The position numbers and the translations under genes are program-made. Below the pieces are notes generated by a model. It made no database searches. It saw only the letters and a list, made by a program, of their open reading frames with translations, and was not told the origin of the DNA. DNA of 46,821 nucleotides from the NCBI GenBank assembly GCA_023663225.1, contig JAMPHU010000021.1, forward strand, positions 1-46,821. Direction: 5' to 3'. Shown one piece after another: positions 1 through 46,821 of the stretch (position 1 is the first letter of the stretch; each line of letters opens with the position of its first letter). The DNA comes from Candidatus Gastranaerophilales bacterium. Lineage in GTDB: Bacteria; Bacillota; Clostridia; Lachnospirales; Lachnospiraceae.

Positions 1-94
1 TCCGAATGGGAATGATTACCCCGCTGGAGCGTAACTTTCCGTAACATTTGGGCAACCTGAAAAGTCTGAATCGTTACGATCTGCGAAAGACCAT

Positions 95-2161
95 CTACTC
101 CTTTTCCCGAATTTTCAACGAAAAATCGCTGCGATCCAAGGAGAAGTTGGGATTGTAATAAGGGTCTCCCTGCTCCAGCACTTTTTTCCACTTTTCCCTG
201 AACTTTGCCGACTCCCGCTCATAACGCTCCGCCTTCTCACCGACATCATCCAGTCCCCTTGAGGCGGACTCATAGTGAAACAACTCCGCAAAGGGCGTAA
301 ATACATTGAGCAGTCCCCGCTCTCTGAGTTTTAAACAAAAATCCACATCGTTCAGCGAGACGACAAAGCCTTCGTCCAGGCCTCCCACCTCCTCGTACAG
401 ACTCTTTTTCACCAACAGACAGGCCCCCGTTACCGCGGAGACATCCTGCGCATAACACAGGCGTCCCATATAACCCAGATTCTGCCTGTGCTGTTTATAA
501 TGGGAATGTCCCGCCGTGCGGTGCGCCCCCAGACCGATCACCACGCCCGCATGCTGGATCGTCTTGTCGGCATAGTAAAGCTTGGCTCCCACAGCGCCCA
601 CATCCTCCCGCTGGGCATACATGAGAAGCTCTTCCATCCAGTTGACGGTGATCACCTCTGTGTCATTGTTCAAAAGCAGAATATAATCCCCCTTCGCGTA
701 AGACACGCCCAGATTATTCACCGCAGAATAGTTAAACTCCCCTTGATAAGTCACGATGGCAACCCTTGCGCCTGCCGCGCGGCCATCGCAGACCTGACTC
801 TCGCCGCTGTAGCAGATCCCGCCGTCTGTGCCGCCTTTTGTCTTAGCTCCCGGGTAGGGATAACCCATCAGTTCCGTGTAATACGCCTTGATCTCCTCCG
901 TGCTGCTGTTGTTCTCCACGATCAAAATTTCATAATTGTCATAAGTGGATTTTCCCAAGATGGAAGTCACACATCTGCGCAAGTCCTGCACATGGTCTCT
1001 ATTTGCAATAACAATCGTTATCATCGGATTTCCGATGATCTCATAGCGGATGCGAAAGATCGTCTCAAACGCCCTGGTGCTGATGATCTGAAAGTGTTCA
1101 TAACCATGTTTCTTCAAATGCTCCGCCACCGCTCTCTTGGCCGCCTGGATGGCGTAAGGCTTAGCCTCGATCCCTGCGGCGGTGCTGCCCGCATGGCTTC
1201 TCCAATAATACATCAGTTTGGGAACATGCACGATCTTTTTGGCATTGTCCGTCAGCCGCAGGATCATGTCATGGTCTTGACTTCCGTCGAACTTTGGCCG
1301 AAACAGCTCGTTCCCCTCTAAGATTTCTCGGGAAAACACGCTGAAATGGCAGATATAATTGTTGGCCCGCAGATTATCCGGTGCATAGTCCGGTTTGAAG
1401 TGCATGGTCAGCATTTTGTTGATATCGCCGCTGCGAAAGGTGGTCTCATCGCAGTAAAGGTAATCCGCCCCCTGTTCATTGATCGCCTTCACATACTCAT
1501 AAAGGACGGACGGATGCAGGATATCGTCCTGATCGAAAAGTCCGATGTACTCTCCGGTGGCAAGCTTTAAGCACTCGTTGGTGTTGCCCGCTATCCCGCC
1601 GTTTTTCTCCAGCTTTTTGTAAACGATCCTTCCGTCCGCCCTGGCCGCATACTCCCTGCAAATTTCCCCGATATATCCGTGCGCCTCGTCGGAACCGTCC
1701 GCCAGGCACAACTCCCAATTCGTATAAGTCTGATTCATAACCGAATCCAGCATCTCTATTTGAAACTCTCTGGCATTATTCCAAAGAGGCACCAAAATGC
1801 TGATCTTCACCATTCTGGGGAACACCGCCGCCCGCTCTGCAGCCGCCCGCTCTGAGCCGGGAAAACTGTCCGTGCCAAACTGCCGCATAGCCTGTCTTTC
1901 CCGCTTTTTGTATCCCAGCTTGTGGATCACCCCCCTGACGCCCCCGCAGTTGGCCAGTCTGTCTTTTTGCCGGATTGCCCAGTGGATCCCTGTTCGAAGG
2001 GGTTTGCTCGCCTTCCAGAGCGGATTGTTCTTGATGCGCCCCAGCTTCCAGCTAAGCTCCTCGTTCTGCGCCTCCAGATCCGCAATCCGAGCGGCCAGAT
2101 CGGCGCTCTTTAAATGCTCTTTCTCATATGCCTCCTTATAATCCATCTCCTGCTCGATCAT
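95..2161 (-). CDS. Tandem GT2 glycosyltransferase with N-terminal coiled coil
   Basis: A 688-residue cytoplasmic or membrane-associated glycosyltransferase that probably extends or decorates the polysaccharide exported by the neighbouring ABC transporter. Residues about 1-50 are a charged, heptad-like helix followed by a basic linker (NNPLWKASKPLRT), a lead-in common in clostridial polysaccharide GTs. A first GT-A domain starts near residue 118 (ISILVPLWNN), has an FDQDD metal-binding motif and then an HFKPDYAPD segment. A second GT-A domain starts near 378 (ITIVIANRDH) and has LLLNNDTEV and NDVDFCLKLRE. The two-domain layout resembles rhamnan-type GT2 enzymes, but donor and linkage cannot be read from sequence. 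It is the last gene of the block A operon; the following 94 bases to the window edge show no clear terminator. The start codon is uncertain because no strong ribosome site sits at the usual distance. Confidence 0.88.
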   Translation of the reverse strand: MIEQEMDYKEAYEKEHLKSADLAARIADLEAQNEELSWKLGRIKNNPLWKASKPLRTGIHWAIRQKDRLANCGGVRGVIHKLGYKKRERQAMRQFGTDSFPGSERAAAERAAVFPRMVKISILVPLWNNAREFQIEMLDSVMNQTYTNWELCLADGSDEAHGYIGEICREYAARADGRIVYKKLEKNGGIAGNTNECLKLATGEYIGLFDQDDILHPSVLYEYVKAINEQGADYLYCDETTFRSGDINKMLTMHFKPDYAPDNLRANNYICHFSVFSREILEGNELFRPKFDGSQDHDMILRLTDNAKKIVHVPKLMYYWRSHAGSTAAGIEAKPYAIQAAKRAVAEHLKKHGYEHFQIISTRAFETIFRIRYEIIGNPMITIVIANRDHVQDLRRCVTSILGKSTYDNYEILIVENNSSTEEIKAYYTELMGYPYPGAKTKGGTDGGICYSGESQVCDGRAAGARVAIVTYQGEFNYSAVNNLGVSYAKGDYILLLNNDTEVITVNWMEELLMYAQREDVGAVGAKLYYADKTIQHAGVVIGLGAHRTAGHSHYKQHRQNLGYMGRLCYAQDVSAVTGACLLVKKSLYEEVGGLDEGFVVSLNDVDFCLKLRERGLLNVFTPFAELFHYESASRGLDDVGEKAERYERESAKFREKWKKVLEQGDPYYNPNFSLDRSDFSLKIREKE

Positions 2162-2209
2162 GTATCTACCATACCTTTCCGTCCTGTTTGCCGCCCCGCC
2201 CGACGTCTT

Positions 2210-4231
2210 TCACACTTCCAGAAACCGCTCGCTGAAGTTCATCAGCTTCAAACCCGACACTTTGCTGTACGCTGCCAGACCGATCCGATAACGGCCGGGG
2301 TCTATATTTTCCCCCGTGAGCCGAATGTGGAAGCCGCACAGTCCCACATTGACTTGATCCGGCATATTCTCCTCCAAATCCGGACGATACTGCCCTATCA
2401 GAGAGACTTCATAAGTCCTTTCTTCCGATTGGCGCAACAATAACTTATATTCATAACATGCGTTATTATCCCCCAAAACCACGCCGTATCCCTGTACGAT
2501 CCCATTCCTGCTCTGCTCCACCCGCAGCAGCAGGCAGTTGTCCGGACGCAGACGCTTTTGATCACACTCCTCCAGTCGGCCCACAACCTCCTGTAGAACA
2601 TTTCCCTCGGTCTCCCAGGCAGGGCGGATGCGGACATCCAACCCCTCCCGTCCCATTCCCTCCGAATAATAAGGGTCTGTTCCCTCAAGATTTGGATGTC
2701 TCTTATACAGAATATCCCGCTCCGCCAAGAGTCTGTTTAGTTTCTCAAAAGATTCGTCATCCCCTCTGCTCAGAGATTCATGGTGATACGCATAGCAGTC
2801 GTTCATACATACATTGTGATATCCCAACTCATAGAGCGCAAAACCCAGATCCACATCATTGAAAGCAACCCGGAGTTCCTCGGCAAATCCTCCCGCTCTG
2901 TGAAATTTTTCCCTCTCTATCATCAGACAGGCCGCCGTCACCGCCAACACATTGCGCCTGCCGCGGTTCGCGTTATAATAATAACATTTGTTATCATCTA
3001 AAAACTGTAGTTTGTGCACAGGCCCCATCGGCAGATTGGTGATTCCGGCGTGCTGAATCTTTTGTGTGTCCGGATAGAAAAGCTTCAGGCCCACCGCTCC
3101 GGTATATTCCCTGTCCGCCAGCGCCGCCATCCGCAGGATGCACTCCGGCTCGCACAACTCCACGTCATCGTTCAAAAACAACAGAAAATTTCCCTGCGCC
3201 TTGGCCGCCCCCAGATTGCACATACGGGAAAAATGAAATTCCATGGGCCGATACAGATAGCGTATAGTCCACCACGCATCCTCCATCTCCTTTGTCAAAT
3301 TTTCGATCCGCCTTTTGTTCTCCTCGCTGCTCCCGTTGTCCACAATCAAAATCTCGCAGGGCAGTCCCTTTGTACCCGCAGCCTTGCATCCCCTCAGACA
3401 GGCTTCCAGAATATCCGCATGATCCTTAGAAGGGATAATGACGGACACTACAGGAGAAACTTCCCCTGGCATTGGCTTCTTATCCTCCAAAAGACAATAT
3501 CCGTCACGAAATTCCCTGAACACAGCTTCCGCGCGCTGCTCTGACAGTGCCGTGCGCTCCAAAAATTTTTCCTGTTCCCTCCTGTGATCGCTGTGAAACA
3601 GAATTTGCCTGATATGTCCCACAGACTTTCGCCCCGTTATATAAGCTCCCGACAATTCCGCACAATGATGCAGCCATCTCTCATATTGCGTCCACGCATC
3701 CGCACCCCGGACCACACGGTATACTCTGCCGCCTTCCTCTTTGGCGGCAGATAGCTCTTCCATCCAGTCGAGATTTGCGCCCTGTCCGCCGGTCTCTTCC
3801 CACAGTGAGCGGACGCGATCCCACAACTCTCTCCTGAGCGCCACCACGCTGCCAAAATAGAGAAAGCTGTCCAACAGATCCGGAGACCAATCGGGTTTAA
3901 ACCAGGGATCACGCCTCTCCTGTCCCACAGGCCACACATCCTCGTCGCCATAAGCCATCTGACAGTGCGGATTCTCTGCAAAATATCGACGGAAGCTCTC
4001 TCTGGCCCCTTGGGCCCAGCTGCCCTTGGAAGAGATCACATACACCAGCCCTTCCCGCGCGTTCTGCACCGGTTCAGAAGCGGATTCCTGCAAAGAAACC
4101 CACTCTGGTGTAAACTCCTTGTGCGCTGCGATCCATCTGTCATAGGAACCCTTTTTGTCCGCCAATCTTTTCACATACTGCCTGTTCTGTTGTTTGATCA
4201 GAAATTCCTTGGCCAGACTACGAATACTCAT
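2210..4231 (-). CDS. GT2 glycosyltransferase with degenerate first domain and C-terminal beta domain
   Basis: A 673-residue relative of the downstream tandem GT2 protein. The second catalytic domain is clear: VVSVIIPSKDHAD, EILIVDNGSS, LLFLNDDVE as the DxD-type motif, and VAFNDVDLGFAL. The first domain keeps only its distal half (YGDEDVWP, WFKPDWSPDLLDS). The nucleotide-binding opening (normally SIIIPTYN-like) is replaced by an unrelated-looking stretch, so this half is probably structural rather than catalytic. Residues about 545-673 form a predicted beta-rich tail with alternating hydrophobic residues and a DLEENMPDQVNVGLCGFH segment, possibly for glycan binding. The gene is 37 bases downstream of the methyltransferase gene and 48 bases upstream of the next GT2 gene, consistent with one operon. 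Acceptor and donor sugars are unknown. Confidence 0.85.
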   Translation of the reverse strand: MSIRSLAKEFLIKQQNRQYVKRLADKKGSYDRWIAAHKEFTPEWVSLQESASEPVQNAREGLVYVISSKGSWAQGARESFRRYFAENPHCQMAYGDEDVWPVGQERRDPWFKPDWSPDLLDSFLYFGSVVALRRELWDRVRSLWEETGGQGANLDWMEELSAAKEEGGRVYRVVRGADAWTQYERWLHHCAELSGAYITGRKSVGHIRQILFHSDHRREQEKFLERTALSEQRAEAVFREFRDGYCLLEDKKPMPGEVSPVVSVIIPSKDHADILEACLRGCKAAGTKGLPCEILIVDNGSSEENKRRIENLTKEMEDAWWTIRYLYRPMEFHFSRMCNLGAAKAQGNFLLFLNDDVELCEPECILRMAALADREYTGAVGLKLFYPDTQKIQHAGITNLPMGPVHKLQFLDDNKCYYYNANRGRRNVLAVTAACLMIEREKFHRAGGFAEELRVAFNDVDLGFALYELGYHNVCMNDCYAYHHESLSRGDDESFEKLNRLLAERDILYKRHPNLEGTDPYYSEGMGREGLDVRIRPAWETEGNVLQEVVGRLEECDQKRLRPDNCLLLRVEQSRNGIVQGYGVVLGDNNACYEYKLLLRQSEERTYEVSLIGQYRPDLEENMPDQVNVGLCGFHIRLTGENIDPGRYRIGLAAYSKVSGLKLMNFSERFLEV

Positions 4232-4268
4232 ATCCCAACTCTCCGCTCACTCCGACAGATCTCCTCTT

Positions 4269-6368
4269 TCAAAATTTCCTGCCCTTTACAGCCCCCGCAA
4301 TATCCTGCGCCATCTCCAAGGGCAGTCTTGCGATATCCATGCTGACGCACAGAACATTCGCCCCTTCCCGTTCCAATTCCTCCAGCGCAATTTCGATATT
4401 GGGATCCTGGGTTGGAAAAAGGATGCTTGGCTGATAGACTTCTCCCTTCTTTCGGGAAGGTTTCGTCGCCTTGCCGTTCACGTTCAACACCCCCCGCTTT
4501 TCCAGCGGCACGCGCTCACCGTTGAAGATCATCTCTTTTATCTTCACCATACAGGCATCCATAGCCGGATCGATGCGCAGCCTTCTCACATCTCCGCTCA
4601 CGGCCAGATGCAGCTCGATCGCCTCTTCTCCCTGATAGGCGTCCTCCACAAAATAAGATTCCTCCTCGCGAAAACCGCTCCCCTTATCCTCATAGATCTG
4701 CACTCTGTTTACTTTCTCGTGATCTTGAAATTTGTCGATCCATTTCTGCGGTTCCAACAGGCGATTGCCGATCAGGTTCCGTATCTGTGCCATGGACAGA
4801 TGAGATCCTGTGACAAAGCTCTGAAAATCCCGCTCCTGCTCCCGATAGTTTTCCGCATCCGCCTCCGTGATCTGAAGCTCCTTTAAAATCCTGTCCAGAT
4901 CCAGCTTTTCCCGCTTCTCATCCTCCAGCAGATAACAGTAGATCGCGCGAAATGCAAGTTCCTTCGTGTCAATGGGTTTCCCAAATGTCCACTCATAGTC
5001 AATCAGAGTCCATTTGTCCCCCCGCACCAGCAGATTGGCAAAGATCAGGTCAAAATCCGCCACAGGACATTCGTCGTTATAGCCGATCCGCTCAACATAC
5101 TCGCGAAAATAGCTATGAAACCCGTCCAGATCCCCTTTCTCCAGACATGCGTCCATCAACTCCGACAAAGGCGTTCCCTTCACAAACTCAAACTCCGCAT
5201 AGAGTCCTTCCTCCTCATGTTCCACCAGTCTGCATCTGTTGACCTCCAAACTGCTGTCACGGTATTTTTCCCGCAGATTCCGGTATGCCACCTCCATCTG
5301 CCGCACATGGTCATGGGCCGCCTCTGTGAGCGGATATTTCCGCACCTGCTGCATACTTTTACCCATCCCGTGTATCTGTGTGCGGATGGCATATTCCGGC
5401 GCTCTATCGTTGGAGTACTTGACATACTTAATATCGCAGTCTCCTCCCAGTATCACCAAAAAGGAATTGGAAAAAAGAGGAAACAATCCGTCGCCAATCA
5501 CGCCGTCAAAGGCGCTCTTCTCGTCAAACAACAGCATCCTGTCCCTGTCAAAATTGCGCAGATTGTTGGACAACTCTCCCTTGCCCGGCTGACGGGCGTC
5601 GCTGTACAGAGTGGTCATAAACTTATAGTCGGGATAAGGATAATAAAAATGATATTCTCTTGCGCCGGCCCGTTTGAATACCGCTTCCAGTCCCTTCCTG
5701 CTGAAAGTGCGCACACCGCCGCCGTCCGGATAATTCTCAATACCGCTGAAATAGCTGCCCAGGTGATCCTCCCTACAACCCGCAAAATACTTCATTCCAT
5801 ATTTATTCTCAATCGCGATCACGATCCTGCCGTCTTTTCCCAGATGCCTGCGCAAAATCTCCAAAAATTCCTCATAGGGCCGCTCTCCTCCGATGTAGGT
5901 CTGCGCGTACTCGAATACGCCGATCAGACAGATCACATCATAGTCCGCGGGCAGCTTGGGTTCGATATCCTTAAAATTTCCCACATGGATCGTCACATTG
6001 TCACATTCACTGTGTCTGTGGGCATTGATCAGGCTGCGTTTCTTGGAAAGTTCCACACAGGTGACGCTCCCCGCCTTCCTGGAGAGCGCTCCCGTGACGG
6101 CGCCGCATCCGCTGCCCACTTCCAGCACTTTCTGATCCTTCCCCATGGGAATCCAATCCACGATATTTTCCCGCAGCGCGGACAGATGATAGAGCACCGG
6201 CCAGCTTTTCTTCTCCTCTATCGCCTTCGCATACTCCACGATCGACAGATTCTTCGCCATATCAAGCAGCTCGTCCTCCACCGCTCCGTCACAATACAGA
6301 TCCTCGCCCGGATATTCGCTGTAGTCCAAAGTCACTTTGCCAATATGCTCCATCTGTTCCATCCGCAT
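4269..6368 (-). CDS. SAM methyltransferase fused to kinase-like domain (candidate glycan chain terminator)
   Basis: 699 residues. The N-terminal class I methyltransferase is shown by the SAM-binding motif VLEVGSGCGAV at residues 81-91, the acidic residue in CVELSKKR near 106, and IVIAIENKYGMKYF near 182-195. The middle region (about 310-490) has an APH/choline-kinase-like core: a hinge-like FEFVKGTPLSEL near 394, a catalytic loop D440-LIFA-N445, and LIDYEW with D457 in the metal-binding position. The last 200 residues are helical then beta-rich and not recognised. The methyltransferase-then-kinase order is that of WbdD, the enzyme that caps and terminates E. coli O9a O-antigen. The gene sits directly beside an ATPase with a Wzt-type sugar-recognition tail, which supports a capping role by inference. 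The kinase could be inactive or act on a different substrate. The start may be the third codon (6362), which gives better spacing to AGGA. Confidence 0.82.
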   Translation of the reverse strand: MRMEQMEHIGKVTLDYSEYPGEDLYCDGAVEDELLDMAKNLSIVEYAKAIEEKKSWPVLYHLSALRENIVDWIPMGKDQKVLEVGSGCGAVTGALSRKAGSVTCVELSKKRSLINAHRHSECDNVTIHVGNFKDIEPKLPADYDVICLIGVFEYAQTYIGGERPYEEFLEILRRHLGKDGRIVIAIENKYGMKYFAGCREDHLGSYFSGIENYPDGGGVRTFSRKGLEAVFKRAGAREYHFYYPYPDYKFMTTLYSDARQPGKGELSNNLRNFDRDRMLLFDEKSAFDGVIGDGLFPLFSNSFLVILGGDCDIKYVKYSNDRAPEYAIRTQIHGMGKSMQQVRKYPLTEAAHDHVRQMEVAYRNLREKYRDSSLEVNRCRLVEHEEEGLYAEFEFVKGTPLSELMDACLEKGDLDGFHSYFREYVERIGYNDECPVADFDLIFANLLVRGDKWTLIDYEWTFGKPIDTKELAFRAIYCYLLEDEKREKLDLDRILKELQITEADAENYREQERDFQSFVTGSHLSMAQIRNLIGNRLLEPQKWIDKFQDHEKVNRVQIYEDKGSGFREEESYFVEDAYQGEEAIELHLAVSGDVRRLRIDPAMDACMVKIKEMIFNGERVPLEKRGVLNVNGKATKPSRKKGEVYQPSILFPTQDPNIEIALEELEREGANVLCVSMDIARLPLEMAQDIAGAVKGRKF

Positions 6369-6394
6369 CTTCCTCTCTTTTCTTCTTGACCGCT

Positions 6395-7696
6395 TTACTC
6401 CTGCGCATCCTGCACCGAGACCTCGGAATCCATATCATAATATCCCACCGTATCTTTGTCCGACACCACTGTAATGCTCATCACATCATACAGTCTATGA
6501 TACACCTCAAAGACATCCCCGTTGTATCCGGTGACCCCCAGCGAAAGCAGATATTCGCCTCCCTGTAAGCTCATCTTCTGGGTAAATGTCACATCCTTCG
6601 TCTGTCCGGCCTCCGCCGGATCCAAAAACGACTTCTCGATCATAGAGTTGGTGCCGGTGATCTCCGTCCCGTGCGCATCCTTGATGGAAAAGGCAAAGAT
6701 CGGCGCCGGAATCCATTCCTTGATGTGTACCCTCATGTGGAGCGTGAAAACGCTTCCCTTGATGACGGCACTGGTGTGTACGCCTTTTTCATCTGTCAGA
6801 AAAAATTCCGTGATCTGTGCCTGTCCGGTGCCGTATTCCAAATGTTCCGATCGCTGCACTCCTGCTGCCTGAGGCACAGCCGCCCGCCTCAACGTCTCGT
6901 CATTCAACATCTGCTGATGCTCCTGCCTGTCGGGAATCTCGTACTGTCCTACCAGCACGCGCTTGAACGCGTCGATCATCTCCTTGGGGCCGCCCTCCCC
7001 CAAAAGCTTACCCTGATTCAATAAAAATACCCGATCACAATATTTGCTGATACTGCTCAGATCGTGACTGACAAACACAATGGTCTTACCCATTTTTTTA
7101 AATTCTTCAAACTTATGATAACACTTTGCCTGAAAAAATACATCTCCCACCGACAACGCCTCGTCCACAATCAGGATCTCAGGGTCGATATTGATCGCCA
7201 CAGCAAACGCCAGACGCACAAACATCCCGCTGGAATAGGTTTTTACCGGTTGTTTCACATAGTTGCCGATATCCGCAAACTCCAGGATAGCCGGCAGCTT
7301 TTCGTCAATCTCTTTCTGGGAAAATCCCATCATCGTGCCGTTCAGATATACATTTTCAATACCGCTGTACTCCATATTGAATCCGGCTCCCAGCTCCAGA
7401 AGGGCAGAAATCCGCCCATCCACTGTCACTTCACCTTCCGTAGGATTTAACACGCCGGTGATGATCTTTAAGATCGTTGACTTGCCGGAGCCATTGGTGC
7501 CGATAATACCAACGGTCTCTCCCTTATAGATATCGAGGCTGATACCGTCCAGCGCGTGATGAAGCTTATACTTTTGCTTTCTGCCAAGGCCGAAAGCTTC
7601 CTTCAGCCTGTCCTTGGGATTGTCATACAGTTTGTAGATTTTTCGCACATTCTTTACCCTGATGGCCACATCCCGCTTTTCCTGCATATCTTCCAT
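6395..7696 (-). CDS. ABC transporter ATPase, Wzt/TagH type, with C-terminal carbohydrate-binding domain
   Basis: A 433-residue ATPase for export of an undecaprenyl-linked polysaccharide across the membrane, partner of the permease at 9226-10215. It has Walker A GTNGSGKST, a signature region YSSGMFVRLAFAVA, Walker B ILIVDEALSVGD and the H-loop FVSHD. DEALSVGD is typical of the polysaccharide/teichoic acid export subfamily. Residues about 285-433 are an added beta-sandwich (YGTGQAQITEFFLTDEKG, IKDAHGTEITGTNS, LQGGEYLLSLGV) that matches the Wzt C-terminal domain pattern. In characterised systems that domain recognises the modified end of the glycan. The permease is two genes upstream, separated by a polytopic membrane protein. 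Substrate chemistry is not readable, but the adjacent methyltransferase-kinase suggests a capped chain. Confidence 0.93.
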   Translation of the reverse strand: MEDMQEKRDVAIRVKNVRKIYKLYDNPKDRLKEAFGLGRKQKYKLHHALDGISLDIYKGETVGIIGTNGSGKSTILKIITGVLNPTEGEVTVDGRISALLELGAGFNMEYSGIENVYLNGTMMGFSQKEIDEKLPAILEFADIGNYVKQPVKTYSSGMFVRLAFAVAINIDPEILIVDEALSVGDVFFQAKCYHKFEEFKKMGKTIVFVSHDLSSISKYCDRVFLLNQGKLLGEGGPKEMIDAFKRVLVGQYEIPDRQEHQQMLNDETLRRAAVPQAAGVQRSEHLEYGTGQAQITEFFLTDEKGVHTSAVIKGSVFTLHMRVHIKEWIPAPIFAFSIKDAHGTEITGTNSMIEKSFLDPAEAGQTKDVTFTQKMSLQGGEYLLSLGVTGYNGDVFEVYHRLYDVMSITVVSDKDTVGYYDMDSEVSVQDAQE

Positions 7697-7705
7697 AATA
7701 AACTC

Positions 7706-9208
7706 TCATTCTTTCACAATCACCGTATTTTTGTCATACCATTCGGCTACAGCACGATTTTCCTCTCTGTCAGGATCATCCGTCAGATCTCCCATACACA
7801 AAAACCACGGCTTAAAATGGTACGGTTCCAACACCACATCTTTCTCGTCGCTCTTTAAAATCTCCACACGCGCCATATACTCATGATAAAAATTGTACGC
7901 TTCCCCTGTATGCACATAATAGTAAGCGCCGTAGGAAGAGACACTGCCCGCCTGGTTGGATGACAGAGAGAAGATGACCAACATACAGACAATTACCGCC
8001 CCGTAATACCACCAGGGCGCCCCTTCCGGACAGTTGATGTGTCCGCCGCGCCGCTCTAACATGCGCCGCGCCCATCCGATCCAATATATTTCATTCAGGA
8101 TCAACAAAATCTGGTAAGTGATCTTAACTGCGTTGAGCGATCTGCTGAGTCCCGCATGCCCCAGCGAATAAAGGCTTGGTGTAAACCCTGTCGCATACAG
8201 GCAAAAAGCTCCGACCAACACAAGAAGCGGAAATCGAAACGAAAACTTGCTTTTGCCAACGGCCTGCCATATGATCGGAAATAGCAGGAGCAGAAACGCC
8301 AGTGTCATCCACCCCGTAAACTCCCACAAGTGCCGAAAAGCTTCCAAAAAAGAGCGCAGCACCGCCCAAAACGGAGAATACCCCCATCCCTCATAGGAGC
8401 GTGCTCTCACCTGATTGCCGGGCGCACTTACATTCATATAAAAAGATACCGCGTACACCGCTAACGCCGGCAAATACCGAATGCCTCTCCCCCTGCGCGT
8501 CCACAATACCGCCACTGTCAGACCAAAGAGCACGACCAATCCCTGAAGGGCCGTGACAAAATTGCTGCCCGCGGTCAAGAGCGCCCCCGCCAGACTGGCC
8601 AGTAAAAGTAAGATCCCTTTCACGCTTTTTAACTCCGTATGATACAAACGGCACAGCGCCGCCACAAAGAGCATAAAAAAGGAATGCATTCCCACATAAT
8701 GTACGCCGCCATTATACCAGTAAAATCCTGCCTGTGCGGTATAAATCAACTCCACCACCATGATCGTTACGATCCCCTGTATCGCCAGTCTGGAATACCG
8801 ATCCAGGCCAAAGACATCCCTGGTCAACACACTGGTCAACACAAACACCGACACGGTCAGAATGAGAATCAAAAATACCGGCCCCAAAAAATAGTATTGT
8901 TCTCCCCAGATCGCAGGCATCATCATCATAAAAAAGATGGAAGAAAACGTTCCCTGCCAGGCATACCATTCCACTCGTATTCCTTCCAAAGTGCCTTTCA
9001 GCGCTCCGACTATACCGGGTGCCATCTCCATGCCCGCTCTGGCAAATTTTCCATAATTCCAGTCGTCATACCATGGCACTGCATACATCGCCAGACGCAG
9101 CAAAGGTATCAGCGCCAGCAACATTGCAGCCGCCATACCAAGAGCGATCAGACCCACAGAGGGTTTCCAGAACAAAATCTTGTTCCATCTATTGTTATCG
9201 GTTTTCAT
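7706..9208 (-). CDS. Polytopic membrane protein, GT-C-like (DUF6056-like)
   Basis: About 500 residues with roughly a dozen hydrophobic segments and little else. After the first membrane helix comes an extracytoplasmic acidic motif, VPWYDDWNYG, in the position where GT-C glycosyltransferases carry their catalytic DD/DE pair. The overall look recalls the DUF6056 family; this is from memory and needs a profile search. It probably transfers a sugar from a polyprenyl-phosphate donor outside the membrane, but this is inference. The chosen ATG at 9208 follows GGGAGGAAGGGAAG. An alternative ATG at 9229 overlaps the permease stop codon as ATGA. The gene lies between permease and ATPase, so its product should act on the exported glycan. 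Confidence 0.75.
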   Translation of the reverse strand: MKTDNNRWNKILFWKPSVGLIALGMAAAMLLALIPLLRLAMYAVPWYDDWNYGKFARAGMEMAPGIVGALKGTLEGIRVEWYAWQGTFSSIFFMMMMPAIWGEQYYFLGPVFLILILTVSVFVLTSVLTRDVFGLDRYSRLAIQGIVTIMVVELIYTAQAGFYWYNGGVHYVGMHSFFMLFVAALCRLYHTELKSVKGILLLLASLAGALLTAGSNFVTALQGLVVLFGLTVAVLWTRRGRGIRYLPALAVYAVSFYMNVSAPGNQVRARSYEGWGYSPFWAVLRSFLEAFRHLWEFTGWMTLAFLLLLFPIIWQAVGKSKFSFRFPLLVLVGAFCLYATGFTPSLYSLGHAGLSRSLNAVKITYQILLILNEIYWIGWARRMLERRGGHINCPEGAPWWYYGAVIVCMLVIFSLSSNQAGSVSSYGAYYYVHTGEAYNFYHEYMARVEILKSDEKDVVLEPYHFKPWFLCMGDLTDDPDREENRAVAEWYDKNTVIVKE

Positions 9209-9225
9209 AACTTCCCTTCCTCCCG

Positions 9226-10215
9226 TCATAACACATCCGCAAAATGAACCTTCAGACGCTTAAAGACCAGCGCGCCCAAACCAAACAGCACCACTGTTGC
9301 AATCCAAAAGTACATAGTAGAGAAAAAGTCTCCAAAAAACCATTCCTGCTCATAGATCGCGCTCCGATACCCGTTCACGATATACACCATGGGATTCAAT
9401 TTCAACAAGGTCACGATCCAGCTGCCCTCCAAAGAATTGATATCCCACAAAATAGGGGTCGCCCACATTCCAATCTGCAGAACGATATTGATGATCTGCG
9501 ACAGATCCCGAAAGAACACCACTACTGCGCAGGTCGTATAACTGAGCGCCAACACAAAGATAAACAGGCATACGCTGTAATAAATCAACTGCAGCATATA
9601 AATATTGGGATAATAACCGTACACTGCGGCCACGATCAACAGCACGCACACAAAAAATAAATGGATAAAGGTGGCGGCCACGATCTTGATGATCGGCAGG
9701 ATGCTGATCTTGAATACCACCTTTTTTACCAGATAATTGTACTCTAAAAGAGCGTTGGTCCCCCCGTTGAGCGCCTCGTTAAAATAAAACCAGGGCACCA
9801 GTCCCGCCGTCAAAAACAGCACAAACGGAACCTCCGTGTCGCCCCTGACGGTGGGACCAGAACTTCCAAATATCCTGTCAAACACAATATAATACATGGC
9901 TACTGTCACCACCGGCTGCGCCAGTGCCCACACAGCTCCCATATAAGAGCCCGCATAACGCTTTTTAAAATCGTTTTTGGCCAGCTTCCAGATCAGATGT
10001 CTATTTTGGTACAGTTCCATCGGAAGAACAGTAATCTTGTCATACAATTTCACAAATATCACACAGGCGAGCGTGATCACTACACAGGAGAGGATCTTCT
10101 TGAGCAATTCCTCATCCGGCTCCGCACCGGGATTGTCATGCAGAATAATGATTGCCGCCATCACGACCGCCACTGATATAAAAATTGCGATTCCGATTTT
10201 TTTGTCTTTTCTCAT
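9226..10215 (-). CDS. ABC-2 type polysaccharide/teichoic acid export permease (Wzm/TagG-like)
   Basis: A 329-residue membrane subunit that would pair with the Wzt-type ATPase to export a lipid-linked glycan. The ABC-2 core begins near residue 75 with LIWKLAKNDFKKRYAGSYMG, an amphipathic entry segment typical of the family. It continues with LGAVWA-like, FLTAGLVPWFYF and LNPMVYIVNGYRSAIY motifs and six hydrophobic segments. Unusually, two further hydrophobic segments (about residues 8-24 and 42-60) precede the core, making it about 65 residues longer than typical Wzm/TagG proteins. The gene lies 21 bases after a GH25 gene and overlaps or abuts the next membrane-protein gene, so it belongs to the operon. 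Confidence 0.9.
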   Translation of the reverse strand: MRKDKKIGIAIFISVAVVMAAIIILHDNPGAEPDEELLKKILSCVVITLACVIFVKLYDKITVLPMELYQNRHLIWKLAKNDFKKRYAGSYMGAVWALAQPVVTVAMYYIVFDRIFGSSGPTVRGDTEVPFVLFLTAGLVPWFYFNEALNGGTNALLEYNYLVKKVVFKISILPIIKIVAATFIHLFFVCVLLIVAAVYGYYPNIYMLQLIYYSVCLFIFVLALSYTTCAVVVFFRDLSQIINIVLQIGMWATPILWDINSLEGSWIVTLLKLNPMVYIVNGYRSAIYEQEWFFGDFFSTMYFWIATVVLFGLGALVFKRLKVHFADVL

Positions 10216-10236
10216 ACTGTCCTGTTGCCTTCCCCA

Positions 10237-11502
10237 CTATTCATAGCGGATATTCAGATCCACATTTCCACTGATACCGTTGATCTTACCCTTGGAGGTA
10301 TACTGCCACATCCTATAATAGCCCTGATACAGCGGGACATCTCTATACTCTGCCAGCCATATAAAGTATCTGTCCAGCCTGCTCATATCCAGATTGTTAT
10401 TGTACCAGTTACGACTAGCGTAGATACCGGCCGTGTATCCCGCATTTTCGATCGTGCGACAGAAAGCCTCGCAGACCAAAGTTCTGGTCTCCGGATCCAG
10501 ACCATCCGCGCGGCCATTACCGCCCGCGCCTTCCGTATCGATAAAAATGGGATAATTCAATTCGTGTTCCCGCACCAGCGCCAACACCACGGAAGCCTCC
10601 TCCACAGCCTCCACCTCATTGGTGGCCTGGGTGAAAAAGTAGACGCCCACGGCAACTCCAGAATTTTTGGCCCCTCGTATGTTGACAAGAAAATAGGGAT
10701 CTTCCACCAGACTGCCCGTCACAGAACCGCGGTAGCCTGCACGGATAATGGCAAATTCCACACCCGCGTTTTTCACCTTGTCCCAATCGATATCTCCATT
10801 CCACTTGGACACATCTATCCCTAGCGTCGCTTTGCCAGTGACGCTCTGCAGTCCTTTGATCTCCGTCCGGTCCGCGTCGGAGCGCGCCTCTTGCACACTG
10901 GTATCCTCCGCCTCAGCATCCACCTCATCTTCCGTTTTGATCAGCAGAGAAATGTCATCTATTGCCAAATACTCCACCTTGTCCTTCACTCTCACCCTGG
11001 TGGCATCCGTAGGCACACGATAACCAGCAATCGGCATCAGGGACGCAAAATACTCCCCCGCGTCCAGATCGGCTATATATATGATGCCATCCTGATCCAG
11101 ATCCTTATACTCTCCCAAGTCTTCCAGTTTTACAAAGAAGCTTTCGCCCTCCACCGGTTCGCCCTTCGTGTCCACAATCTGAATACGCAGATCCTTTTCC
11201 ACGGAAGTTATGATCATGGAAAGACGGTTATGCTGATCCTTGGCTGCCTCCAAAACGGGATTGACTTCTTTGTCAAAAAAACTCTCATCCTGCAGAAACG
11301 CGGACAGATCATCCCCGATCTGACCGTTTTGTCTCTGCGGCTGCAAACTTTCCTCAACGCTTTCTGTCTGCACTTCCTGCTCTTGCGTTCTGCCGTCATC
11401 TTCCGCCATCTTCTCACGGTTGACGTAACACACCAGCAAAGCGACCAGCGTTACCGCCACGATAGAACCCATTACTGTCAGACGTCGCAGCTTTGCGTCC
11501 AT
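10237..11502 (-). CDS. Membrane-anchored GH25 muramidase
   Basis: 421 residues. A signal-anchor helix (residues about 7-26) is followed by an acidic, Gln-rich linker, a small beta domain with DLDQDGIIYIADLDAGEY near residue 135, and a C-terminal GH25 domain. The expected catalytic residues are present: D230 in GIDVSKWNG, and D322 and E324 in FIDTEG. GH25 enzymes cleave the beta-1,4 bond between MurNAc and GlcNAc in peptidoglycan. Its place inside the export operon suggests local wall remodelling for passage or attachment of the polysaccharide (inference). The start at 11502 is set by GGAGAG seven bases upstream. It is a shorter paralogue of the 961-residue enzyme upstream, without the wall-binding repeats or the Thr/Pro-rich stalk. 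Confidence 0.92.
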   Translation of the reverse strand: MDAKLRRLTVMGSIVAVTLVALLVCYVNREKMAEDDGRTQEQEVQTESVEESLQPQRQNGQIGDDLSAFLQDESFFDKEVNPVLEAAKDQHNRLSMIITSVEKDLRIQIVDTKGEPVEGESFFVKLEDLGEYKDLDQDGIIYIADLDAGEYFASLMPIAGYRVPTDATRVRVKDKVEYLAIDDISLLIKTEDEVDAEAEDTSVQEARSDADRTEIKGLQSVTGKATLGIDVSKWNGDIDWDKVKNAGVEFAIIRAGYRGSVTGSLVEDPYFLVNIRGAKNSGVAVGVYFFTQATNEVEAVEEASVVLALVREHELNYPIFIDTEGAGGNGRADGLDPETRTLVCEAFCRTIENAGYTAGIYASRNWYNNNLDMSRLDRYFIWLAEYRDVPLYQGYYRMWQYTSKGKINGISGNVDLNIRYE

Positions 11503-11538
11503 ATACACTCTCTCCTTTAATCTGACAAATGGGGCCGC

Positions 11539-11557
11539 CGCATTATGCCATAATGCG
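11539..11557 (-). other. Perfect 8-bp hairpin between rfbB and GH25 gene
   Basis: CGCATTAT and ATAATGCG flank a three-base loop. The hairpin lies downstream of rfbB and upstream of the GH25 ribosome site. No T-run follows in either direction, so it is not a standard terminator; it could be an mRNA processing or stability element. Confidence 0.35.
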
Positions 11558-11586
11558 ACAGCCCTGTCTCTGCCCTTGCATGTATT

Positions 11587-12672
11587 TTATCTATTCTCAT
11601 ACATCTCTGTATAATATTTTTGATAGTCGCCGCTGGTGGCATGCTCCATCCACTCCTCGTGCTCGAAGTACCAGGCGATGGTCTTACGAATACCGTCCTT
11701 GAACATGGTCTCCGGATACCAGCCAATCTCCGCCTTGATCTTGTCCGGCGCGATCGCATATCTGCGGTCGTGTCCCTTGCGATCCTCTACATAGCTGATC
11801 AGATCTTTGGTCACAAATGCTTTTCTGGGATCCCCCTCCGGCAGCATCTCCTGCAGAGTCTCTAAGATGATATGAATGATCTCGATATTCTGCTTTTCGT
11901 TGTGTCCACCGATATTGTAAGTCTCAAACAGCCTTCCCTGTTCCTGCACCATATCAATCGCCTTGGCGTGATCCTCCACGTACAGCCAATCCCTGACATT
12001 CTTGCCGTCGCCGTACACGGGAAGCTTGATCCCATGCAGCGCATTGTTGATAAACAGCGGAATCACCTTCTCTGGAAACTGATACGGCCCGTAATTATTG
12101 GAGCAATTCGTGATATTGGCTGGGAAACGATAAGTGTCCATATAGGCCTTCACAAGCATGTCCGAGCTGGCTTTGCTGGCAGAATAAGGACTGTGCGGAT
12201 CATAGGGCGTCGTCTCATAGAAAAAGGCATTGTCGTCCTCCGGCAGAGATCCGTAAACCTCGTCCGTGGAGACGTGCAGAAACTTTTTCCCTTCCTTGAA
12301 ACTGCCGTCAGGCAGCTCCCAGGCAGCCTTGGCGCAGTTGAGCATCACCGCCGTCCCGAGCACATTGGTCTTTACAAAGACCTCCGGATTGACAATACTT
12401 CTGTCCACATGGCTCTCCGCCGCGAAATGCACGACTCTGTCAATGTCGTTCTCAACAAAGATCTTCTCGATGGCCTCCTTGTCACAGATATCCGCCTTGA
12501 TAAAGGTATAATTACCGCGGTTCTCCACATCCTTGAGATTCTCCAGATTCCCCGCGTAGGTCAAAGCATCCACATTGATAATGCGGATCTCGTCACCGTA
12601 TTTGCCAAACATATAATGAATATAGTTGGAACCAATAAAACCGGCTCCCCCTGTCACCAAGTAAGTACGCAT
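11587..12672 (-). CDS. rfbB: dTDP-glucose 4,6-dehydratase
   Basis: 361 residues, full length. It converts dTDP-D-glucose to dTDP-4-keto-6-deoxy-D-glucose in the cytoplasm, the branch point for dTDP-rhamnose and dTDP-amino sugars. The Rossmann glycine motif is at the N terminus (TGGAGFIGSNY). HFAAESHVDRSI, the STDEVYGSL serine/acid region and the catalytic YSASKASSD tyrosine-lysine pair are present, with NNYGPYQFPEKVIPLFI later. The start is ATG at 12672 behind GGGAGAGG. rfbA, rfbC and rfbD are absent from the window. A WecE/RffA-type aminotransferase at 21882 could use the product, so the sugar made here may be dTDP-Fuc4N rather than rhamnose. An extended -10 promoter sits just upstream, which may give this gene and those below it extra expression. 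Confidence 0.96.
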   Translation of the reverse strand: MRTYLVTGGAGFIGSNYIHYMFGKYGDEIRIINVDALTYAGNLENLKDVENRGNYTFIKADICDKEAIEKIFVENDIDRVVHFAAESHVDRSIVNPEVFVKTNVLGTAVMLNCAKAAWELPDGSFKEGKKFLHVSTDEVYGSLPEDDNAFFYETTPYDPHSPYSASKASSDMLVKAYMDTYRFPANITNCSNNYGPYQFPEKVIPLFINNALHGIKLPVYGDGKNVRDWLYVEDHAKAIDMVQEQGRLFETYNIGGHNEKQNIEIIHIILETLQEMLPEGDPRKAFVTKDLISYVEDRKGHDRRYAIAPDKIKAEIGWYPETMFKDGIRKTIAWYFEHEEWMEHATSGDYQKYYTEMYENR

Positions 12673-12702
12673 AATACCTCTCCCGTCTGTCATATCTTAT
12701 TC

Positions 12703-12711
12703 AGTATAACA
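12703..12711 (-). promoter_or_regulatory. rfbB: Extended -10 promoter candidate for rfbB
   Basis: On the minus strand TGT precedes TATACT, an extended -10 element, about 30 bases before the rfbB start. The -35 position is poor. The site lies in the 84-base gap after the large GH25 gene and may be an internal promoter of the operon. Confidence 0.4.
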
Positions 12712-12756
12712 CAGATATTGTGATTCTGGCTACTAAAATCTTTTCAATGTAACAGT

Positions 12757-15642
12757 TCAATACCCAAGATAACTGATATTCATATCCACGTTGCCACTTA
12801 TGCCGCTGACTCTGCCGGTAGACCGATACTGCCACAGATCGTATCTTCCCGTATAGGTGGGGGTATCTGCATATTGAGCCAGCCAAATCTTGTACGCTCC
12901 CAGCGCGCTGGCATCCATTTTGCTGGTCAGCCAGGTCTTGTTCGCATATATGCCGGCCGTATATCCGCCATTGCGGATGGTCTCACAGAAAGTCTTGCAG
13001 ACAGCCGTTCTGGTAGCGCTGTCAATTTTGTCGCCCCGTCCGCCACTGCTCTCCACATCGAGAAATACAGGGTAAGAGATCCGATAGCCGGCGATCTGTC
13101 CCAAAACCATGGAAGCCTCTTCCACTGCCTCCACTTCATTGACTGCCTGGGTGAAGAAATAAACTCCAACTTTTAAATCCGCCGCCATAGCGCCCTTAAT
13201 GTTGGTGACAAACTTGGGATCCTCTATCAGCGCTCCCTGGGAAGAACCTCTGTACCCACAGCGAATGATCACATAGGATACTCCTGAATTTTTGACCGCA
13301 TTCCAGTCGATGGTGCCATTCCATTTGGAGACGTCGATGCCCATCGTGCCGGAACCCGTCACCAGAGAGCCGTCGCTCGCAAAATTGTACCTCGCGCCCT
13401 GGATCACCTGTTCCCCGGTCACCTTGTCTCCGGAGGCCGTAAAATAATATACTTTATTGTCAATGGTCTGCCAGCCGGTATATCTCGTGCCTTCTGCCTT
13501 GAAAAATTTGTCGCTCGTATAATAATCTGCGTAGTAAGCTTCTCGGTAGCTGTCTCCCTCCTGCACAAAGAGCGGATTCCCCGCGGAATCTTTTAACCGG
13601 TTGGTCTTGTCATACTTTGGATGATTCTTGACCACAACCGCACAGGTCGCCTCTTTCTTCATGTCGTTCTGCTCATAGCTGACAGTAATGGTTGCACTCC
13701 CTGCCGCCACACCGGTAACAGTGACATTCATTCCGCTGACGGATACCGTTGCCACTCCGGTGTCGGAAGACACCGCGCTGATGGCCACATTGGTGTTGCC
13801 TTCAATCTTTGCCGTAAGTGCACCTGCCTCTGTCATATAGACAGTCAGAGAAGTCTTATCCAAGGTGATCGGTGCAATCTCCTTCGGAACGGTCGGGGTT
13901 GTAGGGGTTGTAGGCGTAGTAGGATTCGTAGGCGTACTAGGCTCCGCCGGTGTAGAGGGGTTCGTCGGTGTACTAGGGTCCGCCGGTGTGCTAGGATCCG
14001 TCGGCGTACTAGGATCCGTCGATGTGCTAGGATCCGTCGGCGTACTAGGGTCCGTCGATGTGCTAGGATCCGTCGATGTGCTAGGATCCGTCGGCGTACT
14101 AGGGTCCGTCGATGTGCTAGGATCCGTCGGCGTACTAGGGTCTGTCGATGTGCTAGGATCCGTCGATGTAGTCGGTTCCTGTGTTTCGCTCTGCTCTTCG
14201 CCGGCAACCGAACCGTTTGACTCTGCTATGCGCACAAAACTGCCACCTCTGGCAAGCGTCATCGGATCGGGTACAGAACTCTTCGCCACCTCTGTGTAAA
14301 GCACAGTTCCTTTGTTGGACTCCACAAATTCCACCGTGTCAGTCAAAGCGGATTCCACCACCGTCTCATTCTTCTTGGTATCCTCCACCGCTGCGTTGAT
14401 CTCAGACTCTTTTTTGACCTCGTTTGCGACATCCACCTTCTGATAAGCGATCTCCTTCTTTACTTCCACAGACTTCGCGCTGGTGGGAAGGATGTAACTG
14501 GCGTATTTTTCATCTGTCAGCGTATTCAATGCCACTTTGTAAGTGCCGGGCGTAAGATCTTTCTGATAGATGATGCCGTCCATGTCATCATCCGTCCAAG
14601 TGTATGTCTTGCCATTCGGATCAGTCACCGTCACTGAGAAAGGCACATTTGCAATCAATCTGCCACCATCTGTATTGGTAAACTTAATCTTCAGATCCTT
14701 CAATACAGATACCATATTAAGGGATACCGTAACCTGCTTATTGTACGCTGCCTCATTGTATTCTGGACGCTGCTGCGCTTCCTCGTTCTCTATGACCACG
14801 TTGGCTGCCGCCAGTCTCGCCATCTGCGCGTCCGCCATAGCCAAAAGGCCCTGCTCTCCGATCAGAGTAATCCCATCCAACTGACTGCCAACGCTGATAA
14901 ACTCATCCATCCGCCTGTCAATCACAGATGCGGATGCATACACGCTCCCCGTCACAAGGGCAAGTACCAGCACCGCCACACCCGTACAGGTGATCACGCG
15001 ATCCATCGGCCCCATGTCAAGGAATTTCTGCCAGATCGACGCAAACACATTTTTCTTCTCCTCGGGATACGCTTCCTCTGTGTAGTAAGACTCTTCCTCA
15101 TATTCCTCGGACTCCTCGGCATATTCTTCCTCAAGGTACTCGCCGGACTCCTCGTCTGCAATACCTTCCTCCGCATATTCCGGCTCTCCTTCGTACACCT
15201 CCTCGGACTCCTCGACATATTTTTCCTCAAGATACTCGCCGTCTTCGTATACGATACTTTCCTCATTATATTCCGGCTCTCTCTCATACCCTTCGGACTC
15301 CTCGACATATTCTTCCTCAAGGTACTCGCCGTCTTCGTATACGATGTCTTCCTCATCGTATTCCGGCTCTTCCTCGTACACGATGCCGGACTCCTCGTAT
15401 TCCGGCTCTCCCTCGAATACGACGCCTTCCTCATCGTATTCCGGCTCTTCCTCGTACACGATGTCCTCCTCGTATTCCGACTCTCCCTCGAATACGATGC
15501 CGGACTCCTCGTATTCCGGCTCCTCCGCATACTCTTCGGACTCTTCTGACTCTTCTATATCTTCAAATTCTTCAGCATCCAACTCTTCATAATCTTCCCA
15601 TTGTTCCGATGTTTTTCTGCCACGTCCGAATAATTGTCTCAT
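12757..15642 (-). CDS. Large surface GH25 muramidase with acidic cytoplasmic repeats, Thr/Pro stalk and wall-binding repeats
   Basis: 961 residues. Residues about 15-205 are a Glu/Tyr-rich repeat region (units such as EPEYDEE and YEDGEYLEEEY). A basic patch and one membrane helix (about 216-238) follow, so the acidic part should be cytoplasmic and the rest outside. The exterior part holds a helical linker, a beta domain with DDDMDGIIYQKDLTPGTY, and a stalk of about 14 six-residue units of the TDPSTP/TDPSTS kind. It then has a Big_2-like immunoglobulin domain (ITLDKTSLTVYMTEAG), cell-wall-binding-like repeats (TGWQTIDNKVYYF) and a GH25 domain with D770, D862 and E864. It should cleave peptidoglycan glycan strands. 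It heads the export operon and has a clear sigma-A promoter and an AAAGGAG ribosome site. The cytoplasmic acidic repeats are unusual for a muramidase and may bind a partner or metal. Confidence 0.92.
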   Translation of the reverse strand: MRQLFGRGRKTSEQWEDYEELDAEEFEDIEESEESEEYAEEPEYEESGIVFEGESEYEEDIVYEEEPEYDEEGVVFEGEPEYEESGIVYEEEPEYDEEDIVYEDGEYLEEEYVEESEGYEREPEYNEESIVYEDGEYLEEKYVEESEEVYEGEPEYAEEGIADEESGEYLEEEYAEESEEYEEESYYTEEAYPEEKKNVFASIWQKFLDMGPMDRVITCTGVAVLVLALVTGSVYASASVIDRRMDEFISVGSQLDGITLIGEQGLLAMADAQMARLAAANVVIENEEAQQRPEYNEAAYNKQVTVSLNMVSVLKDLKIKFTNTDGGRLIANVPFSVTVTDPNGKTYTWTDDDMDGIIYQKDLTPGTYKVALNTLTDEKYASYILPTSAKSVEVKKEIAYQKVDVANEVKKESEINAAVEDTKKNETVVESALTDTVEFVESNKGTVLYTEVAKSSVPDPMTLARGGSFVRIAESNGSVAGEEQSETQEPTTSTDPSTSTDPSTPTDPSTSTDPSTPTDPSTSTDPSTSTDPSTPTDPSTSTDPSTPTDPSTPADPSTPTNPSTPAEPSTPTNPTTPTTPTTPTVPKEIAPITLDKTSLTVYMTEAGALTAKIEGNTNVAISAVSSDTGVATVSVSGMNVTVTGVAAGSATITVSYEQNDMKKEATCAVVVKNHPKYDKTNRLKDSAGNPLFVQEGDSYREAYYADYYTSDKFFKAEGTRYTGWQTIDNKVYYFTASGDKVTGEQVIQGARYNFASDGSLVTGSGTMGIDVSKWNGTIDWNAVKNSGVSYVIIRCGYRGSSQGALIEDPKFVTNIKGAMAADLKVGVYFFTQAVNEVEAVEEASMVLGQIAGYRISYPVFLDVESSGGRGDKIDSATRTAVCKTFCETIRNGGYTAGIYANKTWLTSKMDASALGAYKIWLAQYADTPTYTGRYDLWQYRSTGRVSGISGNVDMNISYLGY
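13890..14177 (-). repeat. 18-bp tandem repeats encoding a Thr/Pro/Ser/Asp stalk
   Basis: About 14 copies of an 18-base unit coding for TDPST followed by S or P, with the 3' copies drifting to ADPSTP, TNPSTP and TTPTTP. The units closest to the membrane side are nearly identical at the DNA level, so copy number may vary between strains by slippage. Confidence 0.9.
15090..15545 (-). repeat. Degenerate repeats encoding Glu/Tyr-rich cytoplasmic segment
   Basis: Imperfect repeats of about 45-100 bases code for alternating EPEYDEE-, GIVYEEE- and EDGEYLEEEY-like units. They differ mainly by synonymous and conservative changes, indicating internal duplication under selection for acidity. Confidence 0.75.
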
Positions 15643-15683
15643 TTGATACTCCTTTTATCATCACCGCTTAATAATTCTGCAAC

Positions 15684-15712
15684 ATTATAACATTGAAGTG
15701 GCTAATCTTCAA
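15684..15712 (-). promoter_or_regulatory. Sigma-A promoter of block A operon
   Basis: The minus strand reads TTGAAG (15712-15707), a 17-base spacer ending in TGT, then TATAAT (15689-15684). This is a near-consensus -35, ideal spacing and an extended -10, about 42 bases before the large GH25 start. It is the best promoter in the window and probably drives the export operon. Confidence 0.8.
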
Positions 15713-15824
15713 GTATTTCCTACATTCTTCATAATTTCTTAAATATTTTTCATAATAAAAAAGTGGATTTTCGGAACAGATAATAGTAGAATAGGTTCAA
15801 TAGTCCCTTAACCGTCGATTTGGG

Positions 15825-15839
15825 ATCTGCGCAGCAGAT
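15825..15839 (+). other. Leader hairpin upstream of SGNH-like gene
   Basis: ATCTGC and GCAGAT form a perfect 6-bp stem around GCA, ending three bases before the GAGGT ribosome site at 15842. It could influence ribosome access. No T-run follows, so it is not a terminator. Confidence 0.35.
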
Positions 15840-15852
15840 ATGAGGTATCAAT

Positions 15853-16836
15853 ATGAAAAAAGAAAATACTCGCTTGATCTTTCGTTTTATTAATCCGCAT
15901 ACCTTACTTTTAGCAATGTTTATCATCCTCATCGTATGCATCGTGACGAAAATTCGAAATGCTATACATTTCATCCATCAGGATGAAGTCGCTGAAATGG
16001 AAGGCAATGACGGCAGAGAAATACTCGATGTATTTTTTCCCGTCATGTCGGAAGACGGAGAGATCATCGACACCAGCGATGCCGACACCATCCTTGTATT
16101 TGGCAATTCTCCCTTTTCGGACGATCGCGGCTCCAAGGACAATCTTGCCAATCTGATCGCCGAAAAGACCGGCGCCACTGTCTACAACTGTTCCATCTCC
16201 GGAAGCTCTCTTGCTGCTGAAGAACTATATGATCTCGACAACTATCCGATGGACACCTACACTTTTTATTGGTTGGCTATGTATGCGACGCTTGGTTCCA
16301 ATGAGGCAAATTTCACTTCCGCCGCAGAAGCGCTGGGCGATCAGGTTCCTCCTGAGGCAGAAGAAGTATGTCGTATTCTCAGCACCATTGACATGGACGA
16401 AGTGGATGTTATCGCAATCATGTACGATGCCACAGACTACTTTATGGGACGTTCTATGTCCAACGACGAAAATTCCGATGATCTCAGTTGTTTTACCGGC
16501 AACTTGGAAGCCGGTATTAAACTGTTTCAAAGTTTTTATCCTCAGATCCGCGTTATCGTCCTTTCGCCTACCTATGCCTATGCGGTGACTGAAGACGGGG
16601 AATATGTCAGCAGCGACATGTACACCTATGGTCAGGATGTTCTGTCCACTTATTCTATTCTGGAGTGCGCTTCCGCTTTTGAATGTGGCGTCACCTATGT
16701 GGACAATCTGTATGGAAGCGTCACGGAGGACAACGCGGACGAATATCTGACCGATCATCTTCACCTGAATGTGGCCGGACGCAATCTGGTAGCCGACCGC
16801 TTTGTGAATGCGTTAAACTATTATCATTGGGACTGA
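15853..16836 (+). CDS. Membrane-anchored SGNH-hydrolase-like protein with altered catalytic blocks
   Basis: 327 residues with an N-terminal membrane anchor (about 16-32) and an extracytoplasmic SGNH-like domain. It aligns by eye with the SGNH hydrolase encoded at 25606-26463 (shared VYNC, PTY and D-x-x-H regions). Block I is GNS (S86) instead of GDS. Block II is SISG (G117). Block III reads YDATDY where the paralogue has GLNDY, so the oxyanion Asn is missing. Block V keeps D301 and H304 in DHLHLN. It may be a non-classical esterase or acyltransferase acting on surface glycans, or a pseudoenzyme. It is the only plus-strand gene among the two minus-strand blocks. Its stop codon overlaps the 3' end of the convergent gene by 13 bases. 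The start is supported by GAGGT six bases upstream. Confidence 0.78.
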   Translation: MKKENTRLIFRFINPHTLLLAMFIILIVCIVTKIRNAIHFIHQDEVAEMEGNDGREILDVFFPVMSEDGEIIDTSDADTILVFGNSPFSDDRGSKDNLANLIAEKTGATVYNCSISGSSLAAEELYDLDNYPMDTYTFYWLAMYATLGSNEANFTSAAEALGDQVPPEAEEVCRILSTIDMDEVDVIAIMYDATDYFMGRSMSNDENSDDLSCFTGNLEAGIKLFQSFYPQIRVIVLSPTYAYAVTEDGEYVSSDMYTYGQDVLSTYSILECASAFECGVTYVDNLYGSVTEDNADEYLTDHLHLNVAGRNLVADRFVNALNYYHWD

Positions 16837-17612
16837 TCCGCCGCCTGTTGCAGCGGCAGCATCAAATCCACTCTTGCGTCTTTATAGATCACATACCCGT
16901 CCACCTGTCCAAACACCACATAATCATACTCTGCCAGCGTTCCCACTATGTTCTTATCTTGTGCCAGTATGATATAATGGCAGCCTTGGCCTCTCGCCAG
17001 ATCCGCCAACTGGGCGGCGTCCGTCTCCTCCGCCTCCATGGCATCGCACAGAAATCCCCACTTGTTCCAGCGATCTACTGTCACTTCTCTGCCGTAAGGC
17101 ATACATACCGTACCGTCATATTGCCTGACATACTGCAGCAACTCTATCGGGAACACCGCCATGACTTCTCGGCCCTCCACCTTGATGATATCGCAGATAT
17201 CCACTACGTTTTGCGGTATATGATACCAGTTTTCCGCCTTGTGAAAAAAGGGATTTTGATAGATCAAGCTGCCGGATATCATCAAAAGCACCGCCGCGGC
17301 TCCCGCAAAGACCCACCTGCCTTTTCCGGCCAGTTGTCCAAACAGATCGATCACAACGTATGCGATTACAGGTGTTATGGGAAGCAGCCAGAGAATACGA
17401 TAATAAACCTCCGCATCCGCAAACCGATACACAAGCTTCGCAAAGAGCGGGTTAAAAAAGATCAGCAGGAGAATGACCGGCACATACACAAAAAGGATCC
17501 GAACCATTTTCCTTTTTTCCCGCAAAAACAGATACAGCAGGGACAGGCCAAACCATATGACGACCAGCCCCGTGCCCATATATTCTCGAAACAAGGTTAT
17601 CACTTCCCGCAT
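16824..17612 (-). CDS. Membrane protein with extracytoplasmic C-terminal domain, partner of DUF6077-like gene
   Basis: 262 residues. Four or five hydrophobic segments occupy the first 150 residues (a cluster around VYVPVILLLIFFNPLF and YYRILWLLPITPVIAYVVIDLF). A soluble C-terminal domain with alternating beta and helix follows (MAVFPIELLQYVRQY, GCHYIILAQD). The pattern YRxLWLLP and the soluble tail are what one sees in the C-terminal halves of GT-C-like membrane proteins. It follows the DUF6077-like gene by 42 bases and has its own strong ribosome site (AAGGAGG). The two products may together make up one GT-C enzyme. I do not recognise a characterised family. It is the last gene of block B and converges on the plus-strand SGNH gene. 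Confidence 0.7.
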   Translation of the reverse strand: MREVITLFREYMGTGLVVIWFGLSLLYLFLREKRKMVRILFVYVPVILLLIFFNPLFAKLVYRFADAEVYYRILWLLPITPVIAYVVIDLFGQLAGKGRWVFAGAAAVLLMISGSLIYQNPFFHKAENWYHIPQNVVDICDIIKVEGREVMAVFPIELLQYVRQYDGTVCMPYGREVTVDRWNKWGFLCDAMEAEETDAAQLADLARGQGCHYIILAQDKNIVGTLAEYDYVVFGQVDGYVIYKDARVDLMLPLQQAADQSQ

Positions 17613-17654
17613 ATCTCTAACCTCCTTGACCGCAAACCTTCTCCCTAGCGTCCC

Positions 17655-18725
17655 TCAATCCGCCAACAAATACAGTAACACATATATCGCGCAGGGAACA
17701 CAACACGCCGCCGCGGCAAACAAAAACTTCCACCTGCGGTAGCATACCGCGCCGCACAGAGCCGTGATCCCCACCAACATACAGCACAGCATCGCCCCCA
17801 TCGTGCTGGCCAAAGCTCCCGCCGTCATGGTAGAACCCAAAAGCACCCAATACATCCAGGGAATCTTTTTGTGATTCTGCAAATAATCCAACAGCAAGAG
17901 AAGCAGGAAAAACAGCATGGGAACTATGATGCTACCCAAAGCCGCCTTACCCTGCCTGCTTCTGGCCAGCATAAAGTTTTCCACCGTATAGTAGGAATAA
18001 TCGCCGAACAACACCAAAATAGAAGTGAATATCATAAAAAGCGGGATTTTCTCTTTTTTGTTTCCGCACAGCCGGCTCCCGATCAGATAAAACACGGCAT
18101 ACGCCATCGCGATCAACGAAAGCGGCGCCGCCACATGCGCCACACTGACCGCCCGCACATCTGACATTCTCGCCAAAAATGTGATCCAGATGGGAAAAGG
18201 CGCCATACCATGCCTGATATCCAACTCCATAGACTCTCCCGTATAGGGATTTTTGTTATACATCACTTCTGAGTTTTCCGTGATCGTTGAGATCGCCACA
18301 AAAAAAGCATCGTCGCCGTCCGCGTAGGTCAGCCGCAGAGCCAATACCAACTGCAGCAATAAAAGCGCTCCAAAAATTCCCCAAAGAATGCGTGTGGAAG
18401 TTTTCTGCTCACCATCGCGGTTTTTCACCAGATGCAGGCGGATGTGGCTCTTAAAGCCAAACATCACCCAACGTACCACAACCGCCACAAGCAGGGCCAC
18501 CACAAGGATCAGATATAACCGCTGCATACGGACATAATCGCCTTCTTTGACAATCACAGGCACACACACAAACTGGAACAGCGCCCACAGAAGCATCTGC
18601 CCGCTGACCCAGGCAAAAACCAGCCTATTTGACTTTTTATCTGCAGAAAAAAACAAGGTTCCCACGCACACAGGCACCGCCACTAACCATATGATCAACC
18701 GCAGGATATACATTCCCACCATCAT
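17655..18725 (-). CDS. Polytopic membrane protein, DUF6077-like, probable GT-C type
   Basis: 356 residues with about nine hydrophobic segments. The loop after the fourth helix carries LTYADGDDAFFVA, an acidic motif in the position expected for GT-C catalysis, followed by YNKNPYTGESM. This recalls the DUF6077 family (from memory, needs a profile search). The protein stops abruptly after a hydrophobic segment (IYVLLYLLAD). The next gene starts with further helices and a soluble tail, so the pair adds up to one full-size GT-C-like protein of about 618 residues. The start has AAAGGAG eight bases upstream. The probable role is transfer of a lipid-linked sugar on the outer face of the membrane. Confidence 0.72.
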   Translation of the reverse strand: MMVGMYILRLIIWLVAVPVCVGTLFFSADKKSNRLVFAWVSGQMLLWALFQFVCVPVIVKEGDYVRMQRLYLILVVALLVAVVVRWVMFGFKSHIRLHLVKNRDGEQKTSTRILWGIFGALLLLQLVLALRLTYADGDDAFFVAISTITENSEVMYNKNPYTGESMELDIRHGMAPFPIWITFLARMSDVRAVSVAHVAAPLSLIAMAYAVFYLIGSRLCGNKKEKIPLFMIFTSILVLFGDYSYYTVENFMLARSRQGKAALGSIIVPMLFFLLLLLLDYLQNHKKIPWMYWVLLGSTMTAGALASTMGAMLCCMLVGITALCGAVCYRRWKFLFAAAACCVPCAIYVLLYLLAD

Positions 18726-18752
18726 TTTGCTATCTCCTTTTGCATCTGCCGC

Positions 18753-20516
18753 TCATTTCCCCGTAAACAATCCAATCCTGTCACCGTGAACACGGTTTAC
18801 AGACAACCACTCTCCCAAAGACAGTCCATAAATATCCTGCAGCGTATCCATCGTAAGCGCAAGATCCACTCCCTGCTTGATAAGTACCACCACGTTCTTA
18901 AGTCCGCGCACACTGTCCTGATCCTCGCGCTGCGCAAGCTCCGCCTGTGTGACCAGAAGCGTCCTGTCATATTCCGCAAATTCCAGCAGATTCTCATAAT
19001 ACCCCACTCCGTCATACACACAGATACACGGATAATTTGCATACTCTCTGGCCAGACCGCGCTGTGCCTCATAGCCGATATAAAGATAATCCCCGGAATA
19101 TGGCCACAGAGAATGTACCTGCCACAATAACAATACGGCGCATACCGCCCCGTATCCAGCTTTCCTCCCTCCCAAAAGATCCGTCAGTCCGCATACAGCC
19201 AAAGCCGCGGCGATCGCCACAAAAGGGAATATCGGCATGATATATCGATCCACCAGATAGGGCGACATCCTGCCCGCCAGAAAAAAATATACCACAGGCG
19301 GCAGAAAAAGCATACACAAAAGCGCCTTTTGTCCATGATATTTACGATACCTTCGGCCAATCAAATAGGCCGCCAAAACCAGAGCCAAGACAACTAATCC
19401 TGTCTTGCCCGCGGTGCGCTCCGCCAAGATTTGCAAAAATGCCGTCAGTCTGACGCCATACCCCGACAACCCTTCCGAAAGATTTTGCAATGCCTCCACA
19501 CCCCTGCCGCTGGAAAATACATCTGATATGGCAAAAGGGAAACCAACCAAACCGATCGCAGCCGCCAGCGCCATGGATCTCACATATCCAAACAGCGCTT
19601 TATACTTTTTCTCCGCCACAAGCAGCGCAGCCGTCACCGCCGCCAGCGCCAGACAATAGAACAAAAAGAAATACTGCGTCCAGAATCCCAACACCGTCAC
19701 AGCGATCAGCAGCCGATTACCCGATTCCCATTCCTTTTTCCGCCACTTTTTCACATGCAGCGCAAAAAGCGCCACACAGAAGAACGTGAGCAGCGCATAC
19801 ATGCGGATCAGCAGTACCGTAGCCATCGCGCCTGCGGACAAACCATAGACGAGTGCCGCAAGAACCCCCACGATTCTTCCTCCCTGCCCCGCAGGCACGC
19901 TCCCTCCCTGCAACAGGGCGCCGCCGAGCTGCCGCCCCACATACATCAGCAAGAGCATGACGCCCAGCACAGCCGCCAGATTGATCACACATCCCACAAA
20001 AGGCTCCGCGCTCCCCCTGAAGATGGAGGACATGGTGTGCAGCAACATGAAATGAAGGGGCGGATGATTATCGTCCTTCACATTAAAATACACGGAGAGA
20101 TACTGAAACGCATCCCCGTCTCCCACTGTGATATAATCCCGAAAAGTATCCTTATCGATCCAGACCGGCTCCGCATAGACATCCGCAGTGTAGGTGAGCA
20201 ATCTGCTCTCTCTCCCATTCTCCAGCACATCTGCCACTACGCCGCCCAAATTGGCAAGCGTCTCCCCGATCGAGTCTCCGTCGATCTCATTGCGGACAAA
20301 CTTCGCCAGACGTCCTTCCGGCTGGGTCGGCACGATCCAAGGATTGAATTTCGCATTGGCCAGCTCAAAACTCAAAAGTTCATCCATATGGTAGCCTTCT
20401 TTTTGACTGATCCCGATGCACAACACTGTCGCACACAAAAGCAGCGCAAATAATTCCAGGCCGCACCTGGCAAGCAGACCAACTATCGCTTTTTGAACCG
20501 ATGCTTTTTTTCTCAT
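18753..20516 (-). CDS. GT-C family membrane glycosyltransferase (GT39/ArnT-like)
   Basis: 587 residues from the ATG at 20516, which overlaps the upstream stop codon as ATGA and follows GCAGGGAG. After the first membrane helix comes GYHMDELLSFELAN. The acidic DE pair in the first outer loop is the hallmark of PMT/ArnT-like glycosyltransferases using polyprenyl-phosphate sugars. A long outer loop (about residues 55-150) holds DDNHPPLHFMLLHT, another motif seen in this fold. About ten more helices and an outer C-terminal domain follow. It probably adds one sugar to a glycan or protein outside the cell. Overlap with the upstream membrane-protein gene implies translational coupling. Donor is unknown; no dedicated polyprenyl-phosphate sugar synthase is adjacent other than the GtrB-like gene at 23053. 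Confidence 0.8.
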   Translation of the reverse strand: MRKKASVQKAIVGLLARCGLELFALLLCATVLCIGISQKEGYHMDELLSFELANAKFNPWIVPTQPEGRLAKFVRNEIDGDSIGETLANLGGVVADVLENGRESRLLTYTADVYAEPVWIDKDTFRDYITVGDGDAFQYLSVYFNVKDDNHPPLHFMLLHTMSSIFRGSAEPFVGCVINLAAVLGVMLLLMYVGRQLGGALLQGGSVPAGQGGRIVGVLAALVYGLSAGAMATVLLIRMYALLTFFCVALFALHVKKWRKKEWESGNRLLIAVTVLGFWTQYFFLFYCLALAAVTAALLVAEKKYKALFGYVRSMALAAAIGLVGFPFAISDVFSSGRGVEALQNLSEGLSGYGVRLTAFLQILAERTAGKTGLVVLALVLAAYLIGRRYRKYHGQKALLCMLFLPPVVYFFLAGRMSPYLVDRYIMPIFPFVAIAAALAVCGLTDLLGGRKAGYGAVCAVLLLWQVHSLWPYSGDYLYIGYEAQRGLAREYANYPCICVYDGVGYYENLLEFAEYDRTLLVTQAELAQREDQDSVRGLKNVVVLIKQGVDLALTMDTLQDIYGLSLGEWLSVNRVHGDRIGLFTGK

Positions 20517-21892
20517 ATCTCCCTGCATTTCTCTACCATCCACGCCATCCACACACAACTGACCGCCACCGTATTTTTGTAGTCGTAAATGCCGCCCCCC
20601 TGCATGGCATACCAAATCATCATGCCCAGACTAAAGACAGCCACCACCGACCACCAGCAGATCTTTTTCCACGGAATCCCTATTAACTTCCTCTCCTTCT
20701 TTTGTTCCAAAAAGCATTTACACCATCTCATGCACTGTAAGAGACCGGCCAGGAGCCATCCCGCCACAAACCACCAACAGGCATAATGATAATAGTATTT
20801 GGTCAGAATGGGAAAACCGCTCCGCATAACGTCATAGTTGCGCATACAATACGAATGATAACCCCGCCCCTGTAACAGCATTTCAGAGGCCGCCGGCGCC
20901 AAACCATATCCAAACAAATCCCATAGAATCTCATGGCGGATCCTCGCCCCATAGCTCTCATAAGAGATTCGAGCCGCCTCCAAAAACAGCTCTTTCGCGC
21001 GCTCCTCTCCATGATACTGTTCCATGGCGCTTCCCACCACCGGCATCAGATTGTCCGAATACAGAGAAGCCTCCCAGATCATATCACTGTTCACGCCGAC
21101 GCGCATTTCCTCCGACCACATCTGATAGGTATCGTTCAAGGTAGACCAGGAAAACCGACTAAACAGAGACGCCTCCACGCTTCTATGAACCCGTCCCAGG
21201 CTTTCCGCCTCCTGCGTCAGCGCGTTCACTCCCACAAGGAACCCCGCGCAGCAGACAATAAGCAACAGATGACACCCCGTCCGTCTCCACTCCCTGCCCT
21301 TGCTGCGAACCATGCCATACACCCACACAAGAATCATCGGAATCGCTCCCAGATACAGATCATCCGGCTTCAAAAGACCTGCTGCCAGCCAAAAGGCCGC
21401 CGCCTTGATCAAATGCCTGCCCTGCGGGATAGAGCCTTGCTCCATACTCCGCCACAGCCAGGCCAATTCTAACAACAAAAACGAGCTGATAAGCGACTCC
21501 GGCAAAACCGCCAGATGACATTGCATCGCCATGGGCAGGGTGAGCATCGCCAGACTCCCCCACAGATTCCACAGGCGTGAGGAAGCCCAGATCGTCTGCA
21601 AAAAGACATGCGCCGCATACAGCGCCACCGCCAGTTGCAGCAGATAAAGGATACAATAATAGGGAATGGGAAGTAAGCTCCCCGCCGCCCTTGCAATCAG
21701 CACCAGAACCGGATACAAGATTCCCATATATTTGTCCCCAAATTCCTGATAGCCGGTGAAATTGCAGAACATCCAGAGTAGTCCCAAGACTATCTGGATG
21801 CCAAATCCGATCAGGCAAACTCTGCCGGCCACAGCAGAAATCACGCTTCCTGCCTTCCGCATATTCATACTCCCATCAGCATTACTTTTCAT
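20513..21892 (-). CDS. Polytopic membrane protein, possible GT-C type
   Basis: 459 residues with about ten hydrophobic segments. The first outer loop contains YQEFGDKYMGILYPV, and a later one LAVLPESLISSFLLLELAW. These are weakly reminiscent of GT39-like proteins, in which an acidic residue of loop one is catalytic. No named family is recognised. The ATG at 21892 follows AAAGG and overlaps the end of the aminotransferase gene by 11 bases. The 3' end overlaps the next gene by ATGA, so the three genes are tightly coupled. A sugar-transfer role is inferred mainly from context. Confidence 0.68.
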   Translation of the reverse strand: MKSNADGSMNMRKAGSVISAVAGRVCLIGFGIQIVLGLLWMFCNFTGYQEFGDKYMGILYPVLVLIARAAGSLLPIPYYCILYLLQLAVALYAAHVFLQTIWASSRLWNLWGSLAMLTLPMAMQCHLAVLPESLISSFLLLELAWLWRSMEQGSIPQGRHLIKAAAFWLAAGLLKPDDLYLGAIPMILVWVYGMVRSKGREWRRTGCHLLLIVCCAGFLVGVNALTQEAESLGRVHRSVEASLFSRFSWSTLNDTYQMWSEEMRVGVNSDMIWEASLYSDNLMPVVGSAMEQYHGEERAKELFLEAARISYESYGARIRHEILWDLFGYGLAPAASEMLLQGRGYHSYCMRNYDVMRSGFPILTKYYYHYACWWFVAGWLLAGLLQCMRWCKCFLEQKKERKLIGIPWKKICWWSVVAVFSLGMMIWYAMQGGGIYDYKNTVAVSCVWMAWMVEKCREI

Positions 21893-23015
21893 AAAATTCC
21901 TTTACCATACGGCAGATATAGTCCACATTCTCCAAAGTGAGGCCATAGTACATGGGAAGACGCGTCAGGCGCTCGCTCTCCCTTGTAGTGTAGCGGTCTT
22001 CCCCATGAAAACGCCCGAATTTCTGACCCGCGGGAGCGGTGTGGAGCGGAATATAATGGAACACGGCATAAACGCCTCTCTCTTCCTTCAAAAAGTGAAT
22101 CAGCGCTGTTCGCTCCTCGATATCTCTGACCTTGATATAAAACATGTGCGCGTTGTGCACGCACCCTTTGGGCACCACGGGCAGATCGATCTTGCCGGCC
22201 TCAGCCAAGGGCAATAGATTCTCATAATATCGGTTCCAGCACTGCATACGCGCTCCGTTGATCTCGTCCGCCTTCTCCAGTTGGGCATAGAGATATGCCG
22301 CATTCATGTCGCTGGGCAGATAAGAGGAGCCGTGGTTCACCCAAGTGTATTTGTCGATCTCCCCTCGGTAAAACTTGCTGCGGTTCGTGCCCTTTTCGCG
22401 GATGACCTCCGCCTCCTCGATATCCTTCTCATCTTGAATCAACAGCGCGCCGCCCTCGCCCATGCTGAAATTCTTGGTCTCGTGGAAACTAAAACAGCCA
22501 AAGTCCCCGATCGTTCCCAATGCCTGTCCCTTGTAGAAAGAAAGGATTCCCTGTGCGGCATCCTCGATCACAGCCAGATGATATTTCTTTGCCAGATCCA
22601 TAATGACATCCATTTCACAGGACACCCCCGCATAGTGCACCGGCACGATCGCTCTCGTCCTCTCGGTAATGGCGTCCTCGATCCGCTTTTCATCAATATT
22701 CATGGTATCGGGACGAATGTCCACAAACACCGGCGTCGCTCCTCGCAGCACAAAGGCGTCCGCCGTGGACACAAACGTATAGGCCGGCATAATGACTTCA
22801 TCTCCCGCCTTAATCTCAGACAGCAGCGCCGCCAACTCCGTGGCATGCGTGCAGGAAGTCGTCAGAAGGCATTTGGCAGTCCCCGTTTTCTGCTCGATCC
22901 ACTCGCTGCACTTTTTGGTATATTCCCCGTCGCCGCATATCTTCTTACTCCGCACACATTCCTGAATATATCCCATTGCGGTCTCCACATAGGGCGGCTC
23001 ATTAAAATTGATCAT
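21882..23015 (-). CDS. rffA: dTDP-4-amino-4,6-dideoxygalactose transaminase
   Basis: 377 residues. A PLP-dependent sugar aminotransferase of the DegT/DnrJ/EryC1 fold that converts dTDP-4-keto-6-deoxyglucose to dTDP-4-amino-4,6-dideoxy-D-galactose using glutamate. It is strikingly like E. coli WecE/RffA along its length: INFNEPP at the start, GDEVIMPAYTFVST, PVFVDIRPDTMNIDE, VPVHYAGVSCEMD, EDAAQG, the PLP lysine in SFHETKN, IREKGTNRSKF and FHYIPLHTAPAGQKFG. The start was placed at 23015 because GGAGG lies at good distance there and the reading matches WecE. The upstream ATG and GTG are too close to the ribosome site. rfbB in block A supplies the substrate. No N-acyltransferase of the WecD kind is in the window. 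The symbol wecE is a synonym. Confidence 0.94.
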   Translation of the reverse strand: MINFNEPPYVETAMGYIQECVRSKKICGDGEYTKKCSEWIEQKTGTAKCLLTTSCTHATELAALLSEIKAGDEVIMPAYTFVSTADAFVLRGATPVFVDIRPDTMNIDEKRIEDAITERTRAIVPVHYAGVSCEMDVIMDLAKKYHLAVIEDAAQGILSFYKGQALGTIGDFGCFSFHETKNFSMGEGGALLIQDEKDIEEAEVIREKGTNRSKFYRGEIDKYTWVNHGSSYLPSDMNAAYLYAQLEKADEINGARMQCWNRYYENLLPLAEAGKIDLPVVPKGCVHNAHMFYIKVRDIEERTALIHFLKEERGVYAVFHYIPLHTAPAGQKFGRFHGEDRYTTRESERLTRLPMYYGLTLENVDYICRMVKEFYEK

Positions 23016-23052
23016 TCTCATTTCCTCCACTGTACCATATGATTGGTTTTCT

Positions 23053-24006
23053 TTATCTTTTCCAGACGCCCTTCACCGCGTCCGGCACATTCTCTGTCGT
23101 TTGACTGACAATGTATCGGGGACGTCCCTTCACTTCCTCATAGATCCTGGCAAGATAATGTCCGATAATGCCCAGACTCAACATCAAAAAACCGCCGATG
23201 AGCAAGATCAGCAAAATCACAGTGGTAAAACCTTCCACCGCCGTCCCCGTCAGGTAGCGGGCCATGGTTTGTACGGCCAAAATGGCGCTGAACAGTATGG
23301 ATATCATTCCCATCACCGTCACAAGCTGCAAGGGCAGCGTACTGAAAGACGTAGCATTGTTGACCGCATATCGCATCAGACTGAAAAAAGACCATTTGCT
23401 CTTGCCAAACTGCCTCTCCTGCACTTGGTATTCCACCTTCTCGGTGCGAAAACCAGCCCAAAAAGTCAACGCCCTGAAAAAGGTATTGCGCTCCGGCAGC
23501 GCTAAGAGCACCTTCACCACTTTGCGGTCCAGAAGCTTAAAGTCGGAGGAGGAACACATATCTATTCTGATCAGCCTGCTCATAATCTTATAAAACAATC
23601 CCGCTGAGAGCTTATACAGGATCCCTTCTCTGCCCCTGTCGGACTTTACGCCCTCCACAATCTCAGCGCCCTCCTGCCACAACTTCCACATCTGAGGAAT
23701 CGTCTCCGGCGGATGCTGTAGATCACAGTCCATCACCACCACGGCATCCCCCGCGGCAATCTCAAGTCCCGCAAAAATACCGGCCTCCTTGCCAAAGTTG
23801 CGCGAAAACTCTATCCCCTTCACGCGCGGATTCCGCCCCGCCGCCCTCTGTATCTCCGCGAAGGTAGCGTCGCTCGACCCGTCGCTGATAAACAAAAGCT
23901 CATAGTCGATCCCATGGCTCTCCAGAAGTTCTGCCAGGACGTCTGCCGTGTTGGCGATATTCTGTTCTTCATTGTACGCCGGCAATACCACCGATAACAG
24001 AGCCAT
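23053..24006 (-). CDS. Undecaprenyl-phosphate sugar synthase, GtrB/DPM1-like GT2
   Basis: 317 residues. A GT2 catalytic domain (SVVLPAYNEEQNI, LLFISDGSSDAT, VVVMDCDLQHPP, SRNFGKEAG) is followed by two C-terminal membrane helices (about 230-250 and 265-290). This is the layout of GtrB, ArnC and YkcC-type enzymes that move a sugar from a nucleotide donor to undecaprenyl phosphate on the inner face. The motif ERQFGKSKWS before the helices is also typical. The start at 24006 follows AGGAGGAG and lies 12 bases after the GtrII-like gene. The product is the likely donor for the adjacent GtrII-like enzyme and perhaps for other GT-C proteins in the operon. No GtrA-like flippase is present nearby. Confidence 0.9.
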   Translation of the reverse strand: MALLSVVLPAYNEEQNIANTADVLAELLESHGIDYELLFISDGSSDATFAEIQRAAGRNPRVKGIEFSRNFGKEAGIFAGLEIAAGDAVVVMDCDLQHPPETIPQMWKLWQEGAEIVEGVKSDRGREGILYKLSAGLFYKIMSRLIRIDMCSSSDFKLLDRKVVKVLLALPERNTFFRALTFWAGFRTEKVEYQVQERQFGKSKWSFFSLMRYAVNNATSFSTLPLQLVTVMGMISILFSAILAVQTMARYLTGTAVEGFTTVILLILLIGGFLMLSLGIIGHYLARIYEEVKGRPRYIVSQTTENVPDAVKGVWKR

Positions 24007-24017
24007 GCTCTCTCCTC

Positions 24018-25580
24018 CTAATCGCGTCCCGTGTTCTCCGTCTTCACACACAAGATCCCATCTATCACCTGCACGGAGGTCTCTCCCGGAAAGCTCTCCA
24101 TGGCGATATATTCCTCCATAAAATAAATATCCCTCGTCTCCTCCGGACTCAGAAAATTTAACGTCGCCCCCAGATAATGTTTCATAAACTCCTGATAATT
24201 GGAGCCGGTGTACAACAGTTGATCGCCGCCAATCCCCACCATCCCCGATGTCACATCCGTTGTGATATCCGTCAGGGGGAACTGATCGTCGCCCACCACC
24301 CCCACAATGGCAATGGGGATCCCCTGATAATACCCTTTGGCGCCTTCAATCCGATCGAGAAGCCGCACACAGTAAGCGTAAGTCTTTTCGTATCGCTTCT
24401 GCAGATTGGAATAAGCGATATTGTCCGTCACCAGATAGCAGAACACCATCACAAACGCGGCCAGGCATACGGCCCACACGGACAGGCCTCCCGCTCCTTT
24501 TTTCCGCTCCCAGCCGCCATATCGACTGACAAAAGCCAACATCAAAATCGGATACAAGATCCACTGATAGCGCATCAGCAAATGATAGGTCACATTCGGC
24601 GAAATCGCCAGGATCAAATTGGACGCCACCGGACATCCCAACGCCAATAAGCCTATTATAATGAAAAAATATGGATTTTTCCACCACTTTTTCTGCACAA
24701 ACAGCACAAACAGCGTGGCAGCCGTCAAAACCGCCAACACAAGCAGCGCCGTCAGGGAAAAAAGATTGTGAAACAGCACATTTCCCTTGCACGTAAAAGA
24801 GAAAAAATCACGGTACATATGAGACAGCATATCCTTAATTCCCACAGACGCGCCGTTCCCTTCCATGCCGCTGATCCCTTGATAATCGGCCAGCGCCTTG
24901 CCCTGCACCCGCAGCAAAATCTGTAGGATCACGTAATAAAGCGCCGCCCCGATCGCTCCCATGTACAGATACTTCACTCCTTTTTTGATCTTGCCGCCGA
25001 CCGTCCCCGACTCCAGAGCCAACATCACGATCGCATATAGACAGAGGATCACGGCAAACGGCAGATAAGCCTGATAAATCCCCATACTAAACGCCAGACA
25101 CACAGCCCCCGCCAAAAAGCCATAACGCCCTTTTTGGACCAACAACACCGACAGCACCGACAAAAACAGCGCCATCATATAGCCATCCAACGTGTACACA
25201 TAGGCGAAAGTGGAAGTCAGCGCCGGAAATGTCACAAGCAGACCGCTCACCAGCGCGATCACCACCCGATCCTGCAACTCCAAAAACTCCGTCAACACCA
25301 CGGCGGCACAGGAAAGCCACCAAAAACCGATCAGGCCGATCAGCCACGGCAGCGTGTAATAGGAAGAAAAACCACATGCCACCGTCAAAAACCATCTGCC
25401 GGAAGTGATCATATTCTGATCAAAATACATACTGCTCAACCCGTCATGGTTGGGGATATCGGACAAAAGAATCGGCATATGCGTCACCAGTCCCGTCAAA
25501 AAGGCCGAGAAAAAGGCCGTCTTCCATTCCGGTTTTATTTTTCGCCTGATCATAGTGATCGTCTGCATGGGAGTCATCAT
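24018..25580 (-). CDS. GtrII-like membrane glycosyltransferase
   Basis: 520 residues, about eleven membrane helices. The N-terminal outer loop IPNHDGLSSMYFDQNMITSGRW, the following YTLPWLIGLIGFWWLSCA and the later SNLILAISPNVTYHLLMRYQW match my memory of the GtrII family (glucosyltransferase of serotype-converting Gtr clusters). GtrII proteins use an undecaprenyl-phosphate sugar to decorate a surface glycan outside the membrane. Adjacency to a GtrB-like gene supports this. The extracytoplasmic tail holds a beta-type domain. The start has TAGGAGG. In enterobacterial phage systems the trio is gtrA-gtrB-gtr(type); here gtrA is missing. The sugar added is not predictable. Confidence 0.82.
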   Translation of the reverse strand: MMTPMQTITMIRRKIKPEWKTAFFSAFLTGLVTHMPILLSDIPNHDGLSSMYFDQNMITSGRWFLTVACGFSSYYTLPWLIGLIGFWWLSCAAVVLTEFLELQDRVVIALVSGLLVTFPALTSTFAYVYTLDGYMMALFLSVLSVLLVQKGRYGFLAGAVCLAFSMGIYQAYLPFAVILCLYAIVMLALESGTVGGKIKKGVKYLYMGAIGAALYYVILQILLRVQGKALADYQGISGMEGNGASVGIKDMLSHMYRDFFSFTCKGNVLFHNLFSLTALLVLAVLTAATLFVLFVQKKWWKNPYFFIIIGLLALGCPVASNLILAISPNVTYHLLMRYQWILYPILMLAFVSRYGGWERKKGAGGLSVWAVCLAAFVMVFCYLVTDNIAYSNLQKRYEKTYAYCVRLLDRIEGAKGYYQGIPIAIVGVVGDDQFPLTDITTDVTSGMVGIGGDQLLYTGSNYQEFMKHYLGATLNFLSPEETRDIYFMEEYIAMESFPGETSVQVIDGILCVKTENTGRD

Positions 25581-25605
25581 CCCTAAATCCTCCTATTTTT
25601 TCACC

Positions 25606-26463
25606 CTATCTCTTTGGGTGCGCTAACAGATAGTCGGACAACGTCTGCGCAAGCAAGGCCCGCCCCGCCTCGTTGGGGTGCAGACCGTCCCTGGTGTAGA
25701 GTTCCCAATCCTCCCACTTGTCGTGGGGATAAAAATTATGGTATACATCGATGATCTCCACGCCAAGTTCTTCCGCCACTTGTAATTGTGTATCTACATA
25801 GAGATCCAACGTACCGCCCCCGAGATTGTACTCCTCACAAGTCAACCCATTGACAGTATACCAGCTATATGTGGGCGTGACCAGAATGATCCGCAGATTC
25901 GGATAAGACTTCTGCAGCGCCCGAACCGTTTTCCTGATTGCCCCCGCAAAAGAGTACTCATCATAAGGCTGCTGCTCATTGGTCAGCCGAGCCATCCCGT
26001 GATAGTCGTTGAGTCCAAATTGCATAAAAACCACTTCCACAGCGTTAAAATCAATTTCCGACAGTCCTTCCACAGCCTCCTCAAAATATTCCGTGGCCGC
26101 CTCTCTGATCTTCACCGCCTTCTGTATGGCGAAGTCCTCTGAACAAACGGATGCCGTCATGGCAGCCATGCTCATGCAGTCCTTGGTACATCCCAACATT
26201 CTCTCTGTATCGATCCTGCTAAAGGTAGTGCCGCCCAATGCACAGTTGTATACCGACTGCCCCAGAATCTCCTGCATCTGACTCGTGATCGCAGTCTCAT
26301 CTCTGCACTCCCCCATAATACTATCCCCAAACACCACGATCGAAACATCGCGCCTTGTGGGAGACTCCACATCTCGCGCCAAAGTAAACCACAAGAGCAA
26401 CCCAAAACAGACAAGCGCTGCGATCCCATATATCATTTCTCTAATGATCCTCTGCTTTTTCAT
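25606..26463 (-). CDS. Membrane-anchored SGNH/GDSL hydrolase
   Basis: 285 residues with an N-terminal membrane helix (about 10-28) and an outside SGNH domain. All four blocks are present: GDS with S48, LGG at 76-78, GLND with N152, and DGLHPN with D259 and H262. Such enzymes hydrolyse or transfer O-acyl groups on carbohydrates. In this setting O-acetylation or deacetylation of the pseudaminic acid-containing glycan is a fair guess. It sits between pseG and the GtrII-like gene in the same operon. A paralogue with altered blocks is on the opposite strand at 15853-16836. Confidence 0.87.
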   Translation of the reverse strand: MKKQRIIREMIYGIAALVCFGLLLWFTLARDVESPTRRDVSIVVFGDSIMGECRDETAITSQMQEILGQSVYNCALGGTTFSRIDTERMLGCTKDCMSMAAMTASVCSEDFAIQKAVKIREAATEYFEEAVEGLSEIDFNAVEVVFMQFGLNDYHGMARLTNEQQPYDEYSFAGAIRKTVRALQKSYPNLRIILVTPTYSWYTVNGLTCEEYNLGGGTLDLYVDTQLQVAEELGVEIIDVYHNFYPHDKWEDWELYTRDGLHPNEAGRALLAQTLSDYLLAHPKR

Positions 26464-26484
26464 ACGCTGCCTTTCTGTTTCCTG

Positions 26485-27540
26485 TCAGCCTGCGCGCTTT
26501 GAAAGGTCAATCAGCTTTTCAGCGATACGTCCCGCTCCCAGACCGTCCACAAGCGACTTTTCTTTCAAATAACACTCGTTTCTTTTCTCTGCATCTCTGC
26601 CTATTTCCCGAAAAAGCCTTCGCAGGGCAAGCAGCGTGCCCGCTTTGTCCAAATGATAATCTCCCGCGTATCCTGCAATCTTTTCCTCGCCGATGTAATG
26701 AACCAACGGTTCCTGATTGCGGGCATAGGAAAAACAAAGAAACGGCACCCCCACGGCGGCAAGCTCATAGACCGTCGTGCCGCCCGCCGTGACCGCCAAG
26801 TCGCACTGACACATCAATCCCGCCATATCCTGCACATCCTTGTGTAACACAATATAAGGGTCCCCTTCTGCAAGCTGCTCTAACTCGCGCAGATGCGGAT
26901 TGAACCGCCCTGCCACCAGATGATACCGCATCCGCTTTGTCATGTTCAGTTCCTTTTCCTCCGACATCAGTGTCTCTAACACAGCACTCGCAATATTGTC
27001 CACATCTCCTCCGCCGGTGGTGATCATCACATCCGCAATCTGCGGTCTCACCTGATAGGGCAACGCGGTAAACTGCGGGCGGACAGGCGCATAATCGCCG
27101 CCTACATAACAGTCGGTATTTTTATCGCGATACAATTCCAGATATCTCTCCTCCCTGGCAAAAATATTGTAATTGATCACGGCGTCCACCGGAAAACAAT
27201 GCTCCTGCATGTCGTCCATCAATATCGTAACGCCCGATTTTTTAAGAGAGAGCAAATAGGGATCTGTGGCATAGTAACTGTCTATTAAAATAACGCTTGT
27301 TTTGGAATTGATTTTCTCCCACTCAAAGGTTTCCTGCATCAGATCCCGATAGTCCGTGTGAAACACTCTCGCGGTAAAATAACGCGCCCGTACCGGCTCC
27401 GCCGACTGTTCGTCCGCGCAGCAAAAAAGGATCTCGTCTCGCCCGCCCAATTTTTGCGCCAAAGCCTCCGCGATCGTGAGACACCGCATCAAATGCCCCA
27501 TTCCTACTTTTTCATTGCCGTCCGCACGAAACAGATACAT
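26485..27540 (-). CDS. pseG: PseG-like UDP-sugar hydrolase (pseudaminic acid pathway)
   Basis: 351 residues from the ATG at 27540, which has GGGAGA at good distance. It shows the GT-B-like MurG fold of PseG: FRADGNEKVGMGHLMRC at the N terminus (the GxGHxxRC motif holds the catalytic His), ILIDSYYA, ILMDDM, and TAGGTTVYELAAVGVPFL late in the protein. PseG removes UDP from UDP-2,4-diacetamido-2,4,6-trideoxy-L-altrose, giving the sugar used by PseI. The gene directly follows pseI, with 16 bases between them, and belongs to a pseF-pseI-pseG run. LegG-like or spore-coat enzymes share the fold, but the partners favour PseG. Confidence 0.88.
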   Translation of the reverse strand: MYLFRADGNEKVGMGHLMRCLTIAEALAQKLGGRDEILFCCADEQSAEPVRARYFTARVFHTDYRDLMQETFEWEKINSKTSVILIDSYYATDPYLLSLKKSGVTILMDDMQEHCFPVDAVINYNIFAREERYLELYRDKNTDCYVGGDYAPVRPQFTALPYQVRPQIADVMITTGGGDVDNIASAVLETLMSEEKELNMTKRMRYHLVAGRFNPHLRELEQLAEGDPYIVLHKDVQDMAGLMCQCDLAVTAGGTTVYELAAVGVPFLCFSYARNQEPLVHYIGEEKIAGYAGDYHLDKAGTLLALRRLFREIGRDAEKRNECYLKEKSLVDGLGAGRIAEKLIDLSKRAG

Positions 27541-27556
27541 CGTCTGTGTTCTCCCA

Positions 27557-28612
27557 TCATTCATCAAAATCGACCAATCCCCAACTCATGGGCGTGCCCA
27601 TGGCGGCATCTCTCAAGATTCTTTTTCCCAGGATCTCCTCGTAATACTTGGTATGCAGACCGCATCCCGGTCTCACGGAACGCAGATTCTCAGGTGTAAA
27701 CACTTCCCCCGCCTTCATGTCTTTTGCCACAAACAGGGAACGGGTAAGCTCTCTCTCCCGTCCGACGGGCAGATCATAAGTCGCTTTCCCCATCGCTTTC
27801 TCTATGATGCGGATATGATCCACCATCTCCTTAAACTCTTCCGGCTCCATGGAGAAAGCGGCGTCCGGGCCGCCGTCCAAGCGCCTGAGCGTCAGATGCT
27901 TTTCCACGACCTTTGCACCCAGCGCCACCGCTGCGCCGGCCACAGCGACTCCCATGGAATGATCCGACAATCCCACAATACAGTCAAAATTTTCCCTCAT
28001 GGCGGGAATCGTCTTCAAATTGATGCTCTCATAGGGGGTGGGATACGCCGAACAGCATTTCAGCAGAACCACATCCTCATTGCCCGCCTCCCTACAGGTT
28101 CGCAGGGCTAAGTCGATATCCGACAGATACGCGACGCCTGTAGCCAATATGACCGGTTTGCCCAGCGCCGCAATCTTCTTGATCAGGGGAATATCCGTGA
28201 TCTCAAAAGAGGCGATCTTATACGCGGGCACATTCATTTCTTCCAAGAAATCCACCGCGCTGAAGTCGAAAGGCGAGGAGAAAAAAATGAGTCCCATCTC
28301 CTCCGCAAGCTTTTTGAGTTTGGGGTGCCACTCCCAGGGGGTGTACGCCTGCTGATACAGTTTGTGCAAGGTGGTGCCGTCCCACAGCGTGCCCTGGGTG
28401 ATCTGAAAACATGGATCATCACAGTCCAAAGTCAACGTATCCGCCGTGTAGGTCTGAAGCTTGACAGCGTCCGCACCCGCGTCTTTTGCCGCCTGCATCA
28501 GCTTCACCGCCACGTCAAAATCCATCCGATGATTTGCCGACATCTCCGCCACGATAAAGACAGGGGCATCTTGGCCGATCTTGCGATCTCCTATCCTGAT
28601 CTCTCTATTCAT
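27557..28612 (-). CDS. pseI: Pseudaminic acid synthase
   Basis: 351 residues. A NeuB-family aldolase that condenses the PseG product with phosphoenolpyruvate to make pseudaminic acid. Characteristic stretches are PVFIVAEMSANH, GADAVKLQTYT, GTLWDGTTLHKLYQ with YTPWEWH (the last two are typical of PseI rather than NeuB), SSPFDF, KIASFE, GLSDHS and EKHLTL. A C-terminal SAF/antifreeze-like domain (SLFVAKDMKAGEVFT, RPGCGLH) completes the usual length. The ATG overlaps the end of pseF by eight bases behind GAGGAG. Together with PseF and PseG it defines a nonulosonic acid pathway. Confidence 0.95.
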   Translation of the reverse strand: MNREIRIGDRKIGQDAPVFIVAEMSANHRMDFDVAVKLMQAAKDAGADAVKLQTYTADTLTLDCDDPCFQITQGTLWDGTTLHKLYQQAYTPWEWHPKLKKLAEEMGLIFFSSPFDFSAVDFLEEMNVPAYKIASFEITDIPLIKKIAALGKPVILATGVAYLSDIDLALRTCREAGNEDVVLLKCCSAYPTPYESINLKTIPAMRENFDCIVGLSDHSMGVAVAGAAVALGAKVVEKHLTLRRLDGGPDAAFSMEPEEFKEMVDHIRIIEKAMGKATYDLPVGRERELTRSLFVAKDMKAGEVFTPENLRSVRPGCGLHTKYYEEILGKRILRDAAMGTPMSWGLVDFDE

Positions 28613-29324
28613 GCTCTGCCATTCTCCTCTCTTTTCGTTCCTGTGTCATCAGGCGATACTTCATTTCCGCAATCTTCCAATCCGTCTCATTGTCAATATC
28701 CTGCACCTCCAGTTCAGAGATCACAAACGGCAGAATATTCCCTACCATCAATCTGCCATTTTTATGAAAAGCTTCCGTGCGGAACAGGTAGAACTGCCCT
28801 GCATCATGGTAGTGCGTCTCCAGATCTTGAGAACGGCTGTCCAGATATTGCGGATACTTAAATTCCAGTCTGCCCTCCTTCACCACCATGCCTCTCTGCG
28901 GCGGGTAGGAGAACGGCGTCACCGGAATCAGCGTGTCCGCGCTGCTGTTCTCTAAAAGCGCTGCCGCCTGCGAAAGCTTTTCTGCGGTCACAAAGGGAGC
29001 GGTAGGATAAATGCAGCATCCCAGTTCAAAATGCTCCCCCCGTTTTTCGTACTCCTCCAGCACCTCCAGCAACACATCGTTGGTGGTCGCAAAGTCTCCC
29101 GACGTCCTTTCGCTGCGAAAAAAAGGAACCTTTGCTCCATATCGCCTTGCCACCTCCGCAATTTTCTCACTGTCCGTGGACACCATCACCGTATCAAAAA
29201 TACCGGCCTTTATCGCCGCCTCGATCGAATATGCCAAAATAGGTTTGCCGCAAAATTCCTTTATATTTTTTTCGGGTATCCGCTTGCTGCCCCCTCTGGC
29301 AGTGATTATTGCAATCTTTCTCAT
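28605..29324 (-). CDS. pseF: Pseudaminic acid cytidylyltransferase
   Basis: 239 residues from ATG 29324, preceded by GGGAGG. It activates pseudaminic acid with CTP, forming CMP-pseudaminic acid for transfer. The CMP-sugar synthetase opening is clear (IITARGGSKRIPEKNIKEF, GKPILAYSIEAA), with VSTDSEKIAEVARRYGA, ERTSGDFATTNDV, CIYPTAPFV and HYHDAGQFYLF. The last stretch and the size match PseF better than NeuA. The longer upstream reading has no support and overlaps an intergenic stretch of 29 bases. It is the first of three consecutive pse genes. Confidence 0.93.
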   Translation of the reverse strand: MRKIAIITARGGSKRIPEKNIKEFCGKPILAYSIEAAIKAGIFDTVMVSTDSEKIAEVARRYGAKVPFFRSERTSGDFATTNDVLLEVLEEYEKRGEHFELGCCIYPTAPFVTAEKLSQAAALLENSSADTLIPVTPFSYPPQRGMVVKEGRLEFKYPQYLDSRSQDLETHYHDAGQFYLFRTEAFHKNGRLMVGNILPFVISELEVQDIDNETDWKIAEMKYRLMTQERKERRMAEHE

Positions 29325-29353
29325 AACAGCCTCCCGTCTCCGCCATACAGACA

Positions 29354-30370
29354 CTATCTGCGCATACTGCGAACCGCTTTTTTGCCATGATATACCAACC
29401 AAAACAAAAGATCCGAACGCCCCTGTAGCGCGATCAATTCCTGTTCTTCCATACCTGTCCATTCCCGATAATAGGGATTGTCCGCAAATGCCGGGAAACG
29501 CGCCATCATGCCCTCTCTCAGTTCCCTCACAAAAGAAAGCTCAGGACGCTTCACCCCCGACAGATAGGAAAATAAGGTATTGATATAATACAATTCCGAA
29601 AATCGGTATTCAATCTCCCGATGATATTTCTCCAAGAATCCTCTGCTTACGCACTCTTCATACAAAAGCTCCGCCGCCCGCATACGATCCCTACACTTTT
29701 CTTCCGTGATATGATGAACCGTGGACACCTGATGCTGATAATAATAGTACAGAGGCTCCTCCACTCTCTCAAAATGCTTAAAATATAAGGACCACACCGG
29801 ACCGGCACAATTATCCTCGTAGAAGATACCCTCGGGAAACGAAAGACCATTCTCTCTGATCACATCCCGCCTGTAAATCTTGATCACCATGCTCCCCGGA
29901 CGCATCAAAAGACGCTTGTGTTTTTCCTCATCCAAGACCCCCGTCTGCTCCTGTGTATTGTTTTGCACCACACGCCCCACCATGAAAGTGTGTCGTTCTA
30001 CCAGATTATAATCGCAGCCTACCAGATCGGCTCCCGTCTCCCCAGCCTTTTTCAAAAGCTTCTCATAACAATCGCAAACCACCCAATCGTCACTGTCTAC
30101 AAAACCGACCCATTCCCCCGACGCATGTTGCAGTCCCAGATTCTTGGCGCCGCCCTGCCGTCTGTTCACCTCGCAGCAGAGCACTTTGACCTTTTCCGGA
30201 TAAGTCCTCTCATATTCCCGCAGGATATCAAGCGACTCGTCTGTGGAAGCGTCGTCCACCGCCAGGATCTCATAGTCCGAAAGCGTCTGTTTCACCAGAG
30301 AATCCAGGCAGAAGTTCAATTTTCCCTCCGCCGCCATATTGTACACCGGCACGATCACACTCAGCTTCAA
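29354..30370 (-). CDS. GT2 family glycosyltransferase, TTG start
   Basis: 338 residues. A single GT-A domain opens at the N terminus (KLSVIVPVYNM), with ILAVDDASTDES, GGAKNLGLQHASGEW, VGFVDSDDW as DxD motif, and YEDNCAGPVW. The remaining third is helical. The start is taken as TTG at 30370, which overlaps the ABC transporter stop as TTGA and puts the KLSVIVPV strand right at the N terminus, as usual in GT2. An in-frame ATG at 30433 would lie deep inside the transporter gene and add 21 unrelated residues. It probably builds the lipid-linked glycan that the adjacent PglK-like transporter flips. The sugar is unknown. Confidence 0.85.
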   Translation of the reverse strand: MKLSVIVPVYNMAAEGKLNFCLDSLVKQTLSDYEILAVDDASTDESLDILREYERTYPEKVKVLCCEVNRRQGGAKNLGLQHASGEWVGFVDSDDWVVCDCYEKLLKKAGETGADLVGCDYNLVERHTFMVGRVVQNNTQEQTGVLDEEKHKRLLMRPGSMVIKIYRRDVIRENGLSFPEGIFYEDNCAGPVWSLYFKHFERVEEPLYYYYQHQVSTVHHITEEKCRDRMRAAELLYEECVSRGFLEKYHREIEYRFSELYYINTLFSYLSGVKRPELSFVRELREGMMARFPAFADNPYYREWTGMEEQELIALQGRSDLLFWLVYHGKKAVRSMRR

Positions 30371-32121
30371 ATTGACACCCTGCCTCTCTCTATCACGGCC
30401 TTTCCATCCTCCACCCGATACACGATATCGCACTTCTCGATCGTCTGCAGCCTGTGGGCAATGATCACCAAAGTTTTCCTGCCCTGCAGTCTGTTGATCG
30501 ACTCCATGATCGCCGCCTCCGTGTCATTGTCCAGAGCAGAAGTGGCCTCGTCCAAGATCAGCACCTCCGGATCATTGTACAACGCTCTGGCAATGCTGAT
30601 CCGCTGTCTCTGTCCGCCGGACAGACGGATGCCCCGCTCCCCAATACCGGTGTCCAACCCCTGGGGTAAGCTTCTCACAAATTCATCCAACTGCGCCTCC
30701 TGTAGCGCCCTCCACAGCTTCTTTTCGTCAATTTTCTCCTCTGGCACGCCGAAAGCCACATTCTTTCGTATGGTGTCATCCAACATAAATATCATCTGCG
30801 GAATGTAACCGATATTTTTCAGCCACCCTCTGTAATGTGCCTTCACATCTTGTCCGTCCACGCAGATCGTACCACTTTTGACCTCCAAAAGTCCCAGCAG
30901 GATATCCACCACTGTACTTTTGCCTGCGCCGGTGGTTCCCACAATACCAACGGAAGCTCCCGCCGGAATCACGAGTCCCGCATGGTCAAAGATCAGCTTT
31001 TCGGTGTTGGGATATGCATAGGTGATATCTTTGAGTTCGATCTTTTCCCGAACAGGCAGCTTCTCCTCCTCGTCCGTGGCAAAGGACAGATCCACCTTGT
31101 CCCCGCTGATCTCATCCTGTAGATTGTCGCTGACCCCCATAAAAAAGGGTTCAAAATAGGCGATGGAATTGATCTGATTGTTGATGCGGTTGACGCAGGG
31201 CAGCAGGATAAAAGCAGCCGCCGCCAGCGTGGTGAGCACATTCAACATATTTTCTGTGGACACGCCGGACGCCACCTGAAAGATCATATATCCCACCATC
31301 GTGGCCACACAGACCGTCTCGATCAGCAGTTTGGGAATATTATTGTAGAGACTGTAACGCTGCACGGCATCCACATAACCCTTGCCGCACTTTTTGTACT
31401 CGGACACAAAATACTGCTCCTTACAGGCAATCTTCACTTCCTTGATCCCCTGCACCGTCTGTGAGATCCACTTGAACAGTCCGCTGTAATAGTCCTGATT
31501 GTCCTTACCCGCCTTGTACATGATAGGCTTCAACACCTTTTTCACCACCAGCATCACCGCCACCAGCACCACCGCCAGGATCACGGTCATGGTGCCGTTG
31601 GTCAGCAGACAATAGCCGATGATAAACAGCGAAACGACACCGTCCGACAACATCTGCAAAAGGGCCAGAATCAGCGCATACATATTGTTCACATCGGATG
31701 TGATGCTCCTCTGCACCACCGCCGTGTCCGCATTCAGGTAAAACTCATAACTTCTGCGCAGATAATTGCGCATCATGCGCTCCGAAGTCCGAAATTGATT
31801 GGTATAGACAAAGGAAAAAGTCAATTTCTGTTGAACATATAAAAACAGATTCTTCGCCACAAAGACCAGAATCAACAGCGCCATGATCGTCACGGAAAAG
31901 GTACGGTAATCCTTTGTCCCCATCCACTCATAGACGCTTCCTACCAGCCGGCTCTCCTGCACAGCCTGGGGATCGATGACGATCTGAACCACCTCCACTA
32001 ACAACCCCACGCCCGCCGTCTGCAAAAAAGCGCCTATTATCATCAGGACAATCAACCCTGCCATGGTCCGTTTTTGTCTGTTGTCCAACAGGACATTCAA
32101 CTTTTTTACTATCTGAGACAT
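30367..32121 (-). CDS. ABC exporter, PglK/MsbA-like lipid-linked oligosaccharide flippase
   Basis: 584 residues, a half transporter with five or six N-terminal membrane helices (about 20-320) and a C-terminal ATPase. It has Walker A GTTGAGKST, Q-loop IGYIPQMIFML, signature LSGGQRQRISIARAL, Walker B VLILDEATSALD and H-loop IIAHRL. The membrane domain layout and stretches such as IKEVKIACKEQYF and LPCVNRINNQINSI resemble PglK, the Campylobacter flippase for undecaprenyl-PP-heptasaccharide. Context (GT2 gene coupled by TTGA overlap, sialyltransferase-like gene upstream, pse genes downstream) supports glycan flipping rather than peptide or drug export. The start is supported by AAAGGAG. Confidence 0.88.
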   Translation of the reverse strand: MSQIVKKLNVLLDNRQKRTMAGLIVLMIIGAFLQTAGVGLLVEVVQIVIDPQAVQESRLVGSVYEWMGTKDYRTFSVTIMALLILVFVAKNLFLYVQQKLTFSFVYTNQFRTSERMMRNYLRRSYEFYLNADTAVVQRSITSDVNNMYALILALLQMLSDGVVSLFIIGYCLLTNGTMTVILAVVLVAVMLVVKKVLKPIMYKAGKDNQDYYSGLFKWISQTVQGIKEVKIACKEQYFVSEYKKCGKGYVDAVQRYSLYNNIPKLLIETVCVATMVGYMIFQVASGVSTENMLNVLTTLAAAAFILLPCVNRINNQINSIAYFEPFFMGVSDNLQDEISGDKVDLSFATDEEEKLPVREKIELKDITYAYPNTEKLIFDHAGLVIPAGASVGIVGTTGAGKSTVVDILLGLLEVKSGTICVDGQDVKAHYRGWLKNIGYIPQMIFMLDDTIRKNVAFGVPEEKIDEKKLWRALQEAQLDEFVRSLPQGLDTGIGERGIRLSGGQRQRISIARALYNDPEVLILDEATSALDNDTEAAIMESINRLQGRKTLVIIAHRLQTIEKCDIVYRVEDGKAVIERGRVSI

Positions 32122-32131
32122 GAAAACTCCT

Positions 32132-33220
32132 TTATATTTGCTCGTTTTGCCGATGGATCAGCGGATCCTCATAAGCGTCCATGAAATCGGCGCCCAAACG
32201 CACCACCTCGTCCGCAAACTGAATGGCTTTGAGCTCTGTGAACACCGCCACCACTTTGCGGAACCTGAGTCCCGGGAAGAAATTCAATATCTCCATGGGT
32301 ACAGTGGCGTCAAACTGCGGGTACTCGGAGAAAAGCTTCCGATAGTCCAGCACATCCCGCGGATGCGGCTTGATAAAGATCGTCCCCTCCGACTGATACT
32401 TGGCAATGATATCCCGAAAGATCTGCTCTCTCACATCCAAGGTGCAGAGCGGATCCGTCAAAATCAAGATCTTATCCCCCACCTTGCCGCTCTCCTCGAT
32501 CTGCCTCTGTAGCGCCTCCTTATCTCGAATAAACGCCTGCAGGATCAACTCCTTGTCCTCTTCTGTAAGCCTGTCCACCAAAGCCTGCCTCGGCTCATCA
32601 ATATATTTTGGACAGGGATAACGGATCAGAGAACTGTCGTTTACCTCCATATCCAAGCAGTATTTCCCATATCCGTTCTGCACAAAGATCAGATTGAGCC
32701 TTTGGGAGAGGAATACCTTTAATGGAAAGTGCCCCCTGTTGTCATAGCGGGCCGCGTCAAAATTTTTCAGACAGTTCAACCCGTCCTCTATCGCGTGATA
32801 AGGAATCTTGTATTGATTGAGGTAATAGCCTATGGGGTCGGAATCGCAATAGACATACACGTCCACGTAGGCGCGGAAGTCAACGGGCACAAAAGGCGCT
32901 TCCAGCCTGGCATACTCTTTGGTAAAGCGGATCCGGCAGATCAGATTCCCCAAAAAGTTGCCGCCGCCCCTCCTCCATCTTGCCAACTGCGGAAAATAAT
33001 CCTCTCTCTTCTCATCAAATTCAATCACTTCCTCAAAAAGTCCCGTGCGCTCCACACGTTCTTTCAGACTTTCAAAATCATTGGACATTTTGGACAACAC
33101 AAGAGAAGCTCCTCCGGCCTCCTGCCCCTGCGCCCTGCGCTGCTCTCTCAGCTTCAATTCTTTCAGAAAGGTCACATACACATGATAATAGGTATGGCAC
33201 ACGTAAATCCTGTCCTTCAC
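32132..33220 (-). CDS. Sialyltransferase-like glycosyltransferase, candidate pseudaminyltransferase; GTG start
   Basis: 362 residues, GTG start behind CGGAGGG. The N terminus IYVCHTYYHVYVT is the first strand of a GT-B fold. Two motifs diagnostic of bacterial sialyltransferases (GT52/GT80/GT38-like) are visible: the D/E-D/E-G motif as HAIEDG (residues 145-147) and the HP motif as FIKPHP (286-287), about 140 residues apart. A DPLCTLD phosphate-loop-like region lies between. As the operon makes CMP-pseudaminic acid through PseF and no neuA/neuB pair for sialic acid is seen, the likely donor is CMP-Pse. This is inference. It is the first gene after the 33.26 kb promoter. Confidence 0.78.
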   Translation of the reverse strand: MKDRIYVCHTYYHVYVTFLKELKLREQRRAQGQEAGGASLVLSKMSNDFESLKERVERTGLFEEVIEFDEKREDYFPQLARWRRGGGNFLGNLICRIRFTKEYARLEAPFVPVDFRAYVDVYVYCDSDPIGYYLNQYKIPYHAIEDGLNCLKNFDAARYDNRGHFPLKVFLSQRLNLIFVQNGYGKYCLDMEVNDSSLIRYPCPKYIDEPRQALVDRLTEEDKELILQAFIRDKEALQRQIEESGKVGDKILILTDPLCTLDVREQIFRDIIAKYQSEGTIFIKPHPRDVLDYRKLFSEYPQFDATVPMEILNFFPGLRFRKVVAVFTELKAIQFADEVVRLGADFMDAYEDPLIHRQNEQI

Positions 33221-33258
33221 GGCAGATCCCTCCGGTAAACTGTCCTAAATATTGTTCA

Positions 33259-33287
33259 ATTTTACCATATTTTGTGCAGATAGTAAA
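33259..33287 (-). promoter_or_regulatory. Sigma-A promoter of block B operon
   Basis: The minus strand has TTTACT (33287-33282), a 17-base spacer ending TGG, and TAAAAT (33264-33259), an extended -10, about 38 bases before the GTG start of the sialyltransferase-like gene. Twelve bases or more separate it from the upstream gene's stop codon. Confidence 0.6.
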
Positions 33288-33299
33288 ATAGAATTTCAG

Positions 33300-35090
33300 C
33301 TATTCGGCCCTGATTGCATATACCCATATCCTATAATAACTGTCCGCCGTCTCAAAAGGCTCCTCCCTGACCAGCGCAAGTCCCATCTCCTCCGCATTTT
33401 GCACAGGCATTGCCGCAAAAAGGTATCGCCCTCCCATCTCATACATTTTCCGGGTATTCAACTCCAGATTCTCATAAACTGCGGTCGTATAACCCGGGAT
33501 CATCATATAATTTCCGGTCTCCGCGTTAAATAAATAACACCTGTTCCCCCATGTATCAAAATAGACTCTGACCTCTTCCGCCTTCGCCAGCTCCTTCTCA
33601 ATGATCTCCCGAAACTCATGTTTATAGTCGAGGGAATAGTAATTGGAGTAGCCATCCAGACAGTAAAAGCCATTGTAAAGCGCGGCCGCCGGCGTGATTC
33701 CCAAGCTCAACGTGCGGTACGACGATTTATCCTCTCCCAGGAAATCGTCAATCTGATCATAGACATCCTTGGCATAATAGTCATCCCAGTTCATCAAATG
33801 ATAGGTGTCGGGAAAAATCATCAGCCGCAGATTATGGTAAATCGTGCTGTTCTCATAAACCTGAAAACACAACGCCGCCAACACGGCCACCGCCGCGCCA
33901 TACCGTAAAATCCACCATTTTCTCCACTCTTTCAACAAAAGGAACAAGTCAAGCGCCAAAAGCGTATACCAACACAGTGGTAAAATCCAATAGATGCGAT
34001 CCGCCTGAAAGCTCTTGCATACTCCTCCAAGCTGCATACGCACATCCACCAACCGGGGAGTCCGCCACAAAACCGCGGCGACGGATACCAGAAGCGCAAG
34101 AACAAAACCGGCTGCCACCATCCTGTAGGGAACGCTTCCCGCGATTTTCTGAAAAATGCCTGTTTTTTCCCCGCGGCGAAAAGTCCCGATGACCTGACTC
34201 ACCGGATAAAGTACGATCACGGCCGCTGTGAGCAGCACAATCATTCCATTATAAGACTTTCCGTAAGCGCCTCCCTCCAAGAATATCTCCTCAAAAGACG
34301 TTCGCCAGTCCGATATGGCCGCGAGCACCATCTCCTCGCGATGCGCCACATAACTCTCCCCGATTCCCAACAGGCTGCCCAACAGCTCCACATTACAGAG
34401 CAAAAAACCAGCCGTCAAGAGAAGCAGCGAAATCCCCACCCCTCTGCTCACTTCCTTTTGCTTCTTCCAAAGGCTCCACAGCCAGACAAAAAAAAGCAGC
34501 GCGATCCATGTAAAACCTGCCAAAGCCAGAGAAGAACTCACTGCATATAGGAGAATACAGAGACCATACTTTATTTTTTGCGCGAGGGAAAGCTCCTTTT
34601 CACAGTATTTTATGACTGCCCAGGCCAAAAGAGGCTGACCTAAGATAGAAAGACCGTATACAGGATAAAAGGGCAGATATACAAAAATGCCCGCCGCCAC
34701 AAAGGAGATCAGCGAGGATTGCGTAAACAGCCTGCACAGTCGATACATCCCCACATACCCCACCATCACAACAAACACATGCATGGCAGCAAAAGCCGCA
34801 AAGGGCGGCAGTACCTTATAAAAAAGCACACCGATCGGCGCCGGAGGGGTCATAGCAGCCTTATTCATGCCATTCATAAATTCTGGTATGATATTCTCGC
34901 CGGAGAACAAGTATTTCGCTCGGTAGATATAGTTTAACACCTCACCGTCCAACTGATCATTGATTTGGATATAACATTTGCTCCCCAACACCAGATAGGG
35001 CAGCACCAAGAACGCTGTGGCCGCAAGTCCGAGTAAAAACCAGGGAAATTTCTCCAAAAATGCCCATACTTTTTTTTCTGTCCCGCTCAT
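33300..35090 (-). CDS. Polytopic membrane protein, DUF6044-like, probable GT-C type
   Basis: 596 residues with about eleven hydrophobic segments. The first outer loop reads CYIQINDQLDGEVLNYIY, an acidic DxLDGE motif in the place expected for a GT-C catalytic aspartate, and YLPFYPVYGLSILGQP follows two helices later. The C-terminal 130 residues form an outside domain with beta strands (YLFNAETGNYMMIPGYT). It recalls DUF6044/YkoS-like proteins (from memory, needs a profile search). The start at 35090 is chosen because GAGGAG lies six bases before it; longer readings run through the promoter. It has its own promoter, divergent from pseC. The likely role is transfer of a lipid-linked sugar, not demonstrated. 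Confidence 0.73.
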   Translation of the reverse strand: MSGTEKKVWAFLEKFPWFLLGLAATAFLVLPYLVLGSKCYIQINDQLDGEVLNYIYRAKYLFSGENIIPEFMNGMNKAAMTPPAPIGVLFYKVLPPFAAFAAMHVFVVMVGYVGMYRLCRLFTQSSLISFVAAGIFVYLPFYPVYGLSILGQPLLAWAVIKYCEKELSLAQKIKYGLCILLYAVSSSLALAGFTWIALLFFVWLWSLWKKQKEVSRGVGISLLLLTAGFLLCNVELLGSLLGIGESYVAHREEMVLAAISDWRTSFEEIFLEGGAYGKSYNGMIVLLTAAVIVLYPVSQVIGTFRRGEKTGIFQKIAGSVPYRMVAAGFVLALLVSVAAVLWRTPRLVDVRMQLGGVCKSFQADRIYWILPLCWYTLLALDLFLLLKEWRKWWILRYGAAVAVLAALCFQVYENSTIYHNLRLMIFPDTYHLMNWDDYYAKDVYDQIDDFLGEDKSSYRTLSLGITPAAALYNGFYCLDGYSNYYSLDYKHEFREIIEKELAKAEEVRVYFDTWGNRCYLFNAETGNYMMIPGYTTAVYENLELNTRKMYEMGGRYLFAAMPVQNAEEMGLALVREEPFETADSYYRIWVYAIRAE

Positions 35091-35115
35091 ATCCATCTCC
35101 TCTGCTATATAGCCT

Positions 35116-35144
35116 ATTATACTGATAAGGCCGCTTTTGCGCAA
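35116..35144 (-). promoter_or_regulatory. Sigma-A promoter for the DUF6044-like gene
   Basis: The minus strand shows TTGCGC (35144-35139), 17 bases, then TATAAT (35121-35116), 26 bases before the ATG at 35090. Confidence 0.65.
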
Positions 35145-35164
35145 GGTTGGCTTTTTATTTTGCA

Positions 35165-35193
35165 TTTCCTTTTTGGCGAGAACATGGTATACT
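35165..35193 (+). promoter_or_regulatory. pseC: Promoter candidate for pseC
   Basis: TGG followed by TATACT (35188-35193) forms an extended -10. The -35 position (TTTCCT) is weak. The ATG of pseC is 53 bases downstream. It is divergent from the promoter at 35116-35144. Confidence 0.5.
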
Positions 35194-35246
35194 ATATCTA
35201 TTGTTTTCGTGTGGATAGATATTTGCGGACAAAGGAGAGAAACGAA

Positions 35247-36443
35247 ATGGAAAAATTAGCGATAGAAGGCGGCGCTCCCGTCAGAGAAGCGCCCTTGAGC
35301 TACGGGAGACAATATATTGACGATGCTGATATTGAGGCGGTGGTGGCCACCCTCAAAAGCGACTTTTTAACTTGCGGCCCCCGCATTGAAGAATTGGAAA
35401 AGCGCCTGTGTGAAGTCACCGGCGCAAAGTATTGTGTCGCCGTCAGCAATGGTACTGCCGCGCTCCACCTTGCCGCCATGGCTGCGGGCATCAAGGCGGG
35501 CGATGAAGTCATCACCACCCCCATCACCTTTGCCGCATCCGCCAACTGTATCCTGTACTGTGGCGGAACGCCCGTTTTTGCCGATATTGACCCCAATACC
35601 TACAATATCGCGCCCACTTCCATCAAAGAACACATCACCGCCAGGACAAAGGCAGTGGTAGCCGTAGATTTCACCGGACAAGCGGTGGAACTGGATGAGA
35701 TTCGCGCCCTCTGTGACAGACACGGTCTGACCCTGATCGAGGACGCCGCTCACGCCATCGGAACCAAGTATAAGGGACAGCCTGTGGGAAGCTTAGCAGA
35801 TATGACCACCTTCAGCTTCCACCCTGTCAAAACAGTCACCGCTGGCGAGGGCGGCGCCGTCACCACCAACAGTAAAAAGCTGTACGAAAAGTTGTCTCTC
35901 TTGCGCACCCATGGCATCACAAGGAACATCAACCTGATGGCGCATCCCACCGACGATCCCTGGTACAACGAACAGATCTGCCTGGGTTTCAACTACCGTA
36001 TGACGGAATTTCAGGCAGCGCTTTTGACCAGTCAGTTGGATAAACTAGAGCGTTTTGCCACCCGCCGCCGAGAGATCGTCGCCATGTACGACGACGCTTT
36101 CTCGCAGTTCCCGCAATTACAGGTACAGGCGACGATACCGGCCTCCGAAACCACCCGCCATCTTTACATCCTGCGTTTCCACAGAGAACAGATGAATTGT
36201 GACAGAAGGCAGTTTTTTGACGCGCTCTGCGCGGAAGGTATCCACTCCCAAGTACATTACTTGCCGGTGTACTGGCATTCCTGCTACGAGAAACTGGGGT
36301 ACCAAAAGGGCCTCTGCCCCCATGCGGAAAAATATTATACCGAGTCCATGAGTCTGCCTCTGTACTACTCGCTCTCCGACGACGATGTTCGGGATGTCAT
36401 CCATGCCGTGACCAAGATCGTGGAGCGATACAAGAAAGCCTAA
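35247..36443 (+). CDS. pseC: UDP-4-amino-4,6-dideoxy-N-acetyl-L-altrosamine transaminase
   Basis: 398 residues from ATG 35247, behind AAAGGAGAG. A PLP-dependent aminotransferase for the second step of pseudaminic acid synthesis. PseC-type stretches run throughout: SYGRQYIDDADIEAV, DFLTCGPRIEELE, VAVSNGTAALHLA, DEVITTPITFAASANC, GGTPVFADIDPNTYNI, VDFTGQAV, EDAAHAIG, the PLP lysine in SFHPVKTVTAGEGG, and LRTHGIT. Its partners pseF, pseI and pseG are on the opposite strand in block B. pseB (dehydratase) and pseH (acetyltransferase) are not in the window. It is convergent with the GH2 gene, with a shared hairpin at the junction. Confidence 0.93.
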   Translation: MEKLAIEGGAPVREAPLSYGRQYIDDADIEAVVATLKSDFLTCGPRIEELEKRLCEVTGAKYCVAVSNGTAALHLAAMAAGIKAGDEVITTPITFAASANCILYCGGTPVFADIDPNTYNIAPTSIKEHITARTKAVVAVDFTGQAVELDEIRALCDRHGLTLIEDAAHAIGTKYKGQPVGSLADMTTFSFHPVKTVTAGEGGAVTTNSKKLYEKLSLLRTHGITRNINLMAHPTDDPWYNEQICLGFNYRMTEFQAALLTSQLDKLERFATRRREIVAMYDDAFSQFPQLQVQATIPASETTRHLYILRFHREQMNCDRRQFFDALCAEGIHSQVHYLPVYWHSCYEKLGYQKGLCPHAEKYYTESMSLPLYYSLSDDDVRDVIHAVTKIVERYKKA

Positions 36444-36449
36444 AAGGCG

Positions 36450-36480
36450 GGAGGCGGTCTCTTAAAGAGTCCCCGCCTCC
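36450..36480 (-). terminator. Hairpin at convergent pseC/GH2 junction
   Basis: GGAGGCGG and CCGCCTCC pair around an inner CTCT/AGAG stem. Reading the minus strand, the stem is followed by CGCC and four T, so it best fits the end of the GH2 transcript; the plus-strand side lacks a T-run. The TAA stop of the GH2 gene (36464-36462) lies in the loop. Confidence 0.55.
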
Positions 36481-39400
36481 TCCTGCTTGTCGATCCGCAA
36501 CACGTGCACTTTTGCGTCATATTGGCAGGAAATCTTGTGAATATGCGGAATCAGCGCATTTACCTCCATCACAAACGCCCCCTGCTCTGTCACATAGGGC
36601 GCACCGTCCATCAGACTCTCCCGGCCGTTGACCAACAGATGCGTTCTGCCCTCCTGCGCCACGATAACGTCTCCTTCCGAACAAACGGTAAGCCTGCCCG
36701 CCTCACGGTCATACTCATATTCAAACAATCCCTTCCAGACCAAGAGCATCCGCTCCAAAACGATCAACACAGACCCCCATACGCTGCCGTTCTTGTTCAC
36801 ACTGGGCACGCCTCTGCTGTCCGGTTCCTGCCCGCGGATCAATATCTTACAATAATCCTGCTCCGGCGCGCGGTATTTGGAAGCATCCGCCGCTGCAATC
36901 GCGGGGAAAGCATCCGCTCTTTTCGGCGCTTCTTTTGCAAGATCAGCATACCAGACATTGGGCGGATTCAAGCTCAACGCCTTTCGCTCCACCGGCAGAC
37001 TCTCCCAGATCACCTCTTCTGCGGGCGCCCCCTGCATGACAGCTTTTAGCTTCACCTTTCCGGCTCGGAAAGTGGATCGCAAAAACACCCTGTTATTTCC
37101 ACATTCCGCATACACATGGTTCTGATGGATCACACTGTCTTTCCTGCCATAGCCGTTAAAACGCCCGCTGTTATAACCGCCCAAAAAGAGCGCTTCCCCT
37201 TCTGTCTCAAAGTCAATCCGGCTGTCGCACAAAGGACAGAGCCTCCCCTCCCGATCCAGCGCCTCCACATCCACATAGGCGATATCCGCTCCATCCGACA
37301 GAAAGCCGCGAGGAGAAGTGTGCAGCGTCAACCGCAGCTTTGCAGGCTCCCCCACGGTACACAAAATATCCCTGGCTATCTCAACGCCGCGCTCATCAAA
37401 ACCATAAGCCTCCACACGCCCCGCCACAGTGACATCTATATTCTCAAAGGGGAAGAGAAAGCTGTTGACCGGTTGCTCACTGACGCCCGCCTTCTTTCCA
37501 TTGATCCACAACTCCATGCGCAGGATATGATAGCTTCCGGCCACATACACCGTCTTTTTCTCCGGCTCTCTGTACGCATACTCCCCTGTCTCCTCCCAAT
37601 AATCTCCGTTAAAGATTTTGAGCGGATAGCGATACTGCTCCGCCGCCTTGGGCGGATAGTTCCAATGGCCGATCACTTTCACCATGGGCGTTTGCGATTG
37701 CATGACCTGATAGAGATAAAAATTCTGTTTCCGAATACGCACCGGATCCACTCTCCCGCTCATCCGCCCATTCTCCGAAGCAGATTGCCTGCCATGCTGG
37801 GCTGAGTCCGTCCAACAGAGCGCCGCGGCAGCGCTGTACATATCCTTTCCGGAGGCCCCACCGATGCGGTCATGGAAAAATTCCGCATACCCGCCTGCCT
37901 CCGCCAAGATCAATTCCTCCATGGTCAGATCCCAGAAATCGCGGCCCGCCTGTTTTTTCCCGCCTTTGCCAATATAGCGGTTGCGATAGTCAAAATCAGG
38001 AGGCGTAAAATCATCCCATATCCTCCTGGGAGCCTCTTCCCTGCTGTACTCTGTCTCGGTGATAGGGCCGTACTCCGCCAGGAAACGGGCCGCATGACGG
38101 TTCAGCATGGTGCCCACATACTCCGACTCCGCCACAACCTCCTCCGTATTGATCGTCCGACATCCCATAAAACGTCCGCCATCAGGATCCAACAGACGCT
38201 TTAACGCGGTCATCTCTTTCATATGTCCTCTGTTTATGCTGTTGTTTCCGGCCTCCCAGAACACAATGGAAGGGTGATTCCGAAAAGCGATGATAATATC
38301 TCTCATCAGCTCCACCCGCTGATCCCATTGCCGCCCGAAATTCTCAGCCTCCTTGTCCCCCGCAGGCTGCGCGCAGACCACGCCTTGCCGGTCACAACTG
38401 CGGATATCGGACAGGGAAGCCGCCACATGCATCCAGCGGATGTGATTGGCATTGCTCTCCTTCAACCACATAAGATCCTGGTCTTTCAACCATTCCGGCG
38501 CGATCCCGATAGCCGCCCACTCGTTCGACGCACGCTGGGCATAACCGGTCAGCCACACCGAATGCCCGTTTAAAACAATCCCTTTCTCTTTGTCGTATTC
38601 CACTTTGCGGAAACCTGTCTCAACGATCTCCTCATCAACCGCTTCCCCATTCGCCAAAAGCGTCAGTCTCACCCGATACAGATAAGGATCCTCTATGTTC
38701 CAAAACCGCAGGGAAATTTTTTCCGATACAGCCTTTATCTCCTTTGCCTGCACGGAATCCGTCACGGTAGGCGCCACTTCCTCTTCTCCCCTGGGCACAT
38801 AATGATATCCGCCATCCTCCAGAAGCTCCTTTTTGTAGGCATCCGACGGCGTAATGGACAAAGGCGGCGTCACCTTTTCACCTGCCGGAAGAATCATCCG
38901 TTCCGAGAAAAAGGTCTGAACGCAAGTACCGTCCAACTGCTCCACCGAGACCTTCAACCTAACCTCTTCCTCCCGACCGCTCTCATTGCGCAGCTCCGCC
39001 TCCACATGAACGCGGGCCGTCCCTTTCTCCAAGTCATAATCGCTGCCATACACATATGCCCCTTTGGTCTGTAGATTGCTATACAGAGGCAGCGTCAGAT
39101 AAACCTGGGGTTTCACATGCAAATAGACAGGATGCGTGATTCCTCCCAGAGAGGGATTAAAATCATTACAGTTCCAAAAAAATCCCACGCCGGCTTTGTC
39201 TTCCGGCACCTCCTCTTCCTGCGCCAACAGATAGGAGCCAGGTTCCACTTCAGGCGCATTGGGCGTCTCCGCAATACAAAAACCGATATTGCGCGTCGCT
39301 GTATTGTCTGTGACCAGCGCGATCAAATTCTCCTCTTCCTCATTCACATATTCTGTGATATCAAAACCAAAAGGAGCCACGCCCGCCTCATAATAACCTG

Positions 39401-39734
39401 CCATACGGCCGTTCACATATAGATAACAAGTCTGACGTATCCCCTCAAATTCCAATAGCAGTTTGCTCCCTCTTTGCGTTTTCTCCAGCCAAAAAGTCTT
39501 GCGGTAAAAAGCGCAGGTTCGCTTCTGCCCGCTCCCGGCATCCTGAATGGGAACCACAAACAAATCGGAATCATTAAAAGTATGGGGAAGGGTGACTTCC
39601 TGCCACCCTTCCTCTATGTAATCTTTTTCGTAAAAATATCGTCCAAAAGCATCTTTCCATTTCTCCAGGGCATCCCGCATAGGAAATGCATCCGCCAACA
39701 GAAAATGCCAGCAATAATTAAAATTGTACTTCAT
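36462..39734 (-). CDS. Glycoside hydrolase family 2 protein (beta-galactosidase-like) with variant acid/base motif
   Basis: 1090 residues, no signal peptide, so cytoplasmic. The GH2 order is seen: sugar-binding jelly roll (EGWQEVTLPHTFND, FYRKTFWLE, LLLEFEGIRQTCYLYVNGRMAGYYEAG), an immunoglobulin-like domain, and a TIM barrel (about 390-680) with GFRKVEYD, NANHIRWMH and RNHPSIVFWEAGNN. Further beta domains follow, and a C-terminal domain (HLLVNGRESLMDGAPYV) like the copper amine oxidase N-terminal domain. In classic GH2 enzymes the barrel motif ends GNE with Glu as acid/base; here it is G496-N497-N498, while E494 is nearby. E560 or E562 in ITETEYS is a nucleophile candidate. Substrate is unknown; a galactoside or glucuronide is possible. 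The start has GAAGGAG. It lies 55 bases after the sensor kinase gene and may be co-transcribed. Confidence 0.88.
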   Translation of the reverse strand: MKYNFNYCWHFLLADAFPMRDALEKWKDAFGRYFYEKDYIEEGWQEVTLPHTFNDSDLFVVPIQDAGSGQKRTCAFYRKTFWLEKTQRGSKLLLEFEGIRQTCYLYVNGRMAGYYEAGVAPFGFDITEYVNEEEENLIALVTDNTATRNIGFCIAETPNAPEVEPGSYLLAQEEEVPEDKAGVGFFWNCNDFNPSLGGITHPVYLHVKPQVYLTLPLYSNLQTKGAYVYGSDYDLEKGTARVHVEAELRNESGREEEVRLKVSVEQLDGTCVQTFFSERMILPAGEKVTPPLSITPSDAYKKELLEDGGYHYVPRGEEEVAPTVTDSVQAKEIKAVSEKISLRFWNIEDPYLYRVRLTLLANGEAVDEEIVETGFRKVEYDKEKGIVLNGHSVWLTGYAQRASNEWAAIGIAPEWLKDQDLMWLKESNANHIRWMHVAASLSDIRSCDRQGVVCAQPAGDKEAENFGRQWDQRVELMRDIIIAFRNHPSIVFWEAGNNSINRGHMKEMTALKRLLDPDGGRFMGCRTINTEEVVAESEYVGTMLNRHAARFLAEYGPITETEYSREEAPRRIWDDFTPPDFDYRNRYIGKGGKKQAGRDFWDLTMEELILAEAGGYAEFFHDRIGGASGKDMYSAAAALCWTDSAQHGRQSASENGRMSGRVDPVRIRKQNFYLYQVMQSQTPMVKVIGHWNYPPKAAEQYRYPLKIFNGDYWEETGEYAYREPEKKTVYVAGSYHILRMELWINGKKAGVSEQPVNSFLFPFENIDVTVAGRVEAYGFDERGVEIARDILCTVGEPAKLRLTLHTSPRGFLSDGADIAYVDVEALDREGRLCPLCDSRIDFETEGEALFLGGYNSGRFNGYGRKDSVIHQNHVYAECGNNRVFLRSTFRAGKVKLKAVMQGAPAEEVIWESLPVERKALSLNPPNVWYADLAKEAPKRADAFPAIAAADASKYRAPEQDYCKILIRGQEPDSRGVPSVNKNGSVWGSVLIVLERMLLVWKGLFEYEYDREAGRLTVCSEGDVIVAQEGRTHLLVNGRESLMDGAPYVTEQGAFVMEVNALIPHIHKISCQYDAKVHVLRIDKQEEAGTL

Positions 39735-39789
39735 CCTCTTACTCCTTCATTGATATTTTCTAACTGTGCCATTTTGTCCAAACCGCATG

Positions 39790-42700
39790 TCAGGACAAAT
39801 AGGTCCCTAAAACGTTCAGGAATTGATCGATATCAAGCGGCTTGGCGATATGGGCATTCATGCCGTTTTTCAGGGCAGCCTCCTTATCCTCCTCCATGGC
39901 ATTGGCTGTCATGGCGATGATCGGGATGGTCTCCACATCCTTTCGGGGCAGGGCGCGTATGGTGCGCGTAGCCTCGTAGCCATCCATAATGGGCATCTGT
40001 ACATCCATCAGAATCGCGTCATAATAACCTTCCTCTGACCTGCTGACCATCTCCACCGCATCAGTGCCATCCGGCGCGGATTCCACCACAAAACCGCTCT
40101 CCTCAAGGATGTACTCTGCGATCTCTCGGTTCAGCTCTATATCCTCCACCAGCAAAATCCGTTTGCCGCCGAAATCAGCCTTCGTCCATGGAACGACTTC
40201 TTCCTTTTCAGCCAGATTGTTGGCGGAGAGCAGAACCGTCTTTAAATCCGACATAAACAGCGGCTTTGCACAAAAAGCGGTAACGCCGGCCTCCGTAGCC
40301 TCCTCCTCGATATCCGTCCAATCATAGGCCGTAAGAATAATAATAGGACTTTCCGGACCTACAGCGGCGCGGATGCGTCGGGTCGTCTCAATACCGCTCA
40401 TCTCCGGCATCTGCCAGTCAATGATGTACGTGTGATAGGAATCTCCCTCATTGTGGGCGCTCTTTGCGCGGTAGACAGCCTCCCTGCCGGAAACAGTCCA
40501 CTCTGAACGCATCCCGAGCTGCGTAAGCATCCGGGTAACGCTCTCGCAGCTATCGCAGTCGTCGTCCACCACAAGGGCCCGCAGGCCTTCCAATTCCTTG
40601 ATTCCGGCTGCATTTTTCTCCACATCCTGAATTTTCAGGCTCACCTCTACCTTGAACTCACTGCCCTTTCCTTTTTCACTTTGGACTGTGATCGTGCCGC
40701 CCATCATCTCTACGATATTCTTGGTGATGGCCATGCCCAGTCCGGTTCCCTCAATACCTGTCCTCGTAGTGCTTTCCTCCCGCTCGAACGGTTCAAAGAT
40801 ATGTTCTACAAAACCAGGCGTCATTCCGATACCATTGTCCTTGACGATGAAAACATAATCCCCGTAACCCCGATGGAAAGTCGTCTGCTGTCTGATACGG
40901 AAGCTCACGGTTCCGCCCGCAGGGGTATATTTTACGGCATTGCTCAACAGATTCACAAAAATCTGCGTCAATTTCAACGAATCGGCGATCACATCCTCGT
41001 TCGCCACATCGAAAGTGTCGATAAACAACTCCAACTGCTTGGCTTTTACCTGAGGCTGAATAATATTGACCAGGTTGTGGGTCAATTCGGAGATATTACA
41101 CTCCTGCTCCTTGATCTGAAGCTTTCCGCTCTCAATCCTGCTCATGTCAAGAATATCGTTGATCAGGCTGAGCAGATGGTTGCTGGAGGACAATACCTTT
41201 TGCAGGCAGTCCAACACCTGGGACTTATTGTCAATGTGACTGACCGCAATGGTGGTAAAACCAATAATGGCGTTCATAGGCGTGCGGATGTCGTGGGACA
41301 TATTGGAGAGGAAAGTCGTCTTGGCGTTGTTGGCATGCTGCGCCTGCATCAATGCCTCCTGAAGCGCCTGCGTCTGTTCCCGCTGCCTTTGAACCTGGGC
41401 GGTAATATCTCTGGACACCACCATGACCATGATGTCCCCTGTCTGTTCATCCCTGGTCATAATAAAGGATTGACGAACGCACATCTGCTGCCCGCCGGGC
41501 ACTCCGCCCCAATAGTCCACCGCGACTTCGGCCTCGCCCTGTTCAAAGCGCCGTTTCAGACTCTCCGTGTTGACCACCGCATCGTATTCTTCCCTGGACT
41601 CTGCCAAAACAAACTCTTTCCACTTTTCAAAACATGCCGAGGCGGCACAGGGCGCGGAAAGACCGGTCTTTTCCAACAGAGAGATCCTGCCTCCTTCCAC
41701 ATTGCGGACAATATCCTGCTCGATCAAGTCCTGTGTGAGGTTAAACTCAAATGTATTGAAAGCGGCGGAGGTAATCGCAATGCGGTACTGGCGCTCCTTT
41801 CGGTTTGCCTGATTGATCACCGCCTGCGTCTTCAGTTCTTTTTCTTTTATCGCAGTGACATCCTGCCGAAGAAAGAGAACTTTGCTCGCTCTGCCGTCCT
41901 TCTGCTCCAGAGAGATGATATTGATATGCTCCCATGCCACCCCCTTATTCTTTCGAGATTGAAACTCATACTGAGCCGTACCGCAGTCTGCCAACTCCTG
42001 AACCAATACCTCTCGTTCCAACTGTTCCGAAAATTTTTGCCGTTCCTCCTCGTCTGTCAGACTAGAACACAGATAGGCGGTAAAGTTCTCGTAAGAACCG
42101 CTCGTGGGCAGCTTATTCCGCTCCGGCCTTGTGCCCGCCAGATATTGGTAAGAGCCTTCCTCCAAATCCACCATGATAAAACGAGTAAACAGCGTGCTGA
42201 CACCACTGATGACATACCCCATCTCGCGGTTCTCCCGCTCCAGACGGCGGCGCAATGTGCGGCTGTGAATCAACAAAAGCAAGATATAGATTACAAACAA
42301 GGCAATCAAAATCACCTGCAAGATCATTCCGGTGCGATTGGCCTCCCTGACCATCATCTGGGTCACGTCCTTGGGGAAGGTCTGAACCAGAATATATTCT
42401 GTGTCCGGTACGCGCAAAGCACACAGATTGTCCGTCAGACTGCCCTCACCACAGATAAAACCCCTCTCATCCGTCTCGCCTCTGAACACCGACCAGACAT
42501 TTTCGGCGGTCTCGGCATCAATCACCCCTGTATCCCGCAGGACATCCGGAAGCATTTCATCGTACTTTTCTCCGTTGGATGAGGCGATCACATCCCCGCG
42601 TCTGGTGCACAGATAAACATCCGCAGCTTCCCCGAAATAACTGGTCTCCAGAATCTCCCGAAGATAATCCTCCGCGAGATACAACCCCAACAATACTCCC

Positions 42701-43182
42701 ACAACTCTATCATTTTCCCGCACAGGAGCGTAAAAGACCATGGTAGTCCTTCCGGTAATCCGAGAATTCAGCACCATAGTGCAGCCACTCTCGCCCCGCA
42801 TCCCTGCCTCAAAGTAGTCCCTGTCAGCACTGTCGGAAATCGTTCCATCGGAGGTCAAGTTCATGCCCTGAGCGTTGATAAATCGCATAGAGTCAAAGTC
42901 CACATTGCTCTCCAACTCTTTTAGCATATCCGAGTCCATTGTCATAGCGTTCTGCCCCACGCTCAGAAAGTAAGCATAGTTGCGCACCCGCCGTCCGGCA
43001 TTGGCAAACTCATTGCTGATACCCAGCGTAGTCTGGCGGGCAGAATCCAGGGCATAATTTAAATTGCGATCTTCAATTTGCCGCCTGTTTGAAACAGTAT
43101 ACCAGCTAAACAGCAGGAAAATCGCCGCCAATAAAATCAATAGGTATAATACGTTTTTCCATGGCTTTTTGGTCACATTCAT
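39790..43182 (-). CDS. Hybrid sensor histidine kinase with dCache sensor and two receiver domains
   Basis: 1130 residues. Membrane helix 1 (about 9-28), an extracellular double-Cache-like sensor (about 35-280), helix 2 (about 285-308), one or two PAS-like regions (about 340-600) and a coiled linker are followed by HisKA with SHDIRTPMNAIIG (H630). The HATPase comes next (NLLSNAVKYTPAGG, DNGIGM, GTGLGMAI). Two receiver domains follow with phospho-acceptor aspartates D922 (IIDWQMPEMSG) and D1060 (ILMDVQMPIMDG). It senses an external small ligand and relays phosphate, but no Hpt protein or DNA-binding response regulator is encoded nearby. It is preceded by AAAGGAGG and an extended -10 promoter. 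It belongs to a group frequent in Lachnospiraceae. The neighbouring GH2 gene is a possible target by position only. Confidence 0.94.
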   Translation of the reverse strand: MNVTKKPWKNVLYLLILLAAIFLLFSWYTVSNRRQIEDRNLNYALDSARQTTLGISNEFANAGRRVRNYAYFLSVGQNAMTMDSDMLKELESNVDFDSMRFINAQGMNLTSDGTISDSADRDYFEAGMRGESGCTMVLNSRITGRTTMVFYAPVRENDRVVGVLLGLYLAEDYLREILETSYFGEAADVYLCTRRGDVIASSNGEKYDEMLPDVLRDTGVIDAETAENVWSVFRGETDERGFICGEGSLTDNLCALRVPDTEYILVQTFPKDVTQMMVREANRTGMILQVILIALFVIYILLLLIHSRTLRRRLERENREMGYVISGVSTLFTRFIMVDLEEGSYQYLAGTRPERNKLPTSGSYENFTAYLCSSLTDEEERQKFSEQLEREVLVQELADCGTAQYEFQSRKNKGVAWEHINIISLEQKDGRASKVLFLRQDVTAIKEKELKTQAVINQANRKERQYRIAITSAAFNTFEFNLTQDLIEQDIVRNVEGGRISLLEKTGLSAPCAASACFEKWKEFVLAESREEYDAVVNTESLKRRFEQGEAEVAVDYWGGVPGGQQMCVRQSFIMTRDEQTGDIMVMVVSRDITAQVQRQREQTQALQEALMQAQHANNAKTTFLSNMSHDIRTPMNAIIGFTTIAVSHIDNKSQVLDCLQKVLSSSNHLLSLINDILDMSRIESGKLQIKEQECNISELTHNLVNIIQPQVKAKQLELFIDTFDVANEDVIADSLKLTQIFVNLLSNAVKYTPAGGTVSFRIRQQTTFHRGYGDYVFIVKDNGIGMTPGFVEHIFEPFEREESTTRTGIEGTGLGMAITKNIVEMMGGTITVQSEKGKGSEFKVEVSLKIQDVEKNAAGIKELEGLRALVVDDDCDSCESVTRMLTQLGMRSEWTVSGREAVYRAKSAHNEGDSYHTYIIDWQMPEMSGIETTRRIRAAVGPESPIIILTAYDWTDIEEEATEAGVTAFCAKPLFMSDLKTVLLSANNLAEKEEVVPWTKADFGGKRILLVEDIELNREIAEYILEESGFVVESAPDGTDAVEMVSRSEEGYYDAILMDVQMPIMDGYEATRTIRALPRKDVETIPIIAMTANAMEEDKEAALKNGMNAHIAKPLDIDQFLNVLGTYLS

Positions 43183-43227
43183 GCAATATAGCCTCCTTTG
43201 TATGACACTGTCCTCATGTCCAAATGT

Positions 43228-43236
43228 ATTATAACA
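43228..43236 (-). promoter_or_regulatory. Extended -10 promoter of the sensor kinase gene
   Basis: Minus strand TGT followed by TATAAT, about 46 bases before the ATG. No good -35 is seen at 16-18 bases. It lies in the 75-base gap after the XRE gene. Confidence 0.5.
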
Positions 43237-43257
43237 CTAAATTTTAAGATTGACCAT

Positions 43258-44301
43258 TTATTTGCAATAAGATTTCTGTAACGCCTGCCACCTCTCATTA
43301 TCCTTCAAAAACCCAAAATTTTCTTCGTCACAAAAACTTTTCAGCAGATTCTTTTTCAGTTCTGCTACAAATTCCTCCCGTACCTCCTGAAACTCCATAT
43401 GTTCATAGAGGGGCGACTTTCTGAAACTTCCGATTTGTTCCACTTCCGAAAGCAAATCTTCCATTGTCGCGATCACAGTATCCGCATCCTTTTCCATCGT
43501 CGCAAGCTCTAGCTTGCAGGAAGACTCATAATATTTGCTCATCTCAAAACATCTTGCCAACTCCCCCTGCTTCAAGATCAATCGGCGCGCTCTTTCTCTG
43601 TCGTTGTCCTGCATCGCAAGCATATACATTCCATGCAGTTCCAGCGTGCTTCTCCCATAGTCCGAAAATAAAAGTTCCTCATAGGCTTTGTATGCTTTCT
43701 GTATCTGACCTGTCTCAGCATAAATTTGAGCCTGTTTTCTCTTTCTTTCCGGATTTTGTGCAGAAAAATATTCCAAGTATTTCTCCGCCTTGTCATACTC
43801 TTTTTTTCTCATATAAAAGCCGACCAAAGAATCGGCCGCCCGAACGCGTATGTCTTCCTTATCGCTATTCAATGCGCGGAGATACAAAGAACATAAATAT
43901 TCCTCGTATTCTGCTTCTTTTGCAACGTTCTGCACGATGCGCTGTGCGTCAAAAATAACCGCAATATTCAAGAGAAGCTGTTCACAGTTCGGATATTGCT
44001 CCAACTTTTTCTTCGCCCACAAAAAAGCCGCATCATAGGACTCTTCTTTCAATTTCAAGTCCGCTTCACGAACGATCTCGTTTATCTCCTCTGTTGTCAG
44101 ATCTTCACGAAACGCTAACAAGGTATCCAATGAAATATCCAACAGTCTGGCAATCGGCGCAAGGAGCATGATATCCGGATAAGAATTTTCATTTTCCCAC
44201 TTATTCACCGCAGAGGCAGTCACCCCCAGCCGACCAGCCATTTCTTCCTGTGTCAGATTTCTGATCTTCCTGTATTTTCTAATCACTTTTCCTAATGACA
44301 T
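43258..44301 (-). CDS. XRE-family transcriptional regulator with TPR-like C-terminal half
   Basis: 347 residues from ATG 44301, behind AAGGAGA. The N terminus is a helix-turn-helix of the Cro/CI type (LGKVIRKYRKIRNLTQEEMAGRLGV is the region; VTASAVNKWENENSYPD holds the recognition helix). Residues about 90-340 are helical repeats with periodic Tyr/Ala/Leu (KAYKAYEELLF, KAEKYLEYFSAQNPE), resembling the TPR-like sensor regions of peptide- or stress-responsive regulators. A palindromic operator-like sequence overlaps its own promoter, suggesting autoregulation. It is followed by the sensor kinase gene. Confidence 0.9.
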   Translation of the reverse strand: MSLGKVIRKYRKIRNLTQEEMAGRLGVTASAVNKWENENSYPDIMLLAPIARLLDISLDTLLAFREDLTTEEINEIVREADLKLKEESYDAAFLWAKKKLEQYPNCEQLLLNIAVIFDAQRIVQNVAKEAEYEEYLCSLYLRALNSDKEDIRVRAADSLVGFYMRKKEYDKAEKYLEYFSAQNPERKRKQAQIYAETGQIQKAYKAYEELLFSDYGRSTLELHGMYMLAMQDNDRERARRLILKQGELARCFEMSKYYESSCKLELATMEKDADTVIATMEDLLSEVEQIGSFRKSPLYEHMEFQEVREEFVAELKKNLLKSFCDEENFGFLKDNERWQALQKSYCK

Positions 44302-44350
44302 ATGAACATCTCCTTGTATGATATGATACTGTAGCATTGGCCTTTGCTAT

Positions 44351-44385
44351 ACTCACTAACGTTAGTCAGTATAATATGATCATAT
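44351..44385 (-). promoter_or_regulatory. Promoter with two palindromes upstream of XRE gene (candidate operators)
   Basis: A perfect 12-bp palindrome ACTAACGTTAGT (44355-44366) is extended by matching ACT and AGT arms to 20 bp with one mismatched pair. It lies over the -10 (TATACT, 44373-44368) and start point. A second perfect 12-bp palindrome, ATATGATCATAT (44374-44385), lies in the spacer. Binding at either would block transcription of the XRE gene about 70 bases downstream. Confidence 0.55.
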
Positions 44386-44455
44386 CAGATTAATGCAAAA
44401 CCTCCAACGGAGCTTCTGTTAAATAATTTTCAAAAAAATTAACTGACGCTCATAT

Positions 44456-45592
44456 TCATCTTTTCTTTTGCGGACTGCTGTAAATAACATTTCCCTCATA
44501 ATAATGCGGCTGTATCTCATAAGGTACTGTCATATATCGATTCTTTGCGTAAACATAACCGTCCTCAAAGGGATACCACATCCCTTTCTCTGTCTCCTCA
44601 TTGGCAACCACCTGGCTGCTCAGAAAGACATAAAGGTACTTCCTGGCAATTTCCTGATCCGCCGTCGAGAGATACATGGAATAGTCATCTTTCGCACAGT
44701 CCAGGCGAATATATTCGTCTGTCATCGTCAGAGTGATATCCTCTTCGTTGGTCACCGACTCTGTGATCACATCCTGTTCTCTCCTTCTCTCATAAGCCTT
44801 GTAGGTCACTCGAATCCCACTTTGCTCCAAAGTCTGATACCGGATATAGCTTGCCGTATCACGTCCAAAATTCAGTTCCAGAATTTCCTCCGACAAACTG
44901 GGCAAAATGGAATAGCTGTGCTCCTCGTCGCAGAGCGCATGCTCCTGTGCCACATGATAGACACTGACTCCTTGCAATGTGGGGAAAGGCGATTCCCATT
45001 CCATCATTTCCTGGGAAATACCCTCCCCTCTGTATTGAAACTGCATATATAACTGATAGCTTTCCGCATCCTGCAATATTTTTTCAGACAATTCCTCCAC
45101 AGATTCCCCATCCGGAAATACATTGAGAAAACGGGACATACTAAGCACTTCGCTGCCTTTCAGATAATAGATGGAACATCTCTGTACTGCCAGCTCTTCA
45201 CTGTCAATGCCCAACTCCAAAAAAACTGCTGCCTTCAACCGCTCCTCGATCTCGTCAAGGCAGACAGATGTATAGACTTCCCCCGTCTCTATGTTGACCA
45301 CAAAGCTGTAGGTCTGTTTCTGCCAGACAAAGGATCCACTGGCAAACTCTGTCAACTCATATCCGCCATTCTCCACCGTCGTCTCCGGTTCCATCACCCG
45401 AATTTCCGCCCCACTGTACTTGTCCGAGAGATAACTTGACGCCACTTTCCTGGCCTCCAGCAGGAACGCCCTTTTTTCTTCTTCTGTATAGTTGTTGGGA
45501 ATACAACCCGTGAGAGTGCAGAGCATCAAGAGCAAGATCAGCACCGATGGGAAGATTCTGTTTTTCTGCGTTTTCACTATTTTGATCATCAT
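44456..45592 (-). CDS. Putative lipoprotein of unknown function
   Basis: About 378 residues. A signal peptide with basic start (KIVKTQKNR), hydrophobic core (VLILLLMLC) and a lipobox ending TLTGC predicts a diacylglyceryl-cysteine anchor on the outer face of the membrane. The mature part is acidic and mixed alpha/beta (FVVNIETGEVYTSV, YIRYQTLEQSGIRVTYKAYE). The domain near the N terminus could be PepSY-like or a peptidase propeptide-like fold, but I do not recognise a family. The start at 45592 (tandem ATG) is uncertain because the ribosome site is weak; an upstream start would precede the signal peptide with 22 extra residues. It is 66 bases downstream of the hypothetical gene and 154 bases upstream of the XRE gene. 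Confidence 0.8.
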   Translation of the reverse strand: MMIKIVKTQKNRIFPSVLILLLMLCTLTGCIPNNYTEEEKRAFLLEARKVASSYLSDKYSGAEIRVMEPETTVENGGYELTEFASGSFVWQKQTYSFVVNIETGEVYTSVCLDEIEERLKAAVFLELGIDSEELAVQRCSIYYLKGSEVLSMSRFLNVFPDGESVEELSEKILQDAESYQLYMQFQYRGEGISQEMMEWESPFPTLQGVSVYHVAQEHALCDEEHSYSILPSLSEEILELNFGRDTASYIRYQTLEQSGIRVTYKAYERRREQDVITESVTNEEDITLTMTDEYIRLDCAKDDYSMYLSTADQEIARKYLYVFLSSQVVANEETEKGMWYPFEDGYVYAKNRYMTVPYEIQPHYYEGNVIYSSPQKKR

Positions 45593-45658
45593 CTTTATCT
45601 GCAAATCTGTCCTGTTCCGTAAAATGTGATAGATATTTACTACTATGCAATCGTCCAT

Positions 45659-46213
45659 TCATAAGCCATAGTGTAAATTACCAATTGATTTTGCTGCCAA
45701 ATAGGTCTGTTTGGACTGTTCGGACATATTTCTGCTCAAACACATGCCATATGGGGCTACTATTCCGTCATGAATAATAGAATCTCTAAATGGCATCAAT
45801 GTAGCTTCCACAATCTGCGGCATGGGATAACCTTCCAGTATTTCTTTCCACGAAGAATAAATTCCTTTCACAACATATACCTCATTATTATCAACAGAAA
45901 TCAAAACAGAACCTTTTCTCAAATGTCTGTCCACTATAAATTTCCCATGTATTGCTCTCGTCCAACTACTGACAATTGCAATTTCTTCTTCATCCATCTT
46001 TTTAAAGCCTGATAACACAAATTCATCAATTATATCTTTATCTTCCCATAATTTAGAAGATATCAAAGCTACTGCCCTTAGCGGCAAACCTTTAGGTGAT
46101 GTCATCCCATAAAGTTCCTTTATCAGCTTATATTTTTGATTCACAAAGTCCAATAGAGATATCCATAAATCATAAAATTGCTTCGCTTCCTCATCTGTTA
46201 AAACCATGTACAT
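45659..46213 (-). CDS. Conserved hypothetical protein
   Basis: 184 residues, no membrane segment or signal. It begins with a helical part (EEAKQFYDLWISLLDFVNQKYKL) and continues with a beta-rich part (GSVLISVDNNEVYVVKGIY, QIVEATLMPFRDSIIHDGIVAPYG). The layout recalls a family of uncharacterised proteins of about 200 residues in gut Clostridia, but no function is known to me. AAGGATGAAGG precedes the ATG; the third codon is an alternative start. The gene is visibly richer in A and T than the glycan locus and follows a broken nuclease gene, so it may be part of an acquired segment. Confidence 0.7.
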   Translation of the reverse strand: MYMVLTDEEAKQFYDLWISLLDFVNQKYKLIKELYGMTSPKGLPLRAVALISSKLWEDKDIIDEFVLSGFKKMDEEEIAIVSSWTRAIHGKFIVDRHLRKGSVLISVDNNEVYVVKGIYSSWKEILEGYPMPQIVEATLMPFRDSIIHDGIVAPYGMCLSRNMSEQSKQTYLAAKSIGNLHYGL

Positions 46214-46249
46214 ACACCTTCATCCTTTATATAGTTTCTATCAACAACA

Positions 46250-46587
46250 TTCCACATAATATTATTGTAACTGTTCAGATTGGGGAAATGCCGTTTCCCC
46301 AATTGAATCTTTGGAATAGACCATATAAAACTTACGCATTAATTTCAAATTATCATATGAAAAACCTCGTCCAAGTTCTTTTGTAAGCTTTTCGGACAAA
46401 TGCTTTAAAATGTATTTCCCATATTCTGCCCGTTATTTTCCTTGTTGTTCTTCCTCTACAATCATTCTTCCTGCTTCATAATATGAATAAACCATAGTCA
46501 TATTAACAGCATTAGAAACACTCTTTTCGCATTTTGAAATAATTGCAATACTTGTTTATAAAAACTTTCCTTTATAATCTCTTCCAT
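46250..46587 (-). pseudogene. Broken YhcG/DUF1016-family nuclease N-terminal fragment
   Basis: From an ATG at 46587 (AAAGGA upstream) the frame reads MEEIIKESFYKQVLQLFQNAK, then a frameshift near 46528 leads into SVSNAVNMTMVYSYYEAGR and MIVEEEQQGK. An in-frame TAA at 46435-46433 is followed by RAEYGKYILKHLSEKL, GRGFSYDNLKLMRKFY and SKDSIGETAFPQ. This matches the N-terminal domain of YhcG-type PDDEXK nuclease-related proteins (DUF1016), where EEEQQG-RAEYGK and GFS-NL--MR-FY are conserved. The catalytic C-terminal domain is missing. One frameshift, one stop and a truncation show it is dead. Confidence 0.75.
46274..46307. repeat. Hairpin repeat copy 1 (GGGGAAAT-GCC core)
   Basis: ATTGGGGAAA and TTTCCCCAAT pair perfectly around a short GCC-centred loop, extended by TTCA/TGAA with one bulged G. 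It lies at the 3' end of the YhcG-like remnant and shares its core with the copy at 46612. Confidence 0.7.
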
Positions 46588-46611
46588 AAAATTCCTTTCA
46601 TGAGTATATGT

Positions 46612-46646
46612 TTTGAATTGGGGAAATGCCATTTCCCCAATTCAAA
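46612..46646. repeat. Hairpin repeat copy 2 (GGGGAAAT-GCC core)
   Basis: A perfect 16-bp stem (TTTGAATTGGGGAAAT against its complement) closes a GCC loop, about 25 bases upstream of the remnant's start codon. Core and loop match copy 1. Confidence 0.75.
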
Positions 46647-46821
46647 TTTTTAAATACCAATTATTCCATTTATCAACTATTGTTCAGTGGATTCTTCTAA
46701 ATCTTCATCATCCAACTGCTCGTCTATTTGATTCTTTTCTACAAATTTTATATTTAATCCCATATCGTAACTATTCAGCACCCCCAGTTACTCAAAGATG
46801 AATTCCGGGTTGCCTGATATT

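What the first reader, a model, noticed from the sequence alone, without database searches (positions are those of the whole stretch)
4269..7696. WbdD-like methyltransferase-kinase beside a Wzt with sugar-binding tail: capped-chain export in a Gram-positive
The 699-residue protein has a SAM methyltransferase (VLEVGSGCGAV, 81-91) followed by an APH-like kinase core (D440, N445, D457). The next gene upstream encodes a Wzt ATPase with an extra C-terminal beta-sandwich. In E. coli O9a, WbdD (methyltransferase plus kinase) caps the growing chain and the Wzt tail recognises the cap. The same pairing in a clostridial wall-glycan operon suggests length control by terminal methyl-phosphate or similar capping, which I do not know to be described in this group. 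Unlike WbdD, the C-terminal 200 residues are not an obvious long coiled coil, so any molecular ruler would differ.
Basis: partly seen in the sequence, partly recalled or inferred. Interest (0 to 1): 0.78.

Follow-up and report, generated by a model that had tools for sequence, protein, structure and literature searches.

The report
Phosphate-methyl chain-capping enzyme in gut bacteria
A gut bacterium carries an enzyme predicted to cap the end of a surface sugar chain with a methylated phosphate, beside an exporter whose sugar-reading tail looks built to recognise that cap, a length-control scheme so far shown in Gram-negative bacteria.

Summary
The 699-aa protein (4269-6368, minus strand) has a SAM methyltransferase (VLEVGSGCGAV, 81-91), then a kinase core (K344, D440, N445, D457, invariant in the window and 56 homologues). 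Its neighbour is a Wzt with a Wzt_C tail. Capped-chain export is well supported; descent from WbdD is not: WbdD aligns only over the SAM core. Full-length alignment is to a Pseudomonas protein whose residue numbering and gene order match Klebsiella pneumoniae O7 ORF6, a tested methyltransferase-kinase terminator (PMC11231755). ORF6 carries a coiled coil and two GT2 modules; here these sit on a separate gene (95-2161), whose close homologues start with a predicted coil in 58 of 58. Relatives fuse the parts. In 200 genomes of the family, 96 of 99 with the enzyme encode Wzt_C, 93 within 8 kb. At the Aquifex cap-contact tryptophan column, enzyme-linked Wzts have Arg, as has E. coli O9 (methyl-phosphate cap); the methyl-cap Wzts of Aquifex and E. 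coli O8 have Trp. No fold prediction could be run. Known mechanism, new split-module variant.

The parts
4269..6368 (-). Methyltransferase-kinase (699 aa), predicted chain terminator
   Evidence: ORF; full-length homologues; hhalign to the P. asturiensis KpO7-type protein, E 7.7e-48
6096..6128 (-). SAM-binding motif I VLEVGSGCGAV, residues 81-91
   Evidence: Sequence; Pfam methyltransferase models start at residue 81 or 82; E83, G85, G87 counts
4779..5477 (-). Kinase domain, residues 298-530 (K344 at 5337-5339, D440 at 5049-5051, N445 at 5034-5036, D457 at 4998-5000)
   Evidence: A3 profile matches protein kinases in the PDB; the four residues are invariant in the 57 rows of A1
4299..4736 (-). 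C-terminal domain, residues 545-690; aligns with a region of the P. asturiensis protein that corresponds to the Ig-like CBM modelled in KpO7 ORF6
   Evidence: hhalign covers it against P. asturiensis; no PDB match better than E 0.72; the CBM label is the paper's
6395..7696 (-). Wzt ATPase with C-terminal carbohydrate-binding domain (433 aa)
   Evidence: Pfam ABC_tran and Wzt_C; best PDB matches 8dku and 7k2t, 7K2T being A. aeolicus WzmWzt per PMC9445017; 36% to E. coli O9 Wzt
6431..6844 (-). Wzt_C domain, with R401 (6494-6496) at the A. aeolicus Trp362 cap-contact column
   Evidence: role of Trp362 from PMC9445017
9226..10215 (-). Wzm permease
   Evidence: Pfam ABC2_membrane
7706..9229 (-). 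DUF6056 membrane protein between Wzm and Wzt; function unknown
   Evidence: Pfam; a homologue in 32 of 80 named loci, some of them short contigs
2210..4231 (-). GT2 glycosyltransferase (673 aa)
   Evidence: Pfam; nearest downstream window-gene homologue in 58 of 80 named loci
95..2161 (-). Two-module GT2 glycosyltransferase (688 aa) with DXDD and NXD motifs, predicted polymerase
   Evidence: Pfam; motifs; matches the C-terminal half of fused relatives
2024..2155 (-). Predicted coiled coil, residues 3-46 of the two-module transferase, followed by NPLWKASKPLR
   Evidence: COILS-type score with a recalled matrix, WbdD as positive control; 58 of 58 close homologues
11587..12693 (-). dTDP-glucose 4,6-dehydratase (RmlB-like)
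   Evidence: Pfam GDP_Man_Dehyd and Epimerase, RmlB name inferred; an RmlD over the curated cut-off lies elsewhere in the genome

Best explanation
The operon makes a lipid-linked glycan, probably rhamnose-containing, by an ABC-transporter pathway with capping. The glycosyltransferases at 95-4231 extend the chain. The 699-aa enzyme then phosphorylates the terminal sugar with its kinase and methylates that phosphate, which stops growth. The arginine-bearing Wzt tail binds the anionic cap, and Wzm/Wzt exports only finished chains. The enzyme is a relative of K. pneumoniae O7 ORF6-N, not of WbdD. The ORF6 parts are divided here: methyltransferase, kinase and tail domain in one protein; coiled coil and two GT2 modules in another, so the length ruler, if there is one, needs the two proteins to bind. 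Shown here: domain homology, conserved catalytic residues, operon and genome co-occurrence, fusions in relatives, the Wzt Arg/Trp pattern. Inferred: the product, the acceptor sugar, the order of reactions, the ruler, the complex and export control.
For: hhalign of A1 (57 rows) to a P. asturiensis 1457-aa protein: probability 100, E 7.7e-48, covering methyltransferase, kinase and tail; to a C. braakii protein: probability 100 over methyltransferase and kinase. The P. asturiensis gene follows wzm and wzt. Its residues located by matching motifs are Y28, Y66, G91, G93, E112 and Y158, the numbers reported for KpO7 ORF6, and D443 against D441; the window has the same seven residue types in order (Y25, Y60, G85, G87, E106, Y154, D440; PMC11231755). 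ORF6 phosphorylates and methylates a rhamnose terminus in vitro, and D441A gave no conversion (same paper). Kinase profile matches solved protein kinases at the catalytic loop. Wzt is the nearest same-strand window-gene homologue upstream in 78 of 80 named loci. In 200 family genomes 96 of 99 positives carry Wzt_C; 93 of 101 strong-class Wzt_C hits lie within 8 kb of the enzyme, against 0 of 35 weak-class hits. Wzt pocket column Arg in 78 of 78, 17 of 19 and 12 of 12 linked sets, against 1 of 20 weak-class Wzts fetched. The E. coli O8 control was Trp. The kinase shares a chain with clear GT domains in 17 of the 20 loci fetched, most of them for being divergent or fused.
Against: KpO7 ORF6 itself was not held; the link runs through P. 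asturiensis. The tail domain has no PDB match. One linked locus (L148) has a tail-less Wzt of 258 aa, and L147 has His in the pocket column. Three enzyme-positive genomes lack Wzt_C over its cut-off, and 8 of 8 strong-class Wzts not near the enzyme also have Arg, so Arg follows the Wzt class, not linkage alone. No coil was predicted after the kinase in L149, L151, L160, L162, L164 or P. asturiensis. My DXDD pattern did not find that motif in P. asturiensis. The coil here is about 44 residues, against 45 plus 40 in WbdD, and its length varies little (34-51), so it may only make an oligomer. No glycan structure is known.
Confidence: 0.76

Rival explanations
1. A true WbdD orthologue with the same eukaryotic-type kinase and C-terminal coiled-coil ruler.
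For: Same two activities in the same order and a Wzt neighbour in both; the A3 profile matches eukaryotic protein kinases.
Against: hhalign to WbdD stops after 84 columns of SAM core, probability 37; BLASTP finds only chance-level pieces, best E 0.11; a C-terminal coil in 0 of 81; WbdD is not among the 60 PDB rows shown of 195 and of 189, the rest unseen.
Confidence: 0.05
2. The cap is something other than methyl-phosphate: phosphate alone, methyl alone (as proposed for Geobacillus WsaE), or another phosphoryl group, with one domain acting as scaffold.
For: Methylation by KpO7 ORF6 was incomplete in vitro (PMC11231755). Some relatives have lost methyltransferase motif I while keeping kinase residues. 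C. braakii has Glu in place of the kinase D457.
Against: In the window both sets of catalytic residues are intact and conserved, and the Wzt pocket has the arginine of the methyl-phosphate transporter rather than the tryptophan of methyl-cap transporters.
Confidence: 0.14
3. The enzyme modifies chains internally or acts on another substrate (lipid carrier, small molecule or protein) and does not terminate chains.
For: No acceptor is known; the kinase is remote from tested sugar kinases; PADLOC's mad2 model matches all 57 members of A1 (in the window at residues 53-249).
Against: Tight operon with Wzm, Wzt and GT2 genes, fusion to GT domains in relatives, and pairing with one Wzt_C class.
Confidence: 0.05

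Closest known systems
Klebsiella pneumoniae O7 ORF6 (N-terminal methyltransferase-kinase), PMC11231755
   Same: Methyltransferase, then a kinase that domain databases miss, then a tail domain; seven named residues in order with the same types; cluster with wzm/wzt; GT2 modules with DXDD and NXD motifs (window)
   Different: ORF6 is one chain (its GT modules end at residue 1414) with its own coiled coil; here coil and GT modules are on a separate gene. Host inferred Gram-positive, without LPS
E. coli O9/O9a WbdD
   Same: Predicted reaction (methyl-phosphate cap) and predicted partnership with a Wzt tail
   Different: No detectable homology outside the SAM core; no C-terminal coiled coil
Geobacillus stearothermophilus WsaE (S-layer rhamnan), PMC2943079
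   Same: Gram-positive, Wzm/Wzt export, methyltransferase with two GT modules, termination by capping proposed
   Different: 2-O-methyl cap, no kinase mentioned in the passages seen; sequence not held, so not compared
Aquifex aeolicus Wzm/Wzt, PMC9445017
   Same: Full-length Wzt with cap-binding tail; best PDB match
   Different: Methyl cap, Trp362 in the pocket; the window has Arg401

Membership tests
KpO7 ORF6-N type methyltransferase-kinase terminator | End-to-end homology through methyltransferase, kinase and tail domain | tested here: met
   hhalign to the P. asturiensis KpO7-type protein over 632 columns, E 7.7e-48; KpO7 ORF6 itself not held, link by residue register and gene order
KpO7 ORF6-N type methyltransferase-kinase terminator | SAM residues Y28, Y66, G91, G93, E112, Y158 and catalytic D441 | tested here: met
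   Window Y25, Y60, G85, G87, E106, Y154, D440; position 106 is D in 42 of the 57 rows of A1
KpO7 ORF6-N type methyltransferase-kinase terminator | Coiled coil between terminator and GT modules | tested here: inconclusive
   Not in this protein; on the separate GT protein in 58 of 58 close homologues; after the kinase in 14 of 19 divergent loci tested; P. asturiensis itself scored negative with the 28-residue window
KpO7 ORF6-N type methyltransferase-kinase terminator | Phosphorylates then methylates the chain end | not testable with these tools
   Needs enzyme assay or NMR
KpO7 ORF6-N type methyltransferase-kinase terminator | AmiN/APH-like kinase fold | tested here: inconclusive
WbdD | Homologous kinase domain | tested here: not met
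   No alignment outside the SAM core; a fold comparison could not be run
WbdD | C-terminal coiled-coil ruler in the same chain | tested here: not met
   0 of 81; WbdD control positive at 473-517 and 556-595
Wzt with cap-binding tail | ABC ATPase fused to Wzt_C | tested here: met
   133.2 bits over a cut-off of 30.4
Wzt with cap-binding tail | Tail binds the cap and is needed for export | not testable with these tools
   Arg401 at a cap-contact column is indirect
Geobacillus WsaE | Sequence relation of the methyltransferase | not tested
   I did not have its sequence

The most novel reading that the evidence does not exclude
Lachnospiraceae, a common gut family, control the length and export of a wall or surface glycan by methyl-phosphate capping with a terminator and ruler divided over two interacting proteins. 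The residue at the Wzt Trp362/Arg401 column acts as a readable code for the cap: Arg for phosphate-containing caps, Trp for methyl-only caps. One subset has lost methyltransferase motif I and would cap with phosphate alone.
Probability: 0.4. Interest if true: 0.7.

Novelty: new variant of a known kind. Interest (0 to 1): 0.55.

Why it matters
It would carry a chain-capping strategy worked out on Gram-negative O antigens into a common family of gut Gram-positives, where I found no description of surface glycan length control in the papers listed. It names residues to mutate in enzyme and exporter and a cultured host (Acetatifactor muris DSM 23669, locus L095). It also offers a sequence rule for guessing cap chemistry from Wzt alone.

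Tried and rejected
WbdD orthology: rejected. Pfam, NCBIfam and PADLOC for the kinase: no useful hit. PDB search with the tail domain: only ADP-sugar pyrophosphatases, E 0.72 or worse. A coiled-coil tail on the enzyme: none. A defence role from the mad2 match: not pursued, since in the window only the methyltransferase region matches and the operon is for glycan assembly. R. gnavus glucorhamnan as a known product: from the listing I picked no paper to read. Pairwise alignment of Wzt tails to the window alone put Asp, next to the Trp, at the O8 pocket column; the multiple alignment puts Trp there, and pairwise alignment of O8 to Aquifex pairs Trp with Trp. For the 20 weak-class Wzts the pairwise method is unstable (8 gaps, 2 Arg). 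The motif [HDNQ]R.Y[DNE], chosen after seeing the alignment, is absent from all 20 and present in 116 of 118 linked or strong-class Wzts including the window.
Full report
What is there. On the minus strand the operon reads, from upstream to downstream, RmlB-like (11587-12693), GH25 (10237-11508), Wzm (9226-10215), DUF6056 (7706-9229), Wzt (6395-7696), the 699-aa enzyme (4269-6368), GT2 (2210-4231) and a two-module GT2 protein (95-2161), with gaps of -4 to 78 bases. The closest named records are Acetatifactor and other Lachnospiraceae, from which I take the family.

The enzyme. Pfam sees only a methyltransferase. In the window and 56 full-length homologues (39-77% identity to it) K344, D440, N445, D457, E459 and W460 are invariant. 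In an alignment of the window with 16 others, 12 of them more distant and two of these from Proteobacteria, D440, N445, E459 and W460 are invariant in 17 of 17, D457 is kept in 16 and K344 in 14. A kinase-only profile (48 sequences) matches 189 distinct PDB sequences at E up to 0.1; the 60 shown are protein kinases, best E 6.4e-5, with D440xxxxN445 on the HRDLxxxN loop in the two alignments printed. No structure prediction was possible.

Which family. Against E. coli O9 WbdD (strain HS, locus L140) the profile aligns only at the SAM core, 84 columns, probability 37. Against a 1457-aa protein on a Pseudomonas asturiensis plasmid, found by tblastn (2 of 72,556 plasmid records matched), it aligns over 632 columns with probability 100; against the other hit, from Citrobacter braakii, over 465 columns, methyltransferase and kinase. 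The P. asturiensis gene lies directly after wzm and wzt and ends in GT2 modules. K. pneumoniae O7 ORF6, as described in PMC11231755 (abstract and sections 8, 10, 11 and 13 seen, of sections 11 and 13 the first of two parts), has this order: methyltransferase, an unannotated kinase, an Ig-like domain, a coiled coil, two GT2 modules. The six SAM-binding residues named there fall at identical numbers in P. asturiensis, and the catalytic Asp is 443 against 441. The window protein has all seven residue types in order. ORF6 was shown to phosphorylate and partly methylate a rhamnose terminus, and D441A gave no conversion (same paper). The paper lists orthologues from alpha- and gammaproteobacteria and cyanobacteria, and homologues in a methanogen; the word Gram-positive does not occur in its text (count 0).

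Divided modules. I fetched 20 loci, most of them for being divergent or fused. In 9 (L148, L149, L154-L159, L162), methyltransferase, kinase and a clear GT domain form one chain; a tenth (L147) is a 1260-aa chain with GT matches below the Pfam cut-off only. In 8 (L150-L153, L160, L161, L163, L166) the methyltransferase is separate and the kinase is fused to GT domains. In 2 (L164, L165) no GT domain was found on the kinase chain. Rhamnan synthesis protein F domains occur on the fused chains of L148 and L161. In the window's own group the enzyme stands alone. The two-module GT homologues over 55% identical to the window's, 58 in the 80 named loci, have a predicted N-terminal coiled coil of 34-51 residues in 58 of 58, and within their first 160 residues a W[KR].[STCA] motif in 58 of 58, like the SRSWRMTK at the end of WbdD's coil. 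Of 19 divergent loci tested, 14 have a coil after the kinase or tail; L149, L151, L160, L162 and L164 do not, and L159 was not tested. The coil matrix was recalled; WbdD served as positive control.

The exporter. The nearest same-strand homologue of a window gene upstream of the enzyme is Wzt in 78 of 80 named loci; one has DUF6056 and one is cut by the contig end. Downstream it is GT2 (58), the two-module GT (11), none (9) or the contig end (2). Over the same 200 genomes of the family, the enzyme (E up to 1e-15; some matches cover only one domain) is found in 99 and Wzt_C over its cut-off in 118 (weaker hits were left out). Both occur in 96; 3 have the enzyme only, 22 Wzt_C only, 79 neither (Fisher p 4e-31, which ignores relatedness). 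Wzt_C hits fall into a strong class (E 4e-35 or better, 101 hits, 93 within 8 kb of the enzyme) and a weak class (35 hits over the cut-off, none within 8 kb). Outside the family the kinase is rare: 13 of 245 class-level genomes match the kinase profile, 8 of them in the same family.

A cap code. In A. aeolicus Wzt, Trp362 lids the pocket for a 3-O-methyl cap and W362L essentially abolishes LPS binding (PMC9445017, passages seen; the residue is 363 in the PDB chain numbering, an offset I inferred). The aligned residue is Arg in the window (R401), in 78 of 78 Wzts recovered from the 80 named loci, in 17 of 19 from the divergent loci (one His, L147; one tail-less, L148; none recovered from L166), in 12 of 12 further linked and 8 of 8 not-near strong-class Wzts, in P. 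asturiensis, C. braakii and E. coli O9. It is Arg in 1 of the 20 weak-class Wzts fetched of 35, the others being Tyr 9, Phe 5, Trp 3, Ser 2. I then read E. coli O8 Wzt (strain IAI1, annotated O8 family). Its WbdD has no kinase domain per PMC3482155, and that its cap is a methyl group is recalled. It has Trp. The pairwise caveats are in Tried and rejected. Few transporters with known caps stand behind this rule.

Known and new. Capping by methyl-phosphate and its reading by a Wzt tail are established in Gram-negatives (PMC3482155, passages; PMC11231755). In Gram-positives a methyl cap linked to WsaE, with predicted Wzt recognition, is described for Geobacillus (PMC2943079, passages). In nine searches of the held library (listings seen) I saw no account of a methyltransferase-kinase terminator in Clostridia. 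The library lacks most subscription papers, among them the E. coli O9a Wzt study.

Verdict. A new, widespread, split-module variant of a known terminator kind; the mechanism is inferred by homology and genome context and awaits chemistry.

Noticed in passing
L154, L155, L156, L158, L198-L204, L206, L207: Of 150 methyltransferase match rows (some genomes fetched twice), 15 depart from E/D-x-G-x-G in motif I; L208 is merely not covered there and L035 has one change. Ten of the 15 have Gln for Glu, and only L035 keeps the EDH motif. Their Wzts are of the Arg class where recovered, and the fused ones aligned keep the kinase residues. They may cap with phosphate alone or use the domain as a scaffold.
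   Followed up: partly
window 27557-33220: NeuB with SAF domain, a cytidylyltransferase, GT2, an ABC exporter and a GT52/polysialyltransferase-like protein: a sialic- or legionaminic-type sugar cluster upstream of the operon.
   Followed up: no
window 4269-6368: The PADLOC model mad2 matches residues 53-249 at E 6e-21, and all 57 members of A1; the two methyltransferases may share descent.
   Followed up: no
L148:1807-2583: A linked Wzt without the sugar-binding tail (258 aa) near a fused methyltransferase-kinase chain, an exception to the pairing.
   Followed up: partly
L148:3828-7955 and L161:6157-9039: The kinase and coil share a chain with Rhamnan synthesis protein F domains, a hint that the polymer contains rhamnose.
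   Followed up: no
L146:9944-11890: The Citrobacter braakii plasmid homologue has Glu in place of the metal-binding D457, so its kinase may be altered.
   Followed up: no
window 7706-9229, 17655-18725, 33300-35165: Three proteins of the uncharacterised families DUF6056, DUF6077 and DUF6044 in one glycan region; candidate lipid-linked sugar transferases, by guess.
   Followed up: no
window 10237-11508 and 12757-15642: Two GH25 proteins flank the RmlB-like gene next to the exporter, one with choline-binding-type repeats; homologues of all three occur in 50 of 80 named loci, some of them short contigs.
   Followed up: partly
L073: A record titled Muribaculum sp. carries the Lachnospiraceae operon (enzyme 71%, 70%), probably a mislabelled MAG.
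   Followed up: no
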